Below, in pieces: positions 1 through 35,102 of a stretch of DNA of 35,102 nucleotides (position 1 is its first letter; each line of letters opens with the position of its first letter). Origin of the DNA: Roseobacter sp. HKCCD6576-2. GTDB taxonomy: Bacteria > Pseudomonadota > Alphaproteobacteria > Rhodobacterales > Rhodobacteraceae. The DNA lies in assembly GCF_013179285.1 (NCBI RefSeq), contig NZ_WVNW01000013.1:1-35102 (forward strand), given 5' to 3'. Position numbers and translations under genes: made by a program. The notes beneath the pieces are model-generated. The model saw only the letters and a program-made list of their open reading frames with translations, was not told the DNA's origin and made no database searches.

Positions 1-2722
1 GCTGCTCCGTGCCCATCTGGATCCACAGCGGCGCGCCCGTGTCCTGGCCGGCCGCATCAGCACCTGCGCCGCCCCAGGCCAGGGTCCGGAAGTCCTGCGA
101 GCTGCCCCGCCCGCGCAGCGCAGAGGGCGCATTGAGGGCCAGCAGCGACGCGCCATAGCTGTCATAGATCGGTGCTGACGGTCCCCAGCTGATCTCACCG
201 CTCTCCGACCGCGCGCTCAACGCCCACCAGTTTCTGCCATCCTGTGCCTCAACCTCAGCCAGCCTATAGACGTAAGCGCCTGAGATCACCCCATGCTCTC
301 CGTCCGACATCACATAGTTGCCATTCATCAGGGTGAAGGTCGCATCATCAGCCTCGCCGTCAACCGTGACCACGTCCATCACAAGCGGGGCGCCCTCAAG
401 ATCGGCGCTGTCCATACCGGCAATCAACAGTGTCATCTCACCTGACGCGTCGCCGGTGATGACAACCGTATCGGTGCGCAAACCATCTGCATCCCGACCC
501 ATATCCAGCGCAAAAACATCCGATCCCGTGTCCGACCCGGTGTAATTGCCCTCAATTTTGATCTCATCCCCCGTCATCCCGTTCTGCACGCTTAAGAACA
601 CGTCGCCCGCATTGTTGGTTACATCACCTCGGATGGTCAGGCCCCCTTCCCCGCCCGTCGCGCGGAACTCAGACCCGGCGTCGATGGACAGACCCGTGTC
701 CAGCCTACCAACCCGATCCAGGCTGAGGGCCGTGTTATTCAGCGTGACACCCTGCCAATTGAGGAACATGTCCGCTGTGGTTGTGATGCTTTGGCCCTGC
801 AGGGTCAGTTGATCGTTATCGCCCGCACCACCGTCAAGAATATGGGAAAAGTCAAAATTGGCTGCTGAAGCAATCGTGAGGCTATCGTCGCCCGCTCCAA
901 GAAGAACATCTCCGGTGACGGTTCCTTCCAAGGTGACAACCGCATCGCCACCCCCGTCCTGGATCGCAATACCAGACAATCCTGCAGTCACAATGCCGGT
1001 GCTGGCGATATCAATCGTTCCGTCGACGTCGGAGCCGGATCTCGTTCGGACCGCTGCGCCGAAGCCAGATCCGCCCGTCACGGACCCGGCCACGTCTACG
1101 TCAAAGGATCCTTCCCGCCCCTCCGCGAAAATCCCGCTTGCATTCTCTCCGCGAGCCATGACACTGGCCCCCGCGCCTAGGGTGACGGTCACCGCCCCGG
1201 TCCCCGAAAGCGCCAAAAGCCCGTGAGCTTCTCTTCCAGCCGTGTCGACCGTCCCGCCGGTCATGTTCACCGTCACATCGCCCGCTTCTAGGCTGGTACC
1301 CGCCCTACGGTCTAGGGTGGTCGCCACAAGCCCATGGCCAAGGAACCCCGACGTGGTAACTGTGCCGCCACTCATATCCACCTTCGCCGTGCCCGTGCCA
1401 CGGGTGCGCGCCTCGACCCCATAGGCCCACCTACCGGCGGTGGCAATTGTCGCCGTGCCACTCAGTTCCACAATCGCATCATTTACGTTATCTTTGGTGT
1501 CGACAAGCGCTTCGATCCCACGCGCATTATCCCCCATCGTGCGAATCCTACCGCCGCTCATTTCTACGCTCGCAGCCTTGCGCCGAACACCTTCCTCTGG
1601 AACGCCACCGACTTGGACTACCGCATGAAGCCCGATGCCAAAGTTACCGGTCGTCACGATGGCTCCGTCCGTCATTTCCACGATCGCCCTTGCCCTGCTG
1701 TCATTATTATCGACGACGACCTTACCGTCTCCATCTCTCTTCACATAGCGCTCGACATGCGCGAAAACCCCGTGACCCTCTTGCCCAGCCGTGACAATCT
1801 CACCGCCGTCCATTTCCACGATCGCCTCACCGCCCTTGCCAATGGTCTTCGCATAAATCGCAAAACTCTTGAAACCACCCCCGTTAGAGATCCTCGTATA
1901 ACGATAGTCACCGGCTACAATATGATTCTGCGCAGGCAGCTCGCCATCCTCATGCAGCGAGTAATTTAGATTCTCATCCATGCGCACCCGCGCTATCGCT
2001 TCACTCTGGTCGTTGACGATGTTCGCCCAAATCCCGTGAGCGGCCCCCCACTGTGCCGCCGGGGCTTCAGGAACCCTCGCATCCGTGTTGATTGTCCCGG
2101 CCGTCATTTCCACGGTCACATTGCCAGCACCCTTGGTGTCCGCAATAATCCCATGGGCTTCCCTGCCGCTCGTATTGATATCCCCGCCGTGCATCTCCAC
2201 AGTCACATTGCCCTGGCCCTCAATCGCATCTGTGTCGAGGTTGTCCCTTTTAGTGTTTATCACCCCAATCCCCCATCCACTGTTCTGATGCGTGGTGAGC
2301 TCACCTGCGCGCAAGATCACAGAAATATCATTCTCCGTGTTCCCAACCACGTTCACAGCACTTCCGGGCCCCGCAGCACGTCCGTTCACCACCATGGCAG
2401 CATTGTTCAATTCCAGTTTGAATTCGCCGCCTACTCCGTTGTCAGGATTATAAGTGATGCCATCAGCGTAGGGTTGATTGCCAGGAGTGCTAGGGTCCGC
2501 GTCAGCGCCACAGCTGATGACACCATCATTATCGTTGTCCGTCCCGCACTCATTGTCTGCATGGGCCGCGCTACCGGTCAACAGCACCGTAGCCGTCGCC
2601 ACCACCGACAAACCTGGCGCAATGCTCGCCATACGCCCCTTGAACTTGGTCAAGCGGCCACCTCGAACTGAAACGTTAAGCGGGCGAAGGGCGGACTGGG
2701 TGTCTGAGGACTGGTTTGTCAT
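1..2722 (-). CDS. Autotransporter adhesin-like protein, N-terminal 907 codons (runs off the left edge)
   Basis: An open minus-strand frame begins at an ATG at 2720-2722 behind a GGAGAG ribosome binding site and stays open to base 1. The N-terminus is a long signal peptide of about 50 residues: a basic stretch (RGGRLTKFKGR), then a hydrophobic core and an AHA cleavage site followed by ADNE. A short acidic DNDNDG segment follows. The passenger is built of degenerate repeats such as GNVTVEMHGGDINTSGREAHG, typical of a right-handed beta-helix. Near the left edge, DGEHGVISGAYVYRL and NWWALSARS match the pertactin-like autochaperone segment. The last residues (APLWIQMGTEQ) look like the start of the beta-barrel, which lies outside the window. 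The protein should be exported by Sec and displayed on the outer membrane by type V secretion. The ligand is unknown. Plus-strand frames over this gene are shadows. Confidence 0.85.
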   Translation of the reverse strand, partial: MTNQSSDTQSALRPLNVSVRGGRLTKFKGRMASIAPGLSVVATATVLLTGSAAHADNECGTDNDNDGVISCGADADPSTPGNQPYADGITYNPDNGVGGEFKLELNNAAMVVNGRAAGPGSAVNVVGNTENDISVILRAGELTTHQNSGWGIGVINTKRDNLDTDAIEGQGNVTVEMHGGDINTSGREAHGIIADTKGAGNVTVEMTAGTINTDARVPEAPAAQWGAAHGIWANIVNDQSEAIARVRMDENLNYSLHEDGELPAQNHIVAGDYRYTRISNGGGFKSFAIYAKTIGKGGEAIVEMDGGEIVTAGQEGHGVFAHVERYVKRDGDGKVVVDNNDSRARAIVEMTDGAIVTTGNFGIGLHAVVQVGGVPEEGVRRKAASVEMSGGRIRTMGDNARGIEALVDTKDNVNDAIVELSGTATIATAGRWAYGVEARTRGTGTAKVDMSGGTVTTSGFLGHGLVATTLDRRAGTSLEAGDVTVNMTGGTVDTAGREAHGLLALSGTGAVTVTLGAGASVMARGENASGIFAEGREGSFDVDVAGSVTGGSGFGAAVRTRSGSDVDGTIDIASTGIVTAGLSGIAIQDGGGDAVVTLEGTVTGDVLLGAGDDSLTIASAANFDFSHILDGGAGDNDQLTLQGQSITTTADMFLNWQGVTLNNTALSLDRVGRLDTGLSIDAGSEFRATGGEGGLTIRGDVTNNAGDVFLSVQNGMTGDEIKIEGNYTGSDTGSDVFALDMGRDADGLRTDTVVITGDASGEMTLLIAGMDSADLEGAPLVMDVVTVDGEADDATFTLMNGNYVMSDGEHGVISGAYVYRLAEVEAQDGRNWWALSARSESGEISWGPSAPIYDSYGASLLALNAPSALRGRGSSQDFRTLAWGGAGADAAGQDTGAPLWIQMGTEQ

Positions 2723-3134
2723 TTTGAAACTCTCCTGTGAGGGACTGGAGCACAATCGAGGCAAGGCACCGCCCTGCCCGTCAGGCGGTCAGTGGGGTGA
2801 CAGAAATGCGGACTTAGGTATGTGCATCGGCCGGAGGCGCTGTGACAGCCTCAGCCAGAAGCGAACCGCCGTCAGAGATCGGCCGCGTTGCTTTCGCGCC
2901 GTCCGTTCTGATCGCGGGAAACTGTGCGAGAGGATGAGCGCCGTCCCCGACCCGGTGACCGCCACATGTCGCGTCACTGGAGGCGAGGACGACCGCGTCA
3001 AGCCATCCAATCCAGATACAGGGATCGGACCGTCAGCTAATCCACAAGCTGTGGCCGGCCCGCGGCCGGAGGTCAGGCTGTCAGGGTGATGTAACCGGTT
3101 AGTGCTGCTGTGCGCGCCAAGGCGCAGCGGCGGC

Positions 3135-3182
3135 CTGATGAGCTGATGAGCTGATGAGCTGATGAGCTGATGAGCTGATGAG
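3135..3182. repeat. 8-bp tandem repeat, six exact copies of CTGATGAG
   Basis: Six perfect head-to-tail copies of CTGATGAG fill 48 bp. The unit is not a multiple of three, so copy-number change would shift any frame crossing it. The homologous position in copy B carries a different octamer (GATGCGCC) that shares the GATG half. Slipped-strand expansion is the likely origin. Confidence 0.95.
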
Positions 3183-3420
3183 ACGGCGGCTCCACCCGAC
3201 CCGCAAGTAAAAGACTGAGTTAATTACAGATACTATCGGCGCTTTTTGCATCGCAAACTCGGGCAGGGTTCCATCTATGGGTTGGGCGTGCATTCAAGGT
3301 TTCCACATGCGAGGCCGATATGCCTCATATTCAAAAGCAACTGCTCAAGCTTGGAGTCTCTTTCCCACCTCACGCTCCAACCCTTGTTTATCTAGCCTCA
3401 TCGTTCATCTAGCCTAATCA

Positions 3421-3450
3421 CCCTCCCCTTTTCTGGTAAAAAGGGGAGGG
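3421..3450. terminator. GC-rich hairpin, terminator-like
   Basis: CCCTCCCCTTTT and AAAAGGGGAGGG pair around a short loop. There is no long T-run on either side outside the stem, although the stem itself ends in T4/A4. A hairpin of similar composition sits at the matching place in copy B (12470-12501), so the structure is conserved although its sequence has drifted. It could end a transcript or be a structural element of the repeated module. Confidence 0.5.
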
Positions 3451-3807
3451 TTGGGCGCGTAGAGGATCAGTCTTGGGCAACGATCCACATAACTCCCGCC
3501 GTATGAAGAACCTAGACCCGGCTTTCTGCGAAGAGTAATACCTCTTTTGAATACTTAAATAGACACTGACTATGACGAACCCTGCACCTAGCAGGCCTTC
3601 ATTCCGTCAACATGGTCTAAAGCGCTAAGCGGTACATGATGCCTCAGGTTTGTCGTTAAATGCTATAGCTGTTTGGTGCCATGGGTCGATGGCGGAGCTC
3701 TTCAGCTGGAAGCGTAGGACGCAGGCAGCCCAAACTGTATGCCTCGTATTGTCCGGGATCAGCGCCTGTGGGACTGATTTAGGGGTTTTCGTAACGGAGG
3801 ATAGAGA

Positions 3808-4020
3808 ATGGCGAACAAACGACACAAGCCCGGGAAAACAATTCATAAGTTACGGTAGGTTGATGTGCTTGCGGGGCAAGGGATACAGCGAGTGGATGCG
3901 GTCCGAGAGGTTCGCATAACGGGGCAGACCTCTTACCGCTGGCGCAAGCAGTACGGCGGGATGAGGACCGGAAGACCTTCTACTCGCTCAAGGGGGATGC
4001 AAATCATCAGCAAGAAATGA
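3808..4020 (+). pseudogene. IS3-family transposase OrfA remnant with amber stop
   Basis: An ATG behind GGAGG opens MANKRHKPGKTIHKLR, then a TAG at 3856-3858, then VDVLAGQGIQRVDAVREV and TGQTSYRWRKQYGGM in the same frame. This is the helix-turn-helix N-terminus of the IS407/IS3-type OrfA. The stop falls where family members usually have Gln (KLRQV), so a single C-to-T change explains it. After GGM the frame departs from the family and ends at 4020. OrfB is absent. The 190 bp upstream (3615-3807) holds no gene that I recognise and may include the IS left end. Confidence 0.75.
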
Positions 4021-4051
4021 AGCGCCCGGCACCGCTGTGCCCGGCGCTTCA
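4018..4051. terminator. Hairpin downstream of the ABM-domain gene
   Basis: TGAAGCGCCCGGCAC pairs with GTGCCCGGCGCTTCA around CGCT with one mismatch. It lies 20 bp past the stop of the minus-strand gene at 4072. The tract after the stem on that strand (TTTCTTG) is only partly T-rich, so termination efficiency is uncertain. Confidence 0.6.
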
Positions 4052-4071
4052 TATGGTGCAGAGTTTTTTGC

Positions 4072-4791
4072 TTAGTTGATGGCGAGTATATCGAAGTTAT
4101 TGATGTTAGCGACAACGCCGTCGTCCCATCCGCCGGAGACCAACTCCGAAGCCTTTTTGTTCAGCAGTTCGGCGACCTGACCAGCGAAGTGGGCTTCGCG
4201 TCCTGCGTTATCGGCAAAAACGTCAAAGATTGCAAAGTTGTTTTCATCAATCTGCAGCGCGGCCCAGAACAGCGTTTCGGGTTCGGTACTTGCGACGATG
4301 GGACCGGCTGCGGTCAGCAAAGATGCCAAGGCGGGGCCTTTTCCGGGAGCCGCTTCTAGTCTGATGTAAGTCGCGGTAGTTGCCGTGTTGAGATCAACGG
4401 GGTCTTTCGCAGACAAGACATCGGAGTTGTTGATATTCGCGACAACACCATCGTCCCAGCCGCCGGCAACCAGCGTGTCAACGTTTTGGTGCAAGGCGCC
4501 AGCAACAATACCAGAGAAGTGAGCATTGCGGGCCTCGTCGTCCACGAAGATGTCAAAGATCGCAAGCGTATCGTCAGCCTGAAGAGCAAACCAAAGCACG
4601 GTGCCCAACTCGGTCTCTCTTACGATTGGTGCAGCCCCGGCCAGAAACCTAGCGAAAGCTTTTGCTTGGCCTTTAGCGGCATGCATGGCGATATAGCTAG
4701 CAGTGTGGCTCTCCATTGGGCTGTTCTGTGCGGTGACGGAAGTCGTGATCAGACCCAATGCAGCCAGTTTTTGAACGATTTGTGTTTTCAT
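4072..4791 (-). CDS. Secreted protein with two tandem ABM (antibiotic biosynthesis monooxygenase-like) domains
   Basis: The 239-aa protein starts at an ATG with AGGAG upstream. Residues 1-22 look like a Sec signal peptide (KTQIVQK, then LAALGLITTSVTA, then QN). Two homologous halves follow, roughly 30-125 and 135-239, each a dimeric alpha/beta-barrel ABM fold. Each half has an Axx(K)G(x)A start, an F(D/E)xFxDxxxRxAHF core (IFDIFVDDEARNAHFSG and IFDVFADNAGREAHFAGQV) and the same ending, GGWDDGVVANINN. ABM proteins are usually single-domain and cytoplasmic, so tandem fusion plus export is atypical. The family includes heme- and quinone-acting monooxygenases and many proteins of unknown role, so no substrate can be assigned. 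It is divergent from a LysR regulator that probably controls it. Confidence 0.8.
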   Translation of the reverse strand: MKTQIVQKLAALGLITTSVTAQNSPMESHTASYIAMHAAKGQAKAFARFLAGAAPIVRETELGTVLWFALQADDTLAIFDIFVDDEARNAHFSGIVAGALHQNVDTLVAGGWDDGVVANINNSDVLSAKDPVDLNTATTATYIRLEAAPGKGPALASLLTAAGPIVASTEPETLFWAALQIDENNFAIFDVFADNAGREAHFAGQVAELLNKKASELVSGGWDDGVVANINNFDILAIN

Positions 4792-4886
4792 CGTAATCTC
4801 CTTATCTGAGTGTCATCGTGTTGTTTCGATGTGCTCTTGTCCCGCACCAAAGGTGTGAACTGCCAATATGGGAATTCTATTCATCA

Positions 4887-4901
4887 ATAGATAAAATCTA
4901 T
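4887..4901. promoter_or_regulatory. Putative LysR-type operator (T-N11-A palindrome)
   Basis: ATAGAT-AAA-ATCTAT is a perfect 6-bp inverted repeat containing T-N11-A (4888-4900), the classical LysR box. It lies in the 160-bp intergenic region between the divergent ABM-domain gene and the LysR gene, about 50 bp before the LysR start. A looser outer palindrome (CATCA and TGATG) surrounds it. Confidence 0.65.
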
Positions 4902-4951
4902 GGTGATGACTTCGAAGTGCAGCGCGAAGGAGGCTGATTGAGGATACGAAA

Positions 4952-5824
4952 ATGGAAATGAACCAGATCAGGTATTTCCTTGCGATCTGCGAGCATCGCA
5001 ATTTCACCCATGCTGCCAGTGCCTCAAATGTTTCCCAACCGTCTTTGACAACGGCCATCAAAAAACTTGAGAGCGAACTCGGTGGCGCGTTGTTCGTCCG
5101 AGATCGAGCAGGTTGCAGGCTGACAACTCTTGGAAAGCTGGTGCAACCAAGACTCAAGAAGATTTGTGATGAAACGCAGCAGGCCAAGGAAGACGCGGTT
5201 CGACATAATCGACTAGAGCGGGTCCCGATCTCTGTTGGGGTTGGTGAAACGATCGGCCACAACAGAATCTCTGCAGCCGTGGAACGTATTCGTGCACGAC
5301 TGCCACAGGCCGATATTGAGTTGATCGTTGCATCTTCGTCCGAGTTGCTGCCGGGTCTGACAGATGGTGAATTTGACGTCTTGATCACCGCAGAGAAGGC
5401 GAGCGAAGATCTCTACCGAATAAACCCTCTCTATCACGAGGATTACAAAGTGGTGGTGTCATACGCGCATAAATTGTCAAAACTGACAGCCGTCTCTCTT
5501 TCGATCCTCGCGGATACGAACATGCTTGACCGACTGAATTGCGAAATGCGTGATGCCCTGCACAGCTCATGTGCCGATCAAGGTCACGAGCTTTACGCAG
5601 CCTATCGATCAAATCGTGTGGATTGGCTGATCGAACTTGCACGACGAGGAGCAGGGGCGGTGATCTTGCCGGTCACAGCAATTCCAGAAGACTTGGGTTT
5701 GGTAGCGATGCCCATTGATGGCCTCGATATATCACGAACGGTCTATGCCCTTCGATACCGACACCAAACGGCGCGACCGGAGACAAGTGATCTGATCCGC
5801 GAGATAGCGCGCGCCCAGATTTAG
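4952..5824 (+). CDS. LysR-family transcriptional regulator
   Basis: The protein is 290 aa, the usual LTTR size. Residues 1-62 form the winged HTH: MNQIRYFLAICEHRNFTHAA, then NVSQPSLTTAIKKLE and the wing LFVRDR. Residues 90-290 match the two-lobed periplasmic-binding-protein-like effector domain. The start at 4952 gives MEMNQIRYF; the ATG at 4958 is an equally good start and more typical for the family. TGAGGA lies upstream. It is transcribed away from the secreted ABM-domain gene and a T-N11-A palindrome sits between them, so autorepression and control of the divergent gene are likely. The inducer cannot be inferred. Confidence 0.9.
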   Translation: MEMNQIRYFLAICEHRNFTHAASASNVSQPSLTTAIKKLESELGGALFVRDRAGCRLTTLGKLVQPRLKKICDETQQAKEDAVRHNRLERVPISVGVGETIGHNRISAAVERIRARLPQADIELIVASSSELLPGLTDGEFDVLITAEKASEDLYRINPLYHEDYKVVVSYAHKLSKLTAVSLSILADTNMLDRLNCEMRDALHSSCADQGHELYAAYRSNRVDWLIELARRGAGAVILPVTAIPEDLGLVAMPIDGLDISRTVYALRYRHQTARPETSDLIREIARAQI

Positions 5825-5921
5825 TTGATCACATAGCAGATGGGATGGATGGCTCCCGGCGCCGGTGCCGTAAAGCGACATAATGCAGGTGTCAAAGCCC
5901 GCTGATGAAAGGAGCAGCCAT

Positions 5922-6268
5922 ATGCTGGTGTCTGAGGCTGAAATCATCACCGGTGCGGCGGTGGTCGCCGTCATCGCTGGTCCCCAGCGGACAAGCTACG
6001 GATCATGGAAGAAACCATGTATGGCGGCGAGAGCATCTCCGCGGTTGCACGTCGCAATGGCGTGACCCCAAATCTGCTGTACCGTTGGCGGAAGTTGATG
6101 CTCGAAGGGCGGAAGCATCGCTGTTGCAGAGGACGACAGCGTCACCGGCAACAAGTCCGTTCGCGAAATGGAAAGTTGCATCCGGGAGTTGAAAAGCCAA
6201 CTCGGGCGCAAGACCCTAGAGAGAAAAGTCCTGGCGGAAGCATTGAAAAAGAGCCGCTCCAAAGACCT
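5922..6268 (+). pseudogene. IS3-family (IS2-like) OrfA, frameshifted
   Basis: An AAAGGAG site precedes an ATG that begins MLVSEAEIITGAAVVA. The matching family sequence then continues in a second frame as HRWSPADKLRIMEETMYGG, ISAVARRNGVTPNLLYRWRK and LMLEG. It then shifts again to GGSIAVAEDDSVTGNKSVRE and LGRKTLERKVLAEALKKSRS. That is a helix-turn-helix followed by the leucine-zipper-like segment of an IS2-type OrfA. Two frameshifts break it and no OrfB follows. Confidence 0.8.
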
Positions 6269-6441
6269 TGCTTGTGTAATATACGGCCCAGACCAGGTTT
6301 TTCTAGGCTGCGGATTGCTTTGAGTTAGGTTAATCCCTTTGTGGATCCGGTTTCTTTTATTGAGGCCTTCTGGCTGGATTGAGGTGGTGGAGCTACCGCT
6401 GCTGATCTAACGGCGAGCGCTTGTGATGGCCATAACCCACT

Positions 6442-6576
6442 CACCTCGATCCTGAAATCCGAGCCGCCGATTTGGCCCTCAGTGGCCTCCAACGTGTTTT
6501 CTTCCGACATTCGGCGATGTCGAGATGGGAATGGCCAATGGGATATCGCTTGACCTTCTGTGGTCTTCTCCCGACG
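6442..6576 (-). pseudogene. IS481-like transposase fragment
   Basis: Read on the minus strand, one frame gives RRPQKVKRYPIGHSHLDIAE, then CRKK. This matches the start of the DDE catalytic core of IS481-type and related integrase-core transposases, where family members typically read KRYPIG(Y/F)FHIDIAE. The frame then leaves the family and stops. The neighbouring 6269-6441 and 6577-6984 contain no reading frame I recognise. Confidence 0.55.
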
Positions 6577-6984
6577 GCGCGCCAATGCTAAGTGTTAGAG
6601 TGCCACCGCCCGCAACGGAGCAACTGCCAGCATTCGCCTCTTCCTGCGGGACCAACCTAGATACTCGTATCCAACTGAAATTGCCTTGGCAGTTTGGATC
6701 GTCCTTGACCCAATAGTGTTGATGATAACCCACTGTTGCCGCCCTATTCCTCGTAGTTCCACCATTCGAGAGCGTGACGGTTCAGTCATTTCAACCACTG
6801 TCGGCTAAGTCTACAGCATTGCTGTTCTGAGGAGTTATCTCCAACAAGGAATCCGCACCATCGACTTCAAATTCAGCCTCAATAGGGCGGATACCTGACC
6901 GATAGTCCTCATCCACATCGAAGCAGCTCAAGCCCGGCCCCGGAGAAATCTGCACTTTACGACTGATGGCTGCAACGTGCCGAT

Positions 6985-7111
6985 CATCGAGCCTAACAAC
7001 TCCGTCACAATCAATAACGCGTGGCTTCTTGTCGAGGGACTTTGGAAAGAAGGGTTCCAGACGTGTCATTCGCGCGTCACTCAACCAGAAAAGATCAGAC
7101 ATGTTCATCAC
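6985..7111 (-). pseudogene. IS5-family transposase N-terminal fragment
   Basis: The minus frame starting near 7102-7111 reads MSDLFWLSDARMTRLEPFFP, KSLDKKPRV, then diverges. W(L)SD.(Q)M.RLEPFFP.S.GKPRV is the N-terminal signature of IS5-family transposases. The following residues do not match the family, so the element is cut a little over 40 codons in. The region to the right (7112-7660) contains no supported gene. Confidence 0.65.
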
Positions 7112-7622
7112 TCATTTTTGAGCCGTGGATCAAACCAAAAACCGGAAAGTAATGGATCCTGAGCTCAAGTTTCGCCAGTTGATCTAAATACGCCAATTTT
7201 TGTATGTGCTAAAAAGGAGATGAGTAGCTGGTGGGACAGTAGAGAAAAGCATTCACCCAACACCTCCAGTTTCGACCGCTAGAACCAGGCTGTATTAAGA
7301 AATATTGAGGTGCTATCCAAAGATAAAAACCAACTATGGTTCGAGCGCACCAGCTGCAATAGGTGTGATAGAAAAGAGAAAGTACTGGTGCTTAAGCTCG
7401 GCATCTGGTGGGAGAGATTCAGGATGAATCTATTTGGTTTTGATATCCAGGTTTTAACCGTTTGTTCAGTTGGTCGAGTAAGGATGCTTGGTGAATCGTC
7501 AGAACTGATCGCTCAACATAGCTTTCGACACATCCAACAAAACCCTGATTTATGGGGCGACTGAATGGCGGCCGGCAGACAAAAGGAAATCGTCACATTG
7601 CAGTTTTATTAGACGATACGCA
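7112..7622. other. No supported gene
   Basis: An 84-codon plus-strand frame (7310-7564) exists, but it has no recognisable domain and no convincing ribosome binding site, and its composition differs from the clear genes here. It is probably degraded DNA between the IS5 fragment and the small lipoprotein gene. Confidence 0.5.
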
Positions 7623-7651
7623 CGGGCGGCTTTGTTGAGTAAAGCCGCCCG
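7623..7651. terminator. Perfect 11-bp hairpin after the lipoprotein gene
   Basis: CGGGCGGCTTT and AAAGCCGCCCG pair exactly around a 7-nt loop. It lies 8 bp past the stop of the minus-strand lipoprotein gene. No strong T-run follows on that strand, so it may be an intrinsic terminator of moderate strength or an mRNA 3' stabiliser. Confidence 0.7.
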
Positions 7652-7659
7652 CGAGTTGT

Positions 7660-7854
7660 TTACGATGTGGTCGGTTTACAGACAGTCCGACCTGCTTCGA
7701 CTATGGTCGGCTCTGTGTTCGCCGGGCAGGTTGCTGTGCCAAACTTATCATACTCGGGCTCGAACGTAATGTAACCCAACGTAGGTTCTGCCGGTTCCGA
7801 GCATGCAGCAAGAACAAGGGCAATTGCGCAAGCGGTAAAGGATTTTAGTCTCAT
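7660..7854 (-). CDS. Small lipoprotein, function unknown
   Basis: The 64-aa protein opens MRLKSFTACAIALVLAACSE. This is a type II signal peptide with lipobox L-A-A-C, giving a mature lipoprotein of about 47 residues from Cys18. The mature part has two more cysteines (TATCPANT and RTVCKPT) that could form a disulfide. AGAGGA lies about 9 nt before the start, and a strong hairpin follows the stop, so this looks like a monocistronic functional gene despite its decayed surroundings. The mature sequence matches no family I recognise. Confidence 0.7.
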   Translation of the reverse strand: MRLKSFTACAIALVLAACSEPAEPTLGYITFEPEYDKFGTATCPANTEPTIVEAGRTVCKPTTS

Positions 7855-8575
7855 TTCCGTTAGTCCTCTTCAAAACTTCTGATATTGATCAAGAACTCTG
7901 GGCCGATGTCAGAGCACAGCCTCCAACACCAACGCCGAAGCTGTTAAGATCACTCGTGGCGGTTTCCAGATTACAGTTCATTGGATTATTTCTCCATTTG
8001 TGGCTGGATCAACTCCAGCCGGGTTTTCGAGATCATACTACTGTTGTGTTGCCTGTCTCTTGGGTTGGTACGGCGAGGGGTTCTCCTCCCACTCTGTATG
8101 TCCTTAATTGAAGCAGTGGTCGTATTCCTCCTGTGTTGGGGTATTGAGGTACTCTTAGACTGATCTCGGCCCATCAACTGAACCGCCGAGCAATAGTGTT
8201 GGCATTGCCGCGCAAGCATGTTGCGAATCCATATGGAAAGACGTGGCGTGTCATATCTATTAGAACTTCACGGGTATCGACGTGGGGGATATTCCAATCA
8301 CTGAAGAAGGGGCTTCTTCCACAATCCCACTCGCTTTCCGCCGAAGAGCAACTTGTCGCACGAATCTCCGTTCGGACGTCTTCTAGACAGCCACGTCCAG
8401 GTGGTTTTAGCTGTGAGAACGCGGTCGTCATTCGGGTAAAACGGGCTTGGCTGCACTCGAGTGAAAGCGGATCGTCCACCTGCACGGTGTCAATAAGCAG
8501 GTAAAGAAACTTTGCCTGCGCCGCGGTGCAGCACGATCAGGCCCGCTGTCCAGAGAAAACGCCATGGGTGCACGC
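7855..8575. other. No supported gene
   Basis: Frames of about 60-103 codons exist on both strands, including a 60-codon plus frame at 7981-8163 rich in hydrophobic residues but beginning with TTG. None has a domain, a good ribosome binding site or plausible context. The region reads as decayed sequence. Confidence 0.5.
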
Positions 8576-9195
8576 CTATTCAGATTGTTCTTGCTGGGCT
8601 GTGACCAGTTCGGCAATGCACAAAGCGGTCCAAACGTTTACCTGTTCTTGGCCTGCGCGTTGATCGTTGATCTGCTCAGATATCATCTGCGTTTCCAGCC
8701 TCATCACATAGCGTAGCGCTTGCTGATGCTGCCGGCGGACGGCCGCAAGACTGGCATAGATATAGGTCCACACCACATCACCTTCGGCGGCATAGGATTT
8801 GGCAAGCTCAAACAACCCCATGGCATTGCTTTAAAACGCAGTTTGCATGAACATGGCACACGCTCACTCCGGATCAGTTGATACGCCGTCGCCGGTTGCG
8901 GGCATTTGACCGACGAGTTTGCGGGCGACAATGTTCCCTGCTTGGCGGCCCGTTCTAAGTGCGCGTGCGTAGGGTCGGCATCAAGCACCACGGTCAAATG
9001 CAGGGGGCTCAGATAGAATGCCGCGTCACCCGTTTCAAAGCTGGATTGGAACTCTGCCGTTGCGGTTGCAACATCACCAACATCCAAGTCCACCAGCTTC
9101 GTTTCAGTATCCGCCTTGGCCATCGACCCAACAACAGCGGCAACGATAAGGCAATAAGCGCTAGCGAAGGCGGGCAAATCAATGATTTTGATCAT
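8576..9195 (-). pseudogene. Exported Sel1-repeat-like protein, frameshifted
   Basis: An ATG at 9193-9195 starts MIKIIDLPAFASAYCLIVAA, VVGSMAKA, a signal-peptide-like N-terminus. It is followed by DLDVGDVATATAEFQSSFET and THAHLERAAKQGTLSP. The Sel1-like continuation is in another frame: MGLFELAKSYAAEGDVVWTY, IYASLAAVRRQHQQALRYVM, then RLETQMISEQINDQRA, ending at 8576. Sel1/TPR-type helical repeats usually read AA.GD..A..W..LAA. At least one frameshift near 8820 separates the halves, so the gene is probably dead. The family typically scaffolds envelope protein complexes. Confidence 0.5.
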
Positions 9196-10010
9196 CGTGG
9201 CCCGTTTCCAGCTTTGGCGTGGCAGAGCGAGACGACAAAAGGCGCGATGCTGCTGGAGTGAGAGACAGCCCCGTCCGGGCATCGTAATGCAGCAGGTTGA
9301 TGCTGTCTGCATCACGGCGCCGCGAAGGATTCGAAGAGTCAAATTAGTGAACTGCCTGAGCCGCAAGAAGAAAAAGACCAAATTCACAACGGATGTTTGC
9401 AATCTTTGATTGAGCATTCAGACAGGCCTTCATGTTAAGATGCGAGCTCTTTCAGATTACCCCACTCGAGAGGCGAGTAAGGGTGAGTAGACGTAGTAGA
9501 CTAGGAGAAGCATCCACCAGACGCCTCTCTCGGTTCAGTTTTAGGACCAGGGTGGTTTGTTGGAAAATACCAAGAAGCTATACATCAATAGACACTGGCT
9601 ACCGCGGAGTTGTATCACCCACTAGAAAAGGCGATGCATTTCGTATGCCCGACGGAGCACTACGAGAAAGCTTTTGAAAACAGCCGTCTAGCGGCGCTCA
9701 AGCAGTATTCAGGTAGAGTGAAACCAGGATCGTTCTGGGCGACCTCGCGGGCAAGGACAGCCTTGCTGATCACGCCATGGCTCGTCGTTATCTTCGGAGT
9801 TTTGGATATCTCTCTGCGCAGCGAACCTTTTCCGCGCTTGTGTTGTGATCGATTGGCGCTCAGGCAAAACGAACCGAGTTTAAAAAACCAAGCCACGCAC
9901 TTTGTTTGTTTGCGACGGCAGGCACCCACTAGGCATACGCCCGGCGGAGGGAGCCCAAAAGACTGGCCAACCCGTGTGAACTCACAAAGCGCCCCAAAGC
10001 TGCTGGGCGA
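9196..10010. other. No supported gene
   Basis: The region between the Sel1-like pseudogene and the subtilase stop has only short anonymous frames. At 9588-9607 it contains ATAGACACTGGCTACCGCGG, a relative of a motif seen at 3559, 12610 and 34728. The part next to 10010 may be the degraded remainder of the subtilase gene. Confidence 0.45.
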
Positions 10011-11615
10011 TCAACGCAAAGGGCGGCTTGGCCACCTTGAGGTATGCTGGATGGGCCACGGCCACCGGAGCGTTGCTATGGTATGGGTGTGTTCGAAAAA
10101 CGAATTGTCGGCAGTGGCCAATAAGCGATTGCGCAATTGTGGTGCCGACAGGCTGGGAAAAGCTTCCGCCAACAGTGCGATTGCCCCAGCAACTTGTGGG
10201 GCGGCCAAAGAAGTGCCCCCAGATCTCCCATAATCTGAGTCTGAATCTTCACGGCTACTTGCTGCCCGCCCCACCGAACCGTCTGCCCCAATACACCATC
10301 GAGCAGATTGCCAACACGCGCTGGAAAATCGAATGATTGTTCCAAAACTGTCCCTTGCTTGGTCGTAGGGGACGCGTAGATTGATGACGGCCAACCAGCC
10401 TTGCTCAAGTTCCGGAATCACAACCGGCAGGGCTTCCAAATACAAACTTTCCGAGCGACGGCTGTTGTTGTCAGTCGCAAAAACCACAACTGCTTTCTTC
10501 GTGTAGTCTATGAGGTCTGCTTCGAAAGCATCCCCATATACAGCGGTGAAATATGATCTGCCTTCTAAAATCGAAGCAACTAAACCCCAGGAGTTGTTAT
10601 GAACAATGGCACCGTGTTCTGCTGCATCTGCAATGGAAGCTTCCCAATTTGTTGGCTCGTCTCCCATGGAACCCCAGCCGAATAGCCGCAGATTAGCATT
10701 TGGAGCAACACCTTCGATCTGACCAAAATCATCAAGGCCCGCGGCGATTGATGCGACTGCCGTGCCATGACCATCGACAACGGAGTTGTTCACGTTCGTG
10801 ACGGTTCGGTCCCCGGCTGTAAATGCATCATGCGAAAACTGGAAACCACTATCGAAGATCGCGATTGTCTGGCCAGCCCCCGTCAAGCCTGCCCCGCGCG
10901 CATATTCCAGATTTATTGCGGAGTAAGCCCAATTGTTACCACTCCGCTGTGCGACAAATGTCGTGGCATTTCGCGCTTCGCTGACTGCTGCCGCCAAGGT
11001 TTCGATTTCTTCGAAATCGCGTTCGGAAGTGAGCTCAATCAGCGTCCCGGCATCGTTATAGAGATATCCCCCGGTATAATTATCAGGCTCAGCTGGCGGG
11101 TCTACTGGTTCGGGTGCAGGGTCGATTGGATCAACTGGATCAGTCGGATCGGTGATTGGATCAGGTGATGGACTGGGGCTTGGAGAAGGTGATGGACCAG
11201 GGTCTGGTTTGATGGGGGTGGGAGGAGGCGATGGCTCTGGATCAGGATTCTCATCTCCGTCATCGCCCGCAAGTGAAATTGCAGTTGCCATTCCGACGAT
11301 CCCGAGAATAGTCATCGAGCCAATTCTGGAGGTCTCCCCCGCATTTGGCTCCGGAAAAGAAAAGCGACGCGTGTCTGGCGCCCGGTCTAACGTTCGACTG
11401 AGGTAGTCCTCCAAAATCTCGGGTCGGTTCAGGAGGATGTATTCGTGTGCATCCGCGAAGGTCGATGGATCTCGCGCATGTTCGCGAACGAGGTGGTTCA
11501 AGACCTGTTGATCTGAGTAGGAGGTGAGTTGACCTGCGTAGATGTTTGCAGAGACGGAGGTCGCCAAGGTGATAATGGCTGTCGTGGTCAGGGCTAACGT
11601 CCTAAACAGGCGCAT
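10011..11615 (-). CDS. Subtilisin-like serine protease of autotransporter type, lacking a beta-barrel
   Basis: The start is the ATG at 11613-11615 behind AGAGGA; the same frame is open further upstream, but that part is not coding. The 534-aa product has a signal peptide (MRLFRTLALTTTAIITLATS, VSA), a hydrophobic segment at about 99-117, a Pro/Asp-rich linker (about 120-178, with PSPSPSPSP) and an S8 peptidase domain. The triad is visible: Asp255 in IAIFDSGFQFSHDAF, His283 in DGHGTAVASIAAG and Ser469 in SGGTSLAAPQVAGA; oxyanion Asn is in HNNSWG near 341. After LLATADNSFFEHTHTI the sequence loses family resemblance and stops at 10011. No C-terminal autotransporter barrel follows, so the gene is probably 3'-truncated. 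Without the barrel the protease would stay periplasmic or membrane-attached. The 300 bp before the start (11616-11922) holds no gene and should include the promoter. Confidence 0.75.
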   Translation of the reverse strand: MRLFRTLALTTTAIITLATSVSANIYAGQLTSYSDQQVLNHLVREHARDPSTFADAHEYILLNRPEILEDYLSRTLDRAPDTRRFSFPEPNAGETSRIGSMTILGIVGMATAISLAGDDGDENPDPEPSPPPTPIKPDPGPSPSPSPSPSPDPITDPTDPVDPIDPAPEPVDPPAEPDNYTGGYLYNDAGTLIELTSERDFEEIETLAAAVSEARNATTFVAQRSGNNWAYSAINLEYARGAGLTGAGQTIAIFDSGFQFSHDAFTAGDRTVTNVNNSVVDGHGTAVASIAAGLDDFGQIEGVAPNANLRLFGWGSMGDEPTNWEASIADAAEHGAIVHNNSWGLVASILEGRSYFTAVYGDAFEADLIDYTKKAVVVFATDNNSRRSESLYLEALPVVIPELEQGWLAVINLRVPYDQARDSFGTIIRFSSACWQSARWCIGADGSVGRAASSREDSDSDYGRSGGTSLAAPQVAGAIALLAEAFPSLSAPQLRNRLLATADNSFFEHTHTIATLRWPWPIQHTSRWPSRPLR

Positions 11616-11922
11616 GATTATTCCTCTGCCTTGCCCCACGAAAACTGTAACCGTTCGGACGATCGCGAGCCTTCGTTTTTTGACGGGCCAAAGCACCGCT
11701 TGCGCTTGGAACGTTGCTAGCAAAGTTACGCACGGTTGCCAGATCGCATCTCTGGACCGGTCATTCGTCGATCGCAGAGCTGTCGTGCTTGCGGATCGTG
11801 GCTGCCAGCATGAAAGCGACCAATAGGCCGTTGGTTCGAGACACAGGAATTCCGAGAGTTTAGTCGTCGATTCGGACACAAGAACAGCCAGCTTCCCAAA
11901 TACCAGATCACGCATGGCCCCT

Positions 11923-12240
11923 CTAGAACACCACCTTGAGGCCTGCGCTTGCGCTGAGGGCGCTGGCATCCCCGGCATTGCTGAGCCCGGTGAAATAGGA
12001 GGCTTCATCCGAGAGCGAACCGCCGTTAGGGATCGGCCAGGTTGCTTTCGCGCCGTCCGTTCCGATCGGGGTAAAAAGTGCAAAGGGGTTGCAGCTGATC
12101 TTGAACCGTTGACGGCCACATCGGACGTTGCGGGAAGCGCGGATGATCGCGTCAGGCCGTCCCAATCGGATACCGGGGTCGGGTTGCCCACTGACCCGTG
12201 CGCGATGGCCGACCTGAGGCCGGATGTCAGACTGTAAGGA
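11923..12240 (-). pseudogene. Detached C-terminal tail of an outer-membrane beta-barrel (autotransporter-like)
   Basis: The minus frame contains NPFALFTPIGTDGAKATWPI, then NGGSLSDEASYFTGLSNAG and DASALSASAGLKVVF, then a stop at 11923. Alternating hydrophobic residues and a terminal Phe are the signature of the last strand of an outer-membrane barrel. Further upstream (12240-12170) another frame reads SLTSGLRSAIAHGS, so the fragment appears frameshifted. There is no start codon or signal peptide attached. It overlaps the left part of direct repeat copy B. The family assignment rests on composition and the terminal motif only. Confidence 0.4.
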
Positions 12241-12245
12241 TAAGG

Positions 12246-12277
12246 GATGCGCCGATGCGCCGATGCGCCGATGCGCC
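12246..12277. repeat. 8-bp tandem repeat, four exact copies of GATGCGCC
   Basis: Four perfect copies of GATGCGCC are followed by a partial unit (GATGATAC). It occupies the homologous position to the CTGATGAG array of copy A (GATGAGCT when phased the same way). Both arrays therefore keep period eight and the GATG half while the other half differs. Confidence 0.95.
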
Positions 12278-12469
12278 GATGATACGGCCGCTCAACTCAA
12301 GCCGCAAGCAAAAGACTGAGTTAAGTGCAGATATTATTGGCGCTTTTTGCATCGCAAACTCAGGCAGATTGTCCATATCCAGGGCCGATACGCGTCAGGT
12401 GCAAAAGCGACCGTTCAAAACAAAGTCTTTTTTCCATCCCAAGTTCGAGGCCTCACCTTTTATGAAAAA

Positions 12470-12501
12470 GCTCCCCCCTCCATCGACGGAAAGGGGGAGT
12501 G
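12470..12501. terminator. GC-rich hairpin, counterpart of 3421-3450
   Basis: CTCCCCC and GGGGGAG pair around an interior of about 15 nt. It sits at the matching place to the stem of copy A, with changed sequence but the same purine/pyrimidine design. Function is uncertain. Confidence 0.4.
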
Positions 12502-12845
12502 CTGAGTGCGTGGTGGATCAGTCTTGTGCAGCGATCCACCCAGGTGATGCGTGTTAGGGACATTAGAGCCAGTTTTCCGCGAAGGGAAATACTCACACTC
12601 TATAATTAAATAGACCTGGATTATGGCGAGCCCTGCACCTGATAGGTCCTCATTCCGTCAAGATGACAGAGCTGTTTGGGTCCACGGTTTGCTGATGCAA
12701 TCCTTCCGTTGGACGGGACCGACACATCAAGCCCAAACGGCAGGCGTCCGGCCTATTCGCGATTAGAAGCCTGCATAAGCAAGACGCTATTGAGGCAACC
12801 AATGGATCTGGTGGACGACCCCACACGTGTCTCCCGGCGACCAGT

Positions 12846-15800
12846 TCAGAACAACCCAAGGCCCCTGCCCCGCGACCGTCCACGCTCCGGATGCACCCCG
12901 TCTGCCACCCGCTCCGCGTGATCATTCCATGGGTAGAGGGCAAAGCCGATAAGCCCATCTTTCGTGAGCGTTTTAAGCGCATCTGCGGCGACCTTGCGCT
13001 GTTGTAAGGGGATATGGGTCAGGCTGTCCGGCCCCTTTGTATCTGCTTTTGCCAGCGCCTCAATCTCCCTGTAGGTGAAGGCCTTGTAGAGTTGCGGCAG
13101 TACGTCCCGTGCGGCGCCTGATCGATCATCCACGGTCGACAGCTGGTCCAGCACGTCACTCCGCGCCCGTTCAATCTCCTGCGCTCTCTGCGGGGATCCT
13201 GTGCCCAAGGCGTGCGACAATCCCTTCGCCAGATCATGTGGCACGCCCGGCAGATGAGCAAGCCGTGCTGCCGTCCATTCGAGCTCGGTCGGCGCTCCAT
13301 ATCGGTCCACACCCTTCGCCACGGCGTCCTCTACTTCGTCGTCATACATGTCCTTGACACGCTGATGTTGCGCAGCCATCGGATGTTCGATGCCCGAACC
13401 AGCATGATTCACGTAGCGCCGGAACAATTGCTCTTTAAACATCGGTCGCCGCATTCCCTGCCACTTCGGATCTGTATCCTTGTTTGCATCGTAATCCGCC
13501 TGTTCCCCTGCAATGAGCGCCCGACCAAGCTCCAGCTTCGCATCATACCCGGCACGCGCCGTCGCGATCTTGCGCGCTGTCGCTTGTACTTGGTCCTCGG
13601 GCACCTCCGCTGCGTCGGCTCGGTTCAGAAGACCCTGCAGCTCATCCAGAAGGTCCCGCTTATGCGCAGGATGATCCGAGGGCAGATGCTCGGTGATGGC
13701 CATGGCCATCTGCAGGATCGCGCCCGATGGCTTCGGCACAGACCGCTCCGCTGTCGCCGCCGAGGCAGTCCTGGTTTCGACCCCGCCTTCGCGGCGCAGC
13801 ATCTCCTGCGCCTTTACCTTCACCCTGGCCTCTCTTTGAGCCGACCCGTCGCGCATCGATCGCCGTGCGGCCGCGTAAGATCTCGCGCGGGCCCGGCGAC
13901 GTTGCCCGTCCAACCCGAACATATCCAGCGCATCGCGGGTCAACCTGTCATTCGATGGATCGAGATTGGACAGGAAGGCCCCCAACCCGCCTCCACGCGG
14001 TGTGTAGGGCAGCGGCCGACGCGATTGCGTCCGGCGCGTCTCTTGCGGTGGCTGGATCTCCGGATAAGTCGGCAGATCGCGTGTCGAACCGCTTGGCGCC
14101 ACCAGCTCCTGAACGCGATCCGACGCCCGGGCGTCCTCCGCCCGCTGCCCATAAAGCGCCAAACCGTCCGCAAAGAGATGGGCGATGCCGCTCTCCCCCA
14201 GGGCTTCCGCACTCAGATGTCCCCGCGCCAGGATCCGGGCCGTCGTCAACGCACGGCCGTCCTCATCCCGGCCCGCCAGCTTGACGGCCAATCGATCCGC
14301 CCGTTGCGGCAGATCCTTGGGCGCCTGGCGCAGAATCCGCCGCCATTTGCCCACATCGGTCAACGCCCGCACATGTCCCTCCAGCGCCAGCAGGCCCGCG
14401 CCGTCAGGCGCCCTGCCATGGCGCAGGGTGGCCGCCCCGATCACCTCGGCCAGCACCTCCCCTTCAAGCCCTCGCGGCGCCACCTCGCGAGACGGATCCT
14501 GCCCAAGACCCGCGATCTCGCGCAAACGTCCCATCGCCGCGGCAATCCCGTCGGGCGCCGGGTCGGCCACGATCTCCCGACCCTGCCCTTGCATCGCCTG
14601 CCGCGCCGCAAGCGCTGGCTCGAAGCCGTAATCGAGCACCGTTTCAGCCGTGGCATCCCGCTGCAGGATCCGCGACAGCACGTCCGGCATACGGGTTTCC
14701 GAGGCAGGCACGACAATGCTCAGATCCTCGCGATGCAGTCGCGCCGCGGAGGTGAAGATTTGTTTGGACATGCCCGGCCCGGCCAGCAGATGCACGCTGT
14801 CGCGCGCCTGCCCGATGGCACCATGGATCGTCTGGGCGAAGTCGAACCGCCAGTCGGGCATGTCTGTGTCCGGCGCCAGTCTCACGTCACGGGACGTTCC
14901 ATCGGCCTCCATGAGCCGCAGCATCTGGCGCCCGCGTGGATCCGTCCCAAGATATATCGATCGGCTGCCGGGCCGGATATAGACCCGTTGCGCGCCGCGG
15001 GTCGCGGTTCTGTCTTCGACGCGCCCGCCCCCCATGAACTGGACCCGATCCCCCGGCTTCAGACCCGCAAAGCTCCCCTCTTCTGCCTCCTCAAACCCCG
15101 CGCGCGCTGGATCACGGGCATCCAATACCTGCCGGATCGCACCCGTGAGCTGTCCCACCTCCGCCCGCGACCAAGCCAGGGCCACCTTGTCTTGCGTCGG
15201 ATCTTCCACGAACCGCTCAGCCAGCAGAGCGGTCGCCTTGCGGGCAGTCCCCCCGGCAAGCAGCACGCCATCCTCCTGCAGGATGTTCAGCGCGACCTGC
15301 GCCACCGTGCCGCCCCCGACGAGCCCCCCCATGGCCACAGCCCGACGCTGGTTCCACCGGAAGCTGTCATCGAGCTCGGCCACACCGATCCGGGCGGCCA
15401 GGGCCCGGACCACGGGTCCGGCTTCCAGCGGCGTTTGCACACCATCATCCATCAACGCCACAAGCTTCGCACCGGCCTTCTCCACCTCGCGCAGCACCGG
15501 GGCAATCTCCTGGCTGCCCAGGCGCCCGGCATCGTCGAGAATAACCACCGTGCCCGGATCAAGCCGCAACTGGCCGGACGCCAGGCCGGACGCAAACCCC
15601 CGCAGGGTCCGCGGCCGTTCAACACCTGCCGCGCGCAAGGCATCGAGCCCGGCCCCCGACGGCGAGACGGCCAGGACCGACCAGCCCGCCTCGCGATGCA
15701 GCTCTGCCGTGGCCGCGGCCACACGGGTCTTGCCGCTGCCCGCGCCCCCCCGGATCAGCCGCAACCGTCCGCCCCGCCCCGTGTAGCTCACTGCTTTGGC

Positions 15801-18800
15801 CTGTGCCTCGGTGAGCCCCAACCCGCTCAACCGCGCGGCGATGGCTTTCGAGACATCGGGCACCTCGTCGGGGGAGGACGAAAGAGCCAGCCGGATACCG
15901 CGATCGACTGCATCAAGCTCCCCCCGCAGCTGCGTCCGCGTGGTATAGACCCGGCCCCGCCCGGTGGTGCCCGGATCGTCGGAGAGCAGGATCAGGTCGG
16001 GATGTGACATCGCCTCGCGGAAGGCCCGCAGGAACGTGTCCGGGTCGGCAATCACATGGGCCAGCTGCGCGGCCACGTCTTCGGCCCGCAGCACCGACTG
16101 TCGCCGGATCACATCATCGACCACCTCTGTCGGGCGGGCGGCGTAGCGCGCCCCGTCCTCGCGCAAGACCGGCGCCCCCGGCTGCCAATCGGCTGCCAGC
16201 AAACCTGCGGTGCGTTCGGCAATCCCCATCAACTCCGCATCGCCTGTCAGCGCAACGAGCCGGCGGCTGCGCTCGGCACCACGCCAATCCTCCCGCAGTG
16301 CAATCTGCGCATCCGTCACCGTCGGCACCATGCTGGCCCCCGGATCGGCCGGGCCATCGGGCAGCTCTACGGAGAGATGGCCCGGCGCTTGTGCCATCGC
16401 GACCAGATCAGAGACACGCTCGAAATGCCCCACCCGTCCGAACACTTGCAGGGTGTCACTGTGGCGCGAGAGGGCCACATAGGTGGCATGCCGGTGCATC
16501 AAACGATGCGGCAGCACGAACACATCCTGCGCCGTCAGCCCCTGCGATTTGTGGATCGTGGACGCAAAGCCGTAGTCGATATCCCGGAAGCTCTGCAGAT
16601 CAAGCGTCACGGGATCGGCCGTCCGATCGAACAGGACATCGATCTCCGCCGCGCGCGTGGCCAGGACCGTGCCAAAACTCGATCGCGGCAGGTTGAGATC
16701 GCGATGCGGCTTTGTCAGCAGGATCCGATCACCCACGCCAAGCTCCAGCGGCACGCGCTCCTGACCGGCCCGTCCCCCTGGCGCCGTGGTCCGGCGGGTG
16801 AAGCTGCCATAGCTACGCTGGCTGCTGCGATCCACGATCCCGCGCGCCAGGGCCTCGGCCCGGATCAGATCGTTCAGCCGGTGCACATCGCGATTGGTAT
16901 AAGCGATGGCGACCCGGCTGCGCGCCGGATCCGAACCCTCGAAGAAGGCGCCGGCCAATGCCGCGAAGGGATCGGCCCGGTCTTCCGGCCGCAGCCGCAG
17001 CGCCCCCTTGCTGTCATAGTAGTCGATGGCGGTCCGCACCCCTGCCCCACCGCGCACCAGCATCTCCGTGGCCTCGCGTTGCAGCGCATCCTTCTGGCGC
17101 ACCACCGTATCGATCAGAACCGTCTTCGCCGATCCGACCGCCCGCTCCGCCACATTCCAGCCGGGCAGATCCGCAACGGGTTGCAGCTGGTCGGGATCCC
17201 CGATGGCGATCAGCTTGCCGCCCATGGCCAGGATCTGCGCCTGCAGGCGGCCCCATTGCCCGGCGCCGACCATCCCGGCCTCATCCATGAGGAACACGAA
17301 CCGGCCCGGATCCGGCGCTTCCCCGCGCGCCCACCGGGCCTCCCAGGCCGCCAGCGTGGCCGTGGTAACGCCCTCAAGCCCGGCCAGCTCCCGGGTGGCC
17401 TTGCCTGACGAGGCGCCGGCCAGGACAGCCACGCCGCGCTCTTGCCAGATCCGCGCCACGTCGCGCAACGTGTGGGTCTTCCCGGTTCCGGCATGACCTT
17501 GCACAAGCGTCAGCCGATCGGCGTTCAGCATCGCCTCGGCCGCCTGCCGCTGCATTGGGTTCAGACCCTCCATCTCCTCCGGGCGCAGGACCGGCACCTC
17601 CCCCGGCGCAAACCGGCCATTGGCCAGCAGGCGGGTCTGCTCCGCACTCCGCTGAATCTGATCGAGCCGCGCGACCGTCACGTATTGCGGTGAGCCGTCC
17701 GGTGCCACCTGATCGAGACGCACGAGCGCACCGGAGGCCATGGCGCGATCTCCCAGGCGGCGCAGCTCCGGTTCCGTCACCTGCCGCCCAAGCCGGGCAC
17801 GCAGGGCTTGCCGGACGTCATGGTCGGTGAAGACCGCGCGGTCGCTCTGCAGAAGCGCAACGATGTGATCGGGGTGGTTCTGAAGATAGGCGGTGTTTGC
17901 TGCACGAGCCTTGGTGGCGGAAAGCGGGATCTTCGGCAGGCGCGTCAACCGCGCCACCTCCTCTGAGTCCGGTCCTTGCGGTGGATGGGTCGGCGCACGT
18001 GGTGTACCCGGGATCGGCAGGTCGGGCGCCTGCTGCGCCGCAGCCTGCGCCCGACCGGGATCAAACCCGTAATCCGCGGCGGCCCGCGGCGCGCGCTCCC
18101 GCGCCAGGATACGGCCAAGGACCGCGCGGACCTCACGGTCCGCCGCTGGCACAACCAGGTTCAGCGAGGATCGTGATGTGGCAACACCCGTGGCAAGAGT
18201 CTCGCGATCCATGCCTGCATCCGCCAAAAGATGCACACTTTCATGGCGGCGACCCGCGCTGGCCGCGATGCTCGATGCAAAGCTGTAATGCCATGGCGGC
18301 AGCGGCCCTTCCGGTGCGACCCGTATCTCCCTCGAGCCGACCGCCCGCCCGTCAGCACTCATGTCGGCCACGCGCAACCGCAGGACCCCGTCCGGATCCC
18401 GGGCCATCACCTCCGCCCGGGCGCCGCGTTGAACCACTTGCTCACCTGCCGGGTCCCTCTCCGGGCTGCCATAGACACCGCCGGTTGCGAACCGGATACG
18501 ATCCCCGGGTTTGAGACCGGCCAGGGGACCATCGGGGATCTCTTCTGCTGCCACGCGCTCCGGTCGAGTCCGATCAAGCTCCGCCCGGATGGCAATTGTC
18601 AGGTCGTCAGCCGCTCGGCGCGACCACGCGAGCGCGATCTTGTCGTCTGCAGGTTCGGCCACATAGGCCCGGGCCAGATCGGCCATCGCCCGGTCCTGAG
18701 CGCCTGAAGCCTGGACAAGTCCCGCCGCACACGCGGCCTCGATCGCGCCGGCGTCTCGCGCCTCCGGTTGGCGTATGGCAGCGAGAAGGTCCCTGGCCGG

Positions 18801-21800
18801 GCCGGACACGCCTTCCAGGCCCGAAAGCTCTGCCGTACCGATCCGGGTGGCCAGCGATCGGAACACAGGACCCGGATCCAGCGGTCGGCGCTGCGGGTTC
18901 TGGAAGGCGATCAGCTTGGCACTCATTGCCTCGATCCGTGCCAAAAGCACGTCGGCCCGTCCGATCCCGAGACCATTTGCATCATCGAGCACCACCACCG
19001 CCCCCGGGGCGTCCGGACCCCGATAGGCCATAGGCTCGGCCAGGAACTCCGCAAAGGTCAGCGCAGCCACCCCCTCTTCGGCCAACGCCCGGCGCCCCGC
19101 CTCGGTTGGGTTGATCACTGTTACCACGCTGCCGGCTGTCTCATGGGCGCGCGCCGTTATCGCTGCGAGGCGGGTTTTTCCGCTCCCGGCCGGCCCCAGA
19201 ACCAGCCGCACACCGCCGGGGGCCAGGGCATACTGCAGGGCCGTGCGCTGATCCTCGGAAAGACCCTCGACCGGCATCTCGGCCGCAACATCGATGGGGC
19301 TCTGCGCCAGCTTCACCCCGCGATCGAGCGCTGCCAGCTCGGCGGCCAGATGGCGGCGCGTTGTGTAGACCCAGGGATCGGCATCTTTGCCCTCCTTCGA
19401 TCGCGGCAAGGCCACCAGGTCCTTATGCCCCATCGCCTGCCGGAAGAGCCGCAGGAACGTATCGGGATCCTGGATTGGGTTTGCCAGCACCGTGGCCACG
19501 TCATCAGCGCGGAACACCGTCTGGCGGGCGAGAAGATCCGAGATGACGGCCTGTGGCGCACCGGTGTAATCCCGGTTCGGATCGACCATGGCCTGCGCAT
19601 CGAGGATCGGGTCGGTCTCCGCATAGTCGTCGCGCAGGAGGCCCGCCACGCGCGTGGCCACCGCCATCAAATGCCGATCGCCCACAAAACCAACCCGCGT
19701 CCCCGTGCCGCGCGGACCGTTCCAATCCGGTCGATTGAAAATCTCGGCCGCGGGTGACTGCACCAGGGTGGGGGTTTCAAAGCTTGTCGGCGTCTGCAAC
19801 GGGGCCGGCAGGCGCGTGGCCATCGCGACCAGTGCGCGGGCATTCTCCAGATGGTCCTTGCGACCGAACACCGTCAGCGCGTCGCGGTGGCGCGACAGCG
19901 CCACATAGGTGGCATGCCGATCCATGCGCCGATGCGGCAGGAGCAGCACCCGGTCCACCGACATGCCCTGCGACTTGTGGATCGTCGCGGCATAGCCATA
20001 GTCGAACTGGTTGAACCGCGCCGCATCGATCTCAACCGCTTCGCGCGCGTCATCCATGAGGATCGAGAACGCCCCGTCCCGAACCGACGTCACCGTTCCG
20101 AAGCTGGAGCGCGCCAAATCCAGGTCACGATGCGGTCCCGTCAGCATGAGACGATCGCCCGGGCTCAGCTGGATCTCCGCCGCGCGCCGATGCGCACTCT
20201 CCAATCCATCCTCGTCATAGCCCCGATCCATGCGCGAGATGATGAAGCGCCGCCCGGACCGGGCCACGGCCCCGACCGCCTGTCCCGCCCGTCGAATGGC
20301 CGCATTCAACGCTTCGACATCCGCGTTGCTGTAGCCAAGCGCGATGCGGCTTGGACGGCCGCGCCCGCCCGGGTCCTGACTCCAATACTCCGAGGCAAGC
20401 ACCGCCACCGGGTCTCCGCCCACCGTCTCAAGCCGCAGCGCCCCCCGCTCCACGTAATGCGAGATGGCCTCTGCAATGCGCCCTTTTGCCAGCGCCGCGG
20501 TCGCCGCGCGGTCCCCTGCATCCCTCTGCCGGACCACCAGGTCGATCGCCGGCACATCGCCGGCCTGGGCCTCGGCCAGGGCCCATCCGGAGAGATCGAG
20601 CACGGGCGGCAATTGCTCCGGGTCACCGACGGCCACCAGCTTGCCCCCCATCGCCACCACCTGCGACTGGATGCGGGACCATTGATTGAGCCCGACCATA
20701 CCGGCCTCGTCCATGATGAAGACAAACCGGCCTGCCTCCGAGTATTGCCCGCGCGCCCATTGCGCCTCCCATGCCGAAAGCGTACGGGCCTCGATCCCGT
20801 CAAGCGCATTGAGCTCCTGCGTGGCCTTGCCGGAGGGCGCACCGGCCAGAACACGCACGCCGCGGGCCTGCCATGCCCGCGCCGTCTCACCGATGGTGAA
20901 GGTCTTGCCCGTTCCCGCATGACCTTTGACCAGCGTCAGCTGATCGGGCCCAAGGATCGCCTCGGCCGCATTGCGCTGGCCCGGATTGAGAGCTGGCGAC
21001 AGGAAACGCTGCACCGGGCGGGCGGCTGCGATCGCCGCGCGCACAGCCTCTGCGCCCGCCCGTTGATGCGTGTCGTTCAGATCGCTTTTGCTGCCGCTCG
21101 GCTCGGGCGCCACAGCAATGCTGAGCCGCGCGCCATTGGCCACGTGCTGCGCCAGGGCTTTGCGGAAGGCCAACCCGGCCGGACTGTCGGGCGCGTCCCG
21201 GTCCGGCGCGAAGATCACGTCGCGATCGTCAGGCAGCGGCGCAGTCGCGAACCCTGACACCCCGAAGACGGCCCAGGTCTCATGGCCGGTGGCCTGCCAG
21301 ATCGAGAGCGCCGCCTCCGGGCTCTCCGCTACCACCAATGGCCCATCCGGGGTCCGTGCCGGAAAGCGGGCCGGATGCCCGCTCACGGTCCCGAAGGAGG
21401 GCTTGCGGATCTCCGTATCGACCCGCACGCCATCCTCTTGCACCAGGATGCGTTGCCCCCCCATGATCCGGCCATCCCCATCCGTGGCCCAGACCACCAG
21501 GGCGGCATGGCGGGCACCTACCACCTCCAACTCGGGAACCGGCGGCAGACAGGCAAGCTGCGCCTCGGGCATGTCCGTGATCGCCCGGGACGCCAGGTAG
21601 GCCGCGCCCGGGCTCCCCGAAGCCGGTGCCGCCAGCTCGACGAGGGACTGCACAAGATTGGCCCGCGCCGCCTCGATCTCGGCTTTGGCGGCCTCCGCCT
21701 CGCGCGCCCGCTGTGCCTGCCGGGCTTCCAGCGTGCTGGTATCGATCCGGGCCTCTGTCGACAGGCCGGCATAGCGCGCCGCCGCCTCCAGAACGCGTGG

Positions 21801-23369
21801 GAAGTCGGCCTTGGCTGCGCTGAGCCCGCAGATCTCCGTGGCCACGAGATCCAGGAGATCGCCCCCCTCCCCGATCTTGTGATCGAACCAGAGCCCCCGG
21901 CGAGGGCCTTTCATCTGCATCTCGAAGGAGGCCTGGTTCTTGGGGTTCCACTTCGCTGCCCCTGGTCGCACGGGGGGACCGTGAACCTTCACGAACAGAT
22001 CCTCGGCACGATCCAGCAGCGCTTCGCGCACAGCGGCCGCAGATGGACCGGAGCGTGAATGTCGCCGCAGCGGTGCCTTGACTGCCTTGCGTTTGGCTGC
22101 CGCGGCCTCCTCGGCCGCGCGTTCCAACTCGATCGGGGCCGTATCGATCAGGATCGGACCTGTGCCGGTTTCGATGGGGTCCTGCGCGGCCAAATCCTCC
22201 GCCACAGCCAGCCGTCCCGTCGCCAGCACCTGGGCGTCCTGCGTCAGCTGCCAGGCCTGTTGGCTGCGCGACCGGGTGACGAACAGCGCCTCCTCTTCCA
22301 CATGTTGCCCGTGTACTTCGAGAAGCTCGGGCGAACGCATCGCCTCCGCCAGAAGCTCCCGCACCTCCACCTCCAACTCGAACCGGGATTGCTCGTAGTC
22401 CTCCGCGTTTTGCAGCTCCGGGACCTCTGCGGGGTCCGGTCTCAGCTGCTTCATCAGGGCCGCCCGCACATCCGCTTCCGAGAACGTGCCCTGCCGCGAC
22501 TGCACCACCGCGAGGATGTGTTCGGGGTTCGATCGAATGTAAGCTTGGTTCTGTTTGCGCACGTCCTGGCAGCGCAGTTTTTCACGCGGCAATTCCCCCC
22601 CGCGCTCGGCACGCTCGGCGATATACGGGTGGTAGTTCTCCGGCTCCAACTGCAGCCCCTGGTCCTTCAGGGTGCGGTGATCGACCCGCGCGTTTGAGCC
22701 CACACGCTCAAGCGCGAGATTGACATGCTGCGCCCATTCCAAGCGCCACTGCCGCAGAAGCGCCGACGTATCCCAGGAGCGGTTCTTGGCGCCCCAATCC
22801 CCTTCTCCGAGGTCGCGCAGACTGAGCATCAGATGCGCATGCGGATTGCCGTCACCCTTGTCATGGACGCTGATCGTCACCACCATTCCACTGTCTGTGA
22901 AAGCGTCCTTTACGAAGCTCCGGAGCAACACCTTTTGATCTGCCAGATCGAGCTCGTTGGGCAGGGACAAATCGACCGTGCGGAAGTACCGAGCCTTCTT
23001 CTCATGCTTGTTCAACCGACACTCTGAGATCTCCACGGAATTGGCCAGAGTCTCCGCAACGCGCACAGCGGCGCGCCGGATTGCCTCGTCGTCGGACAGC
23101 ACCTGTCCGGCCGCCTCTGCCTCGGCCAGAACCTCTTCGAAGGTCCGGACCAATGCGATGTCGCCGAACGCATCCCGCGCCCAATCCGGAGCGTCCTCGG
23201 GCAGCATGATATCCGCGTATTTAAGCTCGTCAGACTTCGCCGTGTAGTCAGTCGTCCTGTTGGTGCTGTCGGACTTGTATTGCGTCGCCATGCGATAGGC
23301 CAGAGCGGCCACGGCCGACTGGCCTTTGCCTCGTGAGATGATACCTGCGCTGAGTCTGAAGATGGCCAT
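12846..23369 (-). CDS. Giant MobA/MobL (MOBQ, TraA-like) relaxase fused to Toprim/primase-like and duplicated helicase modules
   Basis: The chosen start is the ATG giving MAIFRLSAGIISRGKGQSAV, the standard start of MobA/MobL relaxases; a TTG eight codons upstream is in frame. The product is about 3,507 aa, against roughly 1,100-1,500 for Ti-type TraA. Residues 1-220 form the relaxase, with Tyr in AALAYRM and metal-binding His in GDGNPHAHLML near 178. A helical segment (NPEHILAVVQ) lies near 282. A Toprim-like region covers about 480-770 (VVAESPEAALSIW near 683; FAPDRDAPD near 720). Then come four P-loop cores: GHAGTGKT (about 818), GPAGSGKT (1392), GHAGTGKT (1957) and GGAGSGKT (2541). Cores 1 and 3 also have MDEAGMVG, IHKSQG and YVALSRH, as in RecD/TraI helicases. 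Cores 2 and 4 carry LDDA. The C-terminal 600 residues have no motif I recognise. It should nick oriT and unwind DNA in conjugation. No T4SS genes are nearby. Confidence 0.9.
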   Translation of the reverse strand: MAIFRLSAGIISRGKGQSAVAALAYRMATQYKSDSTNRTTDYTAKSDELKYADIMLPEDAPDWARDAFGDIALVRTFEEVLAEAEAAGQVLSDDEAIRRAAVRVAETLANSVEISECRLNKHEKKARYFRTVDLSLPNELDLADQKVLLRSFVKDAFTDSGMVVTISVHDKGDGNPHAHLMLSLRDLGEGDWGAKNRSWDTSALLRQWRLEWAQHVNLALERVGSNARVDHRTLKDQGLQLEPENYHPYIAERAERGGELPREKLRCQDVRKQNQAYIRSNPEHILAVVQSRQGTFSEADVRAALMKQLRPDPAEVPELQNAEDYEQSRFELEVEVRELLAEAMRSPELLEVHGQHVEEEALFVTRSRSQQAWQLTQDAQVLATGRLAVAEDLAAQDPIETGTGPILIDTAPIELERAAEEAAAAKRKAVKAPLRRHSRSGPSAAAVREALLDRAEDLFVKVHGPPVRPGAAKWNPKNQASFEMQMKGPRRGLWFDHKIGEGGDLLDLVATEICGLSAAKADFPRVLEAAARYAGLSTEARIDTSTLEARQAQRAREAEAAKAEIEAARANLVQSLVELAAPASGSPGAAYLASRAITDMPEAQLACLPPVPELEVVGARHAALVVWATDGDGRIMGGQRILVQEDGVRVDTEIRKPSFGTVSGHPARFPARTPDGPLVVAESPEAALSIWQATGHETWAVFGVSGFATAPLPDDRDVIFAPDRDAPDSPAGLAFRKALAQHVANGARLSIAVAPEPSGSKSDLNDTHQRAGAEAVRAAIAAARPVQRFLSPALNPGQRNAAEAILGPDQLTLVKGHAGTGKTFTIGETARAWQARGVRVLAGAPSGKATQELNALDGIEARTLSAWEAQWARGQYSEAGRFVFIMDEAGMVGLNQWSRIQSQVVAMGGKLVAVGDPEQLPPVLDLSGWALAEAQAGDVPAIDLVVRQRDAGDRAATAALAKGRIAEAISHYVERGALRLETVGGDPVAVLASEYWSQDPGGRGRPSRIALGYSNADVEALNAAIRRAGQAVGAVARSGRRFIISRMDRGYDEDGLESAHRRAAEIQLSPGDRLMLTGPHRDLDLARSSFGTVTSVRDGAFSILMDDAREAVEIDAARFNQFDYGYAATIHKSQGMSVDRVLLLPHRRMDRHATYVALSRHRDALTVFGRKDHLENARALVAMATRLPAPLQTPTSFETPTLVQSPAAEIFNRPDWNGPRGTGTRVGFVGDRHLMAVATRVAGLLRDDYAETDPILDAQAMVDPNRDYTGAPQAVISDLLARQTVFRADDVATVLANPIQDPDTFLRLFRQAMGHKDLVALPRSKEGKDADPWVYTTRRHLAAELAALDRGVKLAQSPIDVAAEMPVEGLSEDQRTALQYALAPGGVRLVLGPAGSGKTRLAAITARAHETAGSVVTVINPTEAGRRALAEEGVAALTFAEFLAEPMAYRGPDAPGAVVVLDDANGLGIGRADVLLARIEAMSAKLIAFQNPQRRPLDPGPVFRSLATRIGTAELSGLEGVSGPARDLLAAIRQPEARDAGAIEAACAAGLVQASGAQDRAMADLARAYVAEPADDKIALAWSRRAADDLTIAIRAELDRTRPERVAAEEIPDGPLAGLKPGDRIRFATGGVYGSPERDPAGEQVVQRGARAEVMARDPDGVLRLRVADMSADGRAVGSREIRVAPEGPLPPWHYSFASSIAASAGRRHESVHLLADAGMDRETLATGVATSRSSLNLVVPAADREVRAVLGRILARERAPRAAADYGFDPGRAQAAAQQAPDLPIPGTPRAPTHPPQGPDSEEVARLTRLPKIPLSATKARAANTAYLQNHPDHIVALLQSDRAVFTDHDVRQALRARLGRQVTEPELRRLGDRAMASGALVRLDQVAPDGSPQYVTVARLDQIQRSAEQTRLLANGRFAPGEVPVLRPEEMEGLNPMQRQAAEAMLNADRLTLVQGHAGTGKTHTLRDVARIWQERGVAVLAGASSGKATRELAGLEGVTTATLAAWEARWARGEAPDPGRFVFLMDEAGMVGAGQWGRLQAQILAMGGKLIAIGDPDQLQPVADLPGWNVAERAVGSAKTVLIDTVVRQKDALQREATEMLVRGGAGVRTAIDYYDSKGALRLRPEDRADPFAALAGAFFEGSDPARSRVAIAYTNRDVHRLNDLIRAEALARGIVDRSSQRSYGSFTRRTTAPGGRAGQERVPLELGVGDRILLTKPHRDLNLPRSSFGTVLATRAAEIDVLFDRTADPVTLDLQSFRDIDYGFASTIHKSQGLTAQDVFVLPHRLMHRHATYVALSRHSDTLQVFGRVGHFERVSDLVAMAQAPGHLSVELPDGPADPGASMVPTVTDAQIALREDWRGAERSRRLVALTGDAELMGIAERTAGLLAADWQPGAPVLREDGARYAARPTEVVDDVIRRQSVLRAEDVAAQLAHVIADPDTFLRAFREAMSHPDLILLSDDPGTTGRGRVYTTRTQLRGELDAVDRGIRLALSSSPDEVPDVSKAIAARLSGLGLTEAQAKAVSYTGRGGRLRLIRGGAGSGKTRVAAATAELHREAGWSVLAVSPSGAGLDALRAAGVERPRTLRGFASGLASGQLRLDPGTVVILDDAGRLGSQEIAPVLREVEKAGAKLVALMDDGVQTPLEAGPVVRALAARIGVAELDDSFRWNQRRAVAMGGLVGGGTVAQVALNILQEDGVLLAGGTARKATALLAERFVEDPTQDKVALAWSRAEVGQLTGAIRQVLDARDPARAGFEEAEEGSFAGLKPGDRVQFMGGGRVEDRTATRGAQRVYIRPGSRSIYLGTDPRGRQMLRLMEADGTSRDVRLAPDTDMPDWRFDFAQTIHGAIGQARDSVHLLAGPGMSKQIFTSAARLHREDLSIVVPASETRMPDVLSRILQRDATAETVLDYGFEPALAARQAMQGQGREIVADPAPDGIAAAMGRLREIAGLGQDPSREVAPRGLEGEVLAEVIGAATLRHGRAPDGAGLLALEGHVRALTDVGKWRRILRQAPKDLPQRADRLAVKLAGRDEDGRALTTARILARGHLSAEALGESGIAHLFADGLALYGQRAEDARASDRVQELVAPSGSTRDLPTYPEIQPPQETRRTQSRRPLPYTPRGGGLGAFLSNLDPSNDRLTRDALDMFGLDGQRRRARARSYAAARRSMRDGSAQREARVKVKAQEMLRREGGVETRTASAATAERSVPKPSGAILQMAMAITEHLPSDHPAHKRDLLDELQGLLNRADAAEVPEDQVQATARKIATARAGYDAKLELGRALIAGEQADYDANKDTDPKWQGMRRPMFKEQLFRRYVNHAGSGIEHPMAAQHQRVKDMYDDEVEDAVAKGVDRYGAPTELEWTAARLAHLPGVPHDLAKGLSHALGTGSPQRAQEIERARSDVLDQLSTVDDRSGAARDVLPQLYKAFTYREIEALAKADTKGPDSLTHIPLQQRKVAADALKTLTKDGLIGFALYPWNDHAERVADGVHPERGRSRGRGLGLF

Positions 23370-23417
23370 TGCCGGTAGCATACAGGTGAACAAAGAAATT
23401 AGAACAATTTTTTTGTG

Positions 23418-23429
23418 TAAGCGTGCCTT
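23418..23429 (+). other. Candidate oriT nick region
   Basis: TAAGCGTGCCTT lies about 50 bp upstream of the relaxase start. It resembles the RSF1010-type MOBQ nick core (TAAGTGCGCCCT), differing mainly by a swapped CG/TG pair. It is next to a run of T and a generally AT-rich stretch. Position beside the relaxase gene is typical for MOBQ oriT. Resemblance of this length can arise by chance, so this is a weak call. Confidence 0.25.
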
Positions 23430-23619
23430 TAAATCATGCTCTGATCATCCAGTTCAAATCAAGAGGGCCGCCAGCGGGGAAGCGAAGCGCAGTCCAGCCA
23501 ATCAGACGGGGTGCCGGCCGGGATCAAAAGCTGGTGCAGTTTGGCTGCGAGGGACGGGACGATAATCGGGGCGATCGGGTAGGATTGAGGGTGTCGAAAC
23601 CGAGGATCGGGGACGCCCC

Positions 23620-23844
23620 ATGCAAGGTGCCAAATCAGACAGTCTGCTGAGGGTGTACCTCGCCGGACATTGTGGCTGGAGGGCGCCCGGATGGGTGCGA
23701 ATTCTGCCCGCCGGATCCGAGTTGCACCGGGTCTGGTTGTACGGTCGGCTCGCGGTTTTTGTCGAGAACGGCATGGCCTACGAACCGGCCAATCCCTATG
23801 GCTTACGCACACCAGAAAGCGGCCCCGATTGGGGCGGCTGGTAA
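23620..23844 (+). CDS. Possible small protein of unknown function
   Basis: A 74-codon frame starts at an ATG with GGGGA about 7 nt upstream and is divergent from the relaxase gene. It reads MQGAKSDSLLRVYLAGHCGW, then APGWVRILPAGSELHRVWLYG, and ends ESGPDWGGW. It is rich in Trp and Gly. No family is recognised. An opposite frame (23459-23812) overlaps it and looks less protein-like. It might be an accessory mobilisation protein only because of position. Confidence 0.35.
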   Translation: MQGAKSDSLLRVYLAGHCGWRAPGWVRILPAGSELHRVWLYGRLAVFVENGMAYEPANPYGLRTPESGPDWGGW

Positions 23845-23991
23845 GGACTGTCTGAGCGGTAGTATTCTGACGGGCGGACGTTAGTACGTCTCTCCGTGAA
23901 AGTGTTGCCCAGCGAGTTCCATGAAGAACGCCTATGGGCGCGAGAGCTGCGACTGGTATATAGCGCTCCTGGCCGCTGATCTGCTTAGGCT

Positions 23992-24501
23992 CTACGCTGG
24001 CTCGGTCTGACCAACGGTGGCCTGTCTAAATTCTGCGAACTGCGGCCTGAACGTACCGGACATACGGCCTACGAAGATAGCTAGTGCGAATGTCACCGCC
24101 TGGCAGAAAGGGCGACGGCTGCCCACCCCGTCACAGTTGGCGGGCATCGCTATGTCATCAGAATAGGTTAGTAGGTGCCCCATCGCGCGGATGATGTAGA
24201 GCGCAACTTCCTCAATATTGTCGACTGTGATCCTGTCAAATTCATAACTCAGCGCAAAGGCGACCGTGTCCAAGGCGTCGTTTAGGCGTTGATCATCTTC
24301 TAGCCCTGTCGCCACGTACATCGCTTTCAGCAAATCGTAAAAGTTGCTGAACGAGAATAGCCGGTTGGGGCGAAGCTCGTTGAACGCAGAGCGTTCCACG
24401 ATAACTGCGTCTTCTGGACCTCGCCCGTGCTTCGCGAGGCCGAGGACAACAGAGGCTTCTTCGGGAGAAAACGGGAAATAGATCAGATCTTCGGCGTCCA
24501 T
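23992..24501 (-). CDS. Conserved-looking hypothetical protein
   Basis: The frame extends to 24534, but AAGGA sits 8 nt before the ATG at 24499-24501, so that start (MDAEDLIYFPFSPEEASVVL) is preferred, giving 169 aa. The sequence is acidic and largely helical by eye (NELRPNRLFSFSNFYDLLKA, EDDQRLNDALDTVAFALSYE, VDNIEEVALYIIRAMGHLL). It has no signal peptide. The C-terminal 40 residues contain a mildly hydrophobic stretch (QAVTFALAIFVGRM). No family is recognised. It is upstream of the giant relaxase on the same strand, 620 bp away, so they are probably not one operon. Confidence 0.6.
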   Translation of the reverse strand: MDAEDLIYFPFSPEEASVVLGLAKHGRGPEDAVIVERSAFNELRPNRLFSFSNFYDLLKAMYVATGLEDDQRLNDALDTVAFALSYEFDRITVDNIEEVALYIIRAMGHLLTYSDDIAMPANCDGVGSRRPFCQAVTFALAIFVGRMSGTFRPQFAEFRQATVGQTEPA

Positions 24502-24735
24502 CGTACACATCCTTATCGTTACCATTTTCATCAAAAATGCCGATAGATAAGCTAAATATCAGTTAAGGCGGTCTTGGTTTGGCCTAGGGGACGGGTCCAC
24601 AATCTATTTTTGTGGCATGTGCGATGTTTAGCGATCCTTAGAGTCGGTCACCCAGAAGGATCTTGAACACAATGGAAGCGAACAAAGCCCTCGGCATATG
24701 TGTAAGGCCATGGCAGCTTGCCCTGTGCAGCGTCG

Positions 24736-24903
24736 CTATGTGCTGGCGGACGTTAACACCATGCTCCTGCCCGAGATATCGCCCACCGATCCGATCAGGC
24801 CGTCGGCCAGATCGACCAGGGGGCGGTTACCCTGACGGCCCAGAACCGACGGGCGGTAGCGCCGCTCAAACACCGTCGATAGGAGTTCGGCTAGCAAGAT
24901 CAT
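24736..24903 (-). pseudogene. Truncated gene, possibly the N-terminus of a malonyl-CoA decarboxylase-like protein
   Basis: A 55-codon minus frame starts at an ATG 77 bp after the TRAP permease stop, in the same direction. It reads MILLAELLSTVFERRYRPSV, then GNRPLVDLADGLIGSVGDIS, then GRSMVL, and ends TSAST and a TAG. The spacing of L..L...L....G..SG recalls the N-terminal helical domain of malonyl-CoA decarboxylases. This is a weak, short resemblance. The abrupt end suggests the last gene of the operon was cut by an insertion or deletion. The segment 24502-24735 beyond it shows no gene. Confidence 0.35.
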
Positions 24904-24979
24904 AGGATGTGCTCACTCTTTTTGTATGCGACCCGAAGGCCCAAGGGCCGCCGCCTTGGCAAAGCTGTGCGGCCTGCGA

Positions 24980-26857
24980 TCAGGCATTCGGCACTGCCTC
25001 GCCCCGGCGTCTGATCAAGTGGTAGATCAGCAAGACAGAGATGATCCCCATGCTGGCGATATCGGTAGACAGGCGCTCATCGATCAGCATCAGACCAGCC
25101 ACAACCGAGACGATGCGTTCCGGCCAGGAGCTCTTGCCGACCAGCGTGCCCGAGCTGCCCAACGCAAACATGATCACACCCAGTGCCGTGCTCGCCGTGG
25201 CATAGGCAATGTCGGTCCAGGCCCCCTGCATCAGCAATTCCGGCCGCAGCACCATGGCATAGGCGACGATGTATGTGGGCAAGGCCATAACCATGGCCAG
25301 GAACCCGGTCCGGAACGGATTGGACTTGGCGATGCCCGCCGCTGCGAAGGCAGTCAGCGCCACTGGCGGCGTGATGCCCGCGAAGTTCGAGAAGTAGAAG
25401 ATGAACAAGTGCACGCCGAGTATGAACAGCCCGAGATCGCCAAGCGGCGCGGCGACTACCGATGCGGTAATTATATACGCCGCGACCCCCGGCGTGCCCA
25501 TGCCCAACACGATGGTCACAACCATTGTGGCGAACATCGCTAGCAGGACCGACCAGTCGCCCAATCCCAGGATCAGCGAGGCGATCTCGACCCCCCAGCC
25601 GGTAATCAGCGTAACCCCAATGAGGATGCCCGACAGAGCGCAAGCCAGGCCGATGTCGACAGTCTGGGCAGCGAGGTCGCTCACCCTGTCGCGGCCGTTC
25701 TGGAGCGTATAGGCTGCCGCGTTGCTGGTCAGTCCGCCGATCAGCAGGATGGCACTAGCCTCCAACACCGCGCGTTCCAGCGGGTACATGCTCACGATCT
25801 GGTAGACGAGCCAGCCCAGTCCCGCGATCACCGGCCAATAGCGCAGACACAGCTTCAAGACTGGTTCGGTCAGCGGTTGTTCAATGATCTCGACATCCAT
25901 ACGCTTGGTCAGCCCGTAAGTATAGGCGCCCAGCGCAATATAATAGAGAACGGCCGGCAGGATCGCGGCGAGAATGACCTGGCTGTACGGCGTGCCGGTC
26001 AACTCGGCCATGATGAGCGCCCCGGCGCCCATGATTGGTGGGGTCAGCGCTCCGGCGGTGCTCGACACCGACTCAATGGCCGCAGCCTGGGTGCGGGAAT
26101 AGCCCGCCCGCAGGATCCAGGGGATGGTAAACTGCCCCGTCACCATTACATTGGCCATGTTGCTGCCCGACAGCGTCCCGAACAGGGCCGATGTGATCAC
26201 CGACATATAGGCTGGACCACCGCGCAGCTTGCCAGCGATTGACATGGCAAGTTCGATGAAGAATTTCTGCCCTCCCGCCAGCAACAGGCACTGACCGAAG
26301 ACGAGAAACAGGAATATCCAGCGCATCGCCACCTGGGTCGGCTCAGAGAAGATGCCGAGCTCGGTCTGGAAGATGGCGCCGACGACCCTGCGCAACGACA
26401 GTTCCGGTGCGATCTGGAAGGCCGACGGCAGAACCAGCGCGGAAAGCGCGATGGCGATGGCGATCAGCGCCAGCACCGGCAGGATCCAACCCACCACTCG
26501 GCGCCCGGCTTCGATCAGGAGCGCAATGAACAGGACACCAATCAAGATATCGGTCGACATCGGCACACTGCCGCGCCGGACAAAGCCGATGAAGTCCTGA
26601 AGGATATAGATGAGGGGGACGATCGAGAACAGACAGAGCCCGATATCGGCCGGGTGGATGCGCCCGCCAACGGCCGCCCCGCGCCATCCGGCGTTGCGCA
26701 GGAACGTCAGGATCAGGATGCCGGTGAGAAAGAACAGGCCGTGCAGGTATGGGCTGATCGGGGCCAGATACAGAAAGTAGAGCTGCGCCAAGAGCATCGC
26801 GGTTGCGATGGTTTGGTAGATCGCCAAGGACCATCCTTCGAGCGAGCGCGTATACAT
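24980..26857 (-). CDS. TRAP transporter permease, fused small and large subunits (TAXI type)
   Basis: The 625-aa protein is hydrophobic throughout. The N-terminal portion (about 1-150) corresponds to the small 4-helix subunit and the rest to the 12-helix large subunit. Family landmarks include GTLSGSNMANVMVTGQFTIP, SVSSTAGALTPPIMGAGALI, LGMGTPGVAAYI and SNFAGITPPVALTAFAAAGI. Such fused permeases work with TAXI-type receptors, and one is encoded 53 bp upstream. The system imports small carboxylates using the sodium gradient. AGGGG lies just before the ATG. Confidence 0.93.
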   Translation of the reverse strand: MYTRSLEGWSLAIYQTIATAMLLAQLYFLYLAPISPYLHGLFFLTGILILTFLRNAGWRGAAVGGRIHPADIGLCLFSIVPLIYILQDFIGFVRRGSVPMSTDILIGVLFIALLIEAGRRVVGWILPVLALIAIAIALSALVLPSAFQIAPELSLRRVVGAIFQTELGIFSEPTQVAMRWIFLFLVFGQCLLLAGGQKFFIELAMSIAGKLRGGPAYMSVITSALFGTLSGSNMANVMVTGQFTIPWILRAGYSRTQAAAIESVSSTAGALTPPIMGAGALIMAELTGTPYSQVILAAILPAVLYYIALGAYTYGLTKRMDVEIIEQPLTEPVLKLCLRYWPVIAGLGWLVYQIVSMYPLERAVLEASAILLIGGLTSNAAAYTLQNGRDRVSDLAAQTVDIGLACALSGILIGVTLITGWGVEIASLILGLGDWSVLLAMFATMVVTIVLGMGTPGVAAYIITASVVAAPLGDLGLFILGVHLFIFYFSNFAGITPPVALTAFAAAGIAKSNPFRTGFLAMVMALPTYIVAYAMVLRPELLMQGAWTDIAYATASTALGVIMFALGSSGTLVGKSSWPERIVSVVAGLMLIDERLSTDIASMGIISVLLIYHLIRRRGEAVPNA

Positions 26858-26910
26858 ATGCCCCTACCTACTTTGTCTTCGGTGACGTCCCGACGCGGCG
26901 GGCGCCCGGC

Positions 26911-27888
26911 TTAATCAATCGCGCCGATTTCGCGGAAATAGCGTTCGGCGCCCGGGTGCATCGGCAGAAGATCGGCCTGCATACGCACCAGATCCTCGTT
27001 CAGGCGCGCTTGCGACGGGTGCCGGTCAAGCAGCTCGTCCCGGTTCTCCCAAACAACGCGGGTGATCTGGTAGACGAGTTCTTCGTCGATCTCCTCGTTG
27101 ACCCAGAAATGGGTGCCGCCGCCGACCCAGAGCGCTTCGGTCTCGATCCCGTCATAGAGCGTCGGATCGAGATAGCCGAAGTGGAAATAAGGGTGCTCAT
27201 CGACCACCTTGGCCATGTCCTCCTCGGCGAAGGAGACAAAGCGCAGCCCGCGCGTGGCGAGTTGCTCGACAATGGCACCGGCAGGATGGGCGGTGCCCCA
27301 AATCACCGCATCGACCGACCCTGCAGCCAGCGACCCAAAGGCCTGCGCGGGCGCCGAGCGCTGGACGCGCGCGAAATCGTCGTCACTCAGCCCCATCGCC
27401 GAGAGGGCCTGGCTCGCGGTCGCCTCGGCGCCCGAGCCGATTGGCCCCATCGCGATCCGCTGGCCGAGGAGGTCGCGGAAGGTCTGGACGTCGCTGTCAA
27501 CGGGCACCATCGTGCCAATCTCCCAGGTGTAACTAGGCATCAACCCCAGAAGCCCGGGAAACGGCTCGGCGCCTTCGGCGGCGAACTGCCCTTTGTGGAT
27601 CGAGTAGGCGCCCAGTGTGTTGCCATTGGCCATCTCAACTTCGCCGACCTGCATAAGGCGGGCGTTCTCGACCCCGCCTCGGGTGACAGTCATATCGATC
27701 ACCACGCCCGGTAACTCGCGTTCGATGATTGCTTTCAGCCCGGCGGTGATCGGGTAGATCGCATGCACCGGCTGCGAGGCGGCCATGCGCAGAACCGCCT
27801 CATCGCCCGTTTCCCAGGCATGGGCTGGTCCCAACAGTCCCCATACGCCGACGAGCGCTACGAGCGTCCCTCTGAACTTGTGTGACAT
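26911..27888 (-). CDS. TAXI-family TRAP transporter periplasmic solute receptor
   Basis: The preferred start is the ATG at 27886-27888, giving MSHKFRGTLVALVGVWGLLG, PAHA as a signal peptide and 325 aa; GGGAG lies about 9 nt upstream. The in-frame extension to 27945 would put a hydrophilic tail before the signal peptide and is rejected. The body matches TAXI receptors: MAASQPVHAIYPITAGLKAI, TRGGVENARLMQVGEVEMAN, GQRIAMGPIGSGAEATA and DAVIWGTAHPAGAI. It binds the substrate in the periplasm and delivers it to the fused permease downstream. It follows the LeuD-like gene by 59 bp. Confidence 0.92.
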   Translation of the reverse strand: MSHKFRGTLVALVGVWGLLGPAHAWETGDEAVLRMAASQPVHAIYPITAGLKAIIERELPGVVIDMTVTRGGVENARLMQVGEVEMANGNTLGAYSIHKGQFAAEGAEPFPGLLGLMPSYTWEIGTMVPVDSDVQTFRDLLGQRIAMGPIGSGAEATASQALSAMGLSDDDFARVQRSAPAQAFGSLAAGSVDAVIWGTAHPAGAIVEQLATRGLRFVSFAEEDMAKVVDEHPYFHFGYLDPTLYDGIETEALWVGGGTHFWVNEEIDEELVYQITRVVWENRDELLDRHPSQARLNEDLVRMQADLLPMHPGAERYFREIGAID

Positions 27889-27947
27889 CTGACTGTACTC
27901 CCTTTCACGTGTCTTGGTCTTGGTAATTGGTGAATCGGTACGCATAG

Positions 27948-28475
27948 CTAGGCGGTGGCGTGGCGCGCCAGGCGGTCCCGGAAACTGGGCAACCAGCCGC
28001 CGCGAGCGATGATGCTCAGTGCGATCTCGGGCAATGGATCGAAACGGGTCTCAATGTCTTGGGTCACGTTGCGGAACGCCCCGGTCCGGAAATCCACCTC
28101 CAGTTGGTCACCCTGCGCCACCATCTGGGTGATCCCCGGCGCCCTGGGCAGAAACGGCAGTGCGGCGTTGACCGCACAGCGGTAGGCACCGCTGGCGATG
28201 CTTTCGCAGATCAGCCCGCTTCCGGCGCCCTGAAGGCCGATCAGCCCCTGAATATGCGGGTTTCCGTGGGCGAACCGGCGGCCCGTAACGATCAGATCAC
28301 CGGGCTGGATGCGCTCCGCCAGAGTACTGTCGATCCCGGCGAAGATATGCTGCCGCAGGACTTGCGGGTCGGTCTCGCGTGCTAACGCGAAATGCAGCGC
28401 CATCAAATCGCCGTCCAGGGCAACGTTGTCGCCAAAGACCCAGGCCCGCCCCGCAAAGTGCATCGGGTCAGACAT
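27948..28475 (-). CDS. Small subunit of a LeuCD/aconitase-family hydro-lyase
   Basis: The 175-aa protein has the swivelling-domain fold of 3-isopropylmalate dehydratase small subunits: AWVFGDNVALD at the start, then RQHIFAGIDSTLAERIQPGD, then VTGRRFAHGNPHIQGLIGLQ. The last is in place of the family's G.NFG.GSSREHA loop. That loop normally contacts the substrate, so a different substrate from isopropylmalate is likely. The start overlaps the stop of the large-subunit gene by 8 nt, indicating translational coupling and a fixed subunit ratio. Related enzymes include 2,3-dimethylmalate dehydratase and homoaconitase-type proteins. Confidence 0.82.
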   Translation of the reverse strand: MSDPMHFAGRAWVFGDNVALDGDLMALHFALARETDPQVLRQHIFAGIDSTLAERIQPGDLIVTGRRFAHGNPHIQGLIGLQGAGSGLICESIASGAYRCAVNAALPFLPRAPGITQMVAQGDQLEVDFRTGAFRNVTQDIETRFDPLPEIALSIIARGGWLPSFRDRLARHATA

Positions 28476-29772
28476 GGGTCAGATCCTCGTCCGCTGTCGT
28501 TGGCGCGTGGCGGCGGGGATCGGCGATCATGCCCTCCAGCGCAGAGGCAGCCACGGTGGCCGGGCTGGCCAGGTAGAGGGAGGCGTCATGCGCGCCCAGA
28601 CGGCCAGGATCATTCCGCGTGCCAGTGCCGATCGAGACCTCACCCGAAGTGACGCCGCCGATCCGACCGCCTGCGCAAACCCCGCAACCCGGTGCGGTAA
28701 CAATGCCGCCCGCGGCCGAGATGACATCGAACGCCCCCTCCGCAGCGGCCTGGCGGGCGACCTCGTTGGTCGCCGGGGTTACGAAGAGCCGGACCCGCGG
28801 ATCAATCTCGCGGCCTCGCAGGATACGGGCGGCCTCGCGCATGTCCTCAAGCATCCCGGAAGCGCAGGACCCGATATAGGCGTGATCGATCGGCATGCCT
28901 ACAACTTCGCTCACTCCCACCACGTTGTCGGGCCGTGGCGGCTTCGCTACCTGCGGCTCCAGAAGGGCCAGGTTCCAGTCGAACACTGCCTTGAACATGG
29001 CATCCTCATCCGACGCCACCAGCTCCAGCGGGCCATCGACTCTGTCCTTTAGATATTCGAGAACGATCTGGTCAGGCGTGACGATGGACGAACGGGCGCC
29101 GAGTTCGGTCGGCGTATTGCATAGGGTATAGCGTCCGTCGACGCCGATGCTCGCCAGTCCGGGCCCGGCGAACTCGATCACCGCATCGTCGACAAGTTCG
29201 TCGTCTAGCACAGAGATCAGATGCTGAGCGAAATCGCGGATCGTTGTGCCCGGCGCAAGTGCTCCAGTCAGGTTGATGCGCACCGTCTCGGGCACGCTCA
29301 TCCAGACCGATCCCAGTGCCGCAAGTTCTGACACCTCGGTCAGGACCGCTACGCCCAGCGCGCCCACTGCGCCGAAGTTGGTCACATGTGTGTCGTAGCC
29401 CGCCATGAACATGCCTGGGCGGATGTAGCCGAGTTCGACCGGAAAGACATGGCCCTGCCCACCACGCCCAACGTCGAAGAAATGGCCAACCTCGAACCGG
29501 CGGGCGATCTCGCGCACCTGCCTCTGTCGCTCACTGGCCCGCGGCGACGCGGCGACCGGCTCGTGATCTGTGACGATCATCATCCGCTGCGGATTGTACA
29601 GCTTGCCCACGCCGACCTCATCAAGCGCCTTGGCCATATTCGCGGCATACCAGTCGTGGACCGAAACGAGCTCGGGTTCAGGCATGATGATCTGTCCGAC
29701 GGCGACCGGAGCACCGACAGCCTTGGAAAGGATCTTCTGGGTGAGTGTCATGCCCATGAATGCGTCAGTCAT
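28468..29772 (-). CDS. Large subunit of a LeuCD/aconitase-family hydro-lyase ([4Fe-4S])
   Basis: The protein is 434 aa, the length of archaeal-type LeuC. It starts with MTLTQKILSKAVG after a short extension (ATG at 29772 used; the ATG giving MGMTLTQ is possible). Iron-sulfur ligands are visible: Cys303 in IGSCASGMLEDM and Cys363/Cys366 in APGCGVCAGG. Other landmarks are IMVTDHE-type (MIVTDHEPVA), GVGKLYNP, HVTNFGAVGALG and CNTPTELGARSSIVTPD. The enzyme should dehydrate or rehydrate a hydroxydicarboxylate. It starts 2 nt after the IclR stop. A housekeeping leucine role is unlikely, given the IclR, TRAP and lyase neighbours; a substituted malate such as dimethylmalate is a reasonable inference. 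Confidence 0.87.
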   Translation of the reverse strand: MTDAFMGMTLTQKILSKAVGAPVAVGQIIMPEPELVSVHDWYAANMAKALDEVGVGKLYNPQRMMIVTDHEPVAASPRASERQRQVREIARRFEVGHFFDVGRGGQGHVFPVELGYIRPGMFMAGYDTHVTNFGAVGALGVAVLTEVSELAALGSVWMSVPETVRINLTGALAPGTTIRDFAQHLISVLDDELVDDAVIEFAGPGLASIGVDGRYTLCNTPTELGARSSIVTPDQIVLEYLKDRVDGPLELVASDEDAMFKAVFDWNLALLEPQVAKPPRPDNVVGVSEVVGMPIDHAYIGSCASGMLEDMREAARILRGREIDPRVRLFVTPATNEVARQAAAEGAFDVISAAGGIVTAPGCGVCAGGRIGGVTSGEVSIGTGTRNDPGRLGAHDASLYLASPATVAASALEGMIADPRRHAPTTADEDLTHV

Positions 29773-29774
29773 GC

Positions 29775-30542
29775 TTACTTAGTGAGAGGGGGTGAGTCCG
29801 CGCCGAGCAGGGCGGCGAGCCGCACCTGGCTTTGTCGGAGCGACTCGATCACCCGTGCCTCATGCGTCGGGTTGAAGATGGTCTCGGGCACCGAGACAGA
29901 CAGGCCGGCAACCGGCGCGCCGTCGGCGTCTAGCACCGCGATCCCGATCGCGATGATGCCGTCGACCAGTTCGCGGCGACTGTAGCCGATCCCGCTGCGG
30001 GCGATTTCGTCTAGTTCGACGCGCAGCGCTTCGACATCTGTCAGTGTGTGCGACGTCAGCGCCGTCAGCGAGGTGCGCCCGAGATATGCCTCCACCGCGT
30101 CGGGCCCCGCAGCGGCCAGAACCGCCTTGCCGCTGGCCGAGGCGTAGACTGGCCCACGTTCACCCAGTTGCATGGAGTGCTGCAGGGTCTGAACCACATC
30201 CTGTTTGCAAACCACCAGCATGTCGTCATCGCTGCGCACAGTCAGAGCACAGCTGTTACCGAGCTCAGCAGCGATGGCAGCCAATAGCGGCTGGGCAATG
30301 CGGACGATATCGATTCGCCCCAGATAGCTGCGCGCCAGACCCACGACACGGGGGCCCAGCAGAAAGCGGCGGCGTTCGCGATCATGTTCGACATAGCCGC
30401 TGCTCGAGAGTTCGGTCATCAACCCGGTCAGACTGCTCTTGGGTATGCTGAGGCGATTGGCGATCTCGGCATGCGTTAGGCCATCGGCTTCCTTTGCCAA
30501 CAACTCAAGGAGCTGAAGCACGCGATCCGCGGACTTGACCAC
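29775..30542 (-). CDS. IclR-family transcriptional regulator
   Basis: The preferred start is the GTG at 30540-30542 (VVKSADRVLQLLELLA, the usual IclR opening), with GGGAG about 9 nt upstream. The frame also extends to a GTG at 30572. The product is 255 aa. A winged HTH spans about 1-60 (LTHAEIANRLSIPKSSLTGL, then MTELSSSGYVEHD). The C-terminal effector domain has YASASGKAVLAA and GIGYSRRELVDGIIAIGIAV, with VLDADGAPVAGLSVSVP. It is the first gene of the minus-strand operon and is divergent from the lyase gene. A palindrome lies between them, consistent with autoregulation and control of both directions. Confidence 0.9.
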   Translation of the reverse strand: MVKSADRVLQLLELLAKEADGLTHAEIANRLSIPKSSLTGLMTELSSSGYVEHDRERRRFLLGPRVVGLARSYLGRIDIVRIAQPLLAAIAAELGNSCALTVRSDDDMLVVCKQDVVQTLQHSMQLGERGPVYASASGKAVLAAAGPDAVEAYLGRTSLTALTSHTLTDVEALRVELDEIARSGIGYSRRELVDGIIAIGIAVLDADGAPVAGLSVSVPETIFNPTHEARVIESLRQSQVRLAALLGADSPPLTK

Positions 30543-30566
30543 CTTATAAATCTCCCATTCTATATT

Positions 30567-30582
30567 GTTCACATTCGTGAAC
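30567..30582. promoter_or_regulatory. Putative IclR operator palindrome
   Basis: GTTCAC-ATTC-GTGAAC is a perfect 6-bp inverted repeat in the 129-bp region between the divergent IclR and lyase genes. It lies 25 bp upstream of the preferred IclR start. A related half-site, TTGAAC, follows at 30596. IclR proteins commonly bind such short palindromes in divergent promoters. Confidence 0.55.
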
Positions 30583-30595
30583 TTAGTCTTTACTC

Positions 30596-30623
30596 TTGAA
30601 CACTCGAGATGTTTACGTAATGC
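30596..30623 (+). promoter_or_regulatory. Candidate sigma-70-type promoter for the lyase-amidase operon
   Basis: TTGAAC (30596-30601) and TAATGC (30618-30623) are spaced 16 bp apart, upstream of the lyase start at 30672. The palindrome at 30567-30582 lies just upstream. Both boxes are imperfect, so this is tentative. Confidence 0.3.
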
Positions 30624-30671
30624 TCAGGGCCTGTCAAGATCTTGGACAACAATGCCGTGGATCAATATTAA

Positions 30672-31505
30672 ATGAGCAATATCAAAGCTCTAAGAGATAT
30701 TCTTGAGAGTGGGACCTGCCATTTCGGTCCGGGAGCCTTCGACGGGTTGTCGGCTCGGATCGCCGATGCGGCAGGGTTTTCCTTTGTTCATGCCAGCGGC
30801 GGGGCAATCGCCCGCTCAATCGGCTATCCCGACGTTGGCCTCATCACGATGACCGAGATGCAGGTGCGCCTGGCCGAGATTGCCGAGGCAGTGAACCGGC
30901 CTGTAATCGCCGATGCCGACACGGGCTATGGCAATGCCCATAATGCGGCGCGCTGTGCCCGCGCCTATCAAGCTGCAGGCGCCGTGGCGCTGCATATCGA
31001 AGATCAGGACTTCCCGAAGAAATGCGGGCACTATGCGGATATCTCACTGATCCCGACCGAAGAGATGGCGGCCAAGGTCGCCGCCATGAAAGATGCCGTC
31101 GGGGATGGGATGTTGGTTATCGCGCGCACCGATGCCGTGATGACTGAGGGGTTAGAACCGGCGCTAGAGCGCATGCATCGTTATCTCGAGGCCGGAGCCG
31201 ATGTCGCTTTTGTCGAAGGGATCAGCGATCTCGCAACACTTCGCCGAATCAACGATCTGCCGGCACCCAAGCTGATCAACCTGGCCGGAGCCAGTCGCGA
31301 AAAACTTGCAACGCCCGAAGAGCTGTCCGCCTGCGGTGTGGTGCTGGCTCTCTACCCCGGCGAGTTCCAGCGCGCCGCAATCTTCGCCATGGAAGAGGTG
31401 GCCCGGACGCTGCTGCAAACCGGCTCAAGCCGCTCCGTGGCCGACCGCTTGGCGACCCCTGCGCGGCGAGACGCGCTCGTCGCCACCCGGCGATACCTGT
31501 CCTAA
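30672..31505 (+). CDS. Isocitrate lyase/PEP mutase superfamily lyase
   Basis: The 277-aa protein has the short TIM-barrel form of the superfamily. The metal-binding DADTGYGN covers 81-88, HIEDQDFPKKCGH covers 108-120, and the KKCGH loop with catalytic Cys118 marks a C-C lyase, not a PEP mutase. Such enzymes cleave methylisocitrate, dimethylmalate or related 2-hydroxy-dicarboxylates to pyruvate or glyoxylate plus a second acid. SGGAIARSIGYPDVGLITMTE and RTDAVMTEGLEPALERMHRYLEAGAD also match. It is divergent from the IclR operon and overlaps the amidase start by 1 nt. Pairing with a LeuCD-like hydro-lyase argues that the hydratase makes the substrate of this lyase. Confidence 0.9.
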   Translation: MSNIKALRDILESGTCHFGPGAFDGLSARIADAAGFSFVHASGGAIARSIGYPDVGLITMTEMQVRLAEIAEAVNRPVIADADTGYGNAHNAARCARAYQAAGAVALHIEDQDFPKKCGHYADISLIPTEEMAAKVAAMKDAVGDGMLVIARTDAVMTEGLEPALERMHRYLEAGADVAFVEGISDLATLRRINDLPAPKLINLAGASREKLATPEELSACGVVLALYPGEFQRAAIFAMEEVARTLLQTGSSRSVADRLATPARRDALVATRRYLS

Positions 31506-32803
31506 TGAGCGACCCAAGACCTCCCGGCGCCGTCGCCCATCTGCAGGCACTTGAGACCGGTGTGGGCACCGCCGAGGACTATGCCCGCGACTGCCGCGAA
31601 TGCTGCGCGCTCTGGGAGCCGGTGCTGCGGGCCTGGACGGTTCTGGACCCGGATTGTTGGCGACCAGCTCTGCCGGGTGGCGACCAGGGACCCTTGTATG
31701 GCCTTCCCGTCGGTGTGAAGGACCTTATCGATACGGTGGATGCACCCACCGCCTATGGGTCGCCGATCTATTGCGGTCACCGACCCCAGCGTGACGCCTG
31801 GATCGTCACGCGCCTCAAGTCTCTGGGCGCGGCCCTGCCGGGCAAGACCGTGACCACCGAGTTTGCCTGCTTCCCGCCGGGCCCGACGCGCAACCCGCAC
31901 GACCCCGCCCTCAGCCCCGGGGGATCGTCCAGCGGCTCCGCTGCCGCCGTCGCTGCCGGTATGGTGCCCCTCGCCCTGGGGACGCAGACGGCGGGCTCGA
32001 TCATCCGTCCGGCCGCCTATTGCGGCATCTTCGGGTTCAAGCCGACTCATGGCAAGCTGCCGATGACCGGGATCAAACCGCTCTCCCCGAGTCTCGACAC
32101 GTTGGGCGTCTTCGCCCGCACGTTGGCCGACATCGCGTTTCTGACCGAGCATCTCGTGCCATCGCAGCGGGCTTCCTCTCGGCTGCCCAACCGGCCCCGC
32201 ATCGCCGTCTGCCCACCATTATCCGTCGCTGACGGCGACCCTGACCCTGCTCGCGACCGCAGGCGTATCGCCGCCGCGCTTGCTAGTGCCAGGTGTATCG
32301 TCGAGACGCTCGACGCTCAGGTGGAAGTCGAGGCGCTTTCACAGGCGCAGGAGACTGTTATGGCGGTCGAGGCCGCCTCCTCCCTCGCCGCTGAGGCGGA
32401 CGTCCATTGGCTGGATCTGGCGCCCGCCGTACGCCTACTGATCGAGCAAGGCCGCGCCGCCGGACCCCAAGCCTTGGACCCAGCACTGCGGGCTATCGCC
32501 GCCGCGCGTCGGAAAATACTGGGCCGGTCGGACTGGGACATCGTACTGACCCAAAGCGTGGTCGACCGCCCGCCACCCGCCACCAAGGGCACTGGCGATC
32601 CGGTCGCCTGCCGAGCCTGGACCGCCGCGGGGTTCCCTGCCCTGTCGATTCCCATCGACCGGGGCGCTGGGCTGCCCGGGTCGGTGCAAATGATCGGGCG
32701 CCCCGGCGGTGACCGGACGCTGCTCAACCTCGCCGACAAGCTCATCGACGCCTGCTCCGAGACCGGATTGGGCCACGCACCAGCGCCGCCGCCGCCAAGC
32801 TAA
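31505..32803 (+). CDS. Amidase signature (AS) family amidohydrolase
   Basis: The protein is 432 aa. The Ser-cisSer-Lys triad is visible: Lys72 in GLPVGVKDLIDT, cis-Ser141 in SPGGSSSGSAAAVAAG and nucleophile Ser165 in GTQTAGSIIRPAAYCG. The 24-residue gap between the two serines is the family norm. The ATG shares its first base with the TAA of the lyase gene, so the two are translationally coupled. It probably releases ammonia and a carboxylate from an amide that then enters the pathway. AS enzymes are hard to assign by sequence; malonamidase-type and other small-amide activities are all open. The gene is complete, but an IS110 scar begins about 20 nt after its stop. Confidence 0.9.
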   Translation: MSDPRPPGAVAHLQALETGVGTAEDYARDCRECCALWEPVLRAWTVLDPDCWRPALPGGDQGPLYGLPVGVKDLIDTVDAPTAYGSPIYCGHRPQRDAWIVTRLKSLGAALPGKTVTTEFACFPPGPTRNPHDPALSPGGSSSGSAAAVAAGMVPLALGTQTAGSIIRPAAYCGIFGFKPTHGKLPMTGIKPLSPSLDTLGVFARTLADIAFLTEHLVPSQRASSRLPNRPRIAVCPPLSVADGDPDPARDRRRIAAALASARCIVETLDAQVEVEALSQAQETVMAVEAASSLAAEADVHWLDLAPAVRLLIEQGRAAGPQALDPALRAIAAARRKILGRSDWDIVLTQSVVDRPPPATKGTGDPVACRAWTAAGFPALSIPIDRGAGLPGSVQMIGRPGGDRTLLNLADKLIDACSETGLGHAPAPPPPS

Positions 32804-32821
32804 GCCGCGTCCCGGGGTCAC

Positions 32822-33442
32822 CGGAGACACCAACGGGTAGTCGCCAACCGCACGCGACTGGTGAACCAGGTCCGTGGCCTTCTCGGAGAACACGGCGTCG
32901 TGGTGGCTCGAGGCATCACCCACATCCGGCGCACTCTTGGCGAGATTGCGGACGATCAGTCGGGAAACTTCGGGGAGCTCCTTGTCGAGATTTTCCGCGA
33001 CATGCGCGAGGAACTGGCCGAATTGGACACACGTCTCGCGGGTTACAATCGTCGGATCAAGAACCTCTTTCGTTCGAATGAGATGTGCCAGCGTATCGGA
33101 CAGATCGAAGGCATTGGTCCGATTACGGAAACGGCATTGGTTGCCGCGATTGGCGATCGCTCATGCTTCAAGAACCGTCGTCAGTTTGCCGCCCCGGCTG
33201 GGCCTGGTTCCAAAGCAATGATCAAGCGACGGAAAGGCTCGATTGTTCAACACCAGCAAGCGAGGTGACCGATATTTGCGAACGATGCTGATCCATCGAG
33301 CGCAAGCTGTTCTGGTTCGCTCGGCCGACAAAACCGACACCCGTAGCAAATGGATAAATCGGATGCGAGAAAGACGTCATCCGAACGTCGTCGCGGTTGC
33401 TTTGGCCAACAAGAACGCACAGATCGCCTGGTCACTTCTGGT
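32822..33442 (+). pseudogene. IS110-family transposase, C-terminal two thirds, frameshifted
   Basis: The frame from 32822 reads RRHQRVVANRTRLVNQVRGL, LGEHGVVVARG, then RIGQIEGIGPITETALVAAI and GDRSCFKNRRQFAA. It then shifts to another frame: AWLGLVPKQ, later LFNTSKRGDRYLRTMLIHRA and NVVAVALANKNAQIAWSLL. This is the Transposase_20 half of an IS110/IS116/IS902 transposase. The DEDD N-terminal part is missing, one frameshift near 33195-33215 breaks the rest, and the end is replaced by IS5 sequence. Confidence 0.85.
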
Positions 33443-33795
33443 ACGAGATCACTCCCGGTCAGGCGTCCGACTACACCAGCTTTAATCTGATCATGGCTGA
33501 CAACCGACCCAAACCTAGTGTCCTGCTGGCGGATCGGGGCTATGATGCTGACAGCAGTCGCAAATCCATGAAAGAGCGTGACGCTCTGTCGGCCATCCCG
33601 ATGCAGAAATCTCGCAAGATGCGCGTTGGTGTGGATCGGCCGCTCTATCGCCTGCAAAACCTGGTCGAGCGCTGCTTCAATAAGCTCAAGAACGCACTTC
33701 GCGTCGCCACCCGCTACGACAAGACCGCCGAGAGCTTTCTCGCCTTCATAGACATCACATCCACCCGCCTATGGATGGGCCCTTTGTCAACATGA
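33443..33795 (+). pseudogene. IS5-family transposase C-terminal fragment fused to the IS110 scar
   Basis: Starting near ITPGQASDYTSFNLIMADN, the frame continues PSVLLADRGYDAD (catalytic Asp), VGVDRPLYRLQNLVERCFNK (catalytic Glu), then LRVATRYDKTAESFLAF and ends WMGPLST. The N-terminal part is missing, so it cannot be active. It is a diverged relative of the copy at the right edge of the window, in inverted orientation. The terminal repeat after the stop (CATGACCTAG) is lost within about 10 bp. Confidence 0.85.
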
Positions 33796-33808
33796 CCTAG
33801 CGAAACAC

Positions 33809-33836
33809 ACAAGCCGCGCCAAGGGGCGCGGCTTGT
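33809..33836. terminator. Perfect 12-bp hairpin after the outer-membrane protein gene
   Basis: ACAAGCCGCGCC and GGCGCGGCTTGT pair around a 4-nt loop, 23 bp past the stop of the minus-strand gene at 33860. It is a likely terminator, although the minus-strand tract after it has few T residues. Confidence 0.7.
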
Positions 33837-33859
33837 CACGTGAGATCACCAATCCTTGA

Positions 33860-34417
33860 TCAGAATCTGAGTGCCGCCCTGAGAACAAGTGCATCAAACC
33901 CAACATCGTCAACAGCACCTGCTTCACCCGCTGCACGCCGCGCGAGGTACTCCATCCCGAAGACGATGTTGTTTTCGAGGTCGTAATCAGCACCAACGCC
34001 TAAATTAAACCCGTTTGCCCGAGCTTCCGCTGCATAGATGCGCGAGACGCCTGCTACACCATAAAACAAGATGTTGTTGAACGCGTAGCCGACACGACCT
34101 TTCATATCAAAGGCATCAAAGTCCAAAGAGAACTCTTCTCCATCAATCCCTAATCTGGTATCAGGGACTATTAAAAAGGCAAATTCGCCACCAAAAACGA
34201 AGTCGTCATCTTGCGCATTGTAACCGGCGAACGCACTAAAAGTAGTGCCCGAGTCAGGTTGATAGTTTGCGAAACCGCCATCCTCTTCAACTGACAGCTC
34301 ATTTGTAATGCTGGAGCCAACTAAAAGTCCGGTATATGCACCGCTCCAATCAGCAAGCGCGTGCGTTGGGACGGCGGTCGCGAGGACCAAAAAAACAGCT
34401 TTTGCGCAATAAATCAT
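33860..34417 (-). CDS. Small outer-membrane beta-barrel protein
   Basis: The preferred start is the ATG at 34415-34417 (MIYCAKAVFLVLATAVPTHA, LA, a signal peptide) with GGGAGAA upstream; the in-frame extension to 34513 is rejected. The 185-aa precursor gives a mature protein opening DWSGAYTGLLVGSSI, the usual start of Omp25/RopB-like and other 8-stranded barrels. FSAFAGYNAQDDDFVFGGEF, FDAFDMKGRVGYAFNNILFY and VGADYDLENNIVFGMEYLAR alternate as beta strands, and the chain ends LRAALRF with the terminal Phe recognised by the BAM complex. No specific function can be given. The gene lies between two IS5 fragments. Confidence 0.82.
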   Translation of the reverse strand: MIYCAKAVFLVLATAVPTHALADWSGAYTGLLVGSSITNELSVEEDGGFANYQPDSGTTFSAFAGYNAQDDDFVFGGEFAFLIVPDTRLGIDGEEFSLDFDAFDMKGRVGYAFNNILFYGVAGVSRIYAAEARANGFNLGVGADYDLENNIVFGMEYLARRAAGEAGAVDDVGFDALVLRAALRF

Positions 34418-34790
34418 CGTTTGTTCTCCCGAAGTGCGATGGGGTAAGTGACGGCGGGGTATCATTCTCACAAAGATGAATTCGTCTGCGATTTCGCTAA
34501 CGCGACATACCATTCAAATTGGTGAGTTATCAGTGTTGATCTCGCTCGCATCCTGAAGGCGCTGGTGATTAAGTGAAAAATTAGTTCTTTTTTCAGCTAG
34601 CGCTTTCGGAACTTTATTACTTGAAACTTTATTGCTCCATTATGCGCGCATGCGTCCAATCGACTCGTCCGTCATCAGAAATAATCCCTGCTCGCTCTAC
34701 TCGAAAATATTAATAGCCTATACCTGGATAGACACAGGCTATGATGCGATCTGCGCCTATCAAACAATCATTTGGTCAACACAGCCTAGG
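34418..34790. other. AT-rich intergenic region with promoter potential and a recurrent motif
   Basis: No gene is seen. The half next to 34417 should hold the promoter of the outer-membrane protein gene. At 34728-34759 a segment beginning ATAGACACAGGCTATGATGC and continuing to CTGCGCCTA resembles 3559-3590 and 12610-12640. At 34776-34800 the IS5 end reads, on the minus strand, TCATGACCTAG-like sequence followed by GCTGTGTTGACC, a terminal-repeat-like tract. Confidence 0.5.
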
Positions 34791-35102
34791 TCATGTTGAC
34801 AAAGGGCGCAGCCAGAGACGGATGGATGCGATGTCGACGAAGCCCAAGAAGCTTTCGGCAGTTTTGTCGTAGCGGGTCGCAACTCGGCGGGCATTCTTCA
34901 GCTTGTTGAAGCATCGCTCGACCAGGTTTCGTAGACGATACAGTGGGCGATCCACTCCAACTCGCCTTTTCTGCGACTTCCGCACTGGGATCACCGGTTG
35001 GATGTATCGGCTGCGCATATCTTCACGAATGCTGTCAGCATCGTAGCTCGTGTCAGCGAGTAATACGAAATGTTCCGGCAGGTTGTCGTCCATGACCAGG
35101 TC
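34791..35102 (-). CDS. IS5-family transposase, C-terminal part (runs off the right edge)
   Basis: The frame is open from the right edge (DLVMDDNLPEHFVLLADTSYD) to the stop at 34791. It includes VGVDRPLYRLRNLVERCFNK and ARRVATRYDKTAESFLGF, then LWLRPLST. This is the catalytic C-terminal half of an IS5-type DDE transposase. The residues after the catalytic Asp are TSYD, where the relative at 33443 and most members have RGYD. Because the N-terminal part is outside the window, intactness cannot be judged. Confidence 0.85.
   Translation of the reverse strand, partial: DLVMDDNLPEHFVLLADTSYDADSIREDMRSRYIQPVIPVRKSQKRRVGVDRPLYRLRNLVERCFNKLKNARRVATRYDKTAESFLGFVDIASIRLWLRPLST

Follow-up and report, generated by a model that had tools for sequence, protein, structure and literature searches.

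The window analysed here, the entire contig C5 of assembly G000 (35,102 bases), encodes a giant protein that is likely the conjugative relaxase of a mobile element bearing a type IV secretion system (T4SS) in Rhodobacteraceae and close kin. In one chain, a MobA/MobL-type relaxase is followed by a primase cassette, two tandem pairs of helicase cores and a C-terminal domain that is also present on other proteins.

Domain architecture of the giant relaxase

The gene (23393..12846, minus strand) forms a single open frame of 3,515 amino acids without internal stops; it begins with a TTG start, in-frame ATG codons follow at residues 5 and 9, and a protein mass of approximately 380 kDa is estimated from the length. 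A first-pass annotation, made from sequence alone, had placed the gene end at 23369, i.e. at the ATG of residue 9, whereas the true frame extends to 23393; counted from that ATG, its landmark numbering agrees with the present one to within about 2 residues. Its assignment of a MOBQ relaxase, a Toprim/primase region and four P-loop cores to this one gene was confirmed by Pfam, HMM and motif analyses. Seven of the 12 family proteins (that of the window included) were mapped; L039, L040, L042, L043 and L044 were omitted as near-identical or broken. In each of the seven, the domains run as relaxase, pre-domain, primase, A, B, pre-domain, A, B, Ct1, Ct2, with four Walker A motifs per protein.

The MobA/MobL (MOBQ-type) relaxase domain comprises residues 17-280 (22554..23345; this and all following features of the gene lie on the minus strand) and is supported by the family HMM, by motifs and by Pfam PF03389 (MobA_MobL; residues 25-259, E 4.7e-42). 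Motif I with its tyrosine is located at residues 30-35 and the histidine motif NPHAH at residues 183-187, which we take to hold the roles of the motif I Tyr and the HUH histidine residues in the relaxase; among the mapped proteins, motif I is present in six of seven (in the seventh, the N-terminus is missing from the frame) and NPHxH in all seven. The NCBIfam model of Ti-type TraA (TIGR02768) is matched with 1,011 bits, its cut-off being 590.45; the score for the MobQ equivalog NF041496 (162.9 versus 200) and those for the longer TraA subfamily models remain below the respective cut-offs. A TrwC-family relaxase domain was absent from the 25 of 34 Pfam rows examined, MobA_MobL being found instead, which speaks against the MOBF type.

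The relaxase is followed by a helical pre-domain (copy 1, NPEHI; residues 282-396, 22206..22550; segment comparison and HMM) and by the DUF7146/Toprim primase cassette (residues 449-799, 20997..22049), which is recognised by Pfam (DUF7146 at residues 576-677), HMM and motifs. The Toprim glutamate motif (residues 687-693) and the DxD motif (residues 729-734) of the cassette are present in 7/7 mapped proteins, from which primer synthesis can only be inferred; Pfam Toprim_3 was matched on the homologous primase cassette of L097, a coupling-protein fusion (see below).

Helicase cores and duplication of the helicase unit

The helicase region starts with core A1 (residues 802-1183, 19845..20990; Pfam, HMM and motifs), which carries the full SF1B motif set, and the degenerate core B1 (residues 1385-1775, 18069..19241; HMM and motifs), in which Walker A and DDA are retained. 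After pre-domain copy 2 (NHPDHI; residues 1833-1929, 17607..17897; segment comparison and HMM), the pair recurs as core A2 with the full SF1B motif set (residues 1944-2325, 16419..17564) and the degenerate core B2, again with Walker A and DDA (residues 2534-2922, 14628..15794), both identified by HMM and motifs; Pfam AAA_30 is found in four stretches of the protein. The Walker A motifs are positioned at residues 824, 1400, 1966 and 2549, IHKSQG at 1138 and 2280, and YVALSRH at 1163 and 2305, the offset between copy 1 and copy 2 being 1,142 residues for the A core and 1,149 residues for the B core.

In an alignment of 11 A-B units from six proteins (five copy-1 and six copy-2 units), the motifs GxAGxGKT, MDEA, GDxxQ, RQ, HK[S/A]QG and VA[L/M][S/T]RH were all present in 11/11 A cores. 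Walker A was retained in all 11 B cores and DDA in 10 of them (NEA in the remaining one); the A-type motifs III, V and VI (GDPxQL, KSQG and xRH) were found in none of the 11. Since the B cores lack these three motifs, each protein contains two complete and two degenerate helicase cores. The AlphaFold2 model of A1-B1 (pLDDT 79.3, pTM 0.51) matched F TraI (5n8o) as the top PDB entry by E-value (7.5e-29, 1,171 columns including gaps), followed by RecD2, Pif1 and RecD. A TraI-type pair, i.e. two tandem RecD2-like cores of which one is degenerate, is thus supported by the motifs and the fold matches of the model. Superposition on 5n8o was weak (TM 0.35/0.25, rmsd 33.0; single helicases such as RecD2: TM 0.62 of the target); in consequence, the A-B make-up matches that of TraI, but a TraI-like packing is not established.

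Residues 801-1820 and 1944-2965 share 43% identity in an alignment of 1,036 columns that scores 671 bits, whereas none of 100 shuffles exceeded 28.5, and the claim of the first-pass annotation that a two-NTPase unit is duplicated was thereby upheld. A full-length self-comparison by blastp gave the trivial match only; the diagonal was obtained from segment comparisons. The proposed recurrence of the NPEHI/NPDHI segment held as well, but its copies at residues 289 and 1839 are separated by ~1,550 rather than ~1,145 residues, because the primase cassette (~440-800) intervenes before the helicase in copy 1 only.

According to segment comparison, the identity amounts to 52% between A1 and A2, 38% between B1 and B2, and ~27% between A and B cores; the simplest history consists of two duplications in turn, from a single core to A plus B and then a doubling of A-B. 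The nucleotide comparison of unit with unit (blastn) yielded four short blocks of ~72-78%, so that the duplication of the helicase unit looks old. In the tree of helicase cores, the B1 copies (0.999), the B2 copies (0.891) and the A1 copies (0.832) each formed a group, the A2 copies being unresolved as one group, and in no protein did its own A copies or its own B copies pair together. The unit duplication therefore appears to be older than the spread of the family. As a separate observation, L036 and L045 contain a further copy of the second half of A1, the latter also having a tandem partial repeat of B2.

The C-terminal domain Ct2

Downstream of B2, a conserved region Ct1 (residues 2970-3059, 14217..14486; HMM) precedes the all-helical domain Ct2 with its Arg-rich tail (residues 3227-3514, 12852..13715; HMM and model), to which a role as T4SS delivery signal is ascribed by inference. 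The fold predicted from 10 Ct2 sequences is all-helical (pLDDT 90.1, pTM 0.85), and its model found nothing in the PDB better than E 1.3; a Ct2 profile search of PDB sequences gave a single, unrelated match (E 0.31). The Arg-rich tail in which Ct2 ends carries, in its 25 terminal residues, a net charge between +1 and +5 (7/7 giant proteins). Identity of Ct2 with the BID domain was rejected, there being no fold match at E <= 0.001 and no BID row among the Pfam rows examined.

Three further proteins ending in Ct2 are encoded, each on the minus strand, in one Aestuariivita metagenome-assembled genome (MAG; G581): an ArdC-N/metallopeptidase protein of 665 aa (L088:8040-10034), a 314-aa protein (L090:17396-18337) and a TrwC relaxase-helicase of 1,517 aa (L139:4540-9090). 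Ct2 fragments occur in G581 and G583; on other proteins the domain was not seen in G000, G580 or G582, so that the cargo proteins derive from one assembly only. The sharing of Ct2 by relaxases of two families and by an antirestriction protein follows the pattern of a translocation signal, as with BID domains (PMC6509941). From this domain sharing it is inferred that Ct2 may serve as a T4SS delivery signal, possibly a new one. In L036 and L045, partial Ct2 repeats precede the final Ct2.

Distribution of the family

The scan of genome contigs yielded 17 loci, namely 11 of the giant family (L035-L045), the primase-only L046 and five ordinary TraA (L047-L051). The 11 giant loci derive from four assemblies other than that of the window: two Aestuariivita MAGs (L035 and L038 in one, L037 in the other), the uncultured Rhodobacteraceae MAG CATOSB01 (G580; seven copies, L036, L039, L040, L042, L043, L044 and L045) and Ruegeria atlantica HKCCD6212 (L041). 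The five carrier assemblies are accordingly G000 (the window's genome), G580, G581, G582 and G583, a MAG with two giant relaxases. The frame exceeds 3,500 aa in 8/11 related loci and measures 2,711-2,791 aa in the other three; the long frames of L040 and L045 lack the first ~100 residues. Homologues above 3,000 aa in Rhodobacterales, for which the first-pass annotation had proposed a search, thus exist as continuous frames in independent assemblies. G580, a MAG of 7.2 Mb, contains four VirB4 genes besides its seven giant relaxases; some of the giant copies are broken or shortened, and one pair is 99.9% identical over 19.8 kb. Recent spread and a mixture of strains are indistinguishable here as the origin of this copy number.

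When 394 genomes of the family Rhodobacteraceae were sampled with a relaxase-primase query (two candidates scored per genome), 27 matched (E <= 1e-20), and frames above 3,000 aa were present only in G000 and G029. By its coordinates, G029 is the same assembly as G581. At a contig end in G021, a short match of 279 aa (48% identity with the primase) may derive from one or the other kind of primase fusion. The B profile was matched in 310 of 385 genomes of the class; among the matches inspected, G000 alone had a frame above 3,000 aa, the largest elsewhere being 2,547.

In 72,556 plasmid records, residues 1-2998 as query matched at least 5,000; the 60 places examined were each shorter than 3 kb and corresponded to a single ordinary relaxase, and four records reached 80% coverage via joined pieces. 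The B1 core matched 87 records, all below 60% identity (the 30 inspected being annotated as TraA or MobF relaxases or hypothetical proteins), the primase cassette matched 9, and no match to Ct2 was found in the 72,556 records. An ordinary plasmid family was rejected on these grounds, i.e. the lack of a Ct2 match, the B1 identities below 60% and the single ordinary relaxases behind the matches to residues 1-2998. A viral origin was likewise not supported, as no close relative was confirmed in the viral contigs (one pattern match, unrelated). The giant relaxase is a rare variant of the TraA/TraI-type relaxases that is associated with one T4SS lineage. No relaxase with duplicated helicase pairs was recognised in the open-access literature searched (by title and abstract opening; subscription journals and preprints were mostly outside the search).

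Genomic context and association with a T4SS

In the window, the relaxase gene is flanked to the right by genes for a DctM transporter, NMT1, an aconitase-like protein, IclR, PEP mutase, an amidase and an outer-membrane barrel, and to the left by LysR, an S8 protease, an autochaperone domain and a transposase-like fragment (all Pfam); the neighbours that could be named thus have mainly metabolic, regulatory or secretory roles. This fragment was the only mobility gene recognised by Pfam among the 16 neighbouring ORFs, and no tRNA was found in the window; a circular contig was rejected since a terminal overlap is absent. The stretch 4000-12200 shows a lower GC content (0.47-0.55) and few confident genes, contains the transposase-like fragment (6005-6325) and the S8 protease, and looks like a decayed insertion zone next to the GC-rich relaxase gene.

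The T4SS of the window's own genome lies on a separate contig (C56), and its cluster includes a primase 53% identical to the cassette of the relaxase. Since Pfam PF03135 missed the VirB4 clade concerned (matching in G000 and G582 only, and at other loci), a VirB4 from the locus was used as query. Relatives of the G582 VirB4 (47-53%) were found in G000, in G581 and at four places in G580, while G583 yielded none of this type; together with G582 itself, the T4SS clade is therefore present in 4/5 carrier assemblies. In three of the five, the relaxase is linked to VirB4, coupling protein and channel genes on one contig: G581 C68 (relaxase 30364-41310, T4SS cluster ~50334-88729), G582 C3 (relaxase 55636-67320, T4SS up to 29106) and G580 C8 (relaxase 534643-546696, T4SS matches 571988-591082). 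Of 28 genes in the G582 region, 20 match G581 C68 and 17 match G000 C56 (1e-5), the order being mostly kept. In the 394 family genomes, VirB4 (E <= 1e-100) occurred in three (G000, G029 and G698) and the giant ORF in two, both among those three; the VirB4 of G698 is more distant (37%), and a giant relaxase is absent there. The association with the T4SS, like the sharing of the C-terminal domain, had not been part of the first-pass annotation.

For ten proteins of the G582 region, Pfam reported T2SSE (twice), T2SSF, CagX, P-loop_TraG (VirB4), TrbI and TrbL (twice, both narrowly below the curated cut-off); of the remaining proteins, one was unmatched and one is a coupling protein that carries DUF7146 and Toprim_3 as a fusion. 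This coupling protein of VirD4/TraG type with its C-terminal primase (Pfam; L097:5043-9206, identical with G582:C3:24943-29106) has a 1,349-aa homologue in G581 (C68:50334-54380; 60.5% to the coupling-protein part) in which the primase HMM is matched as well; in G000, where the coupling protein has 865 aa, and in G580, coupling protein and primase are separate and ~1 kb apart. Two tyrosine integrases flank relaxase and T4SS in G581, and a RepC gene lies on the far side of one integrase; the region is read from these genes as an integrated or plasmid-borne conjugative element.

GspE- and GspF-like proteins are encoded beside the channel genes (G582:C3:1912-4610; Pfam), with homologues on G000:C56 and G581:C68. 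Pilin-like and secretin-like genes of the T4SS cluster, guessed by eye, are a hint that a type IV thin pilus is possible.

Comparison with known relaxases

The giant protein resembles Ti-type TraA (MOBQ; TIGR02768) in its MobA/MobL relaxase, pre-domain and SF1B helicase, which occur in the same order; in contrast to the one helicase match of TraA (five tested), it contains four cores in two units, a primase and Ct1/Ct2. Indeed, the five ordinary TraA (L047-L051) and the TraA of Ca. Megaera gave one significant helicase match each, and the earlier statement that known TraA/TraI proteins carry one active helicase and at most one degenerate copy held where tested.

With TraI of F/R1 (MOBF), the giant protein shares a relaxase-fused pair of RecD2-like helicases of which one is degenerate. 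F TraI contains one vestigial and one active helicase, the vestigial one first (PMC5422253), whereas the order in the giant protein is complete to degenerate; moreover, its relaxase is of the MobA/MobL type, two pairs are present rather than one, a primase is added, and the pair cannot be superposed rigidly. On oriT, two molecules of F TraI, a nicking form and a helicase form, are positioned on either side of nic, and two molecules may be needed according to the authors (PMC5422253).

In Rickettsia TraATi, a Toprim primase is located at the C-terminus, which its authors called unique so far to rickettsial relaxases (PMC4564193). Rickettsia TraATi and Ca. Megaera TraA (L137) are similar to the giant protein in the fusion of MobA/L relaxase, helicase and Toprim primase, but in Ca. 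Megaera TraA the primase (866-1208) is C-terminal of a single helicase (359-708), whereas in the giant protein the primase precedes the helicases and these are duplicated. A relaxase-helicase-primase fusion is therefore already known from TraATi, and the giant family represents its occurrence outside the rickettsiae and in another domain order.

Polyvalent proteins are likewise very long and multidomain, include primases, helicases and ArdC-N, and are thought to be delivered with DNA (PMC5512222); the sections of that work bearing on the question describe other domain sets (MTase-SF2 helicase, UvrD), and a relaxase with a helicase pair in two copies was not seen there. BID domains of alphaproteobacterial relaxases and effectors resemble Ct2 as a C-terminal helical domain with a positive tail common to varied proteins (PMC6509941); Ct2 differs in its size (~290 versus ~100 residues) and has no BID match in sequence, fold or the Pfam rows examined.

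Proposed function and alternative explanations

In the conjugative reading, the N-terminal HUH relaxase would nick the transfer origin and stay on the 5' end, a step inferred from its intact motifs. The two tandem helicase pairs would load onto DNA and unwind it; their motifs are shown, their activity is inferred. The Toprim primase may act in the recipient, on the complementary strand, or else prime synthesis within the donor, again by inference, and the suggestion of the first-pass annotation that one polypeptide could prime and unwind is a fair but undemonstrated one. Ct2 and the Arg-rich tail would bring the relaxase to the cognate T4SS by way of its coupling protein, as inferred from domain sharing. 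Finally, two pairs on one relaxase might supply in cis the second engine of F TraI, which is an untested hypothesis. Against the conjugative reading stand the separate contigs in G000, the near absence of mobility genes around the relaxase in the window, the lack of such a VirB4 in G583, the weak superposition on TraI, the broken or shortened frames of several copies in one MAG and the small size of the sample, in which one of the two positives (G029) coincides with G581 and the third VirB4-bearing genome (G698) has no giant relaxase.

A natural two-pair relaxase in one chain would offer a direct test of the model of two TraI molecules, and the occurrence of primases on the relaxase and, within the same elements, fused or close to the coupling protein bears on the site of second-strand priming. 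Translocation of a relaxase is reported to require its unfolding (PMC5826034), and one of ~380 kDa would therefore be a demanding T4SS substrate. The giant relaxase suggests a compact all-in-one engine for gene movement between cells. A bolder version holds that one chain nicks, unwinds, crosses the T4SS and primes the second strand in the recipient, that its pairs replace two TraI molecules, and that Ct2 defines a new class of delivery domain, present also on an antirestriction protein and an unrelated relaxase; on balance, this version as a whole is less likely than not.

Among the alternatives, it remains possible, though less likely, that the protein is an ordinary TraA-type relaxase whose second helicase unit is redundant baggage of a duplication, without any new mechanism. 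The single helicase of ordinary TraA proteins and the additional partial duplications in L036 and L045, which indicate a helicase region prone to duplicate, would agree with this. However, the catalytic motifs are intact in 11/11 aligned A cores, and the missing pairing of copies within proteins suggests that both copies were retained since before the family diverged.

It is unlikely that the protein mainly replicates its own element as a rolling-circle replicase, conjugation being secondary. Rolling-circle replication needs a nickase, a helicase and a primase. The location of the relaxase apart from the T4SS contig in its own genome and the seven copies in one MAG, several of them near-identical, would fit a replicase; on the other hand, the contig of L037 already has RepC and ParA/RepB-type genes, the relaxase is associated with one T4SS clade, and Ct2 is common to a TrwC relaxase and an ArdC protein, both of transfer-linked families.

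An assembly or reading-frame artefact fusing two genes, which the first-pass annotation had named as a possible refutation, could be argued from 3/7 copies of the CATOSB MAG with 2,711-2,791 aa and from the truncated N-termini of L040 and L045, but is all but excluded by continuous frames longer than 3,500 aa, present in the window as well as in 8/11 loci from four other assemblies, and by the same domain order in 7/7 mapped proteins. The high copy number in one MAG and a window without T4SS genes had pointed to a Helitron-like or stand-alone transposon, a reading that was dropped because the T4SS shares the relaxase contig in three assemblies.

Two minor observations concern the surroundings of the giant relaxase. 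A small conserved protein of ~65-70 aa with the core TRYxRVGVxFENxxxxTGExF is encoded near the giant relaxase or within the T4SS cluster (L041:7241-7594, L036:8024-8509 and, recognised by eye, G000:C56:31325-31522 and G581:C68:70229-70720). Antisense to the relaxase gene, the window contains an open frame of 931 aa on the plus strand (13212-16007), and antisense frames are also seen in the relatives; these are most simply explained by the high GC content.
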